In this document: positions 1-64,000 of the stretch, one piece after another | Position numbering within the stretch: the first letter of the stretch is position 1 | How the letters are laid out: each line of letters opens with the position of its first letter | NCBI RefSeq assembly: GCF_041431415.1 | Contig: NZ_CP107845.1 | Location: 6,634,001 to 6,698,000 of the forward strand | Direction: 5' to 3' | DNA length: 64,000 nucleotides | Origin: Streptomyces sp. NBC_00513 | Lineage (GTDB): Bacteria > Actinomycetota > Actinomycetes > Streptomycetales > Streptomycetaceae | Translations under genes and position numbers: made by a program | The notes under the pieces: generated by a model | What the model saw: the letters and a program-made list of their open reading frames with translations, nothing else | Told to the model about the DNA's origin: nothing | Database searches by the model: none

Positions 1-1
1 G

Positions 2-1639
2 GGCGCGGGACTGGAGCTGTACGGACTGCGCAGGGACGGACGCGAGTTCCCCGTGGAGATCAGCCTCAGCCCACTACAGACCACCGACGGCCTGCTCATC
101 TCGGCGGCCGTGCGCGACGTCAGCGACCGCAGGGCCGCCGAAGAACTGTTCCGGGCACTCCTGGAGGCCGCCCCCGACGCGATGGTGATCGTCGACGACC
201 GCGGCACGATCCAACTCGTCAACGCCCAGACCGAGGCGCTCTTCGGCCACACCAGGGCCGACCTCCTGGGCCGCCCCGTGGAGGTGCTCGTACCGGAGCG
301 CTTCCGGGGCCATCACTCCGGCTTCCGGCAGGGCTACTTCATCAACCGCCAGGTCAGACCCATGGGCGCCGGCCTGGAACTGCACGGCCTCTGCAGGGAC
401 GGACGCGAGTTCCCCGTCGAGATCAGCCTCAGCCCCCTGGAGACCCCGGACGGAACCCTCGTGTCGGCGGCCATCCGCGACGTCAGCGACCGCAAGGCCG
501 CCGAGGAGAAACTCGCCGAACTCTACGAACAGCAGCGCCACGTGGCCCTGACCCTGCAACGCAGCCTCATGGGCTCGCCCGCCGACGTGCCGGGCATGCC
601 GACGGCGAGCCGGTACTTCCCGGCGCGCCTGGGCGCGGGCGTGGGTGGCGACTGGTTCGACCTGATCCCCCTGGGTGGCGGCCGCGTGGGCGTCATGATC
701 GGTGACGTGATGGGGCGGGGGCTGGAAGCCGCCGCCGTCATGGGGCAGTTGCGCTCCGCTTCGCACGCGCTGGCGAAGACCGGCATGCCGCCCTGGCAGT
801 TGATGCGCGCCCTCGACGCCGTGGTGAGCGAACTCCCGGACCAGTTCGTCACCTGCTGCTACCTGGTCGTCGACGCGGACGCCGCGGAACTGACCGTGTG
901 CTCGGCCGGACACCTGCCGCTGCTCCTCGCCGCGCCGGACGGCCGGGTGAGCCGGCTCGCCGTGGACGTCAGCGTGCCACTCGGTGTCGGCGAGGTCCCG
1001 CACCACGAGAGCCGCCACGCCGTGGAACCCGGATCGGTGCTCGCGCTCTACACCGACGGGCTCGTCGAAACGCCGGGCAGCGACATCGAGGAGCAACTCG
1101 ATCGTCTGGCAACGGCATTGGGAAAGACTTTCGCCAACACCGATGACCTCGAAACGATGGCCGACTCCCTCCTGGGCGAGATGCTGCCGGACGCCGACGA
1201 CAACGCGGACGACGTCACCCTGCTCCTCGTGCACATCCCCGACATGCCGGTGACCTCACAGAGCGTGGTACTGGCCCCACAACCGAGCAGCGTCGGCGAG
1301 GGCCGGCGCTTCCTGCGTTCCACCCTCGCCCGGTGGGGGAACGTGGACGACCAACTGTGCGAGACGGCCTGTCTGCTCGCGTCCGAGCTGCTCTCCAACG
1401 CGGTCAACCACGGTTGCGGCCCCATCCGGCTGAGACTGCGTCACGCGGGCAGGGAACTCAGCGTCGAGGTGTGCGACGGCAGCCCCGTCCTTCCACAGGC
1501 ACGGTTCGCTTCGTCCGACGCGGAATCCGGACGGGGCCTGCTCCTCGTGGACTCGCTCGCCGAAGCCTGGGGCACGCTCCCGACGGCCGAGGGGAAGGCC
1601 GTCTGGTTCTCCCTGCCCCTCCCGCGCCCGCGTCGCTGA
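2..1639 (+). CDS. PAS-PP2C-HATPase phosphatase/anti-sigma regulator (5' partial)
   Basis: RsbU/SpoIIE-type regulator whose start lies outside the window; the frame is open from base 2, leaving 545 visible residues. Visible order: the end of one PAS domain (GREFPVEISLSPL), a second complete PAS with the same ending, a SpoIIE-type PP2C phosphatase (GGDWFDL and IGDVMGRG metal-binding motifs, YTDGLVE), and a C-terminal HATPase with an ELLSNAVNHG N-box. Proteins of this type dephosphorylate anti-anti-sigma factors in response to a PAS-sensed signal, and the kinase-like tail can phosphorylate or bind the partner. The two PAS units are a near-identical tandem repeat. It converges on the TetR gene with about 30 bases between. 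Function is inferred from domains; the sigma factor it controls is not visible. Confidence 0.9.
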   Translation, partial: GAGLELYGLRRDGREFPVEISLSPLQTTDGLLISAAVRDVSDRRAAEELFRALLEAAPDAMVIVDDRGTIQLVNAQTEALFGHTRADLLGRPVEVLVPERFRGHHSGFRQGYFINRQVRPMGAGLELHGLCRDGREFPVEISLSPLETPDGTLVSAAIRDVSDRKAAEEKLAELYEQQRHVALTLQRSLMGSPADVPGMPTASRYFPARLGAGVGGDWFDLIPLGGGRVGVMIGDVMGRGLEAAAVMGQLRSASHALAKTGMPPWQLMRALDAVVSELPDQFVTCCYLVVDADAAELTVCSAGHLPLLLAAPDGRVSRLAVDVSVPLGVGEVPHHESRHAVEPGSVLALYTDGLVETPGSDIEEQLDRLATALGKTFANTDDLETMADSLLGEMLPDADDNADDVTLLLVHIPDMPVTSQSVVLAPQPSSVGEGRRFLRSTLARWGNVDDQLCETACLLASELLSNAVNHGCGPIRLRLRHAGRELSVEVCDGSPVLPQARFASSDAESGRGLLLVDSLAEAWGTLPTAEGKAVWFSLPLPRPRR

Positions 1640-1668
1640 ACCTGTCGTGCGAACTCTGACGACGGGGT

Positions 1669-2259
1669 CTAGGGAGCCTGCGTCGGGGTGAACTTCGTGA
1701 GGACCAACAGGGCGTCGACGAGGTCGGCGGCCGGGGCGCCGGTGGCCAGACGGCGCAGCTGCTGCCCGAAGACCAGGGCGACGGCCACGCCCGCCAGGCG
1801 TTCGGGGTCCGGCACACCGAGGAGGGTCAGGATCCGGGCAGCCAGGAGGTCGTAGGCGGCGAAGCACTCGGTCGCCGCTGCTCGCAGCCGTTCGTCGCGG
1901 CCGGCCTGCACGTACAGCTCGAAGGGCGCGATGTGCCGACTGTCGAAGGCGTTGCCGCCCGCGACCTGCGCGACGACCTCGGCCGCCTGCCCGATGTCGA
2001 AGGACTCGTCGGAGCACGAGTCGGCGAGCGCCGTGAAATGCCGGGTCTCCTCGGCCACGAAGTGCAGCAGGCTCTCCCGCAACAGCTCGTGCTGCGTGGC
2101 GAAGTGGTAGGTGACCGAACCGAGGGAGACCCCGGCCTCCCTGGCGATCCGCCGGTTGGTGACGGCGGCGATGCCGTCCTGCCCGATGATCCGCAGTACG
2201 GCGTCGATGATGCTCTGGCGGGTGTCGGAAGCACGGGGCATGTCGACATTCTGCCGCAT
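1669..2259 (-). CDS. TetR/AcrR family transcriptional regulator
   Basis: Typical TetR-size repressor (196 aa). The N-terminal helix-turn-helix is clear: IDAVLRIIGQDGIAAVTNRR, then AREAGVSLGSVTYHF, followed by the HELLRESLLHFV helix of the ligand-binding domain. A second in-frame start about 6 codons in (MPRASDTRQ) may be the true one. The C-terminal half is alpha-helical and hydrophobic, as expected for effector binding and dimerisation, but no ligand can be named. It lies downstream of the sulfonate-binding lipoprotein gene in the same direction, with a strong hairpin between them, so it is probably transcribed separately. Target unknown. Confidence 0.88.
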   Translation of the reverse strand: MRQNVDMPRASDTRQSIIDAVLRIIGQDGIAAVTNRRIAREAGVSLGSVTYHFATQHELLRESLLHFVAEETRHFTALADSCSDESFDIGQAAEVVAQVAGGNAFDSRHIAPFELYVQAGRDERLRAAATECFAAYDLLAARILTLLGVPDPERLAGVAVALVFGQQLRRLATGAPAADLVDALLVLTKFTPTQAP

Positions 2260-2331
2260 CGGGCGGTACGGCGGCCGGGCGGCGATCCGGGCGGTCGTCC
2301 GGGCGGCCGTCCGGGGACCGAGGCGACGTGA

Positions 2332-2382
2332 AGGACGTGTCCGTGCGGCCCTGACCGAGCGGTCAGGGGCCGACCACGTCCT
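2332..2382 (-). terminator. Strong hairpin after the SsuA-like gene
   Basis: Long interrupted inverted repeat. The outer arms are AGGACGTG (2332-2339) and CACGTCCT (2375-2382). The inner arms are GGCCCTGACC (2347-2356) and GGTCAGGGGCC (2361-2371) with one bulged G and a 4-base loop. It lies just beyond the stop codon of the substrate-binding protein gene and before the TetR start, where a transcription terminator is expected. No clear T-run follows, as is common in streptomycetes. Confidence 0.6.
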
Positions 2383-2409
2383 CCCCTCGCCCTCTTCGCC
2401 CCTGTGGGG

Positions 2410-3525
2410 TTACTTGGCGCCGAGGCCGGCGTCGGAGACCTCGGGCTTGCCGGCGGTCTTGAGGACCTTGTTGAGGAGTTTCAGGTCGTAGATGCCGGTG
2501 AGGTCGGGTTCCTGGATGAGCTTGGCTTTGACGGCCCAGTCGGATTCGGTCTTGAGGGTGCCGGCGAGGGGGTCGTCGGTGACGAGGATGCTCGGCCAGG
2601 CGGGGTCGATGACCTTGGCGTCGAGTGCCTTGCCGCTGAGGGTTTTGAGGGCGGCGTTGGCGGAGGCTTTGGCCTTGTCGGGGTTGGTGTTGATCCAGTC
2701 GTTGGTCTTGACGGTGCCGGTCAGGACGGCTTCGACGACGTCGGGGTGCTCTTTGAGGAACTTCTGGGACACGATGATGTTGGTGATGACGAACTTCTTG
2801 TCGGGCCAGAGGTCGGTTTCGTCGAGGAGGACCTTGGCGCCTTCGGAGACGAGTTTGGAGGCGGTGGGTTCGGGGACCCAGGCGCCGTCGATGGAGCCTT
2901 GTTTGTAGGCGTCGGGGGTGACCTTGTTGTCGGTGCGGACGACGGAGACGTCGCCCTTGCCGGATTCGGGGTCGACGTTCCAGCCCTTGGTGTCGATCCA
3001 GTTGAGGAAGGCGACGTCTTGGGTGTTGCCCTTTTGGGGGGTGGCGATCTTCTTGCCCTTGATGTCGTCGAGGGTTTTGATCTTGTCGGGGTTGACGACG
3101 AGCTTGACGCCGCCGGAGGCGGAGCCGGAGATGATGCGCAGGTTGGTGCTCTTGGATTTGACGTAGCCGTTGATGGAGGGGGAGGGGCCGATGAAGCCGA
3201 TGTCGAGGGAGCCGCCGTTGAGGGCTTCGATTTCGGAGGGGCCGGCGTTGAAGGTCTGCGGCTTGATGGTGGTGGTGCCGAGTTCCTTGGCGATGAGGCC
3301 TTCGTGGATGCCGACGAGGGCGGTGGCGTGGGTGAGGTTGGGGAAGTAGCCGATGCGGACCTCGGGGGCGGAGAGCTTCTTGCCCTCGGCGCCGGCGGGT
3401 GCGGGCTTGTCGGCGGACTTGTCCTTATCGGCGTCCGAGCCGTAACCGCAGGCGGTGAGCAGCAGGGGAAGCGCGGCCGTGACGGCGATGGCGCGCAGGG
3501 CGGTGAGCGGTCTTGCAGCAGACAC
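2410..3525 (-). CDS. Sulfonate/nitrate/taurine-type ABC transporter substrate-binding lipoprotein
   Basis: Periplasmic-type binding protein of the SsuA/TauA/NrtA superfamily, 371 aa. It has a lipoprotein signal peptide with lipobox LLTAC near residue 26, then the mature domain starting at VRIGYFPNLTHATALVGIHE. The segments FNAGPSEIEALNGGSLDIGF and GPSPSINGYVKS are typical of the sulfonate-binding fold. It should sit on the outer face of the membrane and deliver an organosulfur compound to a permease. No permease or ATPase gene is next to it, so the rest of the transporter is elsewhere or this is an orphan binding protein. The start (about 336 bases downstream of a Cys-containing leader peptide) and the nearby Rrf2 regulator and DszC/SfnB-like enzyme support a role in sulfur supply; the exact substrate is not readable. 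Confidence 0.9.
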   Translation of the reverse strand: MSAARPLTALRAIAVTAALPLLLTACGYGSDADKDKSADKPAPAGAEGKKLSAPEVRIGYFPNLTHATALVGIHEGLIAKELGTTTIKPQTFNAGPSEIEALNGGSLDIGFIGPSPSINGYVKSKSTNLRIISGSASGGVKLVVNPDKIKTLDDIKGKKIATPQKGNTQDVAFLNWIDTKGWNVDPESGKGDVSVVRTDNKVTPDAYKQGSIDGAWVPEPTASKLVSEGAKVLLDETDLWPDKKFVITNIIVSQKFLKEHPDVVEAVLTGTVKTNDWINTNPDKAKASANAALKTLSGKALDAKVIDPAWPSILVTDDPLAGTLKTESDWAVKAKLIQEPDLTGIYDLKLLNKVLKTAGKPEVSDAGLGAK

Positions 3526-3861
3526 GGAAGTGTCCTTTCACGTCATGGAGTTCAGAGAGGAACGGACGTACGGGGAAGTGCGGGGGCGGAGACGGGCGAC
3601 GCGAGCCGTGGGCACGCACGGCATCGCACCGCTCCCGGCCTCGGAGGCGGGTCGCGGTCGGGGGACGGGCAGCGGGCGGGTGCGGGATGCCCCGGGAGCG
3701 GAAGTGCGGCCCACGCGTCGCACACGTGAGGGCGAAGGCGCCCGAGCGCTGAGACCGACCGGGCGGGACCGCCCGGCCGGCGGCGAGCCGATCCGCACGT
3801 GGGGGCGGGCCAGTGGACCGGCCCAGTGGACCGGCCCTGCGGATCGGGCCTGTGGAAGGTG
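3526..3861. other. Long 5' leader between leader peptide and SsuA-like gene
   Basis: No convincing gene in this stretch. It would be transcribed (minus strand) between the leader peptide stop and the binding-protein start. It contains a perfect 8-bp stem CCGGGCGG/CCGCCCGG with a 2-base loop (3759-3776) and the direct repeat GGTCCACTGG twice near 3810-3835 (read on the minus strand), so it can fold strongly. It may be an attenuator or anti-attenuator region, but no T-rich terminator tail is visible. Confidence 0.4.
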
Positions 3862-3960
3862 TCAGGCAGGCTGACAGATGGCGCTGGAGGTACGGACCAG
3901 GTCGATGTGTCGACGGGAGGTCAGGGGCGACCCACGGCGTGCGTGATGCGGTGTTCGCAC
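3862..3960 (-). CDS. Short leader peptide with single C-terminal Cys (sulfur-type attenuator peptide)
   Basis: A 32-codon ORF starting with GTG, preceded by a near-perfect ribosome binding site (AGGGAGGTGG, a few bases upstream). The C-terminal part reads RRHIDLVRTSSAICQPA. The second peptide at 6442-6525 ends RRRHVDFRLVAGAVCRPF, so the core RRH(I/V)D(L/F).R plus a Cys four residues from the end is shared. Small peptides of this kind are known upstream of sulfur-assimilation genes in streptomycetes, and Cys-codon upstream ORFs act as cysteine-responsive attenuators in mycobacteria. The 23-bp site at 3984-4006 sits immediately upstream. Inference: ribosome behaviour at the Cys codon tunes expression of the binding-protein gene. 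Confidence 0.72.
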   Translation of the reverse strand: MRTPHHARRGSPLTSRRHIDLVRTSSAICQPA

Positions 3961-3983
3961 GGCCACCTCCCTGATTTCCTGGT

Positions 3984-4006
3984 TTTCCCACCGGGTTGGT
4001 AGGCAT
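3984..4006 (-). promoter_or_regulatory. 23-bp candidate Rrf2 operator, site A
   Basis: Imperfect inverted repeat of form TTTCCCA-N9-TAGGCAT (plus-strand reading). It matches two other sites in this island (6210-6232 and 6380-6402) at nearly every outer position. It lies 24 bases upstream of the leader peptide start and overlaps an AATATG hexamer that could be the -10 element on the minus strand, a placement suited to repression. Assignment to the adjacent Rrf2 protein is inference from location and symmetry. Confidence 0.55.
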
Positions 4007-4061
4007 ATTGGCAGACGGCACCACCCGCCCCAAGAGGTTGACCACATACTGGACGCCGCAA

Positions 4062-4076
4062 TCTCGCGATGCGAGA
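4062..4076 (-). terminator. Small hairpin downstream of the Rrf2 gene
   Basis: Inverted repeat TCTCGC-GAT-GCGAGA, 21 bases past the Rrf2 stop codon. It is short but perfect and located where a terminator is expected; no T-run. Confidence 0.35.
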
Positions 4077-4096
4077 AAGCGCAGGTGGGTCGAGGG

Positions 4097-4555
4097 TCAG
4101 GGATTGGTCCAGGCCTCGGGGGTGCGGGCCAGCGCGGAGACGTCGGCGGGCAGTTGGGACGACGCGACGTCGGCGAGCGACACGCCGTCGAGGATCTCGC
4201 GCACGTTGGCCCGCAACGCGATCCACAGGGGCAGGAGTGCCTCGGCCGGGCCGGTGTAGGACAGGTCCGGCGGGCGGACCCCGCGCACCGAGACGAGTGG
4301 TCCGTCCACGACGCGGATGACATCGGCGATGCTGATGGACTCGGCGGGCTTGGCCAGGCGGTATCCGCCGTTGCCGCCGCGCCGGCTGAGCACGAGGCCG
4401 CCCCGGCGCATGTCGTTCAGGATGCCTTCGAGGAATTTGTGCGGGATGTCCTGGGCTTCGGCGATGGCCTCCGCTTTCAGTGGCCCGTCATCCTGTGACC
4501 CGGCGAGCTGTAGTGCGGCACGTACCGCGTAGTCCGCCCTGGCTGAGATCCGCAT
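4097..4555 (-). CDS. Rrf2 family transcriptional regulator (cysteine-free, CymR-like)
   Basis: 152-aa Rrf2 protein. It has the family start (MRISARADYAVRAALQLAG), a winged helix with PLKAEAIAEAQDIPHKFLEG and LSRRGGNGGYRLAKP, and a helical dimerisation tail. No cysteine is present, so unlike IscR, NsrR or RsrR it cannot hold an Fe-S cluster through Cys ligands. That fits CymR-type sulfur regulators, which sense O-acetylserine/cysteine-synthase status. The frame stays open upstream, but ATG 4555 is chosen because it begins the family's conserved N-terminus. A GATAAT hexamer (minus strand, 4562-4567) ends 6 bases before it, implying a leaderless transcript. Neighbours (SsuA-like lipoprotein, DszC/SfnB-like monooxygenase, two Cys leader peptides) point to control of sulfur scavenging through the three 23-bp sites. 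Confidence 0.88.
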   Translation of the reverse strand: MRISARADYAVRAALQLAGSQDDGPLKAEAIAEAQDIPHKFLEGILNDMRRGGLVLSRRGGNGGYRLAKPAESISIADVIRVVDGPLVSVRGVRPPDLSYTGPAEALLPLWIALRANVREILDGVSLADVASSQLPADVSALARTPEAWTNP

Positions 4556-4561
4556 ACCGGC

Positions 4562-4567
4562 ATTATC
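4562..4567 (-). promoter_or_regulatory. -10 element of the Rrf2 gene (leaderless transcript)
   Basis: GATAAT on the minus strand, six bases before the ATG at 4555. At this spacing transcription would begin at or next to the start codon, a common arrangement in actinobacteria. No matching ribosome binding site is present, which agrees. Confidence 0.5.
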
Positions 4568-4692
4568 CCGTACAGCGCCGGTCGGCGTCCCCGGCCGATG
4601 TCCCGGGGCGATGTCCGGCGCCGCGGGCCGCCGGCCGGGACGCGTGTCCACGTCGGGTGGTGGTGGACACGGGTCCCGCACGGGGCCGGCGG

Positions 4693-5904
4693 TCAGTGGA
4701 AGGTCGCCGCCACCGCGCGGTGGGAGCCGTTGAGGTAGTGCTCCCCGATCGAGCGCAGGCGGTGCGCGGCGGGGTGGTGGGCGGTCAGGACCCGCGCGTT
4801 GCGCCAGAAGCGGTCCAGGCCGGGGGCGTCCGCGAGTTCCAGCACCCGCGCGGTGATGTGCAGGGCGGCCTTCGACGTCACCGTCTCGGCCGTGGCGACC
4901 AGGGCCGAGACGCCCGCGGCTTCCTCGTCGTCGAGCCGGCCGCCCGTGTCGAGGGCCTGCGCCGTCATCTCCGTCGCCCGGTCGACCACGGCGGTGGCGG
5001 TCTGGGCGGCGGTGGCGAGTTCCCCGTACGTCAGGAAGAGGTCCGGGTCCGTACCGGGCAGCCGGTACGCACGGCCGCCCCTGCTGAGGTCGCGTGCCTC
5101 GCTGAGCGCGCCCTCGACGATGCCCAGGCCGACGTGGCACAGGGCGAGCCGGAGCGCCGGCTCGGCCAGCGAGGTGAAGGGCGCGGTCGACTCCTCGTCG
5201 TCCGGCCGGCGGCCGAGTACCTGGCCGGGCGGGATGGTGACCCGGTCGAGGATCACCTCGCCCGCGCCGCCGACGCGCTGCCCGAGGCGGTCGTGGGCGG
5301 GTTCGACGGTCACGCCCCGCGCGCCGGGCGGGATCAGTACGGTCAGGACGTCACCGGTCGCGGCGCAGCGGGCGTCGACCACGATCTGGTCGGCGACGGC
5401 GACCGCCGTGTCCACGAACCGACACCCGTTCAGGACGTGGCCGTTGTCGCGCGGCCTCAGCGTGAGGTCCTGTCCGTCGGTGTCGTCGTCGGGCGCGATG
5501 CCGCGGAACGCACCCGTCCACAGCCACTGCGCCCGCGCCGACTCCTCTTCGAGCGCGTCCGCGTGGGGCCGACTCGCGTGGAAGCGGCCGCTCCAGGAGT
5601 GGACGTAGTGGCGGGCGAGCACCTCGCCGACGGAGCTGTCCGCCGAGGCGACCCTCCGAATGACGGCGCATCCCGTGCGCCAGTCCGTCCCGCGCTCCGG
5701 CGTCGGCGGCGTGAGGGCCGCGAGCAGGCCGGCCTCGCGCAGTCGGGCCACCTCGTCGGTCGGCGGCCTGCCCGCCTGGTCGCGGGCGAGGGCGTCCGCC
5801 GCGAGGTCGTCCGCCACATCGCGGGTGGTGCGTACAAGTGCCCGGCGCCGCTCGGCGGCGGTTGTGCGGTCGAGGGTGCTCGGTGTCGTCGGCACGGGCG
5901 TCAC
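4693..5904 (-). CDS. DszC/SfnB-type acyl-CoA-dehydrogenase-fold flavin monooxygenase
   Basis: 403-aa protein of the acyl-CoA dehydrogenase superfamily. The N-terminal helical domain (DVADDLAADALARDQAGRPP, then VARLREAGLLAALTPP) and middle segments WTGAFRGIAPDD, FVDTAVAVADQIVVDAR and DRVTIPPGQVLG resemble the flavin-dependent sulfur-acquisition enzymes SfnB/SfnC and dibenzothiophene monooxygenase DszC rather than beta-oxidation dehydrogenases. Such enzymes use reduced FMN and oxygen to open organosulfur compounds. The GTG start overlaps the stop of a candidate 23-codon upstream ORF. The 23-bp site B lies about 300 bases upstream. A partner flavin reductase is not in the window. Substrate unknown; the sulfur role is inferred from family and neighbourhood. 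Confidence 0.82.
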   Translation of the reverse strand: MTPVPTTPSTLDRTTAAERRRALVRTTRDVADDLAADALARDQAGRPPTDEVARLREAGLLAALTPPTPERGTDWRTGCAVIRRVASADSSVGEVLARHYVHSWSGRFHASRPHADALEEESARAQWLWTGAFRGIAPDDDTDGQDLTLRPRDNGHVLNGCRFVDTAVAVADQIVVDARCAATGDVLTVLIPPGARGVTVEPAHDRLGQRVGGAGEVILDRVTIPPGQVLGRRPDDEESTAPFTSLAEPALRLALCHVGLGIVEGALSEARDLSRGGRAYRLPGTDPDLFLTYGELATAAQTATAVVDRATEMTAQALDTGGRLDDEEAAGVSALVATAETVTSKAALHITARVLELADAPGLDRFWRNARVLTAHHPAAHRLRSIGEHYLNGSHRAVAATFH

Positions 5905-5972
5905 CGACAGGCCCGGGCGCCGCCGCGTGGCGCTGGGCGGACGGCGGTGCCATGGGGGACGGCAGTGGTCAT
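5901..5972 (-). CDS. Candidate upstream ORF overlapping the DszC/SfnB-like start
   Basis: 23 codons beginning with ATG (5972), with CGGAG about 10 bases upstream; the peptide ends RGGARACR and its TGA overlaps the GTG start of the monooxygenase as GTGA. The overlap allows translational coupling, and the single Cys one residue before the end could act as a cysteine sensor. It does not carry the RRH.D core of the two leader peptides, and the frame stays open further upstream, so it may not be a real gene. Confidence 0.35.
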   Translation of the reverse strand: MTTAVPHGTAVRPAPRGGARACR

Positions 5973-6209
5973 GTCGGCTACTCCGGAGCGTTGTCGGGTG
6001 GCGTCGGCCGGTGGGGCGGGGAAGGTGGGGGAGCGGCGCGAGGGGTGGGGCGCGGGCGGGAGTCGGTCGCGACGGGGCGGCTGGTGGTCCAGTCGCGCTC
6101 CGGCCTGGCGGGGGTCACCCGCGGCGGCTGTCAGATGCGGGGTGCCGGGCCCGGTGAGCGCCTGCGGCACCGACGTGTGGAGGGGCGGCACGTCACCGAA
6201 ATTCCCACC

Positions 6210-6232
6210 TTTCCCATCGGATTGCTAGGGAT
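6210..6232 (-). promoter_or_regulatory. 23-bp candidate Rrf2 operator, site B
   Basis: TTTCCCA-N9-TAGGGAT on the plus strand, an imperfect inverted repeat. Read towards the monooxygenase gene it overlaps a TATCCC/TAGCAAT stretch that could be the -10 region. It shares its outer half-sites and several inner bases (CGG, TTG) with site A. Confidence 0.55.
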
Positions 6233-6379
6233 ACTCGCCCGAAGTGGCCTTCCAGGCAAGGCTTGACCGAATGATGGACAGCGTCGTCTCGGATTGAAAG
6301 ACGGTGGCGGGTGGGTCGCGCCGGTGTCCGGGGCGGCCCGGGCCCGGCGTCCGCGCCGGCCCGCCGACCGGGATCCTCA

Positions 6380-6402
6380 TTTCCTATGCAATCAGTAGGA
6401 AA
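6380..6402 (+). promoter_or_regulatory. 23-bp candidate Rrf2 operator, site C (perfect palindrome arms)
   Basis: TTTCCTA-N9-TAGGAAA, with perfectly complementary 7-base arms; the best symmetric copy of the motif found at sites A and B. It lies 39 bases upstream of the second leader peptide, just before a TTGACG hexamer (6406-6411). It probably controls the leader peptide and winged-helix gene to its right. Confidence 0.6.
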
Positions 6403-6441
6403 GTATTGACGCACGCCGGTCGAGCACCTCACGATGTGACC

Positions 6442-6525
6442 ATGCCCCCGTCGCAGCCGTTGCTCGTACGCCGCAGGCACGTTGACTTCCGTCTCGTCGC
6501 CGGCGCGGTCTGCCGACCCTTCTAG
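6442..6525 (+). CDS. Second short leader peptide with single C-terminal Cys
   Basis: 27 codons from ATG 6442; the C-terminal part reads LLVRRRHVDFRLVAGAVCRPF without its last residues needing change, sharing RRH(I/V)D(L/F), the A-(I/V)-C triplet and a basic/Pro tail with the peptide at 3862-3960. The Cys is again four residues from the end. No strong ribosome binding site is seen, so translation may be leaderless or weak. The next gene on this strand is the winged-helix regulator at 6761, after a 235-base gap with no clear gene. Likely a cysteine-responsive attenuator peptide; inference from similarity and location. Confidence 0.68.
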   Translation: MPPSQPLLVRRRHVDFRLVAGAVCRPF

Positions 6526-6760
6526 GGCTTTCCGTCAGGGCACTTCACGTGACGCGCGCCGACCTCTCGGCTGCCGCTCTCCCGCTGTGCGCACGCCTTC
6601 CCTCCCCGATCCGGCAGTCGACTCCGGCTCGCCGTGACGCCGTGGTCGCCCGGCCTGCGGCGACCCCGTCCCCGCGGGTCGAAGCAGCCGCGCACGTACC
6701 CCTGACGCGGCCGAACTCCCGGTATCCGTAACCCACTCCGAGCAGCCGAAGGGGCTCATC

Positions 6761-7312
6761 GTGACCACCGCGCCTCCCGCACCCTCCGCCCACCGTTCCC
6801 CGACCTCCCGCCTCCAACTGGTCGGCGGCCGTCCGCCCGGCACCCCTGTCGACGGGACCGTCGACGGCCGCGTCGGATACCTCGTGTTCCTGCCGGCGGA
6901 CGTCGACCCGGCTGCGCTGATGAGATCGCACGGCATCCGCCCTGAGGGCCGGCCCCTCGAACCCGCGAGCCCTCCGGCTCCCGAGTCGGAACCGGTGCCC
7001 CGCCACGAACGGGTTCACACCGACGGTGCCATCCGGATCGACCCGGCCCGTCGGCTGGTCGAGGTCGACGGGCGCGAACTGGAACTCACGTACATGGAGT
7101 TCGCCCTCCTGGCCCACCTGGTGACCCACCCGAACACGGTGCACACCCGCGACGCCCTCATCTCGGGCATCTGGGGCTACGGGCGCATCGGCGACGGCCG
7201 CACCGTCGACGTCCACATCGCCCGACTGCGCGGCAAGCTCGGCCCCGCCCACCGGGGCCGCATCTCCACGGTGCGCCGCGTGGGCTACAGGTACGTGCCC
7301 GCTCACCGGTAG
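6761..7312 (+). CDS. Winged-helix (OmpR/PhoB-type DNA-binding) regulator without receiver
   Basis: 183 aa. Residues about 85-183 form a transcriptional-regulator C-terminal domain: ELELTYMEFALLAHLVTHPN, RDALISGIWGYG, RTVDVHIARLRGKLG and a final VRRVGYRYVP are textbook OmpR-family motifs. The N-terminal half (VGYLVFLPADVDPAALMRSH) is not a phosphorylatable receiver; it is Pro-rich and of unknown role. GTG 6761 is preceded by AAGGGG. It lies behind leader peptide 2 and operator C, so it is probably a regulator that responds to sulfur status. Its targets cannot be read from the sequence. Confidence 0.82.
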   Translation: MTTAPPAPSAHRSPTSRLQLVGGRPPGTPVDGTVDGRVGYLVFLPADVDPAALMRSHGIRPEGRPLEPASPPAPESEPVPRHERVHTDGAIRIDPARRLVEVDGRELELTYMEFALLAHLVTHPNTVHTRDALISGIWGYGRIGDGRTVDVHIARLRGKLGPAHRGRISTVRRVGYRYVPAHR

Positions 7313-7485
7313 CCCCCCGCGCCGGAACGAGGATCCCTCCGTACGAGATGAGTCGAATGGGTGTGCGGGGAGGTCGAGGTCCCGCCGGGGCCGGGTCGTG
7401 GCTCGCAAGGGTGAGGGGACGCGCCCACGCGTCTCGGACCGGCCGGCGCGGGTAGCAGTGGAACAGGCGACGGAAGAGGAGCGGC

Positions 7486-7523
7486 GATGAATGAGGCGGG
7501 TCCGGATGAGTGAGGCGGGTCCG
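7486..7523 (+). repeat. Tandem 19-bp duplication of the start-codon region
   Basis: Two adjacent 19-base copies (7486-7504, 7505-7523) differ at one base. Each contains ATGA followed by GAGGCGGGTCCG. Copy 1 alone gives an 8-codon reading frame (MNEAGPDE) that stops within copy 2; copy 2 gives the real start MSEAGPF. The ribosome binding site GAGGAG (7475-7480) fits copy 1 better. Confidence 0.8.
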
Positions 7524-8786
7524 TTCGTCGTTTTCGCGAACTTCCTCTCGGACCTGGCGGTCGATCTCGGCGAGGGGCACGTGCTGACGCGGTGGGCACA
7601 GCAGGCGCCGCGGAAGGCGTGGTTGCTGCGGCCCGGGGACGTACTCGTCACCCCGGTGCCCCTGAGCGGGGAGTTCCTGCGGTACGTGGGCGACCTCACG
7701 GGGGTGCCCCCGGAGACGGTCACGGTCGTCGAGGTACCCCCGTCCGGCGCCGTCCCCCTGGCGCGGGCGGTGCGCGAGGCCGGACTCGCCGAACACGTCC
7801 GGGCTCTCGCCGCCGACCGCGGGGCGGCACTGTTGCCGACGGCGCTCGACGCTTCGGCGATCACGTTCGCCCGGGACCTCGGCCTCACGGTGCACCCCTA
7901 CCCGACGGTCGACGCCGCGGCGGCCGCCCTGAAGACGACCATGCTCCTCAACACCAAGGCCGGCTTCCGCGAGGCGGCCGACCACCTGGGGATGCGGCTG
8001 CCGACAGGACGGGTGTGCCGGCGCCCCGAGACGGAGGGCGTCGTCCGCGAGCTCCTGGAGAGCCACGAACGCGTCGTGGTCAAGCCCGACCGGTCCGCGG
8101 GAGGGCATGGTCTGCGCTTCGTGTCCCGCGAGGACCTGCGGGGCGGGGCGGCCCTGGAACTCGACACCGTCGGCGGCCCCGAGGGCACGTGGGTGGTGGA
8201 GGAATGCCTCGACGTGGTCGAGTCGGTGAGCATCCAACTGGAGACCACCGCATCCGGGACACACACCCTGTTCAGCGGCGCGATGCGTACCACCGACGGA
8301 TCCTTCACGGGATACCTCTCCCCGCTGCCGCCGTCCTCGGCACATCCGGCCGAGGAACTGGAGAAGTGGGGGACGGCCCTGGGCCGCCATCTGGCCGACC
8401 ACGGCTACGCCGGGCCGTTCGGAGTCGACGCGCTGGTGAACGCGGACGGTGAGGCGTACGCGAGCGAGAGCAACATCCGCCGTACCGCCACCACGACCCC
8501 GCACGCCATGGTCACCCGCCTGACGGCGGCATCGCCCGTCACCCGTCCGGCCTGGTCGGTGGCCACGGGACGGACGCGTCGCCCCTTCGGCTTCGAGGCG
8601 GCCCTCGACCGGGTGCGCGAACACCGCCTCGCCTTCGACCCGGCGAGCGGCGAGGGCGTCGTCCTCTACGCGGACGCTCCGCCCGACGGCCGCTCCTGGC
8701 GGTACGCGGTGATCGCCGAAAGCGCGGGGGACGTGGCGGAACGGGAAGCCGCGCTGGCCGACGCCCTCGACTTCGAGGGCCGCTGA
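7506..8786 (+). CDS. ATP-grasp ligase (possible peptide ligase, PGM1-like)
   Basis: 426 aa. The N-terminal pre-ATP-grasp region (FVVFANFLSDLAVDLGEG, then PRKAWLLRPGDVLVTPV) is followed by an ATP-grasp core: a Lys-containing strand VVVKPDRSAGGHGLRFV, VVEECLDVVESVSIQ, FGVDALVNADG and the metal-binding end ASESNIRRTATTTPH. Such enzymes make amide bonds through acyl-phosphate intermediates; the layout resembles PGM1-type peptide ligases, but I am not certain. The start is set at ATG 7506, inside the second copy of a 19-bp tandem duplication covering the start region (7486-7504 and 7505-7523). A GAGGAG site precedes the first copy. Substrates unknown. Confidence 0.75.
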   Translation: MSEAGPFVVFANFLSDLAVDLGEGHVLTRWAQQAPRKAWLLRPGDVLVTPVPLSGEFLRYVGDLTGVPPETVTVVEVPPSGAVPLARAVREAGLAEHVRALAADRGAALLPTALDASAITFARDLGLTVHPYPTVDAAAAALKTTMLLNTKAGFREAADHLGMRLPTGRVCRRPETEGVVRELLESHERVVVKPDRSAGGHGLRFVSREDLRGGAALELDTVGGPEGTWVVEECLDVVESVSIQLETTASGTHTLFSGAMRTTDGSFTGYLSPLPPSSAHPAEELEKWGTALGRHLADHGYAGPFGVDALVNADGEAYASESNIRRTATTTPHAMVTRLTAASPVTRPAWSVATGRTRRPFGFEAALDRVREHRLAFDPASGEGVVLYADAPPDGRSWRYAVIAESAGDVAEREAALADALDFEGR

Positions 8787-8953
8787 CCCCCGCGCGAGGC
8801 CCCGCGAGACCCGGGGAATGCCGCGGGATCCCGGGCGTCGCCTTCCGCGCGGGAAACCGCACGTCAACTCCACGAATGCGGGTAGGCGCAGTGGACAGAG
8901 CCGCCGGTGCGCCGGTTTCGGCATCGACGGACAACGGAAAGTGACTTCTGATC

Positions 8954-10015
8954 ATGAATTCGCAGCAGAGGGTGCGTCCTCCGCCCGAGCCGGGGGCGCC
9001 CACCCCGGGAGGGACGGGGAGCGATTTCGCCCGGCTCTCCAGGAAGATCCAGGCAGCCGGACTGATGGCCCGACGCCCCGGCTACTACACGCTCCGCATC
9101 GCCACCGTGACAGGCCTCTACGGCTTGGGCTGGGTGGCGTTCGTGTTGGTCGGCGACAGCTGGTGGACACTCGTCGTCGCCGCCTTCCTCGCCTTCGTGT
9201 TCGGTCAGGTCGCACTTCTGGCCCACGACGTCGCACATCGGCAGGTCTTCCGCCTGCGCAAGGCCGGCGAAGTGTCCGGGCGCCTCGCCGGGAACCTCGG
9301 CATCGGCATGGGGTACGGCTGGTGGCAGGACAAGCACACCCGACACCACGCCAATCCGAACCACGAGGATCTCGATCCCGACCTCGATCCCGACATCCTC
9401 GTCTGGACACAGGACCAGGCGCGCGCCGCGAAGGGGCTGCCGCGGCTCCTGGGCCGCTCCCAGGCGCTCCTGTTCTTCCCGCTGCTCACGCTGGAAGGGT
9501 TCAACCTGCACGTGTCCGGACTCCGGTCGCTCGCCGACAAGTCCCTCAGGAACCGGGCCTGGGAGGGCGCCCTCCTCATCGGCCACATCGCGGCCTATCT
9601 CGGAGCACTGTTCCTGGTGCTTCCGCCCGGCAAGGCGATCGTGTTCCTGCTCGTCCACCAGTGCCTCTTCGGCGTCTACCTCGGTTCGATCTTCGCCCCG
9701 AACCACAAGGGCATGCCGACCCTGCGGGGAACGGACCGCCCCGACTTCCTGCGCCGCCAGGTGCTGACCTCGCGCGACGTGCGCGGCGGCCTGTTCACCG
9801 ACATCGTTCTCGGCGGCCTGAACTACCAGATCGAGCACCACCTCTTCCCCAGCATGCCCAGCCCGCACCTGCGCAGGGCCCAGGCCATCGTGCGCGGTCA
9901 CTGCCAGGAGCTCGGCGTCAGCCACCTGGAGACCGGCCTGATCGAGTCCTACCGGCAGACCCTGGCCAGCCTCCACCACGCGGGCGCCCCCATCCGGGAG
10001 GCCCGCACCGCCTGA
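8954..10015 (+). CDS. Membrane fatty acid desaturase
   Basis: 353-aa di-iron desaturase with all three histidine boxes: HDVAH, HTRHH and QIEHH (the Q-x-x-HH form typical of front-end and acyl-lipid desaturases). Four hydrophobic segments surround them (TGLYGLGWVAFVLVG, TLVVAAFLAFVFGQVALL, ALLIGHIAAYLGALFLVL, AIVFLLVHQCLFGVYLG). It should insert double bonds into membrane fatty acids at the cytoplasmic face, using a ferredoxin-type donor not present here. ATG 8954 is chosen because it begins a hydrophilic tail of normal length. It stands alone in its orientation, so probably monocistronic. Confidence 0.93.
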   Translation: MNSQQRVRPPPEPGAPTPGGTGSDFARLSRKIQAAGLMARRPGYYTLRIATVTGLYGLGWVAFVLVGDSWWTLVVAAFLAFVFGQVALLAHDVAHRQVFRLRKAGEVSGRLAGNLGIGMGYGWWQDKHTRHHANPNHEDLDPDLDPDILVWTQDQARAAKGLPRLLGRSQALLFFPLLTLEGFNLHVSGLRSLADKSLRNRAWEGALLIGHIAAYLGALFLVLPPGKAIVFLLVHQCLFGVYLGSIFAPNHKGMPTLRGTDRPDFLRRQVLTSRDVRGGLFTDIVLGGLNYQIEHHLFPSMPSPHLRRAQAIVRGHCQELGVSHLETGLIESYRQTLASLHHAGAPIREARTA

Positions 10016-10344
10016 CGGCCCCGGCGTCGTCACCTTACGTGTCCGCATGGAGCCCCATTCGCTGCCGGGCCGATTCCATTCCCCTGCCGGATTCTCCGCC
10101 CCGGGCGGGTGCCCGGTCATTTGTCGGGTAGGCGTGTCACAACGACGATGTGCGCGTCCTTCGAGAAACGACTTCCGACAGGAAAAGCCACCGCTTGCGT
10201 TTTCTCGCGTCGGCTGTCCATTCCCGGAGGATCGCCGCCGGTGCAGGGAAAGAGGCGGATCGCACGATTCGACCTTCCTTTCCCGAGCAGGGCCATCGAC
10301 AGCGTCGAGGCCGATCCGGCCGAGAATGAGGAGAAGGTCCACCG
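10016..10344. other. Intergenic region, promoter of the small-gene pair
   Basis: About 330 bases without a convincing gene. Base composition is less GC-rich than the flanks (stretches such as GAGAAACGACTTCC and TGCGTTTTCTCGCG), as expected for a promoter region feeding the two small genes downstream. No clear -35/-10 pair, hairpin or leader peptide could be fixed. Confidence 0.4.
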
Positions 10345-10515
10345 ATGACGAAAAACCGCCGAAACGATGTCGGCACGCCCACGCCGGTGGAGCCGCGCGA
10401 CCCGGCCGAGCGCCCGCCCTCGGCGCCCGACGGCCGGACGCCACTGCTCGCCGTCGGCGGGGCGGCCCCGTTGGCCCTCCTGCTGGTGTGCCGCGGCCGG
10501 GGGCACCGGCGATGA
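10345..10515 (+). CDS. Small hypothetical protein with one possible membrane helix
   Basis: 56 aa, preceded by an excellent ribosome binding site (GAGGAGAAGG, 7 bases before ATG 10345). The N-terminal half is Pro/Arg-rich; the C-terminal half (LLAVGGAAPLALLLVC) is hydrophobic and followed by the basic tail RGRGHRR, suggesting one membrane-spanning helix with the tail inside. Its TGA overlaps the ATG of the DUF4235 gene (ATGA), so the two are translated together. No family recognised. Confidence 0.65.
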   Translation: MTKNRRNDVGTPTPVEPRDPAERPPSAPDGRTPLLAVGGAAPLALLLVCRGRGHRR

Positions 10516-10778
10516 AGGCGGCCACCCTCGCCTACAAGCCGGTGGGGCTGGCTCTGGGCGCCGCCGGCGGCATGATCGCGGGCGCCCTGTTCCGGCAGAT
10601 CTGGAAGCTCGTCGAAGGTGACGGGGACGCCCCCAACGCCACGGACGAGGAACGGACCTGGCGGCAGATCCTCATCGCCGCCGCCATCCAGGGTGCCATC
10701 TTCGCCGTGGTCAAAGCCGCGGTCGACCGCTCGGGCGCCGTGGCCGCCCGGCGCCTCACGGGGACCTGGCCGGGCTGA
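10512..10778 (+). CDS. DUF4235 family small membrane protein
   Basis: 88 aa beginning MKAATLAYKPVGLALGAAGG, with MIAGALFRQIWKLVEGDGDA, an ERTWRQILIAAAIQGAIFAV helix and the KAAVDRSGAVAARRLTGTWPG tail, all characteristic of the actinobacterial DUF4235 family. Two membrane helices are likely. The family often lies with stress-related small membrane proteins, but its function is unknown. Four-base overlap with the preceding small gene shows an operon. Confidence 0.88.
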   Translation: MKAATLAYKPVGLALGAAGGMIAGALFRQIWKLVEGDGDAPNATDEERTWRQILIAAAIQGAIFAVVKAAVDRSGAVAARRLTGTWPG

Positions 10779-10924
10779 GCGCGGCGGTGTCGACCCGTGC
10801 GGCGGGACGGGCCCGCGCCCGATCGACCGGCTCGTGTGACCTCACGTCGTTCAAACGCGTGGCGCCGCGGGACGGCGCCCGATTCTTTCGATTCCTTCGA
10901 CGAATTCGAGAAAAGGAGCATTCG

Positions 10925-11098
10925 GTGACCAGCGGCCGATCAGTCCGCCCGACCATGTCCACCCCCACCCCCATACCCCGGGAACGCCCCGATCAGCAGG
11001 CCACAGGTCCCGACCGCCTGGACATCGCCACGATGATCGAACACGCACAGCGCAGGCCTCGGCGGACGTCCTCTCCCGAGGAGCCCGGTCGCGAATGA
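10925..11098 (+). CDS. Small hypothetical protein
   Basis: 57 aa from GTG 10925, with AAGGAG six bases upstream, which decides the start. The peptide is Pro/Arg-rich and probably disordered, with one short helix-like segment (DRLDIATMIEHAQRR). No family or motif recognised. The local drop in GC just upstream (TTCTTTCGATTCCTTCGACG) suggests a promoter or leader in front of it. Confidence 0.5.
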   Translation: MTSGRSVRPTMSTPTPIPRERPDQQATGPDRLDIATMIEHAQRRPRRTSSPEEPGRE

Positions 11099-11341
11099 CA
11101 AACCGGGCGCCAAAGCCCCGTGAATCGTGACCGGCACGATTCCCGCGCTTTCGTGCACCGGGAGCCCCGACGTGCTCGATGCACCGAAAACATGGGGATC
11201 GGGACGACCGATCGGCCGAATGTCCGTCTGATCCTCCGAAGATCGACGCGATTCGGGTGAAGCGCTCCAACCAGGGAAGCCGCACCATGTCGCGCAATCC
11301 AGCGGCCCATTCCCGGGCCGCGTTCGAACCGGAGGTATGCG

Positions 11342-12070
11342 GTGCCCAGTACCGCTCTGTCCTTGGTTTCGCTGCCCGCCGGGCTGATGGCCCTGCCCGG
11401 TGTCTACCCACCGCAGGCGGACACCGGGCTGCTCGGCGACGCACTCGCCCGCGAGGACATCGGGCCCCGCACGGAGGTTCTGGAGATCGGCACGGGCACC
11501 GGGATGCTGGCGCTGCACGCCGCGTCCAGAGGAGCCCGGGTCACGGCGGTCGACGTCTCCCGAGCCGCCGTGACCACGGCACGACTGAACGCCTGGCGCC
11601 ACCGGCTCCCGCTGCGCGTCCTGCACGGAGACTTCCAGGCCCGTACGGCGGGGCGCCGCTTCGACCTGGTCGTCACGAACCCGCCGTACGTCCCGGCCCC
11701 GGGCGACCGGCTCCCCTCGCGCGGCCCGGAGCGGGCTTGGGACGCCGGTCCCGACGGGCGCCGCGTCATCGACCGGATCTGCGCGGGCGCCCCGGCCCTG
11801 CTGCGTCCCGGCGGCGTCCTGCTGATGGTGCACTCGGGGATGTGCGGGGCCGAGGAAACCATCTCCCGACTGGCCGGCGTGGGGCTGGCCGCCGAGGCCA
11901 CGGCCCGGGCCTCCGTGCCGTGGGGGCCCGTCCTGCGCTCGCGACGCTCCTGGCTGGAGCGGCGGGGCCTGGCGGCCGAAGCCGAGGAGTGGGAGGAACT
12001 GGTGGTCATCCGCGCCCGGCGGCCCGGTGACGACGCGACCGCTCGCACGAACGGTGGGACGATGGCGTGA
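11342..12070 (+). CDS. HemK/PrmC-like class I SAM-dependent methyltransferase
   Basis: 242 aa. GTG 11342 is preceded by GGAGGT with ideal spacing. The SAM-binding motif EIGTGTGMLALHAASRG, the acidic loop VTAVDVS and the NPPY motif (VVTNPPYVPAP) place it with N5-glutamine/HemK2-type methyltransferases that modify glutamine or other amide/amine nitrogens in proteins. The surrounding genes are small and unrelated, so its substrate is open. It is followed closely by the SRPBCC gene and may be co-transcribed with it. Confidence 0.85.
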   Translation: MPSTALSLVSLPAGLMALPGVYPPQADTGLLGDALAREDIGPRTEVLEIGTGTGMLALHAASRGARVTAVDVSRAAVTTARLNAWRHRLPLRVLHGDFQARTAGRRFDLVVTNPPYVPAPGDRLPSRGPERAWDAGPDGRRVIDRICAGAPALLRPGGVLLMVHSGMCGAEETISRLAGVGLAAEATARASVPWGPVLRSRRSWLERRGLAAEAEEWEELVVIRARRPGDDATARTNGGTMA

Positions 12071-12215
12071 GCGGAGGCGCCGGCACGAGTGCACCGCGCG
12101 TGGGGGTGTCATCGCCCGAGCGCCCTCCCGAGACAGGCAGCAGGCCGGGCCGGGAAGAAGCAGCCATCACGCGGTGTGGAGACGCACCATCCGTTCCGGC
12201 AGAGGGACTTCACCC

Positions 12216-12704
12216 ATGGCCGTCCGCAATCAACTCGTCCATCGCCCCCCGCACGCGGTGTGGGCGGTACTCGCCGACCCGAACCGCTACGAGGACTGGG
12301 TGGTGGGCCCGTCGCAGTCCACGCCCCTCGACCGGACCTGGCCCGAGGTCGGCTCCCGTCTGCGCTACACCCTGCGGCTCGGCCCCTGGTCGACCGAAGG
12401 GGTCACCACGGTCCGGTACGCCGAGCCCGGCAGGGAACTGGAACTGGAAGCCTCGTTCGATCCCCTCGGCACGGCGAGGATCTTCCTTCAACTCAGGCCG
12501 TGGGGCGAGGAAACCCTGGTCATCTGCGACGAGCATCCCTTGCGCGGCCTGGGCGGCACCCTGCACAACCCCGCCGTCGAAGCCCTGATCCAGCTCCGCC
12601 ACCGAGGGATGCTGGCCCGCCTGGCCAGGCTCGTGGAACAGGACCCCGTCGCCGGGCAGGACTCCGTCGCGGACCAGCACCGGCCGAGGACCCGCGGTGC
12701 CTGA
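12216..12704 (+). CDS. SRPBCC (START-like) family protein
   Basis: 162 aa with the polyketide cyclase/dehydrase fold: the opening LVHRPPHAVWAVLADPNRYE and central DWVVGPSQSTPLDRTWPEVG, then alternating beta-strand segments around a hydrophobic cavity. Such proteins bind lipids, aromatic compounds or polyketides. ATG 12216 follows a GAGGGA site. The stop codon overlaps the GTG of the decayed FAD-oxidoreductase fragment; SRPBCC genes of this type are often followed by an FAD-dependent oxidoreductase, which agrees with that remnant being a former operon partner. Confidence 0.82.
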   Translation: MAVRNQLVHRPPHAVWAVLADPNRYEDWVVGPSQSTPLDRTWPEVGSRLRYTLRLGPWSTEGVTTVRYAEPGRELELEASFDPLGTARIFLQLRPWGEETLVICDEHPLRGLGGTLHNPAVEALIQLRHRGMLARLARLVEQDPVAGQDSVADQHRPRTRGA

Positions 12705-12840
12705 CGCCGTGGTGATCGACGCGGGCCCCGGCGGGCTCGTGGCCGCGAACCTCCTGGTCGACGCCGGCCGACGTGGAGGTCCGACGGCGGTCCCGACGAC
12801 ATCACCGGCCACCAGGACCGCCGCGAGCACGAACCGATGA
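12697..12840 (+). pseudogene. Truncated start of an FAD/NAD(P)-dependent oxidoreductase
   Basis: The 47 codons from GTG 12697 begin PDAVVIDAGPGGLVAANLLV, the N-terminal Rossmann strand of a phytoene-desaturase-like FAD oxidoreductase. The first Gly of the dinucleotide-binding GxGxxG is replaced by Asp. After VDAG the match shifts to another frame, where DVEV (expected at the end of the second beta strand) appears, and then no similarity remains before lysA. This looks like a frameshifted, deleted gene that once followed the SRPBCC gene. Reading is by eye. Confidence 0.6.
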
Positions 12841-12882
12841 CCGCCCGACCGCACAGGGCCCGACCGCACGGGGCAGGACGGT

Positions 12883-14217
12883 CTAGCCGCCGATGTCCCG
12901 GCGGCGGAAGTCGGCCAGGGTCTCGCGCCGCACGAGCAGCCGGGCCGTGCCGTCGCCGACCGCGACGACCGGCGGCCGGCCGACCATGTTGTAGCCGGAG
13001 GCCATCGACAGTTGGTAGGCGCCCGCGACCGGGACGGCCAGCAGGTCGCCGGGGTGGACGTCCCCGGGCAGTTCCACGTCCGCCGCGAGGATGTCGCCCG
13101 CCTCGCAGTGCCGGCCCACGACGGTGGTCGTTCGCCCCTGTGCGGTGGAGCGGCGGCCGACGAGCCGGGGAGCGTACCGGACCCCGTACAGGGCCGGCCT
13201 GGGGTTGTCGCTCATGCCACCGTCCACGGCGACGAACACCCGATCGTCGGCGTGTTTGACGGCGAGCACCCGATAGAGCGCCACACCGGCCGGACCGATC
13301 ACCGCCCGGCCCGGCTCGATGGCGAGCCGGGGGACGGTCAGTCCCGCCGCCGCGCAACCCGCCGCCAACTCGCCGCGCAGTCGCCGGGCCAGGGCGGTGA
13401 GGTCCAGCGCGGGTTCACCCGGACGGTAGGCGATGCCGTGGCCCCCACCCATGTCCAACTCGGGCAGCACCACGCCGTGCGCGTCGCGGATGTCGGCCAT
13501 CAGGTCCACCATGCGGCGTACGGCCGTCGCGTACGGCCCGACTTCGGTGATCTGCGAGCCGATGTGGCAGTGCAGGCCGGTCAGTTCGAGCTGCGGTTGG
13601 CCCAGGATTCGGGCGACGACACGTTGCGCCGAGCCGTCGGCGGGGGACAGGCCGAACTTCTGGCCTTCCGTGCCGGTGCGGATCTTCTCGTGGCCGCCGG
13701 CCGAGATGCCCGGCACCACCCGCACCATCACCCGTTGGAAGCCCCCCGTCCCCACGGCGGCGGCCAACCGCGCCACCTCGGACGGGCTGTCGATGACGAT
13801 CCGGCCCACGCCCAGCCGTAGCGCCGCTTCGATGTCGTGCGGGGATTTCGCGTTGCCGTGCAGGACGACGCGGTCCGCCGGGAAGCCCGCCGTGACGGCG
13901 AGTTCGAGTTCGCCCGCCGAGCACACGTCCAGCCCGAGCCCCTCCTCGTCGACCCAGCGGACGACGGCCCGCGACAGGAACGCCTTGGCGGCGTACAGCA
14001 CATCGGTGTCGGGGAACGCGTCCCGGTACGTACGACAGCGCGCCCGTACCTCGCCCTCGTCCAGCACGTACACCGGCGTGGCGAAACGGTCGGCCACCTC
14101 GGCCAGCGACACCCCGCCGACGGCGAGGCCACCGTGCGGGAGGCGGTGGGCCGAGGCCGGCCACACGGACAGGTCGTCCGCGTCCGCGGCGACCTCGGAC
14201 AGAGCGGCAATGGTCAT
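12883..14217 (-). CDS. lysA: Diaminopimelate decarboxylase
   Basis: 444 aa, fold-type III PLP enzyme converting meso-diaminopimelate to L-lysine and CO2 in the cytoplasm. Visible landmarks are the PLP lysine in VLYAAKAFLS, HGNAKSPHDIEAAL, HCHIGSQITE, the Gly-rich DMGGGHGIAY phosphate loop, EPGRAVIGPAG, and CEAGDILAADVELP, whose Cys-Glu supplies the second active site across the dimer. Streptomycetes usually carry another lysA near the threonine genes, so this may be a second, differently regulated copy. It follows the SAV_915 gene with a 10-base gap, indicating a two-gene operon. Confidence 0.93.
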   Translation of the reverse strand: MTIAALSEVAADADDLSVWPASAHRLPHGGLAVGGVSLAEVADRFATPVYVLDEGEVRARCRTYRDAFPDTDVLYAAKAFLSRAVVRWVDEEGLGLDVCSAGELELAVTAGFPADRVVLHGNAKSPHDIEAALRLGVGRIVIDSPSEVARLAAAVGTGGFQRVMVRVVPGISAGGHEKIRTGTEGQKFGLSPADGSAQRVVARILGQPQLELTGLHCHIGSQITEVGPYATAVRRMVDLMADIRDAHGVVLPELDMGGGHGIAYRPGEPALDLTALARRLRGELAAGCAAAGLTVPRLAIEPGRAVIGPAGVALYRVLAVKHADDRVFVAVDGGMSDNPRPALYGVRYAPRLVGRRSTAQGRTTTVVGRHCEAGDILAADVELPGDVHPGDLLAVPVAGAYQLSMASGYNMVGRPPVVAVGDGTARLLVRRETLADFRRRDIGG

Positions 14218-14227
14218 GGAGTCCCCC

Positions 14228-14566
14228 TCAGGCGCCGCGGACGGCGAGCCGGTCCGCTCGGTGGGTCGTCGGAACGGCCGCGGGAGCCGACAGCGTCGGA
14301 TCGACGGTGATCAGTCGCGCTCCGAGCGGCGCGCACAGCTCGCGCAGCAGGGACTCCGACAGCGGGACGTACGCCTGGTTCTCGCCGAGGGTCGCGGCCA
14401 ACCGCTCCACAGCGGTGAAACCGACGGCGGTTCGCGTGCCCAGCGGAGTGCGGAACAGCCGGATGGCCACCCCCGCCCCGCCTCCCGGCCGGACGGGCAC
14501 GTACAGCAGCCCGGCCGGGACCCGTTCCTCGGGCTCGGGGTCGTCGTCGTACCGGAACAGACACAT
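14228..14566 (-). CDS. SAV_915 family protein
   Basis: 112 aa. The recognisable pieces are AIRLFRTPLGTRTAVGFTAV in the first half and PLSESLLRELCAPLGARLIT near the end, characteristic of a small actinobacterial family of unknown function named after the S. avermitilis member. No catalytic residues or membrane segment. Located immediately upstream of lysA in the same direction, so probably co-expressed with it. Confidence 0.78.
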   Translation of the reverse strand: MCLFRYDDDPEPEERVPAGLLYVPVRPGGGAGVAIRLFRTPLGTRTAVGFTAVERLAATLGENQAYVPLSESLLRELCAPLGARLITVDPTLSAPAAVPTTHRADRLAVRGA

Positions 14567-14961
14567 GGGGCTCTCCCTGGGGAACCGCGAACGATGGATG
14601 ACGCCCCGGGTGCCTCGCCGTGAGGTGCGACCGCTCGGGGCGTGTCATGGAAACCATCCCCGCTCGCGCCGCGTCCGTCCGGTCCCCTGACGCCACCTTG
14701 ACGGGAGTCGGCCCACTCCATACACCTCACTGACGGCCGACGGGGCGCGGCGGACGCCCGTACACCGGGCAGGAGCCCGGGCCGGCGCGAACCGGTGCGC
14801 GGACCGCGACCGGATTGGGACGATCTTGAAATCTCAACTCCCTTGACCGCTGGGTAGGGTGAGGTCCCCGGGCCCCCGTGAGCTGCCGTGTTCCCCCGTG
14901 CCCGAGCGGGGCGCGCAGCGGTGGGGAACCCAACGCCCGGTACAAGGACGGATGGTGTTCT
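14567..14961. other. Divergent promoter region (SAV_915-lysA / flavin monooxygenase)
   Basis: No gene seen. The most AT-rich part, near 14825-14850 (CTTGAAATCTCAACTCCC then TTGACC and TAGGGT), probably holds the promoter for the monooxygenase on the plus strand. The exact -35/-10 pairing is unclear. Confidence 0.4.
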
Positions 14962-16311
14962 GTGGAGAGTTCCTGGGGCGGGGCGCGTGTCGGTGAGGTT
15001 CCCACCGCCGCGACGGTGTGCGTCATCGGTGCGGGACTGTCGGGGCTGGCGGCCGCACACGCTCTCTCGGTCAGGGGAGTGGACTTCGTCTGTCTGGAGA
15101 AGGCGCCGGACGTCGGAGGGATCTGGCGGCAGCCGGGAGCCGGCGAGCGGGGACCGGCCTACATGTCGCTGCACCTGAACAGTGCCAAACAGCTCACCGG
15201 TTACTCCGACTTCCCGATGCCGGCCGAACTGCCGCTCTACCCCGGACACCACGATGTCGCCCACTACCTGCGGTCGTTCGCCGAGTGGGCCGGCCTGCTG
15301 CCCCGTGTCGAGCTGCGGACCGAGGTCGTCTCCGTACGGCAGGACGACGACGGTGCCTGGACGGTCGTCAGTCGGGACGCGGACGGGGAGAGGACACGAC
15401 GGCGCTTCACGCACGTGGTCGTCGGCTCGGGCCACAACACGGAGGCGGTGTTGCCGGACCCGCTGCCGCCGGGCTCCGAGTCCTTCACCGGTCGGATCCT
15501 CCACTCGATGGACTACCGCGACGGCGGCGACTTCGCCGGGCAGCGGGTCGTCGTCGTGGGGATGGGGGCATCCGGGGTGGACATCGCCGCGGACCTCTCC
15601 CGGCATGCCGAGCGGACCGACCTGTCCGTCCGCCGGGGACTGCACGTCGTGCCCAAGCAACTCTTCGGCATGTCGGTCGACCTGATCGCCGACGCTCCGT
15701 GGTGGAGCGAGATGTCGTTCCCCGAGCAGCGGCGCTTCGTCGAGCAGGCGCTGCGCGTGGCGCGGGGGAAGCTGTCGGACTACGGTCTGCCCGAACCCGA
15801 CCACCCGGTCTTCTCCTCGGCCGTGACCATCTCGGACGAGATACTCAGCCGCATCCGGCACGGCGGGGTGATACCCAGGCCCGCGATCGGCTCCCTGGAC
15901 GGCGACAGGGTGACCTTCACCGACGGAACCGAGGTGGCGGCGGACGCGATCGTCTACTGCACGGGATTCCGCATGGCCTTCCCCTTCCTGCCCGCCGGCT
16001 GTCCGGCGGGCCCCCGACAGGAGGCCGTCGAACTGTACAAGCGGGTCGTCGCGCCCGACCGCCCCGGCCTGTACTTCGTCGGATTGATCCGCCCCGTGGG
16101 CTCGATCACGCGCCTCGTGGAAGCCCAGGCGCGCTGGGTGGCCCGGATCGTCGACGGCGAGGCCTCCCTGCCGTCGACGGATGTCATGCGCGAGGAGATC
16201 GACGTGTACCTGAAGGCCATCGAGGCGCGTTACGGGCGGACCGAGGGCGCCTCCATCCAGGTGGACGTCGGCTCCTACCTGCGGGAACTGGACGCGTTGC
16301 AGGACGCCTGA
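14962..16311 (+). CDS. Flavin-containing monooxygenase (tryptophan-derived substrate likely)
   Basis: 449 aa with two Rossmann motifs: FAD-binding [18 protein letters not shown] at the N-terminus and NADPH-binding [18 protein letters not shown] in the middle. It also has the FMO-type segment [18 protein letters not shown] and the ATG-like CTGF near the end. GTG 14962 is used because it sits just before the FAD motif; a longer frame upstream lacks a family match. It faces the DMATS prenyltransferase gene. In S. coelicolor a DMATS (SCO7467) and an FMO (SCO7468) together turn tryptophan into dimethylallyl-indole-acetonitrile. The same chemistry is proposed here, with N-oxidation and decarboxylation of prenyl-Trp as the FMO step. 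Confidence 0.82.
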
Positions 16312-16487
16312 CCGGGCCGGACCGGGCCGGGCCGATCCGCACGACACGGCTTCCCACGCACGGCCTCCCACGCGGGGCGTCCCACGCGGGGCGTCGCACG
16401 ACACCGATCCGCGGATCCGGTCGGTGACCACGGGGAGCGCCGCCGGCCCGGAGGCCCGGAGGCTCGCCGGCTCGCCGCCGAGCGGGC

Positions 16488-17768
16488 TCAGCGAGCGACC
16501 GCGGCCTCCACGGGTGGCGAGACGACCGGCGGCCTGACCTCGTACGCCTCCGAGGAGACGTAGACGGTCACCCGCGGCGGGCGACCGAGCTGGTGGGCGA
16601 GCCCCACGTAGGCGATGAGCCCCACCCCGTCGCGCAGATCCCGGGAGGTGGCGGCGGACAGCGACCGGACGAGCGGGGCGGTGTCCATGCCGTGGCGGCC
16701 GAGCACGGCCAGCGCCCGATCGAGGGCCTCGCCGTCGTGTCGGGCGTAGTCGCGGATCGGGACGTAGAGCGTGAAGCCGCTCGGCCGTCCGGTCGCCGTC
16801 TCGGTGAAGGCGTGGCAGGACTGGACGGGCCGCCGCCGCGGTCGCGCGATCCGCCCGTCCTCGACGTCGAGGTCGTCGAGGTCGGGGACGTGACCGGCCG
16901 CCATGCGGAAGAAGGTCGTGACCTCCGTCTCGCCGGGGCCGCCGTCCACGCGCGACAGGCCGGCCGCCTCCGCGGCCGTCAGGTCGTGGTGCGCGAGGTA
17001 GACCTTGACCCGGGGTTCCTCCCAGGAGCCCAGGTCCAAGGCGAAGAAGAGGTGACGGTCGCCCTGCGGTAACGCCGTGAACGCCTTCCGGTGGCCGAGG
17101 CGACGCAGGGCCTCGCGCACCGTCTCGGCGGAACGTTCCTGCCCGGATGCCGCCGGGTTCAGATACACCTTGATCTTGGGGATTCCGCCGGGGAGGAGTT
17201 CCAGCGCGCACCAGAGCGCCAGCGGACCCTGCGGATTCGGCGGGAAGAACAGGTCCTCCAGTTCGTCCAGCCGCTTCGTGTCGAATCCCCACCGCCCCGC
17301 CATCTCGCGGAACACCCGCAACCCGGTCCGCCCGTTCTCCGCCAGACTGCCGGCGCCGTACCCGGGCTCCAGCAGCACGCGCAGGGTCGGTTCGGCGTGC
17401 GCCACGAAGGAGAGCGAGAACTCCACCGGCGAGTGGTCGTCGGAGAGGAACGAGTGCTCGGGAGGCGGCAGGTCGAGTGACCGTTCCGCGACGGGGCCGA
17501 GCGCCGCGAGCAGTGTTCGCGCGTAGGACGCGGAGTCGGCGCCGTTCAACCCCGCGGCCTCGCAGAGCCGCAGGGCCTGTCTCGCCGCATGAGTACCGAG
17601 CGTTCCCCCGAGGGTCTCCCTCGGGGGAACAGTCCGTGGGGCGCTCACCGACCCTCCCCCCACCGACGGGAGCGCCCAAGAAGATACCCGCCTGGAGGGG
17701 CGGGTATCGAGGGTTCCCTGTTCGGTGAGGTGTTGCAGCACCGCGGCGTCGTCGGATATCTGGTCCAC
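16488..17768 (-). CDS. DMATS-family aromatic prenyltransferase (tryptophan type)
   Basis: 426 aa from GTG 17768. It belongs to the bacterial tryptophan dimethylallyltransferase family (ABBA fold): SFLSDDHSPVEFSLSF, PTLRVLLEPG, LADLFFP-like ELEDLFFPPNPQGPLALWC, PKIKVYLNPAA, PRVKVYLAHHDL, SGFTLYVPIRDYARHD and PRVTVYVSSEAY. The repeated (K/T)VY motifs line the diphosphate pocket. It transfers a dimethylallyl group to the indole ring of Trp or a related aromatic. The GTG has a near-perfect site (GGGAGGTG), yet the first 40-45 residues are not family-like and hold two perfect palindromes; GTG 17648, after GGGGGAGGG, is an alternative start giving a normal 386-aa enzyme. It lies 104 bases downstream of the conservon P450. 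Confidence 0.88.
   Translation of the reverse strand: MDQISDDAAVLQHLTEQGTLDTRPSRRVSSWALPSVGGGSVSAPRTVPPRETLGGTLGTHAARQALRLCEAAGLNGADSASYARTLLAALGPVAERSLDLPPPEHSFLSDDHSPVEFSLSFVAHAEPTLRVLLEPGYGAGSLAENGRTGLRVFREMAGRWGFDTKRLDELEDLFFPPNPQGPLALWCALELLPGGIPKIKVYLNPAASGQERSAETVREALRRLGHRKAFTALPQGDRHLFFALDLGSWEEPRVKVYLAHHDLTAAEAAGLSRVDGGPGETEVTTFFRMAAGHVPDLDDLDVEDGRIARPRRRPVQSCHAFTETATGRPSGFTLYVPIRDYARHDGEALDRALAVLGRHGMDTAPLVRSLSAATSRDLRDGVGLIAYVGLAHQLGRPPRVTVYVSSEAYEVRPPVVSPPVEAAVAR
17602..17630 (-). repeat. Perfect 13-bp hairpin near the prenyltransferase start
   Basis: GTTCCCCCGAGGG (17602-17614), 3-base loop, CCCTCGGGGGAAC (17618-17630). It lies within codons just downstream of the alternative start GTG 17648. 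A stem this strong would block translation or cause pausing. Confidence 0.8.
17683..17708 (-). terminator. Terminator-like hairpin inside the prenyltransferase 5' region
   Basis: Perfect 10-bp stem GATACCCGCC (17683-17692) and GGCGGGTATC (17699-17708) with a 6-base loop. On the transcribed (minus) strand it is followed by TTCTTGG, a short T-rich tract, so it resembles an intrinsic terminator. It sits between the two possible start codons (17768 and 17648), suggesting attenuation. Confidence 0.5.
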
Positions 17769-17872
17769 GACACCTCCCTTGCCTCGTAAGTGACATCGAA
17801 CAACGCGATGCTCACTACCCTTGAGGAGGAACGCTCATGCGGCGGCGGGAGGACCGGTGGAAGTGGACTTGA

Positions 17873-19222
17873 TCACCTGGTGAGCCAGTTGAGGAACTGG
17901 CTCCACTTGCCGCTGTGTTCACGTCGGTGACTCGCCACGCCCGGGTCCTGGCTCGTTGACGCCCCGGCGCGCGCCTGCGGCGCGCTCTCGCGGGCCGTCT
18001 CGAACGGCGTGAACCTGGTGGGCAGCGTGGCGAGGCCGCGGTTGAACGGACCCGGGCGCCACACCAGGCTGTCCTCCGGCACGGAGAGTTCGACGTCCGG
18101 GAGCCGGTTGAGGAGGTTCTCGATGGCGGTGACGGTGATCTGCCGGGCGGGCTCCTTCGACGGGCAGGCGTGGGGGCCCGCGCTCCAGGCCAGGTGGGCC
18201 CGGTTGCTGCCGGCCTGACGTGCGGCCGTCAGCGCCGGCCCGGTGTTGGCGGCCGCGAAACTGACCAGCATCAGATCGCCCGCCTGCACCTTCTGCCCGG
18301 CGAACTCCATGTCGGAGGACGGGTAGTGGGGTGCGAGGTTCTGCATGGGAGGGTTCTCCCACAACGTGTCGTCGAGGGCCTCGTCGATCAGGCCGCCCTT
18401 GTGGGCGTACGCGTCGTGGGTGAGCAGCCGGTGCAGGGTGTTGCCGATCAGGTTCCGCAGCGGTTCGTTGCCCGCCACCAACAGCAGGGCGAGCTGATGG
18501 ACCATCTCCTCGTCGGTCAGCTTCGCCTCGTGCTGCATCAGCCACGAGGTGACGTCCTCGCCAGGCTTGGCACGCTTGAGCGCCACCAGTTCACCGACGG
18601 CCCCGTACAACACCTCGACGGCCCGCTCCGCGTTGACGCCGTCGAACATGCCGGTGATGCCGAACAGCACGCGGTCGCCGATGTCGGCGGGGCAGCCGAA
18701 GAGTTCGTTGAACACGAACAGCGGCAGCTGCTTGGCGTAATCGCCGAGCAGGTCGGCCGAGCCACGTGAACCGAACTGCGAGACAAGGTAGTTGGACACC
18801 TGTTCCGTGCTGCGCGCCAGCCTGCGCGAGTCGACGCGGCCCATGCTGTCCGTGATGGCCTGACGCAGCCGCAGGTGCTCGACGCCGTCGCTGAACATGC
18901 AGTTGGGGCGGTACGAGAGCACGGCCGCGACCGGGTTGTCCGGGCTGATCCGACCCTCGTTCAACTCCCGCCAGCGGCGGGCGTCCTTGCGGAAGGAACC
19001 GGAGTCCTGGAGCAGTTGCAGGGCCGTCGAGTAGTCGGTGACGAGGGTGGCCTCCACCCCGGGAGCGAGCTCCACGGGAGCGGTGGGCCCGTAGTGGCGC
19101 AGATAGGTGTAGTACGCCTGGGGATCGGCCGCGAACCCCGGTCCGTGCAGCGGCACCCGGCCGCCGACCTGGTGAGCGGGGCACCCGGGCGGGGGAACGG
19201 GTGCGGTGTGTTGAGCGTCCAT
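17873..19222 (-). CDS. Conservon-associated cytochrome P450 (CYP157-like, no ExxR)
   Basis: 449 aa. Heme-binding loop HLAWSAGPHACPSKEPAR contains the Cys ligand. The I-helix reads LLLVAGNEPLRNLIGNTL, and the K-helix region reads EALDDTLWENPPMQNLAPHY. The usual ExxR of the K-helix is replaced by DTLW, as described for the CYP157 family of streptomycete conservons. ATG 19222 follows the GTPase gene by a few bases. It is the last gene of the cvnABCD-P450 set, a membrane-linked G-protein-like signalling complex; the P450's substrate is unknown. The prenyltransferase gene follows in the same direction. Confidence 0.9.
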   Translation of the reverse strand: MDAQHTAPVPPPGCPAHQVGGRVPLHGPGFAADPQAYYTYLRHYGPTAPVELAPGVEATLVTDYSTALQLLQDSGSFRKDARRWRELNEGRISPDNPVAAVLSYRPNCMFSDGVEHLRLRQAITDSMGRVDSRRLARSTEQVSNYLVSQFGSRGSADLLGDYAKQLPLFVFNELFGCPADIGDRVLFGITGMFDGVNAERAVEVLYGAVGELVALKRAKPGEDVTSWLMQHEAKLTDEEMVHQLALLLVAGNEPLRNLIGNTLHRLLTHDAYAHKGGLIDEALDDTLWENPPMQNLAPHYPSSDMEFAGQKVQAGDLMLVSFAAANTGPALTAARQAGSNRAHLAWSAGPHACPSKEPARQITVTAIENLLNRLPDVELSVPEDSLVWRPGPFNRGLATLPTRFTPFETARESAPQARAGASTSQDPGVASHRREHSGKWSQFLNWLTR

Positions 19223-19230
19223 GTCTGCTC

Positions 19231-19824
19231 CTAGCGAGCGCGGTCCAGCAAATAGCGGACGAGTGTGATCAATGCGTCGGCCGACGACTTGGGGTCGCGC
19301 GCGTCGCACGTGACGACCGGGGTGTCGTCGAGCAGGTCCAGCGCCTCGCGCAGGGCCCGTTCCGCGCGATCGGGCGTTCCGTCGAAGCGGTTGACGGCGA
19401 TCGCGTAGTCGAGGCCGTACTGCTCGATCAGGTCGATCACGGCGAAGGAGTCCGCCAGTCTCTCGGGATCCACCAGCACCAGCGCGCCGAGCGCGCCACG
19501 TGCCATGTCCTCCCACATCTGTACGAACCGCAGCTGACCGGGGGTCCCGAACAGGTACAGCACCACGCGTTCGCTGATCGTCAGCCGGCCGAAGTCCATG
19601 GCCACCGTGGTGGTGGTCTTGGTTCGCACTCCCTTGAGGTCGTCGAACGACTCGCCGGCGCGGGTCATCGTCTCCTCGGTGGACAGCGGAGGGATCTCCG
19701 ATATCGCGCCGATGAAGGTGGTCTTGCCCACGGCGAAGTGACCGACGACGAGGATCTTCACGGCCGTCTGCGTCGCTCCGTCGCGGACGTACGCCTGCTC
19801 AGCCAAACTTGGTGCGTAGACCAT
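19231..19824 (-). CDS. cvnD: Conservon GTPase CvnD
   Basis: 197-aa Ras-like small GTPase. P-loop VVGHFAVGKTTFIGAISEI, switch region RTKTTTTVAMDFGRL, G3-like LYLFGTPGQLRFVQMW and the base-specifying motif AVNRFDG are all present. It is the output G protein of the conservon: CvnB (roadblock) is expected to act on its nucleotide state and CvnC is an accessory. The start at 19824 overlaps the end of cvnC by 26 bases; a later start is possible. Confidence 0.92.
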   Translation of the reverse strand: MVYAPSLAEQAYVRDGATQTAVKILVVGHFAVGKTTFIGAISEIPPLSTEETMTRAGESFDDLKGVRTKTTTTVAMDFGRLTISERVVLYLFGTPGQLRFVQMWEDMARGALGALVLVDPERLADSFAVIDLIEQYGLDYAIAVNRFDGTPDRAERALREALDLLDDTPVVTCDARDPKSSADALITLVRYLLDRAR

Positions 19825-20176
19825 TCAGCACCTCCTCGAGGATGTGGCGGTCCGTGAGCGTGGCCCGCTGCACGGGAGGACGGGTGATCAGGTAGCCGCC
19901 CTCGGTGAGCGCGGCGAGGACGATCTTCACCACACCCATGGGCAGCCGTGTGTGCCCCGCGATCTCGGCGACCGAGAGGTAGCCCGCCGTACACAGGTCC
20001 AACAGGCCCTGCTCCTCGGGAGACAGCTGGGTCGGACGCTGCTGCCGGTCACCCGCGGCGGTGACCAGGGTGATGAGGGACAGGTGCTCCTCGTCGGGCA
20101 GGCCGCGTCCCTTGGTGATGACGTACGGACGCACTAATTCGGCGGCCTCCGGCTCCAGTTCGTCGAAGCCGTTCAC
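19799..20176 (-). CDS. cvnC: Conservon DUF742 protein CvnC
   Basis: 125 aa from GTG 20176, whose GTGA overlaps the stop of cvnB. DUF742 landmarks: AAELVRPYVITKGRGLPDEE, LSPEEQGLLDLCTAGYLSVA, and a winged-helix-like EIAGHTRLPMGVVKIVLAAL followed by LITRPPVQ. It is thought to be the adaptor/DNA-binding-like subunit of the complex. Confidence 0.92.
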   Translation of the reverse strand: MNGFDELEPEAAELVRPYVITKGRGLPDEEHLSLITLVTAAGDRQQRPTQLSPEEQGLLDLCTAGYLSVAEIAGHTRLPMGVVKIVLAALTEGGYLITRPPVQRATLTDRHILEEVLNGLRTKFG

Positions 20177-20574
20177 GAGTGGACGCCGAGGTTCTCGCGG
20201 GGCGGCGTCGTCAAGGCCTTGCCCAACTGGCCGACGAGCTGCTGCATCCGGAAGGTGATGTCCTGCATGTCGACGTCCGGCGAGGCCGAGACGCCGAGGT
20301 AGGCGCCCTCCCCGGCGGAGATCAGGAAGACCCAGCCGCCGTCGAACTCGACCAGGGTCTGACGCCACTGCAGGTGGCCGCCGTCGACGAAGAACCCGAG
20401 CGAGCGGCTGAGGGACTGCACACCGCTCATCGCGGCGGCGACCGTGTCCGCGTTGTCCTTGTCGAAGTCCTTCGTCCGGGCCATCAGCAGGCCGTCGGCG
20501 GAGACCAGGACCGCGTGCAGCGCCCCGGGTATCTCCAGGGCGCTGTCCAGCATCCATGACAGATCGTTGTTCAC
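20173..20574 (-). CDS. cvnB: Conservon roadblock/LC7 protein CvnB
   Basis: 133 aa. Roadblock/LC7 fold with DLSWMLDSALEIPGALHAVL, SADGLLMARTKDFDKDNADT and a C-terminal MQQLVGQLGKAL helix. These proteins act as GTPase modulators (MglB-like). ATG 20574 overlaps the end of cvnA by 4 bases, giving tight coupling. Confidence 0.93.
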   Translation of the reverse strand: MNNDLSWMLDSALEIPGALHAVLVSADGLLMARTKDFDKDNADTVAAAMSGVQSLSRSLGFFVDGGHLQWRQTLVEFDGGWVFLISAGEGAYLGVSASPDVDMQDITFRMQQLVGQLGKALTTPPRENLGVHS

Positions 20575-21752
20575 GGGACCTCATGTCCTTCGCTGCTCGC
20601 ATCACGTGTGCTGCTCGTCTGACCCGACGACGAGCCCGAGGGTGTGGCCCGTCCGTGGAGCGTGCCCCGCTGGAACGCGCCCATGATCGCCGCGGCTTCC
20701 GCGTCGGAGCGGGTCGCCGACGCCGCGCCCTGGGTGTTGCCGGGCACGATCGCCATCGGCCGCTTGCGGCTGCGCTTGGGCAGGCCGTCGACGGTCGAGG
20801 ACGTGGCCACCGCGTACTCGGGGCCGCCGGGGTGTGCGGCCGACGCGGCGCCGGTCGGAGCCGGGGCCTTGCGCTCCGGCATGCCGGTGAGCAGTTCGTG
20901 CGGCAGGAGGAGAACGGCGCGGACGCCGCCGTACGGTGAGCTGGAGTCCACGGACACCTCGAAGCCGAATCGCTCGCAGAGCACGCCGATCACGGCGAAG
21001 CCGAACTGTGGAGGGTTGCCGAGCCCCGAGACGCCGGAGACCCGCTCGGTCGTCAGGAGTCTCACTGCCCTGGCGCGCTCCTCCTCGTTCATGCCGACGC
21101 CGGCATCGTCGACGACGATGCAAATGCCCTTGGGCACGGTGCGGATGTTGATTTCGACGACGGTGTCCGGGCTGGAATAGCTGGTGGCGTTGTCGAGCAT
21201 CTCGGCGAGGGCCAGTGCCACGGGTTCGACGGCCCGGTGGGTGATGCCGAAGTCGACCTGCGAAAGGATCTCCACCCGCCGGAAATGGCGGATGCGTCCC
21301 TGTGCGCTGCGGACCACGTCATAGACCGAGGCGACGTCGCGCCGGCGCCCCAGCCAGCCGTCACAGAGCACGGCGATGGATTGCGCACGCCGCCCGAACT
21401 GCGAGTTCGTGTGGTCGATCTCCAGGAGGTCCTGGAGAATGACGGACTCGCCGTACTTGCTCTGGAGTCCGGAGATGACCGATTGCTGCTCGGCGGCAAG
21501 ACCTTGGAGTGTCCGCATGGCGGACTTGAGGACGGATTTCGTCGCGTCCTGGGCCTGTTCTTTCTCGGCCTCGACGGATGTGGAGAAACTGTGCTCCAGT
21601 GCGGCGTAATGGTGTGTGAGTTCTTCGAACTCGTGTCTCAGGGCCCGGGTCGCTCTGCGCTGGCGAACAATGATGGCGCCGGCGCCGGCGATGGCGCCGA
21701 CGACGGCGACAAAAAGGGCCCAGAGTACTGGGGTCTGTATGTAATACGTCAT
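20571..21752 (-). CDS. cvnA: Conservon sensor histidine-kinase-like protein CvnA
   Basis: 393 aa. One N-terminal membrane helix (VLWALFVAVVGAIAGAGAII), a coiled-coil-like stretch (EEL..HHYAALEHSFSTSVEA), then a kinase-like region. The ATPase N-box (EMLDNATSYSSPDT), G1 box VVDDAGVGMNEEE and G2-like GLGNPPQFGFAVIGVLCERF are readable. A conserved phospho-acceptor His is not evident, as usual for CvnA. The C-terminal 100 residues are Ala/Ser/Thr-rich and probably disordered. It senses a membrane signal and is the first gene of the conservon operon. Confidence 0.93.
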   Translation of the reverse strand: MTYYIQTPVLWALFVAVVGAIAGAGAIIVRQRRATRALRHEFEELTHHYAALEHSFSTSVEAEKEQAQDATKSVLKSAMRTLQGLAAEQQSVISGLQSKYGESVILQDLLEIDHTNSQFGRRAQSIAVLCDGWLGRRRDVASVYDVVRSAQGRIRHFRRVEILSQVDFGITHRAVEPVALALAEMLDNATSYSSPDTVVEINIRTVPKGICIVVDDAGVGMNEEERARAVRLLTTERVSGVSGLGNPPQFGFAVIGVLCERFGFEVSVDSSSPYGGVRAVLLLPHELLTGMPERKAPAPTGAASAAHPGGPEYAVATSSTVDGLPKRSRKRPMAIVPGNTQGAASATRSDAEAAAIMGAFQRGTLHGRATPSGSSSGQTSSTRDASSEGHEVP

Positions 21753-22232
21753 AAGACTCTCTTCAGGCGACTGACGGCCAGTTGCTGAATTCCGTCAAAT
21801 GCGGGTGGACCGGCGGACCGCCCGTGCCGGGGGTTCTGCCCGGATGGTTCGCCGTGCTCGGAGATGTCGTTTTATGACCATCTGCCGCCCGCAAGTGCGA
21901 TGATCGTATCACTGGGGGTGAACAGGTGATCGACCGTCAACAAGGGGCTTCTTGATGCCCATTGGCTCGATTCGATCGACCTCGCCGTACCTCGTTGAAG
22001 GGCGGGGAGCGCGCGACCCGGTGAGTGTGAGTTCGGGCGCGAGTTCGGTCCGGAATCAACTATTCCGGATTCTGTCGCTCGCGATGTGGCGGCTTTCCGG
22101 TCGCGGGATCGGCGCGGTCTTCTCCGGAGGACCGAGGATCTTCGAAGAACGGGAATTCCGGGCCGAACGGGGTTCCCGCGCGGGCGGTCCTCGCCGCCGG
22201 ATCGTCCACCGACCGCGACAGCGCCCCAGGAC
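21753..22232. other. Conservon upstream region
   Basis: 480 bases with no supported gene. It is notably less GC-rich than the rest near 21870-22090 and should carry the cvnA promoter. It holds the perfect inverted repeat TCCGGAAT-CAACT-ATTCCGGA (22049-22069), which could be a terminator for the small membrane-protein gene to the right or an operator. Other short palindromic pieces (GGAATTCC near 22150) are present. Confidence 0.45.
22049..22069. repeat. Perfect 8-bp inverted repeat upstream of conservon
   Basis: TCCGGAAT (22049-22056), 5-base loop, ATTCCGGA (22062-22069). Located about 300 bases upstream of cvnA and 164 bases past the end of the small membrane-protein gene. Operator or terminator cannot be decided by eye. 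Confidence 0.6.
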
Positions 22233-22493
22233 TCAGGTTCGGCGGCCCCGGCCGACGGCGAAGGCGACGAGCACTCCGGCCAGGGCGGCCCACAGGACGC
22301 CCTCACCACCCGCCTGGATCCAGCCGACGAGGCCGAGGAGGACCGCGGTGCACACCCCCGCCGCGAGGGCCCGGGCATCACGGAGGAAGGTCCACTGGAC
22401 GCGGCCCGCGCCGGGTTCCCTCAGCTCGGCGACGGCGGTCTTGACGACGAGTGCGGCCACCACGATCGCGACCACCACGAGGGTTGTCTCCAC
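22233..22493 (-). CDS. Small three-helix membrane protein, unknown function
   Basis: 86 aa from GTG 22493. Hydrophobic segments TLVVVAIVVAALVVKTAVA, ALAAGVCTAVLLGLVGWIQ and VLWAALAGVLVAFAVGRG suggest three membrane helices, with basic GRGRRT at the C-terminus. No family recognised. It follows the glycosyltransferase gene in the same direction with a gap of about 75 bases and may share its transcript. Confidence 0.6.
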   Translation of the reverse strand: METTLVVVAIVVAALVVKTAVAELREPGAGRVQWTFLRDARALAAGVCTAVLLGLVGWIQAGGEGVLWAALAGVLVAFAVGRGRRT

Positions 22494-22567
22494 TCAGGCT
22501 CCCGAAGTCGGTTCCGCCCCGCCGGCCGGCCGGGGATCGGACGCGCCGATGGAGGTCAGGGGTTCCG

Positions 22568-23992
22568 TCACGGCCGGCGCCGACCGTCTCCTCCTCGTAC
22601 AGGTGACGGTAGACCCTGTCCCGCCGCGACAGAAGTACGGCGCCGCAGCAGGGTGACGGCGAGGACCAGGGCGACCGCGGCGCCGTAGGCGACGTTGCTC
22701 AGCGCCGCCGCGTGGCCGAAGACCGGGGCCAGTACGTAGACGGCGGCGCCCGCGAGCGCCACGCCGAGCCATTCCCAGCGACCGTCCAGGGCCACGAGGG
22801 CGATCAGCAGCAGGGCGTACCAGGAGTACCCGGGAGTGAGGAGCGCGAAGGACCAGCCGACGACCGTCAGCGCCCCGCTCCAGGGCCGCCGAGGGTCCCC
22901 GCGCCACATCACGTGGACGCACACACCCGCCACGGCCACGAGCAGCACGGGCAACGCCCAGCCGTCGGGCAGTACCAGCCGCAGCAGCGAGTACCGGGAC
23001 CCGGACGCCGGGTCCTCGTAACCCTCCTCCTGCACGTAGCCGCCGAGGTAGCCGAGGACGGAGCCGTGCGAGAGGAGGAGGTACGGCAGGTAGGAGAGGG
23101 CGGTGAAGGCCGCTGCGGGCAGGAGCACCACGGCCGCGTCCCGGATCCGGCGAACGCCCGACAGCGCGCCGGGCAGAACGATCGCGGGCAGCAACTTGGT
23201 GGCGACGGCGGCGCCCAGCAGCACCCCGCCGCCGGCCCGCCGCCCCGCCGCCCGGGAGGCGACGAGGCCGAGGCCGACGACCGCGAGGAGCGTGCCCAGC
23301 ACGTCGACGTGCGCGTTGTTCACGGCCTCGACGGCCACGGCCGGACACCAGGCCCAGTACGCGGCCCGACGGAGGTCGCCGCCCCCGCGCCGCAGGATCG
23401 CGAGCAGCGCGCCGGTCACGCCGAGGGAGATCAGGGCGCCGCCGACCTGGAAGGCCTTGTGCCGGGCCCCCTGTGGCGACAACCGGTCGACGGCCAGGAA
23501 GTACGCCTCGGCGACGGGCGGGTAGATGGTGTGGACGCCCGGCCGGTTGATGCGCGTGCAGTGGGGCGCGGCGCCCGCGTGGGGGAGGGGGACGAGGTCC
23601 GGCCCGGTGCAGGCGGCCCCCGTGGGGAAGAGCCACGGGTCGCGCAGCCGCGCGAGCGCCGGATCCCGCGGCGCGTGGTCGTACGGCGGGATCCCGGCGG
23701 ACTGGACGCGGCCGTCCCACGCGTAACGGTACGAGTCGGTACTCGTCCGGGGCGCCGCGACCAGCCCGGTCACGGTGACGGCGACCGCCCCGGCGAGGAC
23801 CAGCGGCACCACGTGGTCGGCCCGGACCCGGCGCAGCGCCACCAGGGCGGCCGCGAACAACAGCCAGCAGACGGCGTACCGGGCGAACAGGCCGACGGGG
23901 TCGGTGAAGACACCGTCGTACCGCACGGTGAGGACGAGCGCCGTCACGAGGGCGGCGAGGGCGGCGGAGGCGAGGGCGGTACGCGGGTTCAC
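22568..23992 (-). CDS. GT87-like polyprenyl-phosphate mannosyltransferase
   Basis: 474 aa integral membrane protein with about ten hydrophobic helices. Features typical of GT-C/GT87 mannosyltransferases are an early TDSYRYAWDGRVQSAGIPPY loop with the acidic D near the first helix, NRPGVHTIYPPVAEAYFLAV, EAVNNAHVDVLGTLLAVVGL and GAAVATKLLPAIVLP. It would transfer mannose from a lipid-linked donor to a cell-envelope glycan. The frame extends further upstream, but GTG 23992 is preferred: it begins just before the first helix and lies 53 bases downstream of the 19-bp element, like the 61 bases at the response-regulator gene. Confidence 0.78.
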   Translation of the reverse strand: MNPRTALASAALAALVTALVLTVRYDGVFTDPVGLFARYAVCWLLFAAALVALRRVRADHVVPLVLAGAVAVTVTGLVAAPRTSTDSYRYAWDGRVQSAGIPPYDHAPRDPALARLRDPWLFPTGAACTGPDLVPLPHAGAAPHCTRINRPGVHTIYPPVAEAYFLAVDRLSPQGARHKAFQVGGALISLGVTGALLAILRRGGGDLRRAAYWAWCPAVAVEAVNNAHVDVLGTLLAVVGLGLVASRAAGRRAGGGVLLGAAVATKLLPAIVLPGALSGVRRIRDAAVVLLPAAAFTALSYLPYLLLSHGSVLGYLGGYVQEEGYEDPASGSRYSLLRLVLPDGWALPVLLVAVAGVCVHVMWRGDPRRPWSGALTVVGWSFALLTPGYSWYALLLIALVALDGRWEWLGVALAGAAVYVLAPVFGHAAALSNVAYGAAVALVLAVTLLRRRTSVAAGQGLPSPVRGGDGRRRP

Positions 23993-24044
23993 AAGGCGCA
24001 AGCGTTCCAGGAAGGGCCCCTCCGACGGGCCCCGACGCCCCTGA

Positions 24045-24063
24045 CGTCCGCGTTTCGTAAGGT
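24045..24063 (-). promoter_or_regulatory. Shared 19-bp element, copy 1 (upstream of GT87 gene)
   Basis: Minus-strand sequence ACCTTACGAAACGCGGACG, preceded by TTGAAC. An identical 19-mer, preceded by TTCAAG, lies in front of the response-regulator gene at 27753-27771 in the equivalent orientation. Probably a binding site for that regulator, or a shared promoter. Confidence 0.65.
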
Positions 24064-24107
24064 GTTCAAGCCGCTCGCGCCCATGGCCGCGGGGGTGTGA
24101 TGGAGAC

Positions 24108-25250
24108 ATGCGTTTCACTCTGCCCCCGGGCCCGCCGATCACCTTCAAGGCGCGGCTCCACGACGCCCGCACCGCGACCGCGATCGGCCGCTGGCTGGCC
24201 CTGACCTTCCTCGTCTGCTTCGCGACCGGTGTGCTGAGCCACTTCCTCCAACATCCGCCGGGGTGGCTCGCGGACCATCTGCCGAGCCGCCCGTACTGGG
24301 GCTATCGGCTGACCCAGGGCCTGCACGTGGTCTCGGGCATCGCCGCGATCCCGCTGCTGCTCGCGAAACTGTGGGCGGTGTACCCGCGCCTGTTCGCGTG
24401 GCCGCCGGTGCGGTCCGTGTCGCACGCGCTGGAGCGCCTGTCGGTGGCGGTACTGGTCGCGGCCGCCCTGTTCCAGCTCTTCACCGGCCTGTTGAACACG
24501 TTCCAGTGGTACCCGTGGCCGTTCAACTTCGTGCCCGTCCACTACGCCGTCGCCTGGGTCGTCATGGGCGCCCTGCTGCTGCACATCGCGGTGCAATGGC
24601 CGCGGATCCGGGACCACTTCACCCTCGATTCCCCCGGCACCCTGTCCCTGCCCGAGGCCGACGGACCGAACCGGCGCCAACTGCTGGTCGGGGTGGCCGC
24701 CGCGGTGGGAGCGGTCACGGTGACCACCGCCGGGCAGTCGGTGACCGGGCTCGGCCGCCTGGCGCTGTTCGCCCCGCACAGCCCCGCGTACGGAGTCCAG
24801 GGACTGCCGGTGAACCGTACGGCCGCCGCCGCGCGCGTCACCGAGGCCTCGCTCGTCGACTGGCACCTGACCGTCCACGGACCCCGCCCGTTCACCCTGA
24901 CCCTGGAGGAACTCAACGCCCTGCCGCAGCACGAGGTGACGCTGCCCATCGCGTGCGTCGAGGGATGGAGCAAGTCGGCCCGCTGGACCGGGGTACGCGT
25001 CCGCGACCTGCTGGAACGGGCGGGAGGCGGCCCCGGCTCGCGCGCCCGGGTGGTGTCGCTGGAGGCGGCCGGCGCCTACCGGGTCATGGACATGGGACGC
25101 CTGTACGCGCAGGACCCCCTCACCTTGCTCGCCCTGCGACTGGGCGGCGAGGTGCTCTCCCTGGACCACGGCTACCCCGCCCGGATCATCGCCCCCAACC
25201 GGCCGGGCGTCCTGCAGACCAAATGGGTCGGCCGACTGGAGGTCGTGTGA
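24108..25250 (+). CDS. Membrane-anchored molybdopterin-dependent oxidoreductase
   Basis: 380 aa. The N-terminal half has four or five hydrophobic helices with His residues resembling a cytochrome b561/YedZ-like domain (LALTFLVCFATGVLSHFLQH, VVSGIAAIPLLLAKLW, VAVLVAAALFQLFTGLLNTF, VAWVVMGALLLHIAVQW). The C-terminal half is a sulfite-oxidase-type molybdenum cofactor domain: WHLTVHGPRPFTLTLEEL, VTLPIACVEGWSKSARWTGV with the Mo-ligating Cys, and YPARIIAPNRPGVLQTKWVG. It is a fusion of anchor and catalytic domain, probably facing the outside. Substrate unknown. TGATG overlap with the next gene shows coupling. Confidence 0.85.
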   Translation: MRFTLPPGPPITFKARLHDARTATAIGRWLALTFLVCFATGVLSHFLQHPPGWLADHLPSRPYWGYRLTQGLHVVSGIAAIPLLLAKLWAVYPRLFAWPPVRSVSHALERLSVAVLVAAALFQLFTGLLNTFQWYPWPFNFVPVHYAVAWVVMGALLLHIAVQWPRIRDHFTLDSPGTLSLPEADGPNRRQLLVGVAAAVGAVTVTTAGQSVTGLGRLALFAPHSPAYGVQGLPVNRTAAAARVTEASLVDWHLTVHGPRPFTLTLEELNALPQHEVTLPIACVEGWSKSARWTGVRVRDLLERAGGGPGSRARVVSLEAAGAYRVMDMGRLYAQDPLTLLALRLGGEVLSLDHGYPARIIAPNRPGVLQTKWVGRLEVV

Positions 25251-25654
25251 TGAGGTCCCGATACGTGCTGGGAGCCCTCGGACTCGCGTTGACGGCCTGG
25301 GGCGGGCTGCTCCTGGTCCGGCAACCCGAACCCTGGCGGATCGCCCTGTGGCTCGCGGGCGCCGTCGTGGTGCACGACGGGTTCCTCGCCCCGCTCGTGA
25401 TGGCGGTCGCCGCCCTGACCGCGGCGGTCGGACTCCGCCTGCGGGGCGTCCCGCGCGCCGCCCTGATCGTCGCGGGTTCCCTCACCGCCATCGCCCTGCC
25501 CCCGCTGCTGCGCCCCGGGGCCGTCGCCAACGCGACCGTCCTGCCACTGGACTACCTGCGCAACTGGCTGCTGACCATGGCGGCGATCACCGTGCTCACC
25601 CTCCTGTACACGGGCACGCGCGCCGCCCTGCGCCGGACGGCCCGCCGGCACTGA
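25250..25654 (+). CDS. Small membrane protein partner of the Mo-oxidoreductase
   Basis: 134 aa with about four hydrophobic helices (YVLGALGLALTAWGGLLLV, ALWLAGAVVVHDGFLAPLVM, AALIVAGSLTAIALPPLL, LLTMAAITVLTLLYTGTR) and a basic C-terminus. Its ATG overlaps the TGA of the oxidoreductase gene, so the two are coupled. No known family recognised; it may help anchor or deliver electrons to its partner. Confidence 0.75.
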   Translation: MRSRYVLGALGLALTAWGGLLLVRQPEPWRIALWLAGAVVVHDGFLAPLVMAVAALTAAVGLRLRGVPRAALIVAGSLTAIALPPLLRPGAVANATVLPLDYLRNWLLTMAAITVLTLLYTGTRAALRRTARRH

Positions 25655-25664
25655 ACGCACCGAA

Positions 25665-25705
25665 GCCGCCCTCCGGCCGCAAGAACGTTCCGGCCGGAGG
25701 GCGGC
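25665..25705 (+). terminator. Strong 15-bp hairpin terminator
   Basis: GCCGCCCTCCGGCCG (25665-25679), 11-base loop, CGGCCGGAGGGCGGC (25691-25705): a perfect stem between convergent genes (Mo-oxidoreductase pair and methyltransferase). It probably stops transcription from both sides. Confidence 0.85.
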
Positions 25706-25721
25706 TGTCCGGTGGGTGCGG

Positions 25722-26378
25722 TCAGCGGCCCAGGTGCACGAAGTGCCGGCCCGCCGACTGCCAGGTGCCCGCCGGGCTCCAGCCCGCACCCTCCGCCGCC
25801 GCGCACAGGGCGCGGGTACCGAGCCTGGCCCACCGGAAGGGCGCCCCCCGCCCGCCGTGTCCGTCGTCGACGTGGACCTCGACGCGTTCGTCCACGTCGG
25901 CGCCGACCACCTCGACGAACAGGGCCCCGTCGGGAGCCGTGAGTTCGGCCGCGCGACGCAACAGGGCCGAGGGGTCGCCGCCGATCCCGATGTTGCCGTC
26001 GATGAGCAGCACCGCCCCCCAGCGACCCTCGCGTGGCAGCGGGTCGAACACCGACCGGCACAGGGCGCTGCCGCCCGCCCGCACGGTGCGCTCCACGGCG
26101 GCCGGCGTGACGTCCACGCCGAGCGCCGTGTGACCCCTGCGGGCGAGGGCGGCGACCAGCCGGCCCGGCCCGCAGCCCACGTCGAGGACGGGGCCCCGGC
26201 AGCGGTCCAGGACGCTGTCGTCGGCGATGTCCGGTTCCGCGCACCAGCGTTCGACGTCGAGGGGCAGCAGCCAACCGTCACCGCGCCGCAGGAACAGGGG
26301 ACCCTGGCCGGCGCGCAGCGCCTCGGCGTACGGGTCGGCCTGCCAGGTGCGGGCGGGTTCCAGGAGACGAACGGTCAT
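25722..26378 (-). CDS. Class I SAM-dependent methyltransferase
   Basis: 218 aa from ATG 26378. SAM-binding motif VLDVGCGPGRLVAALARRGH and the acidic partner ALGVDVTPAAVER are clear; VLLIDGNIGIGGDP and ALFVEVVGADVDERV follow. ATG overlaps the preceding gene's stop as ATGA. It closes a three-gene operon of glycosyltransferase, DUF2064 and methyltransferase, suggesting it modifies a sugar or lipid carrier. Substrate not known. Confidence 0.83.
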   Translation of the reverse strand: MTVRLLEPARTWQADPYAEALRAGQGPLFLRRGDGWLLPLDVERWCAEPDIADDSVLDRCRGPVLDVGCGPGRLVAALARRGHTALGVDVTPAAVERTVRAGGSALCRSVFDPLPREGRWGAVLLIDGNIGIGGDPSALLRRAAELTAPDGALFVEVVGADVDERVEVHVDDGHGGRGAPFRWARLGTRALCAAAEGAGWSPAGTWQSAGRHFVHLGR

Positions 26379-26995
26379 CGCGTCACCGCGCACAGGCCGG
26401 CGTGCAGGGCCGCGAACCGGGTGGTCGGCGCGGCTGCCGCCACGCGCGCCGCGTCCTGCGGGGTGTCCACGTCACACAACTCGGGCAGGTCCCGCACGGT
26501 CAGTCCCGCGGCGATCAGCCGCCGCCGCTGCACCGCGCCGGTGTCCGGTACGGACATCGGGACGCCGCACAACAGGTCCGGGTCCGGATCCGCGAGCCCC
26601 AGGGCCCAGAAACCACCGTCGTCCGCCGGCCCGAACCAGGCGTCCGTGTCCGTGAAATCGAGGCCCTGCCGGAGCAGCTCCGGGGTGACCTGAGGGGTGT
26701 CCATCCCGATGAGCAGGGCCGGTCCGCCCGCCAGGTCGAAAGCCGCGGCGAGGCGGACGTCGAGGGTCCCCGCGCACTGCGGCCGGACATCGATGCCGTC
26801 CGGCAGCCAGGGGCCGGCCTCCCCGTCCAGGACCAGGATCCGCCGTCGGGCCGGGGTGGCGAGGACGGCGGCCAGGGTGTCGCGGAGCGCGGCGCATGCC
26901 AACTCGGCGGCCTGATCGGGGGTGAAGCGCGAGGTCAGACGGGTCTTCACCCGCCCGGCGACGGGCGCTTTGGCGATGACGAGGAGAGTACTCAC
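26375..26995 (-). CDS. DUF2064 (TIGR04282) glycosyltransferase-like protein
   Basis: 206 aa. Begins LLVIAKAPVAGRVKTRLTSR and contains LLIGMDTPQVTPELL and AWFGPADDGGFWALGLADPD, the landmarks of the TIGR04282 GT-A-like nucleotidyltransferase/glycosyltransferase family usually found beside a family-2 glycosyltransferase, as here. GTG 26995 overlaps the upstream gene by 4 bases (GTGA). Confidence 0.88.
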   Translation of the reverse strand: MSTLLVIAKAPVAGRVKTRLTSRFTPDQAAELACAALRDTLAAVLATPARRRILVLDGEAGPWLPDGIDVRPQCAGTLDVRLAAAFDLAGGPALLIGMDTPQVTPELLRQGLDFTDTDAWFGPADDGGFWALGLADPDPDLLCGVPMSVPDTGAVQRRRLIAAGLTVRDLPELCDVDTPQDAARVAAAAPTTRFAALHAGLCAVTR

Positions 26996-27717
26996 GCGAC
27001 GACCCCCTCACCCGGTGCGCAGCGGGCGCCGGGGGCCTCGCCCAGGACCCGCCGCATGTCGCGCACGGCCTGCCAGGTGCCCCGCCAGGTCCCGGTGACC
27101 TTGGACTTCCCCGAGCGGGGCAGGTAGGGGACGTCCGTCTCGCTCACCCGCCACCCCGCGTCGGCGGCCCGTACGACCATCTGGAGCGGGTACCCGCTGC
27201 GGCGGTCGGTCAGGGCCAGATCGAGCAGGGCCTCGCGGCGCGCGACCCGCATCGGCCCCAGGTCGTGCAGCCGCAGGCCGGTGCGGCGGCGCAGCATCCG
27301 GGCCAGCGCGAGATTGCCGGCCCTGGCGTGGACCGGCCACGCACCGCGGCCGCTCGGTCGGCGCCGGCCGAGCAGCAGGTCCGTCTCGCCGGCGACGATC
27401 CGGGCCGCCATGGGGGCGAGCAGCCCGGGATCGAGGGAGCCGTCGCAGTCGCAGAAGCAGACCAGGTCGGCACGCGCGGCCAACAGTCCGGCGTGGCAGG
27501 CGGCCCCGAACCCGCGTCGGGGCTCGTGGACGACCGTGGCGCCGAGGGCGCGGGCGATGTCGGGGGAGCCGTCGGTGGAACCGTTGTCGACGACGATGGC
27601 CCGCCAGCCGGCGGGCACACGGGCCAGCACCCAGGGCAGGGCCTCCGCCTCGTCGAGACACGGCAGTACGAGGTCCGCGCGGGGCGGTGCACAGGCAGAT
27701 TCAGTCACCCTCCACAC
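26992..27717 (-). CDS. Family 2 glycosyltransferase
   Basis: 241 aa. LVLPCLDEAEALPWVLAR, the nucleotide-binding VVDNGSTDGSPDIARALG and the metal-binding CFCDCDGSLDPGLLAPM (D-x-D-like) define a GT-A glycosyltransferase of the dolichyl-phosphate-mannose/UgpA type. It probably loads a sugar onto a carrier used by the GT87 enzyme in the neighbouring operon. First gene of the three-gene minus-strand operon; divergent from the response regulator. Confidence 0.88.
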   Translation of the reverse strand: MWRVTESACAPPRADLVLPCLDEAEALPWVLARVPAGWRAIVVDNGSTDGSPDIARALGATVVHEPRRGFGAACHAGLLAARADLVCFCDCDGSLDPGLLAPMAARIVAGETDLLLGRRRPSGRGAWPVHARAGNLALARMLRRRTGLRLHDLGPMRVARREALLDLALTDRRSGYPLQMVVRAADAGWRVSETDVPYLPRSGKSKVTGTWRGTWQAVRDMRRVLGEAPGARCAPGEGVVA

Positions 27718-27752
27718 CGTAGGAACCGGACAGCCCGGAAAGGCGATTCAAG

Positions 27753-27771
27753 ACCTTACGAAACGCGGACG
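27753..27771 (+). promoter_or_regulatory. Shared 19-bp element, copy 2 (upstream of response regulator)
   Basis: ACCTTACGAAACGCGGACG, identical to the element at 24045-24063 (opposite strand). It lies 61 bases before the response-regulator start and 36 bases from the divergent family-2 glycosyltransferase start, so it could control both directions and autoregulate the two-component system. Confidence 0.65.
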
Positions 27772-27831
27772 CCGTGCCGCGTACGGACCTCCGAGGACCC
27801 CGGCCGCGGCCCGCGGTGTCACCCTTGAGGC

Positions 27832-28695
27832 ATGGCATCGAGCATCGAGCGGCATCCGGACACGGGCCCGCACACCGAGCGGGAACCCGCGCCCGCCGAG
27901 ACCCCCGGCCTCGTCCTGGTCGTGGACGACGACCCGACCGTCTCGGAGGTGGTGGCCGGCTACCTGGAACGGGCCGGATACCGCGTCGAGCGGGCAGCCG
28001 ACGGCCCGGCCGCGCTGCGCGCCGCTCAGGAGCACCGACCCGACCTGGTCGTCCTCGACCTGATGCTCCCCGGCATGGACGGACTCGAGGTCTGCCGTCG
28101 ACTGCGCGCCCACCGGGACGGGACCCCGCCCGTCCCGGTGGTCATGCTCACCGCGCGCGGAGACGAGGACGACCGGATCCTGGGCCTGGAGGTCGGCGCC
28201 GACGACTACGTCACGAAGCCCTTCAGCCCGCGCGAGCTCGTCCTGCGCGTACGGTCGGTCCTGCGCAGGGCGGCCTCGACCACCGCCCCGAACACCGGAC
28301 CCGTGCTCGCCGCGGCCGGTATCGCCATGGATCCGGCCGCCCGCCGAGTCACCAAGAACGGCGCCGAACTGGGCCTCACCCTCAGGGAGTTCGACCTGCT
28401 CGCCTACTTCCTCGGACACCAGGGGCAGGTCTGCGACCGGGAGCGGCTGATGCGCGAGGTCTGGGGATGGGACTTCGGCGACCTGTCCACGGTCACCGTC
28501 CACGTCCGCCGACTGCGCGGCAAGATCGAGGACGACCCGGCGAATCCGACACTGATCAAGACCGTGTGGGGCGCCGGATACCGCTTCGAAACGGGCCCGG
28601 ACACCGCCCGGGACGCGGCGGGTGCGGCGGGTGCCTCGGGCGCCTCGGGTGTGTCGGGTGCCGTGGGTGTCCGGACGGAGGACGGCCATGCGTGA
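27832..28695 (+). CDS. OmpR/PhoB family response regulator
   Basis: 287 aa. Receiver domain with LVVDDDPTVSEVV, phospho-acceptor Asp about residue 76 in LVVLDLMLPGMDG, and the conserved Lys in YVTKPFSPREL; then a winged-helix DNA-binding domain (LTLREFDLLAYFLGHQGQVC, VWGWDFGDLSTVTVHVRRLR, TVWGAGYRFET). The C-terminal tail is a low-complexity GASGASG run from a short repeat. It overlaps the kinase gene by 8 bases and likely autoregulates through the 19-bp element. Confidence 0.93.
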   Translation: MASSIERHPDTGPHTEREPAPAETPGLVLVVDDDPTVSEVVAGYLERAGYRVERAADGPAALRAAQEHRPDLVVLDLMLPGMDGLEVCRRLRAHRDGTPPVPVVMLTARGDEDDRILGLEVGADDYVTKPFSPRELVLRVRSVLRRAASTTAPNTGPVLAAAGIAMDPAARRVTKNGAELGLTLREFDLLAYFLGHQGQVCDRERLMREVWGWDFGDLSTVTVHVRRLRGKIEDDPANPTLIKTVWGAGYRFETGPDTARDAAGAAGASGASGVSGAVGVRTEDGHA

Positions 28696-29797
28696 CCTGC
28701 TGCTCATCGCCCTGTACGCGCTCCTCGGCGCGGGCGCCGCCGGACTCCTCGGAGCGGTGGCCCTGCGGATACTGCGCCGGCGCAGCATCGCCGTCTCCCT
28801 CGCGGTCGTGGCGGCCGTCGCGGTCTCGGCGATGCTCGCCGGCACGCTCACGGTGGCGTGGGCGATGTTCCTGTCCTCCCACGACCTGGCCGTGGTGACC
28901 ACCGTCGTCGCGATGGCCGCCGCCGTGTCCCTCGTCACCGCCCTGCTGCTGGGCCGTCAGGTGGTGCTGCGCTGTCGGGAACTCGTGCGCGCGGCCGGCG
29001 AGTTCGGAGAGGTGGGCACCTTCACGGCCCCCACCGTGCCCGCCCCCGCCGAACTCACCGCACTGAGCCGGGAACTGGACCGGACCGGTGCGCGCCTCGC
29101 CGCCTCCCGCGAACGGGAACGCGCCCTGGAGACCTCACGGCGCGAACTCGTGGCCTGGATCTCGCACGACCTGCGCACCCCCCTCGCCGGCCTGCGCGCG
29201 ATGTCGGAGGCACTGGAGGACGGCCTCGTGGCCGATCCGTCCCGCTACCACCGGCAGATGCGCGCCGAGGTGGAACGCCTCAACTCGATGGTCACGGACC
29301 TGTTCGAGCTGTCCCGCATCCACGCGGGCGCCCTCAGCCTCAGCCCCACCCGACTGTCCGTCTACGACCTGGTGGGCGACGCGCTGGCGGGCGCCGACGC
29401 CCTCGCCCGCCGGCACGGAGTTCACCTGGCCGGCGAGGACGTGGCCCCGCTGCCGGTGGAGGTCGACGGCAAGGAGATGACCCGGGTGCTGTCCAACCTG
29501 CTGGTGAACGCCATCCGGCACACCCCGGCCGACGGCACGGTCGCGATTGCCGCCGAACGCCGCGCCGGCGCGGTGGTGGTATCGGTCACCGACGCCTGTG
29601 GTGGCATCCCGGAGGAGGACCTCCCGCGCGTCTTCGACACCGGGTGGCGCGGCGCCCCGGCCCGCACCCCTCCGTCGGGGGCGGGGCTGGGCCTCGCGAT
29701 CGTCCGGGGCATCGTCGAGGCCCACGCGGGACAGGCCGACGTCCACAACGTGCCCGGCGGCTGCCGCTTCGAACTGACCCTTCCGGCCCCGGTGTAG
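28688..29797 (+). CDS. Sensor histidine kinase
   Basis: 369 aa from ATG 28688, chosen because it begins the first membrane helix (LLLIALYALLGAGAAGLLGA). A second helix follows (VVTTVVAMAAAVSLVTALLL), then a HAMP-like linker, a HisKA domain with phospho-accepting His in LVAWISHDLRTPLAGLRAMS, and a catalytic ATPase (NLLVNAIRHTP N-box, DACGGIPEEDLPRVFDTG, PPSGAGLGLAIVRGIVEAHA). The extracytoplasmic sensor loop is very short, so it may sense within the membrane. Pairs with the upstream regulator. Confidence 0.92.
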   Translation: MRDLLLIALYALLGAGAAGLLGAVALRILRRRSIAVSLAVVAAVAVSAMLAGTLTVAWAMFLSSHDLAVVTTVVAMAAAVSLVTALLLGRQVVLRCRELVRAAGEFGEVGTFTAPTVPAPAELTALSRELDRTGARLAASRERERALETSRRELVAWISHDLRTPLAGLRAMSEALEDGLVADPSRYHRQMRAEVERLNSMVTDLFELSRIHAGALSLSPTRLSVYDLVGDALAGADALARRHGVHLAGEDVAPLPVEVDGKEMTRVLSNLLVNAIRHTPADGTVAIAAERRAGAVVVSVTDACGGIPEEDLPRVFDTGWRGAPARTPPSGAGLGLAIVRGIVEAHAGQADVHNVPGGCRFELTLPAPV

Positions 29798-29879
29798 GTC
29801 CTCCCGTCCGCCTCCCGCGGAAGGCCGAGGTCCGCGCCCCGGGCCTCCCCGATGTCAACGGCGTGCCCGGCGGGTCCCG

Positions 29880-30257
29880 TCAGTCCCGGACGAGACAGAA
29901 CGGGTGTCCCGCCGGATCGGCGAAGACGCGCCAACTCCGTCTCCCGTCTCCCTCGTCCAGCAGCGCGGCGCCCCGATCGAGCACCTCCCGCTGGGCCTGG
30001 TCCAGGTTCGTGACCCCCAGGTCGAGGTGGAACTGCTGAGGGCGGGCAGGGTCCGGCCACCGGGGCGGCTGATGGTCCTCCACCCGTTGGAAGGCGAGCA
30101 CGAACCCACCGTCGGCATGGAGCGTGGCCCAGCCCTCGTCGGTCGACCACCGCGGATCCGGCTGGTTCACCACGCCGCCGAGGAGCGACTGGTAGAACCG
30201 GGACAACTCGACGACATCGGCACAGTCCAACACCACACACTGCAGCTTGGCGATCAT
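29880..30257 (-). CDS. VOC (glyoxalase/bleomycin resistance) family protein
   Basis: 125 aa from ATG 30257. Two beta-alpha-beta-beta-beta modules: KLQCVVLDCADVVELSRFYQ and LGVTNLDQAQREVLDRG. Possible metal-site residues lie near HADGGFVLAF, FHLDLGV and a final HPFCLV. Many actinobacterial members of this kind are of unknown substrate. Convergent with the kinase gene. Confidence 0.85.
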   Translation of the reverse strand: MIAKLQCVVLDCADVVELSRFYQSLLGGVVNQPDPRWSTDEGWATLHADGGFVLAFQRVEDHQPPRWPDPARPQQFHLDLGVTNLDQAQREVLDRGAALLDEGDGRRSWRVFADPAGHPFCLVRD

Positions 30258-30409
30258 GAGGAGCAGACTCTCACGACGCCTGATCACGATCCCCGCGACC
30301 GGAGCACCGGCAGTGGCGTCGGTACGACGTGGGCGGGCGTCGGCCGGATGCGCGGACAGTGGATCATCTGACGGGACAGCCGCATGATCACCGCGCAGGA
30401 CGAAGCAGC

Positions 30410-30724
30410 ATGGAACCACGAGTGGTGGACCGCCCCGAGAAGTCCCGGTACGAGATCCTCGCCGGAGCCGACGGGACCGAGACGGCCGGCTTCGCCGAGT
30501 ACTTCCTCTCGGAGGGCGAGATCGCCTTCATCCACACCGAGACGGAGCCCCGCTTCGCCGGTCAGGGCCTGGGCGGCCTGCTCGCCCGCGGCGCCCTCGA
30601 CGACGTCCGGGCCCGCAAGCTGGACGTCCTGCCGTACTGCCCCTTCATCCGGGGGTGGATCGGCAAGCACCCCGAGTACACGGACCTCGTTCCCGAGGGG
30701 CGCCGGGCACAGTTCGGTCTCTGA
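30410..30724 (+). CDS. Small GNAT-type N-acetyltransferase (YjdJ-like)
   Basis: 104 aa from ATG 30410 with AGGA nine bases upstream. It is a one-domain acetyltransferase: ETAGFAEYFLSEGEIAFIHT, the acetyl-CoA loop EPRFAGQGLGGLLARGALDD, and the family end LDVLPYCPFIRGWIGKHPEY, including the Cys-Pro-Phe and the final Tyr. Cytoplasmic; substrate unknown. Confidence 0.88.
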   Translation: MEPRVVDRPEKSRYEILAGADGTETAGFAEYFLSEGEIAFIHTETEPRFAGQGLGGLLARGALDDVRARKLDVLPYCPFIRGWIGKHPEYTDLVPEGRRAQFGL

Positions 30725-31105
30725 GCGGCCGCCCGCCACCTGTCGCGCGGCGGCTCGGGTGGCGGGGTGTCGGGTCTCGGGCGCACATGTGGAGTACGGG
30801 TCGCGACGCCGGCCGGGCATCGGCGCCCGAATCGCGGGCCGCCGGCCCCGGCGACCCGGCCGTGTTCGCTCCGCGTCGGTCCCGCGTCGGTCCCGCGTTC
30901 GCTCCGCGGCGGCCCCGCAGTCGCCCCACATCGGCCGCGTGAGGTGAGTGATCGGGCGGGCGTGGCCCGCGATCGGCGGCGGTCCCGGTGCGAGGGGCGC
31001 GTCAAGAAGTCCGGGTCCCGCGTTCGGAAACCGTCAGGGAGCCCGCCGGGCGCCCCGTCGTGGCCGTTCCATGGAGCGCGTCGGACCACGTGAAAGGGCG
31101 GGACT
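30725..31105. other. GC-rich intergenic stretch with short repeats
   Basis: 380 bases between the acetyltransferase and the universal stress protein gene. No supported gene. It holds degenerate tandem pieces, GCGTCGGTCCC twice in a row near 30872-30900. A GGGCGGGACT site precedes the USP start. Nothing else identified. Confidence 0.4.
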
Positions 31106-31627
31106 GTGCGAGGACGCGTCGTGGTGGGGACCAGCGGATCCCTCGGGAGCATGACCGCGCTGCACCGGGCGGCGACGGAGGCCCGGGTACGGGATGCGGA
31201 GCTGTGGGTCGTACTGGCCTGGCAACCGCCCGGCGGCGGGCCGGCCGCGCGCTGCTCCGGGGGTCCGTCGGTGCTCGACGGCTGCCGGTCCGCTGCGGTC
31301 GAGCGTCTGCGGGAGACCCTCGACCGCGCGTTCGGGGCGCGCCCGCCGGGGGTCACCCTGGCCGGACTGGCCGCGCGCGGAACGCCCGGCGCCGCACTGG
31401 TGGACGCGGTGGCGGATCCGGGGGACCTGCTCGTCGTCGGTACCGGCAGCCGGGCTCCGGTGCTCCGCGCACTGCGGCCCTCGGTGGCCCGGTACTGCCT
31501 GGCACACGCGTCCTGCCCGGTCCTGGTGGTGCCGCCCGGCCCGCTCCGGGCCGACCTGGAGTCCGTACGCCGGCGGCGCAGGTGGCGGATGCCGATGGAC
31601 GCCCGCGAGCTGACGGGGTGCCCGTGA
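31106..31627 (+). CDS. Universal stress protein (UspA fold)
   Basis: 173 aa, one Usp domain: RGRVVVGTSGSLGSMTALHR at the start with the first phosphate-loop residues, ELWVVLAWQPP, and the ATP-binding signature VGTGSRAPVLRALRPSVARY followed by CLAHASCPVLVVPPG. Single-domain USPs bind ATP and are induced under stress or dormancy. GTG 31106 follows a purine-rich GAAAGGGCGGG site. Confidence 0.87.
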   Translation: MRGRVVVGTSGSLGSMTALHRAATEARVRDAELWVVLAWQPPGGGPAARCSGGPSVLDGCRSAAVERLRETLDRAFGARPPGVTLAGLAARGTPGAALVDAVADPGDLLVVGTGSRAPVLRALRPSVARYCLAHASCPVLVVPPGPLRADLESVRRRRRWRMPMDARELTGCP

Positions 31628-31703
31628 CCCCGGCCCCGCGCCCGTGACCCGGGCCCCGCGAGGGAACGGCCCACCCCACCACGGCCCACCCCACCACGGC
31701 CCC

Positions 31704-31735
31704 GGCCCGCCGGCGCGAAGGTGCGCGGGCGGGCC
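31704..31735. terminator. Bidirectional terminator between USP and lipoprotein genes
   Basis: GGCCCGCC (31704-31711) with GGCGGGCC (31728-31735), extended inside by GCGC/GCGC around an AAGGT loop. Lies between convergent genes. Just upstream is a short tandem repeat (ACGGCCCACCCCACC twice). Confidence 0.7.
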
Positions 31736-31760
31736 GGGTGGGGCGGTCAGGCCGTTCGGG

Positions 31761-32111
31761 TCAGTGGATGACGCTGAAACTGCGCCAGGGGAGGGTGTGG
31801 GGAGCCGTCACGTTCGACAGGGTGGTCGCCACGTAGATCCCGTCGGCCCGATCGGTCTTCTCGCAGTTGGGCGTCCGGTACAGGACGATGTCGACGAGGG
31901 TGTTGTTCTCGACGTGGGTGGCGCCCCTGGGGATGGCGATCTTGTGGCAGCCCTTGACCGGGGTGTTCGAGTAGCTCAACACGACCGGCGACTCGTGGCC
32001 GCGGAAAGAGAGCATGCCGACGGTGCTCCGGCCCAGGCCCGAGCAGGCGGTGGCGGTCAGCAACAGTGCTGCGGCCCCGGTGATGACGCCGATACGCCGA
32101 CTGTGGGACAT
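31761..32111 (-). CDS. Small lipoprotein, unknown function
   Basis: 116 aa from ATG 32111. Signal peptide MSHSRRIGVITGAAALLLTA ends in a lipobox-like TATAC near residue 23, so the mature protein is probably a lipid-anchored surface protein. Two further Cys residues in the mature part (GCHKIAIPRG and NCEKTDRADG) could form a disulfide. No family recognised. Confidence 0.7.
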   Translation of the reverse strand: MSHSRRIGVITGAAALLLTATACSGLGRSTVGMLSFRGHESPVVLSYSNTPVKGCHKIAIPRGATHVENNTLVDIVLYRTPNCEKTDRADGIYVATTLSNVTAPHTLPWRSFSVIH

Positions 32112-32458
32112 GGCGCGGTCCTCGTCTGTGCGGTGATGGGGTCCTTGCGCACAGCCTGCCCCGGCGGGCGGCGGACGGCATCCGCTGTTCCGCCGGCCGG
32201 ATGAACCCGAAGCCGCCGGCCCCGACGGGCCCTTCCGGCGCCGTACCCGCCCCGCGCCCGGTCCGGCACCGCCGGGGCCTCCCACCGGCCCCGACGACGA
32301 GCCCCCGACGACGAGCCCTGACCGCGACCCGCGACGACCGCCCCCCGACGACGGCCCCCCGGCCTCGACGACGGCCCCCGGCCCCGGGGTGGTCCCCGGC
32401 CCCGAGCCGGGCGGCCACGCCCACCGCTTTCACCGACCCGTCGCCCGGGGCCGGAGAA
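32112..32458. other. Low-complexity intergenic region
   Basis: 347 bases dominated by degenerate repeats of CGACGACG and CCCCCGACGACG near 32290-32400. No gene supported. The part next to 32112 should hold the lipoprotein promoter. Confidence 0.45.
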
Positions 32459-33289
32459 TCAGGGGGCCACGGGCAGTTGGCGCTTGTGGTCGGTCAGTCG
32501 GTAGCGCCCGACGATGGTGGCGAAGGTCGGCTCGTCCACCGGCTTGCCCTCCAGGAAGTCGTCGATGTCGTCGTAGGTGACACCGAGGGCGTCCTCGTCG
32601 GCCTTGCCCGGGTCGAGGGTCTCCAGGTCGGCCGTCGGGGTCTTCCACACCAGCTCGGCGGGCGCGCCCAGCGCGTCCGCGACGGCGCGCACCCGGCGCT
32701 TGGTCAGCCCCGTCAGCGGCACCAGGTCCGCGGCGCCGTCACCGAACTTGGTGAAGAACCCCGACACGGCCTCCGCGGCGTGGTCGGTGCCGACGACCAG
32801 ACCGTCGTGCGCCCCGGCCACCGTGTACTGGGCGATCATGCGCTGCCGAGCCTTGATGTTGCCGTGCACGAAGTCCTGGTGACGGGCGTCGCGGAAGTCC
32901 ACGCCGGCGGCCAGCGAGGCCTCCAGGGCCGCGTCGCTCGCGGGCTTGATGTCCACGGTCAGTATGTGGTCGGCCTGGATGAAGGAGAGCGCGAGCCGGG
33001 CGTCGTGCTCGTCGGCCTGCACCCCGTAGGGCAGCCGCATGGCGTGGAACCGCGCCTCGTGTCCGGCCGCCCGGGCCCGCTCCACGGCGAGCTGGCACAG
33101 CCGGCCGGCGGTGGTCGAGTCCACGCCGCCGCTGATGCCGAGCACGAGGGAACGCAGACCGGTGGAGGTCAGCCGCTCGGCGAGGAAGGCGACCCGACGC
33201 TCGATCTCCCGCTCGGCATCGAATGTCTCGGCGACCTGCAGGTCCCGGGCGATCTCCTGCTGCAGGGCGATGGACGCCGGCTCGCTCAC
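32459..33289 (-). CDS. nadE: Ammonia-dependent NAD+ synthetase
   Basis: 276 aa, without the glutaminase domain, so ammonia-dependent. It converts nicotinic acid adenine dinucleotide, ATP and ammonia to NAD+ in the cytoplasm. Key motifs: SLVLGISGGVDSTTAGRL (PP-loop SGGxDS), MRLPYGVQADEHDARLAL, GNIKARQRMIAQYTVAG, VVGTDHAAEAVSGFFTKFGD, and LPLTGL-like LVPLTGLTKRRVRAVADAL, KTPTADLE. GTG 33289. It follows the ACT-domain gene by 42 bases in the same direction. Confidence 0.95.
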   Translation of the reverse strand: MSEPASIALQQEIARDLQVAETFDAEREIERRVAFLAERLTSTGLRSLVLGISGGVDSTTAGRLCQLAVERARAAGHEARFHAMRLPYGVQADEHDARLALSFIQADHILTVDIKPASDAALEASLAAGVDFRDARHQDFVHGNIKARQRMIAQYTVAGAHDGLVVGTDHAAEAVSGFFTKFGDGAADLVPLTGLTKRRVRAVADALGAPAELVWKTPTADLETLDPGKADEDALGVTYDDIDDFLEGKPVDEPTFATIVGRYRLTDHKRQLPVAP

Positions 33290-33331
33290 GTCTGCTCCTT
33301 GATGCTGTTCGCGATGTGCTGTCGCGTCACC

Positions 33332-33706
33332 CTACCCAGGACGTCCGGGCAGGTCTTCGGCGTGGTCCCGGTCGCTCCACGGCCCTCGGCGCCGCACGCG
33401 CCGGGCCGTGACGTCCAGTACGTGGACGCAACGCAACAGTCTGGCCCGGGCGCGGGGGGCGTCCGCGGCCGGAACGACGATCTCGCAGCGCGCGGGAGCC
33501 TCGTCGGACGCCCGGAAGGTCAGCTCGGTGACACACAGGCTGTTCAGCACGGTCACGATGCGGGAGAGGGCGTGCCCGCCGTCCCGGAGCGTGACGGTCA
33601 GCGCGTACGAGTCCTCCTCCGCGTCCTGCGGGGCGGGCGGCACGGCGCGGGAAGCGGACCGGCGTGCGGCGATGTCGAGGGCGGGGAGGGTGTCGCTGAC
33701 GGTCAT
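33332..33706 (-). CDS. ACT-domain protein (IlvN-like) behind a branched-chain attenuator
   Basis: 124 aa from ATG 33706, with AGGAG eight bases upstream. The middle region (YALTVTLRDGGHALSRIVTV, LNSLCVTELTFRASD, CEIVVPAADAPRARARLLRC) is an ACT domain close to the regulatory subunit of acetolactate synthase, but the protein is not a full IlvN/IlvH. Upstream is a leader peptide and a rho-independent terminator. No catalytic acetolactate synthase subunit is nearby. It may bind branched-chain amino acids and act as a regulator; a link to nadE is unexplained. Confidence 0.75.
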   Translation of the reverse strand: MTVSDTLPALDIAARRSASRAVPPAPQDAEEDSYALTVTLRDGGHALSRIVTVLNSLCVTELTFRASDEAPARCEIVVPAADAPRARARLLRCVHVLDVTARRVRRRGPWSDRDHAEDLPGRPG

Positions 33707-33862
33707 GGGGCGGGCTCCTGTCCTGGGAGGCGGAACGGGCCGAGGGCGACTCGGGCGCGCACCGGCCACGAGCGGCGGTCGGGGCCTGGTCGAGGTCGGC
33801 GGTCGAGGTCGGAGGGCGGGTCGGCAGGCGGGGCGGCGGGCGGGCGGGTCGGCGGGCGGGGC

Positions 33863-33899
33863 GGAAAACAAAAAGACCCCTCGCGGATGCGAGAGGTCT
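33863..33899 (-). terminator. Attenuator: rho-independent terminator before the ACT-domain gene
   Basis: Minus-strand stem AGACCTCTCGC / GCGAGGGGTCT with one mismatch and a short loop, followed by TTTTTGTTTT: the clearest intrinsic terminator in the window. It lies between the leader peptide and the gene start, where an attenuator belongs. Confidence 0.88.
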
Positions 33900-33935
33900 G
33901 CGTGCGGGCGGTGGGACCGAGGGCGAATCGCTCGG

Positions 33936-33983
33936 TCAGTCCGGGGCCCGCACGCCGGCGCCAATAATCAGCTGGTGCGGCAT
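33936..33983 (-). CDS. Branched-chain-type leader peptide (MPHQLIIGAGVRAPD)
   Basis: 15 codons plus stop (ATG 33983 to TGA 33936). The run L-I-I-G-A-G-V would make ribosomes stall when Leu/Ile/Val-tRNA is short. It is followed by nested hairpins (GACCGAG/CTCGGTC inside GTGCGGGC/GCCCGCAC) and the terminator at 33863-33899, the classical layout of ilv/leu attenuation. No clear ribosome binding site is seen; a leaderless start is possible. Confidence 0.75.
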   Translation of the reverse strand: MPHQLIIGAGVRAPD

Positions 33984-34042
33984 GGCGGGGAGTCTGCCAC
34001 GAGAATCCCGCCCCGCGGCGTCGCATCTCAGCATGCGGATGG

Positions 34043-34078
34043 ACACGCCTGCCTGAGTCTGAACACACGCCCGCCTGA
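34043..34078 (-). repeat. Direct repeat upstream of the branched-chain leader
   Basis: Two 14-base copies, ACACGCCTGCCTGA (34043-34056) and ACACGCCCGCCTGA (34065-34078), one mismatch, 22-base period (about two helical turns). They lie 60-95 bases upstream of the leader peptide and could be a tandem activator or repressor site. Confidence 0.6.
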
Positions 34079-34115
34079 GACCGGTCGTGAACGTTCGGGA
34101 CCGCCCGGCGACCGA

Positions 34116-34649
34116 TCAGGACGCGGCGTCACTCCCGCGCGACACACGGTCGCGGTCGCGGCTGGGGCCCGGGTCCACGTCGAGCCTGGGGTCCAGGTCC
34201 AGGCGGGGGTCGAGGTTCCCGGTCCGGTCGGTCGCCACGGGGTGCGCGGCCAGCGGTACGAGCACCGTGATGCGCTTGCCGCCCGCCGGCAGCAGGGTGA
34301 CGGTCACACTGTGCGAGAGGCGCTGGATCAGGGGCCAGCCGAAGCCGCCGGCGAGGAACGTGCCGGCCTGGCGGGGCAGGGTGACGGGACGGTCACCGCT
34401 GGGGTCGCTGATGCTCAGGCGCAGACCGTTCTCCGACACCGAGGCGCTGAATCCGGTGATCCCGCCACCGTGCCGGATGGCGTTCGTCGCCAGTTCCGAC
34501 GTCACCAGGAGCGCGTCGGTCAGGACGTCGTCCCCGTCCGGGCCGACACCGACGAGTCCCGCGGAGCCCAGCAGGAACCGCACGCGGTCCCGCGCCTCCA
34601 TGGCGGTGTGCGGAACGGGCTGCGCCGGTCCGTTCACGTCGTATCGCAC
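34116..34649 (-). CDS. HATPase-type anti-sigma factor (RsbW-like)
   Basis: 177 aa from GTG 34649; GAGGAG six bases upstream decides this over earlier in-frame starts. A serine/threonine kinase-like ATPase: LLVTSELATNAIRHGGGITG (N-box), LRLSISDPSGD and AGTFLAGGFGWPLIQRLSHS (G2-like). The C-terminus is a short acidic repeat (DPRLDLDPRLDVDP). These bind and hold a sigma factor or phosphorylate a STAS partner; the STAS gene is immediately upstream in the same direction. Confidence 0.85.
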   Translation of the reverse strand: MRYDVNGPAQPVPHTAMEARDRVRFLLGSAGLVGVGPDGDDVLTDALLVTSELATNAIRHGGGITGFSASVSENGLRLSISDPSGDRPVTLPRQAGTFLAGGFGWPLIQRLSHSVTVTLLPAGGKRITVLVPLAAHPVATDRTGNLDPRLDLDPRLDVDPGPSRDRDRVSRGSDAAS

Positions 34650-34754
34650 GTTCACCTCCTCATCGGTCACGTCAGACGCGGACGCTACTCGACTGCCCTG
34701 TAGCCGCGCCGGCAATCGCGGCGGCAAACACCAGTGCCCTCCCCGGCCCGTGGA

Positions 34755-35135
34755 TCACGGTCGACGACGCTGGGACGGCACGGTCATGATCATGGCCTCG
34801 GCCAGCGTGGGGGCCGCGGCGAAGACCTGGGAGGCACCCGTGATGTCGAGGAGCCGGCCCAGGCGGGGCGGTACCACCCCGGCCAGGATCACGGGGCGGT
34901 CCAGGGCCGGCTGGAGCATGACGCTCAGCGTCGTCGAGTCCGCGAAGGTGACCCCCGCGACGTCCAGGACGTACCGGGCGACGCCGGCGGCCTCGGGGTC
35001 CAGGGCGCCGCGCAGCTCGTCCACGTTGTCCATGTCGAACTCGCCCGCCATCACGACGATGCGGACGTCGCCCTCGGAACGCGTCTCGACGCGGCACCGC
35101 ACGTCATCGCCACCCGGGAACGTGTGAGCGTCCAT
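34755..35135 (-). CDS. STAS-domain anti-anti-sigma factor
   Basis: 126 aa if started at ATG 35135, which has GGAG five bases upstream (an ATG three codons earlier is possible). STAS fold: GDVRIVVMAGEFDMDNVDEL, YVLDVAGVTFADSTTLSVML with Ser/Thr at the usual phosphorylation site (DST), and RLLDITGASQVFAAAPTLAE. It should switch between phosphorylated and free forms under the nearby kinase and PP2C proteins, freeing a sigma factor. Confidence 0.88.
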   Translation of the reverse strand: MDAHTFPGGDDVRCRVETRSEGDVRIVVMAGEFDMDNVDELRGALDPEAAGVARYVLDVAGVTFADSTTLSVMLQPALDRPVILAGVVPPRLGRLLDITGASQVFAAAPTLAEAMIMTVPSQRRRP

Positions 35136-35208
35136 GTGCTCCATCTTTCTCTCTCTCCGATGTCGGTTGATCCGGTCCGACCGGTCGCACCCGGTCGCGG
35201 TGCTCGAA

Positions 35209-35664
35209 TCAGACGGACCGCGGCAGTTTCACCACGGTGACGAAGAAGTCGTCGATCTGCTGGATGGCCCGGATGAACTGGTCGAGGTCCACCGGCTTGG
35301 TCACGTAGGCGTTGGCGTGCAGCTTGTAGCTGCGCAGGATGTCCTCCTCCGCCGCCGACGTGGTGAGGACGACCACCGGGATGTGACTCAGCTCGGGGTC
35401 GTTCTTGATCTGTTCGAGGACCTGCCGACCGTCGTACTTGGGAAGGTTCAGGTCGAGGAGGATCAGGTCGGGGCGCGGGGCGTTCGTGTGGTCGCCCCTG
35501 CGGTACAGGAAGTCCAGGGCCTCCAGGCCGTCCCGGACGACGTGCAGAGTGTTGCCGATCTTGTTGTCCTCGAAGGCCTCGCGGGTCATGAGCTCGTCAC
35601 CCGCGTCGTCCTCGACGAGCAGGACTTCCGCCGGCTGGCTCTGCGGCCTGGGGAGGGGGCTCAT
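35209..35664 (-). CDS. Stand-alone receiver domain (Rcp-type response regulator)
   Basis: 151 aa, receiver only. EVLLVEDDAGDELMTREAFE, phospho-Asp in LILLDLNLPKYDGRQVLEQI, VVVLTTSAAEEDILRSYKLH, and Lys in AYVTKPVDLDQFIRAI. It matches the single-domain regulators that pair with phytochrome-like histidine kinases. ATGA overlap with the kinase gene upstream shows they are a pair. Confidence 0.93.
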   Translation of the reverse strand: MSPLPRPQSQPAEVLLVEDDAGDELMTREAFEDNKIGNTLHVVRDGLEALDFLYRRGDHTNAPRPDLILLDLNLPKYDGRQVLEQIKNDPELSHIPVVVLTTSAAEEDILRSYKLHANAYVTKPVDLDQFIRAIQQIDDFFVTVVKLPRSV

Positions 35665-37364
35665 GCGGTGCTTCCTTCGATGGTCGGTACGGTCGCGTTC
35701 GCGTTCACGGAGGCGGAATCGGATCCCGCCACGCCGGATCCTGCCACGGAGCCGGATCCTGCCACGGACCCGTCGTCGGTGAGTACGGGCAGGGTGAAGA
35801 CCATCCGCGTTCCGCCGGTATGGGCGGTGTCGATCCAGATGCGACCGCCCGAGTGCTCGACGATCTTCTTGCAGAGCGACAGGCCGATCCCCGTGCCACC
35901 GTAGGATTCCCGGCCGTGCAGGCGCTGGAAGATGACGAACACCTTGTCGGCGAACTCGGCCGGGATCCCGATTCCGTTGTCCGTGACGGTGAAGGTGTGG
36001 AAGCCGGGTTCGGCCCCGGTCCCTTCCTCGTCGTCGCGCAGGGCGATCTCGACGCGCGCGGGGCGGTCGGGGGAGCGGAACTTCACGGCGTTGGCGACGA
36101 GGTTCTGCCAGAGCATGGTGAGCAGGGTGGGGTCGCCCGACACCGCGGGCAGGCGCTCCGGCCGCACGATCTCGGCCCCGCTCTCCTCGACGGCGGTGGC
36201 GAGGTTGCGCAGGGCGCGGTCGACGGTGCCGTCCAGGGCGACGGTCTCCCGCGCGTCCTGGACCCGGCCCACCCGGGAGAACGTGAGCAGGTCGTTGATC
36301 AGGACCTGCATGCGCTTGGCGCCGTCGACGGCGAAGCCGATGTACTGGCTGCCCCGCTCGTCGAGCCGGTCCCCGTACCGCTTCTCCAGGAGCTGGCAGA
36401 ACGAGGCGACCTTGCGCAGCGGTTCCTGGAGGTCGTGCGAGGCGACGTACGCGAACTGTTCCAGCTCGGCGTTGGAGCGGCGCAGTTCCACCGCCTGGGC
36501 GTCGAGGTCCGCGGCGGTCCGCTTCAGCTCCTCCGCGTTGCGGCGGGAGGCCTTCAGCTCGGCGACGGTCCTGCGGCGCATGGCCTCCACCGCGCGGGCG
36601 AGCGAGCGCAGGTCGGAGGGTCCCGTCTCGGGGATCTCCTCCTCGAACGCGCCCGCGGCCACCCTCCGGGACGCGGCCCGGACCTCGGCCAGCGGCCGGA
36701 CGACGCTCATCTGCAGGAGCACGGCGAGGCAGAGGCCGGTCACGAGGAAGGCCACGACGATCGCCAACAGGACGTGGTCGCGTTCGGAGCGGGCCTGCGC
36801 GAAGGTGGCGCGGGCGTCGCCCTGCAGGGTGTCGAGTCGGGTCTGCTGGGTCTTGACGCGCCCGCGGACCTCGTCGAAGCGGTCCTTGCCCAATTGGACC
36901 GACGGCCCGGCCGTCCCGGCCTTCGCCGACGCGAGGCTCGGCGAGGCGAAGGAGTCCTGCCAGGTGCGCGCGGCCTGCTCGACGGCCGCCAGGTCGGTCC
37001 GGGCGGTGCTCTCGTCGTCGAGCAGCGTCTCCAGCCTCCGGGACGAGGCGCGCTCGTTCTCCAGGCCGCGCTCGTAAGGCTCCAGCAGCTTCGGGTCGCG
37101 CGTCAGCAGGTAGCCGCGGACCCCGGTCTCCTGGTCCAGCAGGGCGGACTCCAGGCGCAGGGCCTCCCGCTGGGCCGGCGCGATCCGGTCGACGAGCCGG
37201 TCACCGGCCGCCGTCGTGTTCGACAGCAGGGCGGCGCCGACCACGGCCGTGACGACGACCATCACCCCGAGCAGGGCCAGCACGGACATGAACCACGCGC
37301 GCAGGCTCAGCCCGGTACGGCCGGTACGGGGGGTCGGGGGGGCTGTCGGGTCCGGGGCACTCAC
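35661..37364 (-). CDS. CHASE3/HAMP histidine kinase of the bacteriophytochrome-kinase type
   Basis: 567 aa from GTG 37364, whose GTGA overlaps the preceding stop (ATG 37379 is the alternative). One helix near the N-terminus (SVLALLGVMVVVTAVVGAAL), a CHASE3-like sensor (DQETGVRGYLLTRDPKLLEP), a second helix (VLLAIVVAFLVTGLCLAVLL), HAMP, a coiled coil, then HisKA (FAYVASHDLQEPLRKVASFC) and HATPase (QNLVANAVKFRSPDRP, DNGIGIPAEFADKVFVIFQR, GGTGIGLSLCKKIVEHSGGR). The tail carries GSVAGSGSVAGSGVAGS repeats. It likely phosphorylates the downstream single receiver. Confidence 0.9.
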   Translation of the reverse strand: MSAPDPTAPPTPRTGRTGLSLRAWFMSVLALLGVMVVVTAVVGAALLSNTTAAGDRLVDRIAPAQREALRLESALLDQETGVRGYLLTRDPKLLEPYERGLENERASSRRLETLLDDESTARTDLAAVEQAARTWQDSFASPSLASAKAGTAGPSVQLGKDRFDEVRGRVKTQQTRLDTLQGDARATFAQARSERDHVLLAIVVAFLVTGLCLAVLLQMSVVRPLAEVRAASRRVAAGAFEEEIPETGPSDLRSLARAVEAMRRRTVAELKASRRNAEELKRTAADLDAQAVELRRSNAELEQFAYVASHDLQEPLRKVASFCQLLEKRYGDRLDERGSQYIGFAVDGAKRMQVLINDLLTFSRVGRVQDARETVALDGTVDRALRNLATAVEESGAEIVRPERLPAVSGDPTLLTMLWQNLVANAVKFRSPDRPARVEIALRDDEEGTGAEPGFHTFTVTDNGIGIPAEFADKVFVIFQRLHGRESYGGTGIGLSLCKKIVEHSGGRIWIDTAHTGGTRMVFTLPVLTDDGSVAGSGSVAGSGVAGSDSASVNANATVPTIEGSTA

Positions 37365-38653
37365 AAGGAGGTGTTCCATTCGAGGTGGAGTACGGCGACG
37401 TCGTCGGCCAGCCCGCCGCTGTCCGCGGCGAGGGTCTGGGCGGTGTGGATCAGGGTGTCGACGAAGGCGTCGGCGGGCAGGTCGTTGTGGCGGCGGGCGA
37501 TGTCCAGCAGCCCGTCCTCGTCGAGGCGGTCCGAGCCGGAGCCGATCCTGCCCTCGATCAGGCCGTCGGTGAAGAGCATCACGGCCCCCGTGTTCTCGAC
37601 GGGAACCTGGACGACGGGCCACCGGGTGTCCCAGTCGGGCACGATGCCCAGGGCGGGGCCGCCGGGCACCTCTTCCAGGCGCACGCCCGCCGAGGAGCGC
37701 ACCAGGAAGCCGGGGTGTCCGGCCCGCTGCACGCTGATGTGCGGCGAGCCCGCCGGCCGGGTGACCGCGATGAGCGTGGCGAAGATCTCGGGCCCGGAAC
37801 GCTCGGCGACCAGGATCTTCTCCAGCAGTTCCAGAAGGTCCTGACCGCGGGCGCCGGCCATCACGAACGCCCGCCACGCCACACGCAGGCACACGCCGAG
37901 CGCCGCCTCGTCCGGGCCGTGCCCCGAGACGTCACCGACGACGGCGTGCGTCGCCCCGTCCGGTGTCTGGACGACGTCGTAGAAGTCACCGCCGAGGAGT
38001 GCCTGGGCCCGACCGGGCTGGTACCGGGCACAGACCGCGACGGTGTCGTCCAGCAGGAGCGGCGTCGGCAGCAGACCGCGTTCCAGTCGGGAGTTCTCCT
38101 CCGCGCGCAGCCTGCTCGCCTGGAGGGAGGCCGCCGCGAGCTCCGTGTGCTTGCGCTGGATCGCGTAACGGATGGCGCGCATGAAGACGTCCGGCTCCAG
38201 GCGGCCCTTGACCAGGTAGTCCTGCGCCCCGGCCGTGACGGCGGCGAGACCCGCCTGCTCCTCCGAGAGACCGGTGAGGACGACCACGGCGGCCTCGGCG
38301 GCGTTGGCCAGCACCTTGTTGAGGGCGTCGAGGCCGTGGGCGTCGGGCAGGTGCAGGTCGAGCAGGACGCACTGCGGCGCCTCGCCCTTCAGCCGGGGCA
38401 GGGCCTCGGCCAGGGAGCCCGCGCGACCCAGTCGCACGTCGACGCCGCTGTCCGCGACCAGCTCCTCGACGAGGAGGGCGTCACCCTCGTCGTCCTCGAT
38501 GAGCAGGACACGCGGCGGAAGACCGCTCCACAGTGCGCGGGAGCGGTCCTCGTCGATCGACGTGGCCTGCCGAGGCGGGCTCACCACTGCGCGCGACAGC
38601 GGTGGCGGGTTGTCGGCAGGGTGCGAGGACCCCACGCCGAGAGCGCTCCCCAT
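37361..38653 (-). CDS. Receiver-PP2C (RsbU-type) phosphatase
   Basis: 430 aa from ATG 38653 (the frame extends nine codons further). Receiver domain: RVLLIEDDEGDALLVEELVA, phospho-Asp in CVLLDLHLPDAHGLDAL, DYLVKGRLEPDVF; then a coiled linker and a SpoIIE PP2C domain with GGDFYDVV, VGDVSGHGPDEAALG, MLFTDGLIEGR and GGLADDVAVLHLEW. Phosphorylation of the receiver would switch phosphatase action on a STAS protein. First gene of a three-gene operon with the CHASE3 kinase and single receiver. Confidence 0.92.
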   Translation of the reverse strand: MGSALGVGSSHPADNPPPLSRAVVSPPRQATSIDEDRSRALWSGLPPRVLLIEDDEGDALLVEELVADSGVDVRLGRAGSLAEALPRLKGEAPQCVLLDLHLPDAHGLDALNKVLANAAEAAVVVLTGLSEEQAGLAAVTAGAQDYLVKGRLEPDVFMRAIRYAIQRKHTELAAASLQASRLRAEENSRLERGLLPTPLLLDDTVAVCARYQPGRAQALLGGDFYDVVQTPDGATHAVVGDVSGHGPDEAALGVCLRVAWRAFVMAGARGQDLLELLEKILVAERSGPEIFATLIAVTRPAGSPHISVQRAGHPGFLVRSSAGVRLEEVPGGPALGIVPDWDTRWPVVQVPVENTGAVMLFTDGLIEGRIGSGSDRLDEDGLLDIARRHNDLPADAFVDTLIHTAQTLAADSGGLADDVAVLHLEWNTSL

Positions 38654-38816
38654 GGCGTTGCTTTTCCCCTCTCGCCACACAGCGCGCAGGCCCGACGGGC
38701 GCCTGGTGCGTCCGGAGCGAGACTAGAGCGATCATTTGCCATCGGGCAATATTTTAACTGGTCAATCATCAGGGTTTGACCAGTTGCCGGGATCCGTCGC
38801 GCTCGCCCCGAGCACG

Positions 38817-39398
38817 TCAGGCCGTGTCGGACAGCCGGGTGGTCCGCAACGGTCCGACACCGGCGCCCCTGGCGGTCGACTCCCGGGCCGCGGCCCCGTG
38901 CGGGGCCACCGTCGCCTCGGGGCCCGCCGCCCGCGCCCCCGCGGCGAAGAGGTCCGCGGCCGCCTGACGCAACCCCGTCAGGCCCACGACCAGCGCCTCG
39001 ATCGCGGCCGGCTCCATCAGGTCGAGCACGGCGGACAACTCCCGCAGCCGGATCGCCCGGTACTCGTCCAGCAGCGCCCGGCCCTGCCGGGTCGGGTACA
39101 GCTCGACCTCGCGCCCGCTGGTCCGGCTGCGCGAGCGGGTCAGCAACCCCATGGCCTCCATGCGGTCGCACAGACGCGTCACCGACGGCGGTCGGGAACC
39201 GAGCATCGCGCCCAGGGTGCGCAGGTTGATGCCCTCGGACTGCTCCACGACGAGCAGCGCGCGCAACTGCGAGGGAGATATCGCGGGAGTCGTGGCGTCC
39301 TGGCCGCGCGCCAGCAGCACTTCGAGGAGCTCCGCGACCGCACCGGTCGTCACGGAAGGGTGTGCTTCCGTGCCGGGGTGATCGTCGAGAGGAGGCAT
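38817..39398 (-). CDS. MarR family transcriptional regulator
   Basis: 193 aa from ATG 39398. Winged helix: SPSQLRALLVVEQSEGINLR, LGAMLGSRPPSVTRLCDRME, then the wing LTRSRSRTSGREVELYPTRQ and the dimerisation helices. Divergent from the atypical PP2C gene, so a shared promoter region and mutual control are plausible. Ligand unknown. Confidence 0.88.
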   Translation of the reverse strand: MPPLDDHPGTEAHPSVTTGAVAELLEVLLARGQDATTPAISPSQLRALLVVEQSEGINLRTLGAMLGSRPPSVTRLCDRMEAMGLLTRSRSRTSGREVELYPTRQGRALLDEYRAIRLRELSAVLDLMEPAAIEALVVGLTGLRQAAADLFAAGARAAGPEATVAPHGAAARESTARGAGVGPLRTTRLSDTA

Positions 39399-39620
39399 GA
39401 GGCCCACTCTGCCACCGTCGCGCCCCCGATGTCGCTTCCGCCCGGTGCCGCCCGACACGGTCGAAGATCGGCGCGCCACGCCCGCCCGGCCCGGAACCCG
39501 GCGCCCCGGGCGGGGTTGGCGGCGCACCGGTACGTCCGGGCCCGCGACCCGTGTGACACTCCTCTACCGGATGCACACATCGCGTCCACACCCACGAAGA
39601 GGAGAGGCAGGCCGCACCCC

Positions 39621-40787
39621 GTGCCCCCAAGTGATTCGGTGGAGCGCATCCTGCGCGCCGCGGCACCCCACGAGCTGCTCGACGAGATCCGCGCGCTGCT
39701 GGTCGCACGCCACGGAGCGCTGTCCGTCGAGCTGCTGTTGGCCGACTACTCCATGACCCGGTTGCAGCCCTTGACCACGCCGCCGCACGGCGCCGAGCCG
39801 GTGTCGGTGTACTCCACGGCCCCCGGCCGGGCCTTCGGCGCCCAGGAGCCGTACCTCGTGGACGGCGGCGAGCGGGTCATCGTCCACCTGCCGGTGAGCG
39901 TGCGCGGCGACCGGCTCGGAGTGCTGAGCGTCACGTTGCCCGAGGGTGCCGGTACGCCCGAGGACAGGGACGAGCTGGGGCTCGTGGCCGACGCGCTCGC
40001 CCACGAGCTCCTCGTGGCCGAACGGGACACCGACCTCTTCCGTCAGGCACGGCGCACCGACCGGCTGACCCTCGCCGCCGAGATGCAGTGGCAGTTGCTC
40101 CCGGGCCGCTCCTGCGCCCGTCCCGAGTACAGCCTCGGCGCGCAGCTGGAGCCCGCCTACGCCATCTACGGCGACAGCTTCGACTGGTCGACCTCGGCCG
40201 ATCACCTGTTCATCGGCGTGAACAACGGCATGGGCGACGGGATCGACGCCGCGCTGCTGACGAACCTGGCGGTCAACGCCGTGCGCAACGCGCGCCGCGC
40301 CGGGCTCGGCCTGGTCGACCAGGCCTCCCTCGCGGACCAGGCCGTCTACGGGCAGTACCGCGGTGAGCGGCATCTGGCGATGCTGCTGCTCGACTTCCAC
40401 CTGGACACGGGGCGTGTCGAGATCGTCGACGCGGGGTCGCCGAAGGTCTGGCGGTTGCGCGACGGGAACGTCGAGACCGTCGAGCTGGAGGCACAGCTGC
40501 CCCTCGGGATGTTCGAGGACAGCGTCTACACCTGCCAGGACTTCCGGGTCGAGCCGGGAGACCGGCTCATCTTCGCGAGCGACGGGGTTTACGACGTGGC
40601 CTCGCCGGCCGGTGAGAGCTACAGCATGCGCGCACTCGCCCGGGCCGTCACCAGCACCCGTCTCCTGCCGCCCTCCCAGGTTCCGGGGGCGATCCTGGAG
40701 CACCTCGCGGGCCACCGGGGCGCCGGCGTCGAGTCCACCGACGACGCCACGGTGCTGTGCCTGGACTGGGTGGGCCGCCCGGCGTAA
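39621..40787 (+). CDS. Atypical SpoIIE/PP2C-type phosphatase with altered metal motif
   Basis: 388 aa from GTG 39621. The N-terminal half is a GAF-like sensor (YSTAPGRAFGAQEPYLVDGG, VIVHLPVSVRGDRLGVLSVT). The C-terminal half is a PP2C of the SpoIIE type: LAAEMQWQLLPGRSCARPEY, GDSFDWSTSADHLFIGVNNG then MGDGIDAALLTNLAV, and IFASDGVYDVASPAG. Where active members read GDVSGHG, this one reads NNGMGDG, so the main metal-binding Asp is Asn. It may be a weak or dead phosphatase used as a binding protein. Divergent from the MarR gene. Confidence 0.83.
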   Translation: MPPSDSVERILRAAAPHELLDEIRALLVARHGALSVELLLADYSMTRLQPLTTPPHGAEPVSVYSTAPGRAFGAQEPYLVDGGERVIVHLPVSVRGDRLGVLSVTLPEGAGTPEDRDELGLVADALAHELLVAERDTDLFRQARRTDRLTLAAEMQWQLLPGRSCARPEYSLGAQLEPAYAIYGDSFDWSTSADHLFIGVNNGMGDGIDAALLTNLAVNAVRNARRAGLGLVDQASLADQAVYGQYRGERHLAMLLLDFHLDTGRVEIVDAGSPKVWRLRDGNVETVELEAQLPLGMFEDSVYTCQDFRVEPGDRLIFASDGVYDVASPAGESYSMRALARAVTSTRLLPPSQVPGAILEHLAGHRGAGVESTDDATVLCLDWVGRPA

Positions 40788-40794
40788 GGCGCCT

Positions 40795-40839
40795 GATCGT
40801 CGGGGGGCCGCCCGCGCGAAGGGGCGGCCCCCCGATCGT
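40795..40839 (+). terminator. Strong bidirectional terminator at the edge of the NRPS/PKS locus
   Basis: Stem GGGGGGCCGCCC (40802-40813) and GGGCGGCCCCCC (40822-40833), with the outer GATCG/CGATC arms adding pairs. It lies between the convergent atypical PP2C and ATP-grasp genes and probably marks the left end of the biosynthetic cluster. Confidence 0.85.
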
Positions 40840-40863
40840 CCGAGCCGGGGCGGGCCGGCCGAC

Positions 40864-42204
40864 TCAGCCGGCCGGGTCCGTCCGACTCAGCCGTGCCGGC
40901 CGCTGCCGGCCCTCGACCTCGGACCAGAAGGCGCCCATGCGGTCCTGGACGGCCTTGAGGGTGATCCGGAGCTCGGCGAACCCGGGGGCCGAACCGTAGA
41001 CCGTCCCCAGCATCCACTCCGTCCCCGCCCGCCAGTCGGCCCGCCATCCCGGGTCGACGGCGACGTCCACCAGATCGACGCCGGGAATGTCGTAGAGGTC
41101 GTCGAGGAGCTCTACCCCGCCCGGGACGCAGGCGTCCGACGGCGGGGACACGAGGTACTGGAAGGCGACCCTGCGGTCGGGTCCGTCGAGCCCGAGCACC
41201 GGCTCGGGCGGGTCGAAGGCGCCCAGCGCCGCCTCGACGGCGTGGGCCAGCAGGTCGACCCCCGACGAACGCTTCATGATGTCGGAGATGCCGCCGCCGA
41301 TGCGTCCGTTGACCTCGATCACCCGGGGGCCCTCCGGCGTGAACTTGATCTCCGTGTGGGTCACCCCCTCACGGACGCCCAGCGCCCGCAACGCCCGCCG
41401 CTCCAGCCGGACCACCTGCTCGACGAGGTCCTCGGGGAGTTCGGCCGGAACGAACAGACCGGTCTCCCGGAAGGGGTACGCCGTCGGCAACTTGCCCGTG
41501 ACGCCCGCCGTCCTGGTGTCGCCCTCCCTGGTCACCGACTCGACCGAGACGTAGTCGCCCCAGAAGTCCCCCACCGCCGAGGGATCGCCGACCAGGTACT
41601 CCTCCAGTACGTACGCGCGGGGCTCCGCCACCCCTTCGGTGAACTCCTCGTACCGTGCCGCGAGTTCCTCCGCACTGTCCACCCGACAGGTGTCCGTGCT
41701 GCTGCACCCGGCCCGCGGTTTGATGACCGCCGGCAGCCCAGTCGCCGCCAGCGCCGGGGCGAGGTCCCCGGCGGAGCGGATCAGCCGGCACGCCGTGCTC
41801 TGGACCCCGGCCGACGCCAGGGCCTCGCGCTGGCGGAACTTGTCCACCAACACGTCCGCGGTGTACGGCTCGTGGAACGGCAGGCCGCAGGCCTTCGCCA
41901 CCACCGCCGTCGCCCGCAGCGACGAATCGCTGAACGTCACCACCCCGTCGGGCTCCAACCCGACGACGAGCGCGCACAGTTGCCCCTCGGTCAACCCGTG
42001 GGTGTCCACCACCCGCGTGCTCCTCGACACCGGGGCCAGGTCCGCGGCGACCAGGGGATCGCCCAGGTCGCCGAGGAACACCACCGTGCAACGCCCCCGC
42101 GCCGTGTCCAGGATTCCCAGCGGGGTGGCCGCCCCGCGCCCGTAGACGACGGCCAACACGGGCAGGTCCCGCGCCGCGCCCCCGCGGCCGTCGGCGCGCG
42201 TCAC
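40864..42204 (-). CDS. ATP-grasp amide ligase (tailoring enzyme of the NRPS/PKS cluster)
   Basis: 446 aa from GTG 42204, whose GTGA overlaps the stop of the ArgG-like gene. ATP-grasp signatures: PAVIKPRAGCSSTDTCRVDS, YVLEEYLVGDPSAVGDFWGD, and the metal-binding end RVIEVNGRIGGGISDIMKRS. The N-terminal part (LPVLAVVYGRGAATPLGILD) resembles ligases that join an amino acid to an amine or another amino acid, such as the L-amino-acid ligases. Placed last in the visible operon, it could attach a building block to the peptide or make a free precursor. Substrates unknown. Confidence 0.85.
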   Translation of the reverse strand: MTRADGRGGAARDLPVLAVVYGRGAATPLGILDTARGRCTVVFLGDLGDPLVAADLAPVSRSTRVVDTHGLTEGQLCALVVGLEPDGVVTFSDSSLRATAVVAKACGLPFHEPYTADVLVDKFRQREALASAGVQSTACRLIRSAGDLAPALAATGLPAVIKPRAGCSSTDTCRVDSAEELAARYEEFTEGVAEPRAYVLEEYLVGDPSAVGDFWGDYVSVESVTREGDTRTAGVTGKLPTAYPFRETGLFVPAELPEDLVEQVVRLERRALRALGVREGVTHTEIKFTPEGPRVIEVNGRIGGGISDIMKRSSGVDLLAHAVEAALGAFDPPEPVLGLDGPDRRVAFQYLVSPPSDACVPGGVELLDDLYDIPGVDLVDVAVDPGWRADWRAGTEWMLGTVYGSAPGFAELRITLKAVQDRMGAFWSEVEGRQRPARLSRTDPAG

Positions 42205-43424
42205 GTGCGGTACGCCCTTTCGAGGTCCGGTTCGCGAGCCGGACCGAAGGAACCCCGCTCGGCGGCGACGGAGGAGTGTTCCCACGCCTCGCGGTCCCGG
42301 AGGTAGAGCGGCTCCTCGGCGACGATGGCCCGCGTCACGGCCGTCCCCGCCCCGAGCCGCCAACGGACCGTGCCGGTGACGCTCTGCGAGCAGACGTCCA
42401 CGAAGGCCTGGCTCGCCCGCCGCAGACCGTCGAACCAACGGCCCTCCAGCGCCTCGCGCACCCAGATCTGCTCCTGGTGCATCTTCTCCCTGATGGTCTC
42501 CGCGGGCAGCGTCGCCGTCTCCAGGTGACGGTGGGAACGCAGCAGCAGGGTCGCCGCCGGCATCTCCCTCACCTCCAGGACCTTCTGTCCCGCGGCCAGG
42601 TGTTCCAGCCCGGAGTAGCGACCGATTCCGTGGGCGCCGACCCTTCGGTTGAGCGTCTCGACGAGCTCCGTCAGCGGCAGGGCGCGACCGTCCACCGAGA
42701 CGGGCCGGCCACGGTCGAAACCGATCTCGATCTCCTCCGGTCCCGTACCGGGCCGGGGAACGCTCCACCGGTACAGCTCCTCCGGCACGGCGTGGTCCTC
42801 GGGGTCGTCGAGGATCCCCGACTCGAACTCCCGACACCACAGGTTGGAATCGCCGCTGACCAGTCGCTCGTTCAACTGGTCGAGCCCGGCCTCCTTCAAC
42901 TCGTGCATCTTGCGACCCCGGTCGACGGGGGTCAGATCGTACGGGCTGCCGTGGCGCCCGGCGAACCCGAGCAGGTCCAGGGCCCCGTTGAGCCGGCGCA
43001 GGGTGTTCTGCGAGCGGTTCGCGGTGTGCAGCACCGTACCGGCGCCGAGTTCGCGCGCCGTGTCCACGGCTATCTCGGCGATCAGCGGCCGGCTCAGGGA
43101 GCTACTGATCGGGTGGGTGTCGAGGTACACCGCGTGCGCGGCTATCGCGGGGCGGACGTACTCCTCCGCGAACCTCTCGCGGGCGTCCACCAGGTGCAGC
43201 CGGATGCCGAGTTGGTCGGCCATCGCCTGCTTGTGCGCGCTGCTCTCGTCCTCGCCGAGGTCGACGCTGAGCGCGTGGACGTCCCGCACGCCCGCCCGCA
43301 CCAGCCGCAGCAGCAGGTAGGTGCTGTCCAGGCCCCCACTGAAGAGGGTGACCACGGGGGAGGACAGGTCCGGCGCGTGGAGGCGGAGGTCGTCGAACGA
43401 GCGGATCGGGGTCCGGGGTCTCAC
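42201..43424 (-). CDS. Argininosuccinate-synthase-like enzyme
   Basis: 407 aa, close in length to ArgG. GTG 43424 follows GAGGAGGAAC. ArgG landmarks are kept: the PP-loop VVTLFSGGLDSTYLLL (SGGxDS), SSSLSRPLIAEIAVDTAREL, SGDSNLWCREFESGILDDPE, the PVSVDGRALPLTELVETLN strand, and the C-terminal HGIGRYSGLEHLAAGQKVLE then EMPAATLLLRSHRHLETATL. ArgG adenylates the ureido oxygen of citrulline and adds aspartate. A copy within an assembly-line operon, far from arginine genes, suggests it activates another ureido or amide group on a pathway intermediate. The SGGLDS motif could also fit an Asn-synthetase type, but the whole pattern is ArgG. Confidence 0.82.
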   Translation of the reverse strand: MRPRTPIRSFDDLRLHAPDLSSPVVTLFSGGLDSTYLLLRLVRAGVRDVHALSVDLGEDESSAHKQAMADQLGIRLHLVDARERFAEEYVRPAIAAHAVYLDTHPISSSLSRPLIAEIAVDTARELGAGTVLHTANRSQNTLRRLNGALDLLGFAGRHGSPYDLTPVDRGRKMHELKEAGLDQLNERLVSGDSNLWCREFESGILDDPEDHAVPEELYRWSVPRPGTGPEEIEIGFDRGRPVSVDGRALPLTELVETLNRRVGAHGIGRYSGLEHLAAGQKVLEVREMPAATLLLRSHRHLETATLPAETIREKMHQEQIWVREALEGRWFDGLRRASQAFVDVCSQSVTGTVRWRLGAGTAVTRAIVAEEPLYLRDREAWEHSSVAAERGSFGPAREPDLERAYRT

Positions 43425-45244
43425 TGTTCCTCCTCGTGCCGCTCGGCGAGGGCGGCGCTGAACTCCGCGACGGTGGGCTCGTCGAACACCAGGTGCATCG
43501 GCACCTCGAAGCCGAGCAGTTTCTCCAACTTCCGGGTCACACGGATCACCTTGAAGGAGTCCCCGCCGATGTCGAAGAAGTCGTCGTGCAGGCCGATCGC
43601 CGGCAGGCCGAGCACCTCGCACCAGACGTCGGCGACGAGCTTCTCCACTTCGCCCGCCTCCCCGGCGGGCGTCTCCAGCGCGGTGGTGGCGGGCAGCGCC
43701 GTGAGGGCCCGCTCCGCCAGCAGGGTCCGGTCGAGCTTGCCGTTGGCGGTCAGCGGCAGCTCCGGCAGCACGGTGAGGGCGGCGGGAACCATGTACCCCG
43801 GGAGCGCGGAACGCAGTGCCGCGTGGACGGCGGCGGTCATGGCCCGCGGGTCGGTGCCCGGCTCGACGACCAGGAAGCCGACCAGGCGCGCCTCGCCGCC
43901 GGACCCGCACGCGACCGCGGCCGCCTGGCGGACCCCGGGGACGCGCAGGGCGGCGGCCTCGATCTCACCGAGCTCGATGCGGTAGCCCCGCACCTTCACC
44001 TGGAGGTCCACCCGGCCGAGGAACTCCAGCCCGCCCACCGGGTGGCTCCGCACGAGGTCCCCGGAACGGTAGAGCAGGTCCCCGGGATCGCCGAGGTGGT
44101 CCGGGACGAACCGCTCGGCCGTCAGCTCGGGCCGGTCGAGGTAGCCCAGGGCGAGACCGGCGCCCCCTATGTACAGCTCGCCCGGCTCCCCGTCGGCCAC
44201 CGGACGGCCGTCCTCGTCGAGGATCCGCAGTGTGGTGTCCTCGATGGCCGGGCCGATGTACACGGTGTCCAACTCCGTGTCCCGGGGCGGGACCCACGCC
44301 GTGCAGTAGATCGTGCACTCGCTCGGCCCGTACAGGTTGGTGAGCGGCGCGGTGGACCGCGCGTGGAAGCGGCGGACCAGCTCGGGGCCGAGCGGCTCCC
44401 CGCCTGTCAGGACCCGGCGCAGCCCGTCGAAACGCTCCTGCGGGCCGCGGGCCAGCAGGAACAGGTCGAGCAGGGAGACCACGCAGTAGAAGGTGGTGAT
44501 GTCCGCCTCGCGGATCATCCGCGCGAGGTAGTCGGCGTCGCGTTGGCGCCCCGGAGCGGCGATCACGATCGTGGCACCGGTGATCAGTGGCCAGTACACC
44601 TCGATGAGGAACATGTCGAAGCTGCACGCGGTGTGGTGCAGCATCCGGTCGTCCTCGCCCAGCCCGTGGGCGCGCTGGAGCGCCTTCAGGCGACTGGCGA
44701 CCGCCCGGTGCGGGATGAGCGACGCCTTGGGGCGGCCGGTGGAGCCGGAGGTGTAGATGGCCACCGCGGGCTGCTCGGCCAGGTCGGCGGCCGGTTCGAA
44801 CGCGCCGACCGGCGCCTCGGCCGCGCACTCCTCGACCGTCACCACCTCGACGTCGAGCCCGGCGGGGAGCCGGGACCGGAGGGCCTCGGTGGTGATCAGC
44901 AGCCGGGGCCGGCAGTCGGCCAACATGTCGAGGGTGCGTTCCACCGGGTCGTTCGCGTCGAACGCCACCTGGGCGGCGCCGGCGAGGACCACACCGCTCA
45001 CGCCCGTCACGAACTCCGCGGAGCGCTCCACGTAGACCGCCACCCGGTCTCCGGGACGCGCCCCCCGCCGCCGCAGCAGCGAGGCGACCCGCAGGCAGCG
45101 GTCCCGGAGTTCGCCCGCGGTGATCTCCCGGTCGCCGTCGACGACGGCGATCCGCTCGGGGGCGTCGTCCCACCGTCTCAACAGCAGGGTGTCGAGCCGG
45201 TCGTCGGCCGGTTCGAGAAGGGTGGCCATCACGCGTGTTCCCAT
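43421..45244 (-). CDS. Stand-alone NRPS adenylation-carrier didomain (A-PCP)
   Basis: 607 aa. Adenylation domain (about residues 15-500) with IYTSGSTGRPKASLIPHRAV, NLYGPSECTIYCTAW, GELYIGGAGLALGYL, YRSGDLVR and VKVRGYRIELGEIE; then a carrier domain with its pantetheine Ser in DIGGDSFKVI about residue 562. No condensation domain. Pocket residues I read are D-M-I-C-L-G-L-I-Y (positions 235 to 331), which match no standard code I know. It probably loads a starter or a building block delivered in trans. The stop overlaps the ArgG-like gene (GTGA), so the two are coupled. Confidence 0.9.
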   Translation of the reverse strand: MGTRVMATLLEPADDRLDTLLLRRWDDAPERIAVVDGDREITAGELRDRCLRVASLLRRRGARPGDRVAVYVERSAEFVTGVSGVVLAGAAQVAFDANDPVERTLDMLADCRPRLLITTEALRSRLPAGLDVEVVTVEECAAEAPVGAFEPAADLAEQPAVAIYTSGSTGRPKASLIPHRAVASRLKALQRAHGLGEDDRMLHHTACSFDMFLIEVYWPLITGATIVIAAPGRQRDADYLARMIREADITTFYCVVSLLDLFLLARGPQERFDGLRRVLTGGEPLGPELVRRFHARSTAPLTNLYGPSECTIYCTAWVPPRDTELDTVYIGPAIEDTTLRILDEDGRPVADGEPGELYIGGAGLALGYLDRPELTAERFVPDHLGDPGDLLYRSGDLVRSHPVGGLEFLGRVDLQVKVRGYRIELGEIEAAALRVPGVRQAAAVACGSGGEARLVGFLVVEPGTDPRAMTAAVHAALRSALPGYMVPAALTVLPELPLTANGKLDRTLLAERALTALPATTALETPAGEAGEVEKLVADVWCEVLGLPAIGLHDDFFDIGGDSFKVIRVTRKLEKLLGFEVPMHLVFDEPTVAEFSAALAERHEEEQ

Positions 45245-45299
45245 CGGTGTGTGGTGTGTGTCTGCTCTGCCGGCCCGCGGCGCGACCCGGGACGTGTCG

Positions 45300-48200
45300 T
45301 CAGCCGGATTCGGGGAGGGCCTCGGCGAGGGCGGCCGTCAGTTCCCGGACCGTGGAGGCGTCGAAGAACAGCTCGATGTCCAACTCGGCGCCGAGTTCGG
45401 CCTGGAGCTTGGACGCCAGCCGCATCGCCCGCAGCGAGTCGCCGCCGAGTTCGAAGAAGTCGTCGTCGAGCCCGACCTCGGGCAGGGAGAGCACGTCCCG
45501 GAACAGCTTCGCGATCAGCTCCTCCCGCCCCCGTGCCTCCGCCGTGCCGGCGACCTCCGGCGCGGGGGCGTCGGGCGTCCCCTCCGGCGCGGGCAGCGGC
45601 GCCCGCAACGCGAGGAGGTCCGTCTTGCCCGCCGGCGTCATCGGCAGCTCGGCCAGCCCCACGAAGGTTTCCGGAATCATGTACGACGGCAGCCGGCGTC
45701 GCAACTCACCCGCCAACCAGGAAGGTTCGAGCACGGCGGAGCGGTCCGCCGGCACGGTCCACGCGACCAGTCGGCCGTCCCGCACGGCCACGGCGGCCCC
45801 CGCGACCTCGGTCAGGTCCAGGAGCACCGCCTCGATCTCGCTCGGCTCGATCCGGTACCCGCGCAGCTTCAGCTGCCGGTCGATCCGGCCGAGGACCTCC
45901 ACCCGCCCGTCGGGCAGCACCCGGGCGTGGTCGCCGGTGCGGAACATCCGGGTCCGCCCCCCGGTGAACGGGTCGCCGACGAAGCGCTCCGCGGTGAGTT
46001 CGGGCAGGTTCCAGTAGCCCTCGGCGACCCCGTCGCCACCGATGCACAGCTCGCCCACGCAGCCGATCGGCAGCAGCCCGTCGGCCGGGTCGAGCACGCG
46101 CAGCACGGTGTTGGACAGGGGACGCCCCACGGTGACCCGCACGGTGTCCTTGCGGATCTCCTCCACGCTGGAGTAGACGGTGGTCTCGGTGGGCCCGTAC
46201 ATGTTCCACACGCTCGACCCGCGCTCGGTCAACGGGGCCGTCAGGTCCGGCGGGAACGCCTCGCCGCAGCTGTAGAGCCGCGGCCGGTCCACGCCCTGCC
46301 AACCGGAGTCGAGCAGCGCACGGTACCGGGAGGGGGTCGCCTGGAGGGCCGTGATGCCGTGCCGCTCGACGTACCGGTCCAGTTCGGTGCCGCTCAGCCC
46401 CAGCGAGCGGTGGCCGACGTGGACGGTCGCGCCGACGGCCAGCGGTACGAGCAGCTCGGCCAGCGAGGTGTCGAAGGTCAGCGTGGTGAGGGCCAGGAAA
46501 CGGTCCTCGGCGGTGAGACCGGGGTGCCGGAACGCGAGACTGTCCACGAGGTTCGCGAGCGCCCGGTGGCCGACCGCGACGCCCTTGGGGTTGCCGGTGG
46601 AGCCCGAGGTGTAGATGAGGTAGGCGAGTCCGTCCGGGTCCGCGTCGGGCAGGGCCGTCGGGTCGGGTCGGGTGCCGTCCTCGCCGGCGCCGTGCGCGAG
46701 CGTCTCCCGGGACAGGTCGAGCACGGCGCCGTTCCAGGAATCCGGCCCGGGCAGCGGCGTGCCGTCGGTGAGCACCAGCGTGGGGGCCGCGTCCTTCAGT
46801 ACGTACGCGATCCGGTCCGCCGGGTGCGAGGGGTCGAGCGGCACGAAGGCGGCGCCCGCCCGCGCGACGCCGAGCAGCGCGGTGACCAGGTCGGCGCCGC
46901 GGCCGAGGCAGACCGCCACCCGGTCGCCGGCGCGCACCCCGAGGTCGACCAGCCGCAGGGCCAGCGCCGTGGCCCGCGCGTCCAGCGCACGGTAGTCGTA
47001 CGTGGTCGATCCGGCGACCACGGCCGGGTGGTCGGGGCGGTCGCGGACGGCCGCGCCGATCAGGTCGGCCAGGAACGCGCGCGGCGGGGTCCGGTCGATG
47101 TCGGTGCCGTTCCAGCGGTCGAGCTGGAGTGCGCGGACCGGCTCGGGGACGGCGAGGAGTTCGCCCACGGGCGTCTGCGGGCGGTCGGCGAACCGGGTGA
47201 GGACGGCCGCGACGTGGGCGAGGAGGGCCTCGGCCTCACCCTCGTCGAAGCGGGCCGAGTCCACGATCGCCTGAAGGTGGGTCTCCTCACCGGTCCGCAC
47301 GACGAGGGTCACCGCGTAGTTCGTGCGGGTCTCGTAGCGGACGTCGGTGATGACCGCGCCGCCGGAGAGCGCGGCCCGTGACTCGTCCGGGTAGTTCTCG
47401 AACACGACCACGGAGTCGAAGAGCGCGACGCCCGGCTGGAGTCCGGCCCACCGCTGGACGTCGGTCAGCGGGGTGTGCTGGTGCTCCAGGATGGGGTGTC
47501 GGGCCTGCGCGTACCGCGAAAGCCAGGCGTCCGCGGGCAGTTCCGGATCGATCCGGGCGCGCGTCGCGACGGTGTTGATGAACATGCCGATCATCTCGCC
47601 GGCCCGCTCCAGGCCGGCGGGGCGGCCGGAGACGGTGACGCCGAACACCACGTCCTGCTTGCCGCTGTACCGGGCCAGGGTCCCGGCCCAGGCGGCCTCC
47701 ACCACACTGCCGAGCGTGGTCGAACGGGACGCCGCGAGGGCCCGCAGCCGGTCGGTGGTCCCGGCCGGCAGGGTCGTGGAGACCCTGCGGTAGTCGCCGG
47801 ACGGGCGGGCCCCGGGCCGGGTCCCGGGGAGCGTGAGGGTGGCCGGCTCCCGGTACCCGGCGAGGTGCCCGGTCCAGAACTCCCGGTCCCGGTCGGCGTC
47901 CTGGTCGCGCAGCCAGGCGATGTGGTCGCGGAACGGCGGCGGCGCCGGGCGACCCGGGTCCGCGCCGCCGAGCGTCGCGGTGACCTCCGCCATCAGCAGG
48001 GCGGCCGACCAACCGTCGAGCAGCAGGTGGTGGTAGGTCCACACGAGGAGGTGCTCGTCCGGGAGGCGCAGGACGAGCAGCCGCATCAGCGGGGGTCGGG
48101 TCAGATCGAAGGGCTCGCGGCGCCTGCGGTCCAGCTCGCCCGCGATCTCCGTGTCCCGCGCGGCCCCGTCGAGGTGCGACAGGTCACGGAAGTCGACGGG

Positions 48201-48449
48201 CACCTCGGCGGTCGGCAGGACCACCTGGCGCGGTGCGCTGATCCGCTCGTGGACGAAGGCGGTGCGCAGGACGGGATGTCGGGCGGCGGCGGCCTGCCAG
48301 GCCGCCGTGAGGCCTTCGACGTCGAGGTCCCCGCTGACGCGGAAGGTGGTGAGCTCCACGTAGAGGCCGTGCTCCGGAGAGGTCGTGCTGTGGAAGAGCA
48401 TGCCCTCCTGGGCGGGCGAGAGCGGGTAGATGTCCTCGATGTTGTTCAT
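45300..48449 (-). CDS. NRPS module C-A-PCP
   Basis: 1049 aa from ATG 48449 (ATGA overlap with the PKS gene). Condensation domain with YPLSPAQEGMLFHSTTS and active-site YHHLLLDGWSAAL (HHxxxDG) near residue 140; adenylation domain (about 470-960) with YLIYTSGSTGNPKGVAVGHR, MYGPTETTVYSS, RMFRTGDHARVL, LKLRGYRIEPSEIE; carrier domain with GGDSLRAM about residue 1005. Pocket residues read by eye, D-T-A-Q-Y-C-M-V-Y, fit no common amino acid, so no substrate is predicted. It should extend the chain delivered by the KS-AT-KR-DH-ACP PKS. Confidence 0.93.
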   Translation of the reverse strand: MNNIEDIYPLSPAQEGMLFHSTTSPEHGLYVELTTFRVSGDLDVEGLTAAWQAAAARHPVLRTAFVHERISAPRQVVLPTAEVPVDFRDLSHLDGAARDTEIAGELDRRRREPFDLTRPPLMRLLVLRLPDEHLLVWTYHHLLLDGWSAALLMAEVTATLGGADPGRPAPPPFRDHIAWLRDQDADRDREFWTGHLAGYREPATLTLPGTRPGARPSGDYRRVSTTLPAGTTDRLRALAASRSTTLGSVVEAAWAGTLARYSGKQDVVFGVTVSGRPAGLERAGEMIGMFINTVATRARIDPELPADAWLSRYAQARHPILEHQHTPLTDVQRWAGLQPGVALFDSVVVFENYPDESRAALSGGAVITDVRYETRTNYAVTLVVRTGEETHLQAIVDSARFDEGEAEALLAHVAAVLTRFADRPQTPVGELLAVPEPVRALQLDRWNGTDIDRTPPRAFLADLIGAAVRDRPDHPAVVAGSTTYDYRALDARATALALRLVDLGVRAGDRVAVCLGRGADLVTALLGVARAGAAFVPLDPSHPADRIAYVLKDAAPTLVLTDGTPLPGPDSWNGAVLDLSRETLAHGAGEDGTRPDPTALPDADPDGLAYLIYTSGSTGNPKGVAVGHRALANLVDSLAFRHPGLTAEDRFLALTTLTFDTSLAELLVPLAVGATVHVGHRSLGLSGTELDRYVERHGITALQATPSRYRALLDSGWQGVDRPRLYSCGEAFPPDLTAPLTERGSSVWNMYGPTETTVYSSVEEIRKDTVRVTVGRPLSNTVLRVLDPADGLLPIGCVGELCIGGDGVAEGYWNLPELTAERFVGDPFTGGRTRMFRTGDHARVLPDGRVEVLGRIDRQLKLRGYRIEPSEIEAVLLDLTEVAGAAVAVRDGRLVAWTVPADRSAVLEPSWLAGELRRRLPSYMIPETFVGLAELPMTPAGKTDLLALRAPLPAPEGTPDAPAPEVAGTAEARGREELIAKLFRDVLSLPEVGLDDDFFELGGDSLRAMRLASKLQAELGAELDIELFFDASTVRELTAALAEALPESG

Positions 48450-51400
48450 TGCTTGTCCTCTCCGAACCCGAACAGGTTCATGACCTCTGCCAGGTCCTCG
48501 GTGCTGAGATCGGCGTCCGGGAAGGCGCCGGTGTCCGTGCGGGACGGTGTGTCGACGGCGGGGGCCGACCGGCCGGCCCCGGGTGTCCCGGACACCGCGC
48601 GTCCCCCGGACGCGGCCTCGGCCGCGTCGCGGAGGTGGGCGGCGAGGCCGCCCGCCGTCGGGTGGGCGAACAGGTCGCTCGGTGCCACGGCCAGGCCGAT
48701 GCGCTGGAGTTCGGCGGTGATCTGCACGATGGTCAGGGAGTCCGCGCCCAGCTCGAAGACGCTGTCGTCGGCGCCGATCCGGGGCACGCCCAGCATCCGG
48801 GACCACACCCCGGCGATCCGCTGCCCGACGTCGTCGGGGTCCACGGGCCGCGCCGCGTCGGCCGGGGCGTCGGTGCGGGGGGCGGCCGCCGTGCCGACCG
48901 CCGGTCCGGCGGCCGTGCCGGGCAGCGGGTGCGTCCGGCCGGCGCGCGGGCTCACCAGTACGTGCGGCAGGTGGCGGTTGCCGAGGATCCGTTCGAGGGC
49001 CAGCAGACCCCGCCCGGTGGGAATGCCGTCGGTGTCCGCCGGCCGGCCGGGCGCACCCGGGCGGTCCGCGCCGGCGGGCGCGGTGACCGCGCGCAGCACG
49101 AACCCCTCGACCGTCACCAGCGGGGAACCGTCCGGCGCGGTGAGGAACACGTCCGCGACCAGGGTGTCGTCGGCGACGGGGTCGCCGGACCGCATCACCA
49201 CGTGGGCGCGCAGCGCCGCGCCGAGCTCCCGGTGGACGATCATGCGCCGGTAGGCGACCGGCAGATGACGCCCCGACACGCCGGCCGCGGCGCCCGTCGC
49301 CACGTCCAGCAGCGCGGGGTGCAGCGGATGCGCCGCGAGGTCGCCGTGGAACGCCTCGGGCAGGCGCAGCGTCAGCACCGCCTCCGCGTCGCCCCGCCGG
49401 ATCCCGTCGAGGCAGTCCCAGCGGGGTCCGGTGGCCAGTCCCACGGCGCCGGTCGGGATGCCGTCTCCGGTCGGGGCGTCCGGGCGCCGGACCGCACCGG
49501 CCGTGACCTCGGCTTCGAGGGCCGCCCCGTCGGGGACCGCCGGCTCGGGGGCGGGGCCGTCGTACGCGGCGATCCGGCCCTGGCCGTGCGGGCGGGCGGA
49601 CGCGGACGAGCACACCTCCCAGTCGAGCCCGCCCCCCGCCGCGGGACGCAGTCGTACGGTCACCACCGCCGGGTCGGCCTCCGGAAGCCACAGCGGCCGG
49701 GTGAACACGGCGTCCAGCTCGACCGCCCCCGGACCCGCCACCAGGGCGTGCGCCGCGACGACGAGGTCGAGGAGCGCCGTGCCCGGCAACACGGGCTCGT
49801 CCGACAGCCGGTGTTCCGCGGACAGCCAGTCGGTGTCCGGGCCGGTGCGCAGCCTCAGCGCGGTCCAACCGTCCCCGCCGGTGTGACGGGCCTCGAACAG
49901 CGGGTGATCCAGTGGCTCGCCCGCCTCGTCCGGGGTGTTCCCGAGGGCGTGGCGCAACGCCATCCCGGTCTGCGACCAGCGGTCCCAGCCGATGGACACG
50001 AGGGTGTCGTCGGTGTGCGCGTAGCTGTCGAGGAAGGCGTTCGCGCCGCTGTAGTCGGCCTGCCCGGCGGCGTCGGTGACCGACAGGACCGAGGAACACA
50101 GCACGACGGCCGGGCGGTCGTCGGCCGTCAACCGGTGCAGCAGCAGGGTCCCGCGCACCTTGGGGGCCAGCACCCCGGCCACCTCCCGCCGGGTCCGCAA
50201 CGCCATCGTGCCGCCCCCGGGCAGGCCCGCCGCGTGCACGATCCCGGCGATCGGGCCGTGCGCGGCGCGGATCCGCCCGAGGGCGGACTCCAGTTCCCCG
50301 GCATCGGTGACATCGCACTGCACGAGGCAGACGGCCGCCCCGTGCCCGGTCAGTTCGGCCAGGGCCCGGGCCTGCTCCGGCGGGCAGTCGGCGGCCGGCG
50401 CGGCGCCCGCGGGGCGGATCGTGGTCCAGCCCGGACCGTCCGGCACCGGGCGTCGGCCCATCAGCAGCAGCGTGCGCCCGCCGTCCCGGGCGAGGCGCCC
50501 GGCGACGGCCAGGCCGATGCCGCCGAGACCGCCGGTGACCAGCCAACTGCCGCCCGGAAGGGCCGTGACGGGCGAAGCCGACGCCTCGTCCCCGGGGAGC
50601 AGCGCGGGCCGTTCCCAGCCGGGCACGAGACGAGCCCGCCCCCGGACGGCGGTCAGCGGCGCCGCCGGCCCCGCCGCGCGCAGCTCGACGAGGACCGCGT
50701 CGGCGGCGCGTTCCAGCGCCGGGGCGTCGTGGGGCGCGCAGTCGAGATCGAGGGCGCCCAGGGTGAACCCGGGCAGTTCGCCGGGCAGCGCGCGTACGGC
50801 ACCCATGGCCGTGGCGACCTGCGGGGAGCGGGGAGTACGGCCCTGCACACCGTGGGCCCCGTCGCTGACCAGCAGCATCCGTACCGGTCGGCCGGGGAAG
50901 GCGCCGCTGAGGGCCTGCGCCAGCTCGGCGGGCACCGTGAGGGCGAGCAGGGCGCCCCGCGCCACCTCGTCGGGGTCGGCGTGCTCCGCGTCGGGGGAGT
51001 CGACCGCCCAGCAGGAGACGACCGTGTCGATCACGTGGCCCCGGCCGGCCAGCTCACCGACCAGCGCGGTGAAGGCACCGGGGTCCTCGGGGTCGACGAA
51101 CCGCCCGGGGGTGGCGCCGCCGGCGCGGACCGGGGCGGCGGGGTTGCGGGGGAGGGCCCGTACGGTGTGGACCTCGGCGCCCGCCCGGACGAGCCGCGCG
51201 GCGATCCGGTCGGCCAACCCGGCCTCGTCGGCCAGGAGCAGGACCGTCCCGGGAGCGCCGTGCGGGTCGGCGGCGGGCGGCGCCGCCTGCGACCAGGACG
51301 GCACGCGGAGCCACTCGTCGACCGAACCCCCGGACGCGGAGCCGTCGACGCCCCCGGCGGAAGCGGTGCCCGCGGGCTCCGACGCCCCGGGAAGGGACCG

Positions 51401-54109
51401 GTCGCCGCGAGGGGCAGCCGTCGGCGTGAACCAGTGCCGGGCCGGCTCGAACGGGTAGCCGGGCAGCGGCACGCGCCGTCGTCCCGCCCGCTCCCCGAGG
51501 GCGGGCCAGTCGACGGGCACCCCTCGCTCCCACAGCCCGGCGACGGCCGTCAACCGGGCCGGAGCGCGGTCGGCGCCCCGCGCCGCGCCGGGGTCCGGGG
51601 CGTACAGGGACGGCAGGACGGGCCGCTCGGCCCCCGGGCTCCGTCGGGCGAACCCCGACAGGGCCTGCCCGGGGCCCGCCTCGACGAGCACGGCTCCCTC
51701 CGGCAGGGCGGCGAGCGCGTCCGCGAACCGCACGGTCCGCCGCATCTGCCGCGCCCAGTACTCGGGCGACCGGGCCTCCTGCGGTGTCAGGGCGCGCCCC
51801 GTCAGGGTCGACACCACGGTGACGGCCGGCGCCTGGGCGGGCACCGAGGCCACCAGCTTCGTGAACTCCTCCACCAGAGGGTCCACGTGCCGGCTGTGGA
51901 AGGCGTGCCGGACCCCGAGCGGGCGGCCCGTCACCCCCTGGTCCGCCAGCAGCGCGGCGAAGCGGTCCACCGCGCCCGGATCACCCGCCACCACACAGCG
52001 GTCGGGCGCGTTGACGGCGGCGATCTCCGGCAACGGCCCCGACTCGGGACCGAGTTCCCGGCCGAGCCGGTCCAGGTGCGCCCGTGTCTCCCGTTCGGGG
52101 AGCGGTACCGCGAGCATGGCGCCCGGGGCCATGCCCGCCATCAGCCGCCCGCGTTCGGCGACCAGCCGGGCCGCGTCCCGGAGCGTGAACACCCCGGCGG
52201 CGCACGCCGCGGCGAACTCCCCGACGCTGTGCCCGACCAGCGCGACAGGGCGGATCCCCACGGCCGTCCACCACGCGGTCAGCGCGTACTCGACGGCGAA
52301 GAGCGCCGGCTGCGCCACCTCGGTGCGATCGAAGAGGTCCGGGTGCGCGGGGTCCAGCAGCAGCGCCCGGGGCGTCGCCCCCGTCCAGGGCTCCAGGGCC
52401 TCCAGCGCACGGTCCAGGGCCTCGCGGAAGGCGGGTTCCGTCTCGTACGCCTCGGCGGCCAGGCCGGGCGCCCCGGCGCCCTGGCCGGGGTACAGCAGGA
52501 CGACGTCCGGCTCGCGGTCGGCGGCCCGGACGGGCCGGACCGCGGCGATCGGTCCGGCGGAGCCGCGGCGCGGCACGGGGACAGCGGCGCGCCAGGCGTG
52601 GGCGGTGCGCCCGATCTGGAGGGTGTGCGCGGCGTCGGACAGGTCCGGCGCGTCGGGCGCGGCGAGCGCGTCGTCCAGCCGGGCGGCGGCGCGCTCCAGG
52701 GCCTCGGGCGTGCGCGCGGACAGCGGGAGCACCTCCCACCCGGTGGCCTGCGGCGCGGGCCGGGCGGTGCGCGGCAGCGGCGGCGGGTCCTGGAGGATCA
52801 CGTGCGCGTTGGTGCCGCCGATCCCGAAGGAGCTGACGCCCGCGATCCGTGTCCCGTCCGGACGGGACCAGTCCTCGGCCGCCGTCAGGACGCGGAACCC
52901 CGTCTCGGCCAGGCCGTCGGTCGGCCGCTCGAAGTGGGCGGTGGGGACGAGGGTGCGGTGGTGCAGACAGAGCACGGTCTTGATCAATCCGGCCATGCCC
53001 GCGCAGGTGTCCAGGTGCCCCACGTTCGACTTGACCGCGCCGAGCACCCGCTCCGCGTCGGGGTCGGCTCCGAAGACCTTGGCCAGGGCGGCCAGTTCGA
53101 TGCGGTCGCCGAGCGCGGTGGCGGTGCCGTGCGCCTCCACGTAGGAGACCTCGTCGGCGGTGACCCCGGCGACCGCCTGCGCGGCCGAGATCACCCGGAC
53201 CTGACCGTCCATGCCGGGCGCGGTGAACCCGACCTTGCGGGAACCGTCGTTGTTCACGGCGGAGCCCAGCAGCAGCGCCCGCACCGTGTCGCCGTCGGCC
53301 ACCGCGTCGGCGAGCCGCTTGAGGACGACCGTGCCCACACCGCTGCCGAACACGGTGCCGGTGGCGGCCTCGTCGAAGGGCCTGCAGTGTCCGTCGGCCG
53401 ACAGGATGCCGCCCTCGGAGTGCAGGTAGCCGTGCCCCTGCGCCACCCCCGCCGACACCGCGCCGGCCAGGGCCACGTCGCACTCGCCGCTGAGCAGCGC
53501 CTCGCTCGCCAGGTGCACGGCGACCAGCGCGGAGGAGCAGGCGCTCTGCACGCTCATGCTCGGTCCGGTCAGCCCGAGCCGGTACGAGGTCTGGGTGGCC
53601 AGGTAGTCCTTGTCGCCGGAGGCGAGCCACTGGACGTCCGCGCGGTCGCCCAGTTCCCCGGCGTGGGGCAACAGATGGTGCGTGAGGTAGGAGTTGAAGC
53701 CCGCCGACGCGTACACGCCGATCGAACCGTCGAAGCCCTCGGCCCGCAGGCCGGCGTCCTCCAGCGCGGTCACCGCGCACTGGAGGAACAGCCGGTGCTG
53801 CGGGTCCATGAGCGCCGCCTCGCGGGGCGGGATCCCGAAGTACTCGGCGTCGAACTCGTCGATGCCGTCCAGGACACCGCCCGCCGGAACGAACCTGGGG
53901 TCGGCCAGGCGCTCGGCCGGGACCCCGAGGGCCGCGAGTTCCCCGGGTGTGCGGAAGCCGACGCTCTCCCGGCCGTCCACGAGGTTCGCCCAGAAGGCGT
54001 CGGCGTCGCGTGCGCCGGGGAACCGGCAGGCGAGGCCGATGACGGCGATCGCGTCCGGCAGGTCCGCCGAATCGGCGGATCCCGGTTCCCTGGTGTCCTG
54101 AATGGTCAT
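48446..54109 (-). CDS. Type I PKS module KS-AT-KR-DH-ACP
   Basis: 1887 aa. KS (about 20-440): active Cys in SVQSACSSALVAV, His in VEAHGTATALGD and SNVGHLDTCAG. AT (about 530-830): GHSVGEFAAAC, and HAFHSRHVDP, the malonyl-CoA type. KR (about 1000-1400): WLVTGGLGGIGLAVAGRL with Tyr/Asn in DYSGANAFLDSY. DH (about 1430-1700): EHRLSDEPVLPGTALLDLV and HPLHPALLDVATG. ACP near 1790 in ELGADSLTIVQI. KR precedes DH, the reverse of the usual DH-KR order. All catalytic residues look intact, so the product is a trans- or cis-enoyl extension by malonate. Follows the bimodular NRPS with a 66-base gap. Confidence 0.93.
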   Translation of the reverse strand: MTIQDTREPGSADSADLPDAIAVIGLACRFPGARDADAFWANLVDGRESVGFRTPGELAALGVPAERLADPRFVPAGGVLDGIDEFDAEYFGIPPREAALMDPQHRLFLQCAVTALEDAGLRAEGFDGSIGVYASAGFNSYLTHHLLPHAGELGDRADVQWLASGDKDYLATQTSYRLGLTGPSMSVQSACSSALVAVHLASEALLSGECDVALAGAVSAGVAQGHGYLHSEGGILSADGHCRPFDEAATGTVFGSGVGTVVLKRLADAVADGDTVRALLLGSAVNNDGSRKVGFTAPGMDGQVRVISAAQAVAGVTADEVSYVEAHGTATALGDRIELAALAKVFGADPDAERVLGAVKSNVGHLDTCAGMAGLIKTVLCLHHRTLVPTAHFERPTDGLAETGFRVLTAAEDWSRPDGTRIAGVSSFGIGGTNAHVILQDPPPLPRTARPAPQATGWEVLPLSARTPEALERAAARLDDALAAPDAPDLSDAAHTLQIGRTAHAWRAAVPVPRRGSAGPIAAVRPVRAADREPDVVLLYPGQGAGAPGLAAEAYETEPAFREALDRALEALEPWTGATPRALLLDPAHPDLFDRTEVAQPALFAVEYALTAWWTAVGIRPVALVGHSVGEFAAACAAGVFTLRDAARLVAERGRLMAGMAPGAMLAVPLPERETRAHLDRLGRELGPESGPLPEIAAVNAPDRCVVAGDPGAVDRFAALLADQGVTGRPLGVRHAFHSRHVDPLVEEFTKLVASVPAQAPAVTVVSTLTGRALTPQEARSPEYWARQMRRTVRFADALAALPEGAVLVEAGPGQALSGFARRSPGAERPVLPSLYAPDPGAARGADRAPARLTAVAGLWERGVPVDWPALGERAGRRRVPLPGYPFEPARHWFTPTAAPRGDRSLPGASEPAGTASAGGVDGSASGGSVDEWLRVPSWSQAAPPAADPHGAPGTVLLLADEAGLADRIAARLVRAGAEVHTVRALPRNPAAPVRAGGATPGRFVDPEDPGAFTALVGELAGRGHVIDTVVSCWAVDSPDAEHADPDEVARGALLALTVPAELAQALSGAFPGRPVRMLLVSDGAHGVQGRTPRSPQVATAMGAVRALPGELPGFTLGALDLDCAPHDAPALERAADAVLVELRAAGPAAPLTAVRGRARLVPGWERPALLPGDEASASPVTALPGGSWLVTGGLGGIGLAVAGRLARDGGRTLLLMGRRPVPDGPGWTTIRPAGAAPAADCPPEQARALAELTGHGAAVCLVQCDVTDAGELESALGRIRAAHGPIAGIVHAAGLPGGGTMALRTRREVAGVLAPKVRGTLLLHRLTADDRPAVVLCSSVLSVTDAAGQADYSGANAFLDSYAHTDDTLVSIGWDRWSQTGMALRHALGNTPDEAGEPLDHPLFEARHTGGDGWTALRLRTGPDTDWLSAEHRLSDEPVLPGTALLDLVVAAHALVAGPGAVELDAVFTRPLWLPEADPAVVTVRLRPAAGGGLDWEVCSSASARPHGQGRIAAYDGPAPEPAVPDGAALEAEVTAGAVRRPDAPTGDGIPTGAVGLATGPRWDCLDGIRRGDAEAVLTLRLPEAFHGDLAAHPLHPALLDVATGAAAGVSGRHLPVAYRRMIVHRELGAALRAHVVMRSGDPVADDTLVADVFLTAPDGSPLVTVEGFVLRAVTAPAGADRPGAPGRPADTDGIPTGRGLLALERILGNRHLPHVLVSPRAGRTHPLPGTAAGPAVGTAAAPRTDAPADAARPVDPDDVGQRIAGVWSRMLGVPRIGADDSVFELGADSLTIVQITAELQRIGLAVAPSDLFAHPTAGGLAAHLRDAAEAASGGRAVSGTPGAGRSAPAVDTPSRTDTGAFPDADLSTEDLAEVMNLFGFGEDKQ

Positions 54110-54175
54110 GCGGTGTCTTCTCCTTCGGGCGTTCTCGGCCGCGGATCGGACCGACCGGCGAGGTGCCGGTCGGTC

Positions 54176-57100
54176 TCAGTTGGCCGGCGAGGTGCCGGAG
54201 CCGCCTCGCCGGCGGGCGGCGCGGCGCCTCTCGTGGTGCTGCCTGCGGTCGGTGACCGACTCGTCGGCGGTGGTGCCGGTAGTGCCAGTGGTGCCGGTGG
54301 TGCTGCCGGTGACGGTGGGCGGTTCGGTGGCGGCCTCCGGATCGGCCGGACGCGTCGCGGGACGCACCACCGGTGCCGGGTCGGCCTCCGGTCGGTCGAG
54401 CAGGTCGGCGAGGTGGCGGATCGTCGGCCGGTCGAACATCTCGACCACCGACACCTCCCGGCCGAACTCCTCGGTGACCCGGCGCTGGACGCGGACGAGG
54501 TGGATGGAGGTGGCGCCCGACTCGAAGAAGTTCGTGTCGATGCCCAACTCCTGCCCCTCCAGAACCTCCTGCCACAACGCGATGAGCCGGTCGATGGTGC
54601 TGCCCGTCGGACGCGCCACCAGCACGGCCCGCTCGACAGGGGCGACCTCGGCCGCGACCGGTGCGGCCACCTCCGGCGGGGTCGCCGCCGGTGAGACCGC
54701 CCGCGCGGCCAGCGCCTTGCGGTCCACCTTCCCGTTCGCCGACAGCGGCAGCGCGTCGATCACACCGACCCGCTGCGGCACCATGTACCCGGGCAGCCGC
54801 GCGGCCAGTTCGGCGCGCAGCGTCAGTGCCCAGTCCCGCGCGTCGTCCGCCGGCCCCGAGGCCGGGGCGCCCGAGGGCGGGCCGCCCACCAGGGTGTGCA
54901 GCACGCTCTGGTCCTCCTCCAACCGCAACAGCGCGCGCAGCGGCTCCGCGTGCACGGCACCGATCGGACAGAGCCCGAGACGACAGTCGGCGGCCCGCTG
55001 ACGCAGCACCTGCGCCATCGCACCGGCCTCCAACAGGCAGAACCCGCCGGACAGCTCGCCGTACACGGGTGTCACCGCGCGGTCGCGGGCGACGAGGAAG
55101 ATCCCGAACCCGGCGCCCGCCACGAGCGCCCGGTTGGCCTCGGAGAACAGCGCCGGGTCCAGCGCCCGACCGGCGTCCGGACCCGCGTCCAGCGAGACCA
55201 GGGCCGGACCGGCGGGGTCGAGGTAGTACACGCCCGCCGGGATCCCGGTGACCCCGCCCGGCGCCACCGCGAGGTAGGTCTGCACGGGGTACAGCCCGCC
55301 CGCCGAGCCGAAGGCGTACCGGGGCACACCGTCGTCGTCCTGCCGGGCGAGCGCCGTCAGCAGCGCGTACACGTCGGCCGCGGGCACGGGGCCGGCGCCG
55401 AAGGACGTGGCCGCGCCCCGACCGGCGGCCGACGCCCGCAGGGCGAGCGTGTCGGCGGGCAGGACGAACGGGAGGATCTCACGCCCCGCGAGGTCGGCGC
55501 GACGGCCGGGCTGGCTCAACCGCCGCTCCAGCAGCCGGGCCTGCTCGGCGCCGAAGACACCCGAAGCGCCCGGCTCCACGCCCGCCCCGACCGCCGTGTC
55601 CGACGGCCGCGCCGCCGGGTCGGCGACCGGGCGCGCCGCGTCGAGGACCACGTAGGCCGCGAGGCGGGCGGCCGTGCCGTGGCCCTCGACCAGCGCCGCG
55701 GCCTCGCGCACCCCCTCGGTGCGCACGAGGGCCGCCTCGATCTCGCCCAGTTCGATGCGCATGCCGCGCACCTTCACCTGCGAGTCCTGCCGGCCGAGGA
55801 ACTCCAGGTCGCCGTCGGGCAGCAGACGGGCCAGGTCGCCCGTGCGGTAGAGCCGCTCCCCGGTCACGGGGTGCGTGGGGAAGGCCCGCGCGGTCAGTTC
55901 CGGTGCGTTGCGGTAGCCCGCGGCCAGACCCACGCCGCCGATGAACAGCGCGCCGGGCAGTCCGGTCGGACGCAGCCGGAACGCCTCGTCCAGGACGTAC
56001 ATGGTCTGGTTTCGCATCGGCCGCCCGTACGGGATGCTCGACCGGTCCGGGTCGACGTCGCCGACCGGATGCAGCACCGACCAGATGGACGCCTCGGTGG
56101 CGCCGCCGAGACTGACGACCCGCGCCTTCGGGGCGACCTCCCGGACCTGGTCGGGCATGCCCACCGGGATCCAGTCCCCGCTGAGCATGACCAGGCGCAG
56201 GCTCTCGGCGGTGGCCGCGCCGTTGCCCGCCGTGTGGGCGAGCAGCATCTCCATGAGCGCGGGCACGGAGTTCCAGACGGTGACGCCGTGCTCGCCGACG
56301 AGCCGGTTCCAGCGCACCGGGTCGCGGTCCTCCCCGGGTCCCGCCAGCACCAGGGTGGCGCCGGCGGCGAACGTGCCGAAGAGGTCGTACACGGACAGGT
56401 CGAAGCCGAGCGAGGACAGCCCGAACAGCCGGTCCTCGGAGGTCACCCCGAAGCGCTCGTTGATGTCGACGACGGTGTTCAGGGCGCCCCGGTGATCGGT
56501 CATCACGCCCTTGGGGTCCCCGGTCGAACCCGAGGTGTAGATCACGTACGCGAGGTCGCGGGGATCCGTCGCCACCGGTTCGAGCGCCGCGTCGCGGCCG
56601 GCGGACGCGAGGGCCTCGTCGAAGCGGACGACGGCGACGCCGTCCGGGACGCGCTCGTGGACGGACGCGGCCGGGGGCACGAGCAGGGCCGAGGCGCCCG
56701 CGTGCCGCAGCGAACCGGCGATGCGGGCCGCCGGCAGACCGTCGTCCAGCGGGAGGTAGGCCGCCCCGATCCGGAGCACGCCGATGGCCGAGGCGATCTG
56801 CTCCCAGCCCCGGTCCGCGAGGACGCCGACCAGGTCGCCGGGGCGGACCCCGGCCGCGCGAAGGGCGTGGGCGACGGCCCGGGAGGCCTCCTCCAACCCG
56901 CCGTAGGTGAGGGTGCCGTTCGCGGCGATCACGGCGGTACGGCCGGGCGAGCGGCGGGCCCGGTCGAGGAACGGCTCGTGCAGCAGCCCGTCCGGGAGCG
57001 GCCCGTCGGTGGCGTTCAGCTCCCGGTACCGGGCGACCTGGTCGTCGGGGAGCACCTCGCGGTGCGGGTCGCCCCAGGCGTCGGCGTCCGTCGCGAGCGC

Positions 57101-60100
57101 GGTCAGCAGGCCGGTGTACGCGCCGAACATGTCGTCCAGCGTCCCCGGCGCGAACAGCGCCTCCACCGCGTCCCAGGTGAGCCGCAGCCGGCCCTCGTCC
57201 TCGCTGATCTGGTGGTCGAGCCAGACCTGCGGGGTCTGGGTGATGGTGTGCGCGACCCGGGCCCCGAGCCCGGCCGGCGGGGTGCCGCCCGCGTCGGCCG
57301 CGCCGAGTTCGCTGGTGAACACGACGGGCATGGCCGCCGCGGCCACCCCGCGCCGGCGGGCCAGTTCGCCGGCCACGCGCACGCCGCTGACGAGCTGGTG
57401 GTCCAGGTCCTCCCAGAGCCGCTCCTGCACGGCGCGGGCCCGCTCCTCGAAGGAGCCGCTGGTCGCGCGGTCCACCTCCAACAGGCTGAGCGCGGTGAAG
57501 TCGCCGACCAGCGTGTTCAGTTCGGGATGGTCGCCGACCCGGTTGAAGAGGGTCAGGTTGAGGGTGAAGCGGTCGCTGGACGACCAGGTGCCGAGCACGG
57601 TGGCGTACGCGGCCAGGGCGAGCGCCGACGGGGTGATCCGGGCGGCGGCGGCCCGCGCCTTCAGCCGGGACCACAGCTCGGCCGGGAGGTGCGCCTCGCG
57701 CCGCCGGAACCGGGTCTCGGCCAGTTCCCCGAGCTGCTTGACGAGCGGCAGCGGCGGCGCCGGCGGCAGGGTGTCCAGCCGCTCGCGCCAGTAGGCGAGG
57801 TCACGCTCGTGCCCGGGCCCCGTGCGTCGGGCCTGCTCGGCCATGACGTAGTCGCGGAAGGACAACTCCATCGCGTGCGGGACGAGTTCGCCCCGGTAGA
57901 CGGCGAGCAGCTCGCGCAGCAGGATCTGGACGCTGCCGCCGTCCGCGATGAGCGTGTCGATGCTGAAGTGCAGCCGGGCCGCGCCCCCGTCGGTGTGGCT
58001 CGCCCGGATCTGGAACAGCGGCCAGGTCTCGGCGGGCAGCACGTGGTGGGACATCGTGTCGCGGATCGCCCGCAACCGGGTCTCGCGCTCGGCGGCCGGC
58101 AGCGCGCGCAGGTCGGCGCGCTCGATGCGGTAGTCGGGCACCTCGGGGAGGATGCGCTGGGTGCCGTCCGTGTCGACGACCAGGCGCAGGGCGTCGTGGC
58201 GTCGGACGAGGGACCGCCAGGCGCCTTCCAGACGGTCCAGGTCCACGTCGTCGACGTCGAGTTCGACGAACAGGTGGCAGGACACGTCTCCGCCGACGGC
58301 GCCGCTGCGGCCGATCCAATAGGCGCGCTGCACCTCGGTGAGGGGGAACGGTTCGTGCCGGGTCGCCGGGTCCGGCAGCAGCGCCGCCGGTCGCTCCGAC
58401 CGCTCCGTGTCGTCGCCGGGGTCGGCGGCGCCGTCCGCCCGCGCGTCCACGCCGCGGGCCAGGGCCGAGACGGTCGGCGCCTCGAACAGCGTGCGCAGCG
58501 GGAGCCGGGTCGAGAACGCGCGCCTGATCCCGGCGACGACCTGGGTGGCGAGCAGCGAGTGGCCGCCCAGTTCGAAGAAGTCGTCGTGGACGCCCACCCG
58601 TTCGACGCCGAGGGCCTGCTGCCAGATCGCCGCGATCCGCTCCTCGGTGGGGGTGGAGGGCGCGACGTACGCGCCGCCGACGGCGCGGTCCGTGTCGGGC
58701 GCCGGCAGCGCTCCCCGGTCCACCTTGCCGTTGCTCGTCAACGGCAGCGCGTCCAGCACGACGAACCGCGAGGGCACGAGGAAGCCGGGCAACCGGGCGG
58801 CCAGCGCGGCACGCAGGTCGGCGGCGGCCGGAGGGGAGTCCGGGGAATCGGGCACCACGTACCCGATCAGGGACGCCCGGGCGGTGCCGAGCCCGTGCGC
58901 GGTCACCACGCTCTGGCGGACGCCGGGCACGGCGGTCAGCGCGGCCTCGACCTCGCCGGCCTCGATCCGGAAACCGCGGATCTTGAGCTGGTCGTCGTTG
59001 CGGGCCAGGTACTCCAACCGGCCGTCGGGCCGCACCCGGACGACGTCACCCGTGCGGTACAGGCGGGCCTCGGCCGATCCGGCGCCGTCGGGGCGGGACG
59101 CCGCGGCGGGCTCCGGCACGAAGCGCTCGGCGGTGAGTTCCGGGCGCCCGAGGTAGCCCGCGGTCACGCCCGCGCCGCCGATGTACAGCTCGCCGGGCAC
59201 GCCGACGGGCGTGCGGCGGCCGTGGTCGTCCAGGACCCGTACGGTCGTCCCCGCGACGGGGCGGCCGATGGTGACGGCGCCCGACACCGGGTCCACGGTG
59301 TCACTGGTGGACCACACGGTGGTCTCGGTCGGCCCGTACATGTTCAGCAGCGAGCCGGTGAGGTGCTCGTGCAGCCGGCGCGCGAGGTCCGCGTCCAGGG
59401 CCTCCCCGCCGAGCAGGAGTCGGCGCAGCCCGCCGAGCGCCGCCGCGTCCGGTTCGTCCAGCAGGACGCGCGCCAGCGACGGGGTGCACTGGAGGTGCGT
59501 CACGCCGTGGGCGCGGATCAGCGAGGTCAACGGGACCTCCTCCGCGTCCGGTTCCCCGGACTCCGTCGCGCGGGCCTCCGGTTCGGACCGGTTCAGCGCC
59601 CGCGAACGCAGCGCGGCCAGGCCGGTGAGCGCGCGGAGCGCCGCGTCGGGGTCGACACCGAAGTCGACGAGGCAGGCGACCTCGTCGACGCCCGCGCCCG
59701 CGAGCCGCCCCAGGAGGGGCAGCCGATCCTCGACGGTTCCGATGAAGGAGCCGTCCGTGAGGTAGCGGGCCGCCGCGTGGTCGAGCAGGGCCTCCTGGTC
59801 GTCCGCGCTGAAGTCGTCGGCGCGGACGTCGATGCCGAGGGTGGCCGCCATCTTCTCGATCAGCCCGACGGAGGACCGCAGGTAGTCGCGGAACGGCTGC
59901 CGGGCGTGCGCCCGCACGTCCTCCGCGTCGTCCCCGATGAACGTGTGCAGCATCAGCGTCACGTGCGGCTCACCCGCGTGACCGGCGCTCCGCCAGGCCT
60001 CGCGGTAGATCGCGATCCGCTCGGTCAGCTCCTCGACGCTCTGGCCGAGCAGGTGCGTGAGCAGCCGCGCGCCGATCTCCCCGGCCTTGCGGCAGGTCTC

Positions 60101-62989
60101 GGGATTGCCGGACGAGGTGAGCCAGAAGGGAAGTTCGGGCTGGACCGGGCGCGGCATGACCGCCACGTCCACGCTGCGGCCCGAGGGCCCCTCGAAGGCG
60201 ACCCGGTCGCCGCGCCACAGCCTGCGCACCTCGTCGATGCCCTCGACCATGAGCTTCTGCCGGTCCTCGTACGCGTCCTTGGCGAGGACGAAGTCGTCCA
60301 CGTGCCAGCCGGAGGCGAAGGACAGACCGACCCGGCCCCCGGACAGGTTGTCGACGACCGACCACTCCTCCGCGACCCGGACGGGATGGTGCAGCGGCAG
60401 CACCACGCTGCCGGCCCGGATCCCGATCCGTTCGGTGCTCTGCGCCAGGGCGGCGGCCAGCACAGACGGCGCGGGATAGGACCCGCCGAACGCGTGGAAG
60501 TGCCGCTCCGGCAGCCACACGGAGCTGAAGCCGTGCGTGTCGGCGAACCGGGCGCCCTCCATGAGGAGCCGGTACTGGGCCGGCCCCGGGGCGTGCGCCT
60601 CGGAGTCGCTGGAGAAGTAGAAGAGGCTGAACTCCGGTACGACGACGGGCGCGGCCGTGGTCGGCGCGGGCTCGGCGGCCCGGCGCGCGACGCCGGTGGA
60701 GGTCCCCGCGTCGGGGCTCACGACCACCCGGTGACCGCGGCTGATCGTCCACAGCAGTTCCAGCACGGAGATGTCGAAGGAGACGCTGGTGACGGCGAGC
60801 CAGGTGATCGGCTCGGCGTCCGCCCCGCTCGCGCCCCGCGCGTCGTCCCGGCCCGTGACGATCCGGTCCATCGCGGCGAGGAACGCCGTGAGGTTGCGCC
60901 GGAGCACCACCACGCCCTTGGGCCTGCCGGTGGAACCCGACGTGTGGATGACGTACGCGGGGGCCTCGGGGTCGTGCGACCCGCCGTCGGCGGCGGGCGC
61001 GGACGGCACCGTGTCCGTGTCGGCCGCGTCGAGGTCGAGCAGCGGCGCCCCGGAGGGCACGGCGTCCCGGGTCCCGGCGTGCACCAGCACGGCCGAGGGG
61101 GAGGCGTCCTCCAGGACGAAGCGGATCCGCTCCGCCGGATAGCCGGGGTCGAGCGGCAGGTACGCGGCCCCGGCCCGGAGCACGGCGAACAGCGCGGCGA
61201 CGAGATCGGCGCCGCGCCGCAGACAGACGCCGACCCGGTCCCCGGGACGGACGCCCGCGGCCAGCAGCCGGGCCCGGATCTCCTCGATCCGCGCGTCGAG
61301 CGCGCCGTAGGCGAGCGCCGGCCCGTCGGGGTCCGAACCCGACAACAGGGCCGGTGCGTGCGGCCGTTCGCGCACGGCGCGGGCGAGGGACACGAGCACG
61401 TCCTCGGCGTCCGCGGGCAGCGGTCCGCCGTCGCCGGCGAGCGCCGACAGCGCCTCCTCGGCGGGAGTGAGCGCCAGCAGCTCGGAGAGCGGCAGCGACG
61501 GGTCGGCCGTACCGCGCCGCAGGACGCGTTCCAGGGTCTCGGTCCAGGACCGCACGGTGTCCGCGTCGAACAGGTCGGCGCTGAACTCGCAGACCCCGGT
61601 GGTGACCTCTCCCGAGCGGGCGAGTTCGAGACTGAGGTCGGTGCGGCACAGCCCGTTGTCGAGGTCGACGAGTTCGACGGCCACGTCGGGCAGCGAGATC
61701 GCGGGAGCGGGCACGTTCCGGTAGCCGAACTGCACCTGGTAGAGCGGCGCGTGGCTCAGATCGCGATCCGGGCTGAGATCGCGGACCAGACGCTCGAAGG
61801 GCACCTCGGCGTGGGCGAGGGCGCCCAGCGCGGTCTCCCGCGCCCGGCCGACGAGCTCACCGAACGTGGGGTCCCCGGCCAGGTCGGTGCGCATCACCAG
61901 GGTGTTGATGAACATGCCGACCATGCCACCCAGTTCCGGACGGTCCCGACCGGCCGTCGGCACGCCGACGACCACGTCCTGCTGTCCGGAGTGCCGCATC
62001 AGCACCGCCTGCCAGGCGGCGAGCGTCACCATGAAGGGCGTGGCCCGAGCCTGCCGGGCGGCCTCCTCGATGCCCTCCGTCAGCTCCCGGTCCAGGGTGA
62101 GGTGCACCCGACCGCCGCGGTGCGAGGGGGTGGCGGGGCGCGGACGATCGCCGGCCAGGGAGAGCAGCGGAGGGGCGTCGGCGAGCCGCTCGCGCCAGTA
62201 GTCGAGCGGCCGCGCCAGCGCCTCGTCGGTGAGCTCGACGCGCTGCCGCGCGGCCCAGTCGCCGTACTGGACGGGCAGCGGCTCGCGCCCGCCCCGCGGG
62301 CCGCCGGCGCCGCCGGGCAGGCCGTCACGGAACGCGCGGTAGCCCGCGCACAACTCCTCCACCAGGACGGCGCGCGACCAGGCGTCGCCCACCATGTGGT
62401 GGTTGACCACGACCAGCAGGGCGCGGTCCGGCGCGGAGCGGATCAGCACGGCCCGGAAGAGCCGCTCGCCCTCCAGGTCGAAGGGCCGGCGGGCCTCCCG
62501 CTCGGCGAACTCCCGCTCGGCGGCGTCGATTCCGTCGGCCGCACCGGGATCGAGGTCCACCACCGTGAGTACCGGCTCCGACCCCGGACCCGAGACCGGC
62601 GCCGGGTCCAGCACCCGCTGTACCGGCCGCTCGCCCGAGGGGTCGACGACGGTGCGCAGCGCCTCGTGTCGGACCACGAGGCCCTTCAGCGCCGCGTCCA
62701 GCGCCGCCCGGTCCAGCGGACCGGTCAGCCGCAGCGCCACGTACTCGTTGAACACTCCTAGCCCCGGAGTGAGTTGATCGAGGAACCACAGTCGTTCCTG
62801 GCCGAAGGAGAGCGGCGCGGGGACATCCGCGTCCCGCCGCGGTGTCACCGGCACGGCGACCGGCGCGGTCGGCGCGGTGGCGTTCCCCCGGGTACGTGCC
62901 TCGAACCTGGCGCGCTGTTCCGGAGTGAGCCGGGCCAGGCGCTCCGCGCGTCCGGCGTCCGCCGGGGGGCGGCCTGCTGAGTCGGTCAC
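54176..62989 (-). CDS. Bimodular NRPS: C-A(Gly, monooxygenase inserted)-PCP-Cy-A(Cys, oxidase inserted)-PCP
   Basis: 2937 aa from GTG 62989 (GTGA overlap with the upstream PKS gene). Module 1: C domain (PLSFGQERLWFLDQL; NHHMVGDAWSR), A domain split by a luciferase-like monooxygenase, PCP (ELGGHSLLATQVV). Module 2: heterocyclisation domain with FSIDTLIADGGS (DxxxxD), A domain with a McbC-type oxidase between A8 and A10, PCP (ESGATSIHLVRV). By-eye pocket residues: module 1 D-I-L-Q-L-G-M-V-W, close to the Gly code DILQLGLIW; module 2 D-L-Y-N-M-S-L-I-W, close to the Cys code DLYNLSLIW. Predicted product segment: oxidised Gly followed by a thiazole. The C-terminus carries a GTTGTTGTT repeat and a basic tail. 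Confidence 0.93.
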   Translation of the reverse strand: MTDSAGRPPADAGRAERLARLTPEQRARFEARTRGNATAPTAPVAVPVTPRRDADVPAPLSFGQERLWFLDQLTPGLGVFNEYVALRLTGPLDRAALDAALKGLVVRHEALRTVVDPSGERPVQRVLDPAPVSGPGSEPVLTVVDLDPGAADGIDAAEREFAEREARRPFDLEGERLFRAVLIRSAPDRALLVVVNHHMVGDAWSRAVLVEELCAGYRAFRDGLPGGAGGPRGGREPLPVQYGDWAARQRVELTDEALARPLDYWRERLADAPPLLSLAGDRPRPATPSHRGGRVHLTLDRELTEGIEEAARQARATPFMVTLAAWQAVLMRHSGQQDVVVGVPTAGRDRPELGGMVGMFINTLVMRTDLAGDPTFGELVGRARETALGALAHAEVPFERLVRDLSPDRDLSHAPLYQVQFGYRNVPAPAISLPDVAVELVDLDNGLCRTDLSLELARSGEVTTGVCEFSADLFDADTVRSWTETLERVLRRGTADPSLPLSELLALTPAEEALSALAGDGGPLPADAEDVLVSLARAVRERPHAPALLSGSDPDGPALAYGALDARIEEIRARLLAAGVRPGDRVGVCLRRGADLVAALFAVLRAGAAYLPLDPGYPAERIRFVLEDASPSAVLVHAGTRDAVPSGAPLLDLDAADTDTVPSAPAADGGSHDPEAPAYVIHTSGSTGRPKGVVVLRRNLTAFLAAMDRIVTGRDDARGASGADAEPITWLAVTSVSFDISVLELLWTISRGHRVVVSPDAGTSTGVARRAAEPAPTTAAPVVVPEFSLFYFSSDSEAHAPGPAQYRLLMEGARFADTHGFSSVWLPERHFHAFGGSYPAPSVLAAALAQSTERIGIRAGSVVLPLHHPVRVAEEWSVVDNLSGGRVGLSFASGWHVDDFVLAKDAYEDRQKLMVEGIDEVRRLWRGDRVAFEGPSGRSVDVAVMPRPVQPELPFWLTSSGNPETCRKAGEIGARLLTHLLGQSVEELTERIAIYREAWRSAGHAGEPHVTLMLHTFIGDDAEDVRAHARQPFRDYLRSSVGLIEKMAATLGIDVRADDFSADDQEALLDHAAARYLTDGSFIGTVEDRLPLLGRLAGAGVDEVACLVDFGVDPDAALRALTGLAALRSRALNRSEPEARATESGEPDAEEVPLTSLIRAHGVTHLQCTPSLARVLLDEPDAAALGGLRRLLLGGEALDADLARRLHEHLTGSLLNMYGPTETTVWSTSDTVDPVSGAVTIGRPVAGTTVRVLDDHGRRTPVGVPGELYIGGAGVTAGYLGRPELTAERFVPEPAAASRPDGAGSAEARLYRTGDVVRVRPDGRLEYLARNDDQLKIRGFRIEAGEVEAALTAVPGVRQSVVTAHGLGTARASLIGYVVPDSPDSPPAAADLRAALAARLPGFLVPSRFVVLDALPLTSNGKVDRGALPAPDTDRAVGGAYVAPSTPTEERIAAIWQQALGVERVGVHDDFFELGGHSLLATQVVAGIRRAFSTRLPLRTLFEAPTVSALARGVDARADGAADPGDDTERSERPAALLPDPATRHEPFPLTEVQRAYWIGRSGAVGGDVSCHLFVELDVDDVDLDRLEGAWRSLVRRHDALRLVVDTDGTQRILPEVPDYRIERADLRALPAAERETRLRAIRDTMSHHVLPAETWPLFQIRASHTDGGAARLHFSIDTLIADGGSVQILLRELLAVYRGELVPHAMELSFRDYVMAEQARRTGPGHERDLAYWRERLDTLPPAPPLPLVKQLGELAETRFRRREAHLPAELWSRLKARAAAARITPSALALAAYATVLGTWSSSDRFTLNLTLFNRVGDHPELNTLVGDFTALSLLEVDRATSGSFEERARAVQERLWEDLDHQLVSGVRVAGELARRRGVAAAAMPVVFTSELGAADAGGTPPAGLGARVAHTITQTPQVWLDHQISEDEGRLRLTWDAVEALFAPGTLDDMFGAYTGLLTALATDADAWGDPHREVLPDDQVARYRELNATDGPLPDGLLHEPFLDRARRSPGRTAVIAANGTLTYGGLEEASRAVAHALRAAGVRPGDLVGVLADRGWEQIASAIGVLRIGAAYLPLDDGLPAARIAGSLRHAGASALLVPPAASVHERVPDGVAVVRFDEALASAGRDAALEPVATDPRDLAYVIYTSGSTGDPKGVMTDHRGALNTVVDINERFGVTSEDRLFGLSSLGFDLSVYDLFGTFAAGATLVLAGPGEDRDPVRWNRLVGEHGVTVWNSVPALMEMLLAHTAGNGAATAESLRLVMLSGDWIPVGMPDQVREVAPKARVVSLGGATEASIWSVLHPVGDVDPDRSSIPYGRPMRNQTMYVLDEAFRLRPTGLPGALFIGGVGLAAGYRNAPELTARAFPTHPVTGERLYRTGDLARLLPDGDLEFLGRQDSQVKVRGMRIELGEIEAALVRTEGVREAAALVEGHGTAARLAAYVVLDAARPVADPAARPSDTAVGAGVEPGASGVFGAEQARLLERRLSQPGRRADLAGREILPFVLPADTLALRASAAGRGAATSFGAGPVPAADVYALLTALARQDDDGVPRYAFGSAGGLYPVQTYLAVAPGGVTGIPAGVYYLDPAGPALVSLDAGPDAGRALDPALFSEANRALVAGAGFGIFLVARDRAVTPVYGELSGGFCLLEAGAMAQVLRQRAADCRLGLCPIGAVHAEPLRALLRLEEDQSVLHTLVGGPPSGAPASGPADDARDWALTLRAELAARLPGYMVPQRVGVIDALPLSANGKVDRKALAARAVSPAATPPEVAAPVAAEVAPVERAVLVARPTGSTIDRLIALWQEVLEGQELGIDTNFFESGATSIHLVRVQRRVTEEFGREVSVVEMFDRPTIRHLADLLDRPEADPAPVVRPATRPADPEAATEPPTVTGSTTGTTGTTGTTADESVTDRRQHHERRRAARRRGGSGTSPAN
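54880..55560 (-). other. Thiazoline oxidase (McbC/SagB-type) domain inserted in A2
   Basis: About 225 residues between motifs A8 (VKVRGMRIELGEIE) and A10 (LPLSANGKVDRKAL) of the Cys-specific adenylation domain. Nitroreductase-fold marks: GRREI-like GREILPFVLPADT, SFGAGPVPAADVYAL, and YAFGSAGGLYPVQTYLAV. This is the arrangement of EpoB, MtaC/D and BlmIII, where FMN oxidation turns thiazoline into thiazole. Confidence 0.85.
59590..60660 (-). other. Luciferase-like monooxygenase (seco-metabolite LLM) inserted in A1
   Basis: About 355 residues between core motifs A4 (FDISVLELLW) and A5 (NMYGPTETT) of the Gly-specific adenylation domain. Typical bacterial-luciferase-fold marks: FSLFYFSSDSEA, GFSSVWLPERHFHAFGG, IGIRAGSVVLPLHHPVRVAE, WSVVDNLSGGRVGLSFASGW, MLHTFIGDD and CLVDFGVDPDAALRAL. 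This insertion type is known in MtaG of myxothiazol, where it hydroxylates Gly at the alpha carbon, and I recall one in althiomycin, where Gly becomes an oxime. Confidence 0.87.
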
Positions 62990-64000
62990 TGGTTCTCCAG
63001 GTCGGCGAGAATACGGTCTTCGATGTCCACGGCGAGATCGGCCACACGGCCGCCCTCGAAGAACGCCCGGGCGGGCACGTCCACCCCGAACTCGGCACGC
63101 AACCGCGCCACGACCTGCGCGGCGAGCAGCGAATGACCGCCGAGGTCCAGGAAGTCGTCGTGGATGCCCACCCGGTCGATGCCGAGCATCTCGCCGTAGA
63201 TCTCGGCGAGGCGCTCCTCGGTCGGCGTGCCCGGCGCGGTGTAGGCGGTGGCCAGCTCCGGGCGCGGCAGCAGGGTGGTCGAGGGGCGGGCGGCGGTCGG
63301 TTCGGCGGTCAGCCGCAGCGTTCCGTCGTCCGTGACCTCCGCGCCCGCGCGGGCCACCACGCCCTGTCCGCCGGGGCCTTCGAGCAGCGCGGCGAACGCC
63401 CGCGTCCCCTGGGCGGGGGTGAGGGCGCCCGCGAGCATGCGCTCCTGGAGGGCGCGCAGGTCGGCCGGGACCTCGGCGTCGCTCGCCATGCCGACCGAGG
63501 CCCACATGTCCCAGTTCACCGTGATGACGCGACGTTCGCCGCGCGCGTCCTCGGCCTCGCCGGCCGCCGCGAGGTAGCCGTTGGCCGCCGCGTAGTCGGC
63601 CTGCCCGTAGGTGGGCACGAGGGTGGCCAGCGAGGAGCAGAGCAGCAGCGTGCCCGCCTCGCCCGGCCGCAGGGCGGCGAGCAGGTTGCGGATGCCCGCG
63701 GTCTTGGGGGCGAACACCGCGCGGGCCTCGTCGTCGTCGCGCAGTTCCACGGAACCGCCGCCGGGGACGCCGGCCGCGTGCACGACGCCGTCGATGCCGC
63801 CGAAGGTCTCGCGCACGCGGTCCAGCGCCTCGGCGAGGGAGTGCGCGTCCGCGACGTCCGCCCGCAGGCAGAGCACCTCGGTGCCCCGCGCCCGCAGGTC
63901 CCCGACGAACTCCGCGGCGGGCCCCTCGTCCTCGTCGGTGACCGGGTGCCGGCCCAACAGGGCGATACGCGCTCCGGCCGTACGGGCCAGATGGCCGGCC
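62986..64000 (-). CDS. PKS C-terminal end: KR-ACP (5' end outside window)
   Basis: The gene enters from the right edge of the window; about 338 codons are visible. The visible part starts inside a ketoreductase Rossmann fold (GHLARTAGARIALLGRHPVT), continues through GIDGVVHAAGVPGGGSVELR and CSSLATLVPTYGQADYAAAN with Tyr/Asn, and ends with a carrier domain (GIHDDFLDLGGHSLLAAQVV). It hands its chain to the C domain of the bimodular NRPS, whose GTG start overlaps its stop codon. Upstream domains (KS, AT or others) are not visible. Confidence 0.9.
   Translation of the reverse strand, partial: AGHLARTAGARIALLGRHPVTDEDEGPAAEFVGDLRARGTEVLCLRADVADAHSLAEALDRVRETFGGIDGVVHAAGVPGGGSVELRDDDEARAVFAPKTAGIRNLLAALRPGEAGTLLLCSSLATLVPTYGQADYAAANGYLAAAGEAEDARGERRVITVNWDMWASVGMASDAEVPADLRALQERMLAGALTPAQGTRAFAALLEGPGGQGVVARAGAEVTDDGTLRLTAEPTAARPSTTLLPRPELATAYTAPGTPTEERLAEIYGEMLGIDRVGIHDDFLDLGGHSLLAAQVVARLRAEFGVDVPARAFFEGGRVADLAVDIEDRILADLENQ

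Follow-up and report, generated by a model that had tools for sequence, protein, structure and literature searches.

A single nonribosomal peptide synthetase (NRPS), P0001, carries two different oxidases in consecutive adenylation (A) domains. It lies in a stretch of 64,000 nucleotides of Streptomyces sp. NBC_00513, the whole of which we call the window. The first A domain (A1) has a glycine-like pocket code and is interrupted by a luciferase-like flavin monooxygenase (LLM); the second (A2) has a cysteine-like code and is interrupted by a thiazoline-oxidase-like domain (Ox). Both insertions, proposed in a first-pass annotation of this DNA, are seen by domain and family matches. In our best reading, to which we assign a probability of roughly 0.57, an alpha-hydroxylated glycine would be retained, the chain would continue, the next cysteine would become a thiazole through Ox, and a polyketide synthase (PKS) would extend the product. 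P0001 predicts, in other words, a mid-chain acyl-alpha-hydroxyglycyl-thiazole.

Each kind of insertion is already known singly. Among the matches listed in our search of the open-licence literature, we recognized no description of both kinds in consecutive A domains of one synthetase, no characterized cluster with the same order and more than 80% identity, and no product for this cluster family. Two papers on interrupted A domains (PMC8097286, PMC8949500) and a review of marine peptides (PMC10608164) hold, in the portions available to us, no match to the P0001 arrangement. What is new here, as judged from alignments, is a putative Ox that lacks the flavin-contacting arginine of the thiazoline oxidase BmdC throughout a 29-member family and keeps the tyrosine. 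Such a uniformly altered FMN site offers a direct way to ask what an embedded Ox needs.

Domain order and the inserted monooxygenase

P0001 (2937 amino acids, GTG start; 54176..62989, minus strand) has the order C-A1[LLM]-PCP-Cy-A2[Ox]-PCP, and all of its domains are given on the same strand. The C domain (61454..62818), found by Pfam and by its motif HHMVGDA, keeps the two histidines and the aspartate in 29/29 proteins of the family. It is followed by A1 (58715..61402), which is split by the LLM (59606..60631), and by the first carrier protein domain (PCP1; 58454..58642), whose GGHSL motif is present in 29/29 family proteins. The second module consists of a heterocyclization (Cy) domain with the motif DTLIAD (57035..58354), A2 (54620..56965), split by Ox (54815..55582), and PCP2 with the tail after it (54320..54547). 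Pfam reports two Condensation stretches, Bac_luciferase at residues 792-1037, two PP-binding domains, and AMP-binding in three stretches because A1 is split by the insert. The C, Cy and PCP motifs are intact, as judged by conservation across the 29 family proteins. Pfam domains and neighboring genes also bear out the context first described, with a C domain before A1[LLM], Cy after it and PKS modules on either side. We infer that P0001 is a two-module, mid-chain NRPS that acts between two PKS proteins in colinear order.

The LLM matches the MupA/Atu3671 family model TIGR04020 (NCBIfam) over its whole length (residues 787-1128; model positions 1-341 of 341) with 494 bits against a cut-off of 244, and it matches PuwE (6KET) with an E-value of 1e-113. 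The core motifs A4, A5, A8, A9 and A10 of A domains have recognizable patterns, by which they were placed in P0001. The LLM begins at residue 787, past A4 (735) and ahead of A5 (1215), in agreement with the insertion point originally assigned. Among 92 non-family proteins, 85 LLM columns reach a conservation of 95% or more, and P0001 keeps 83 of these.

The A1 pocket code, DILQLGMVWK, is identical in 26/29 family proteins and the A2 code, DLYNMSLIWK, in 20/29 (P0001 included in both counts). Read by motif and set against published codes, they are presumably close to the codes for glycine and cysteine, respectively, the order that had been read by eye. Setting A1 and A2 against A domains of known structure told us no more about their substrates.

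Flavin site and selection in the Ox insertion

The Pfam Nitroreductase match to Ox is weak (residues 2530-2702; E-value 1e-4; 22.8 bits against a cut-off of 23.5), and the match to BmdC has an E-value of 8e-25. An AlphaFold model of Ox, of moderate confidence (mean pLDDT 59.7), matches BmdC, ThcOx and McbC. Ox lies past A8 (2406) and ahead of A9 (2732) and A10 (2750), which narrows the earlier A8/A10 placement to A8/A9. It thus follows a Cy domain and sits between A8 and A9 of a cysteine-coded A domain, the placement of EpoB-type A-Ox domains; in EpoB, Ox is described as inserted between A8 and A9 (PMC8795117).

As reference sites for Ox we took the FMN contacts described for BmdC (PMC8795117), with the numbering set from the BmdC alignment and the offset fixed by Tyr260 and Asn236. 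The equivalents of the catalytic Tyr260, of Asn236 and of Gly294 are each kept in 29/29 family proteins. Arg149 of BmdC makes contact with the flavin ring; its counterpart is Thr2528 in P0001, and across the family (n=29) it is Thr in 24, Asp in two, and Ser, Ala and Val in one each; Arg occurs in none. The site is anchored by Phe151, found in 29/29 family proteins, with Phe or Tyr there in 39/40 Ox domains from elsewhere. In these 40 domains (41 matches minus P0122, a cut family member with Asp at the Arg149 site) the Arg149 equivalent is Arg in 36, His in three and Ala in one. P0033 is counted in the 29-row alignment, though it is blank at the Arg149 stretch in another alignment. P0138, which is epothilone synthetase B according to its source, has His, so that Arg149 may not be strictly defining for EpoB-type Ox domains. 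Nearby positions differ in degree: the phosphate-side Arg146 equivalent is Gly in 27/29 family proteins, at a site that varies elsewhere (Arg in 19/40); the Ser147 equivalent is Ala in 21/29 (Ser in 32/40 elsewhere); and the Arg145 equivalent is kept in 24/29 (33/40 elsewhere). A loss of conserved FMN-site residues, which the first-pass annotation had considered for both insertions, is partly seen in Ox, through the Arg149 equivalent; the LLM keeps nearly all of its conserved columns.

In five pairs of sequences the dN/dS of Ox is 0.37, 0.28, 0.24, 0.20 and 0.20, which indicates purifying selection. For comparison, Cy ranges from 0.15 to 0.37, A2N from 0.19 to 0.28 and the LLM from 0.05 to 0.27. 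In the closest pair (the window and Streptomyces sp. H27-H5), Ox, at 0.37, ranks second from the top among nine segments; only A2C+PCP2 is higher, and Cy (0.15), A2N (0.22), LLM (0.05) and C all fall below it. With Arg149 gone but Tyr260 kept, and with selection purifying, oxidation of thiazoline to thiazole by this domain is plausible, not assured.

Family distribution and gene cluster

A search with the A1-LLM part of P0001 scored 7981 candidates and found 6794, of which we examined the best 120; with P0001 these make 121 proteins. A1-type and LLM matches are present in 121/121 (92 of them outside the double-insertion family), so LLM-interrupted A domains are common. Both LLM and Ox occur in 29/121, P0001 included, and all 29 have the order LLM-Cy-A2-Ox, which argues that the double insertion is not due to chance. 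Their sources, where named, are Streptomyces, Kitasatospora, Actinacidiphila, Plantactinospora, Dactylosporangium and Amycolatopsis. One protein, P0042, is truncated ahead of Ox. In four proteins (P0027, P0029, P0030 and P0032) a C-A module comes after the LLM module. In a midpoint-rooted tree of the LLM, the double-insertion proteins and these four group in a single clade (34 members, support 1.0), within which the four are nested. From this nesting, having both insertions looks like the ancestral state, with the thiazole module replaced in the four. P0143 was considered as a further member and set aside, since its LLM match is only 28% identical and lies outside an A domain; it is a different Ox and LLM fusion.

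Among 392 Streptomyces genomes, the LLM is found at an E-value of at most 1e-60 in 150, and at an identity of at least 77% in six, the window's own genome included. Scanning genome contigs yielded 19 loci, of which ten are Streptomyces members, one (L066) is a sibling in Kitasatospora and eight are more distant. Ox is present in 8/10 Streptomyces member loci; the exceptions are L059, which ends at a contig edge, and L074. In L074 (Streptomyces sp. DHE7-1) the synthetase reading frame stops within the LLM, from a damaged copy or a sequencing error. One family member (L065) is carried by S. griseofuscus DSM 40191, a strain for which published genetic tools are described and 29 biosynthetic gene clusters are reported as unknown (PMC8443760); L065 presumably corresponds to one particular region among those 29.

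A sibling cluster (L078) lies on a linear plasmid of S. cellulosae (NZ_CP109223.1). It shares with the window a cassette of hydroxylase, PKS and C-A[LLM], with identities of 78% for the beta-hydroxylase, 66% for the PKS, 61-71% for C, 58-64% for A1 and 73% for the LLM (58-78% overall). The identity drops at PCP1 (45% at the matching place), after which comes a C-A module and not Cy-A-Ox. The sibling differs further in having dpgA-D, tryptophan halogenase and lysine aminomutase genes nearby. Its C domain ahead of the LLM is divided between two annotated genes, and the copy may therefore be damaged or wrongly sequenced; in P0027, P0029 and P0032 the C domain before the LLM lies within one protein. 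The LLM-glycine cassette seems to be a unit that recombines at the carrier protein, which would make it of use for engineering.

The upstream PKS (KS-AT-KR-ACP, 1534 amino acids; minus strand) has its 3' end at 62986..64000, continues for 3590 bases beyond the window, and overlaps P0001 by 4 bases. The downstream PKS (KS-AT-KR-DH-ACP; 48446..54109, minus strand) has the AT motif HAFH; its identity to the counterparts in other genomes is 60-63% in four and 92% in H27-H5. It is followed by an NRPS module C-A-PCP (45300..48449, minus strand; 69-98% identical in five other genomes) and an A-PCP didomain (43421..45232, minus strand). In the downstream PKS the DH (1402-1680) comes after the KR (1187-1378). 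KR followed by DH is the reverse of the usual PKS order.

Read from right to left, starting beyond the window, the genes encode an M28 peptidase, a GNAT acetyltransferase, C-A-PCP-C-A-PCP-TE, a thioesterase on the other strand, an Asn synthase, an Asp/Glu racemase, A-PCP, C-A-PCP-C-A-PCP, an Asp/Asn beta-hydroxylase, KS-AT-KR-ACP, P0001, KS-AT-KR-DH-ACP, C-A-PCP and A-PCP. We compared this region with five other Streptomyces genomes: S. litmocidini (G291), S. hygroscopicus NBRC 3401 (G003), S. rimosus WC-3904 (G048), S. caniscabiei (G248) and Streptomyces sp. H27-H5 (G167). The order NRPS, hydroxylase, PKS, NRPS, PKS, NRPS is kept in all five, and the genes are 54-84% identical in the first four and 92-98% in G167. 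There are two exceptions: G248 shows no TE-bearing NRPS gene within the stretch read, and the final A-PCP is variable. This didomain is 96% identical in G167 and 59% in G291 and G048; G003 has a 41% match elsewhere only, and G248 none above 40%. For the other A domains, the pocket codes gave no readable substrate.

Several further genes lie around this core. Argininosuccinate-synthase-like and ATP-grasp genes at the cluster end (40864-43424, minus strand) occur in the window strain and G167 only, among the stretches of the six genomes that were read. The M28 peptidase (88587-90710 in window coordinates continued; L013:8587-10710) has about six hydrophobic segments, adjoins the GNAT gene and is kept with the cluster; together with the Asn synthase and Asp/Glu racemase, these two could form a self-protection or prodrug-release set. 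An NRPS of 5214 residues lies at 104067-119711 (window coordinates continued; L011:2067-17711), some 5-7 kb from ABC transporter ATPase and FecCD genes (97043-98937), and these are possibly a separate siderophore cluster.

Predicted product and alternatives

The route we favor would build on the observed domains, their order and insertion points, the pocket codes, and the conservation, selection and gene order described above. The C domain would link glycine to the chain delivered by the KS-AT-KR-ACP protein upstream; on the carrier protein, the LLM would hydroxylate the alpha-carbon of the glycyl unit. The resulting carbinolamide would keep its hydroxyl and be handed to the Cy domain, which would condense cysteine and cyclize it to a thiazoline; once Ox had oxidized this to a thiazole, the chain would be extended by the KS-AT-KR-DH-ACP protein downstream. 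The route is favored by the full-length LLM at twice the family cut-off, the conserved glycine- and cysteine-like codes and the intact C, Cy and PCP motifs, and also by the PKS genes on both sides, the 4-base overlap, the kept gene order and the Ox omega of 0.20-0.37. That the chain goes on after the LLM is suggested by the cassettes of S. cellulosae, P0027, P0029 and P0032, in which an ordinary C-A module follows. An LLM-glycine module that stands before either Cy or C favors continuation over terminal cleavage, without amounting to proof. Counting against the route are the loss of Arg149 in 29/29, the looser Ox in the closest pair, the moderate-confidence Ox model, the division of the S. cellulosae C domain between two genes, and the reading of the pocket codes by motif.

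Solanimycin provides the closest retained example. Its SolF has a flavin monooxygenase (FMO) in a mid-chain glycine module after a PKS, and the alpha-hydroxyglycine is described as retained in solanimycin B (PMC10204066), so that a mid-chain residue of this kind already has a precedent. SolF differs in its insertion point (a8/a9) and in the dehydroalanine residues that follow, and the account in PMC10204066 describes no thiazole; the different position weighs against our reading. The glycine hydroxylase of skyllamycin is described as a separate enzyme (PMC10204066), and we dropped Epoxinnamide/skyllamycin as a precedent on this ground (PMC9321520, PMC10204066). Palmerolide was likewise dropped as a case of an LLM in a glycine A domain, the LLM being placed in module 9, a PKS module (PMC8739492). 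TioS of thiocoraline also has two interrupted A domains in one synthetase; both of its inserts are methyltransferases, as described in PMC8949500, and not two kinds of oxidase. MtaG, MelG, SolF and EpoB are likened to P0001 by description; among the proteins compared, only P0138 carries such a name, given by its source.

We take MtaG and MelG to be the monooxygenase-bearing synthetases of myxothiazol and melithiazol. The FMOs of these two systems are described as inserted at a4/a5 of a glycine A domain, where the carbinolamide is cleaved to a C-terminal amide (PMC10204066), and P0001 shares with them both insertion point and amino acid. A corresponding mid-line cleavage would release the upstream chain as a primary amide and leave a glyoxylyl-PCP that primes a second chain, leading to a 2-formylthiazole. 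We regard this outcome as unlikely. By description, cleavage in MtaG and MelG goes with a thioesterase that comes next; no thioesterase ends the line right after A1[LLM] in P0001, where PCP-Cy-A-PCP and then a KS protein follow (PCP-C in siblings), and acyclic alpha-hydroxyglycine is reported to survive in solanimycin B and spergualin (PMC10204066). Less probable still is N-oxidation by the LLM, which would place an N-hydroxy-glycine amide or an oxime beside the thiazole. Althiomycin lends it some weight: Alb4 of the Serratia pathway likewise has glycine and then cysteine modules, the first cysteine becomes a thiazole, and the first glycine is proposed to carry an oxime beside it (PMC3445576). 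The N-oxidation there is proposed for a separate protein, Alb2, acting in trans, and that account describes no inserted monooxygenase in Alb4, so althiomycin fails, for Serratia, as the inserted-monooxygenase precedent named in the first-pass annotation. In addition, the C domain would acylate the nitrogen, which leaves no room for an oxime while the amide stays, and those inserted FMOs that PMC10204066 names all act on carbon.

Two further alternatives turn on the altered flavin site. Ox might be a structural or dead insertion, so that the product keeps its thiazoline, as could be read from the absence of the Arg149 equivalent in 29/29 when Arg (36/40) or His (3/40) stands there elsewhere. 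We give this little credence, because the Tyr260, Asn236 and Gly294 equivalents are kept in 29/29, selection is purifying, and P0138 also does without the arginine. BmdC itself, a separate protein of the bacillamide system (BmdB/BmdC), shares with P0001 and EpoB-type A-Ox a cysteine module with an FMN-oxidase-fold domain (PMC8795117 and the structure match); the FMN-contacting Arg of BmdC is Thr in P0001. On chemical grounds one can also imagine a redox-neutral pairing, in which the LLM hydroxyl supplies the oxidation level for aromatizing the neighboring thiazoline and the Ox fold serves as a dehydratase or isomerase. Dehydration of the thiazoline carbinolamide, together with two proton shifts, would lead to a thiazole next to an unsubstituted CH2, with no net oxidation by FMN. 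This would fit the loss of Arg149 in all 29 with the Tyr base kept, and would mean that an ordinary glycine-thiazole is made by a new route; we consider it a long shot.

Returning to the predicted acyl-alpha-hydroxyglycyl-thiazole, we looked at colibrimycin as a possible relative. The sources at hand name it as a halogenated PKS-NRPS product, or as a polyketide or lipopeptide, without cluster detail. Scanning 30 proteins around the window turned up no halogenase, but the sibling cluster has one, so we neither claim nor exclude a link. Spergualin comes from Bacillus laterosporus, that is, Brevibacillus laterosporus (PMC10204066), and one of our loci (L072) is from this species. Its assignment as the spergualin cluster is unsupported, since the six ORFs scanned contain several NRPS modules but no PKS; the L072 synthetase, C-A[LLM]-PCP-C, adjoins a gene of the beta-lactamase fold.
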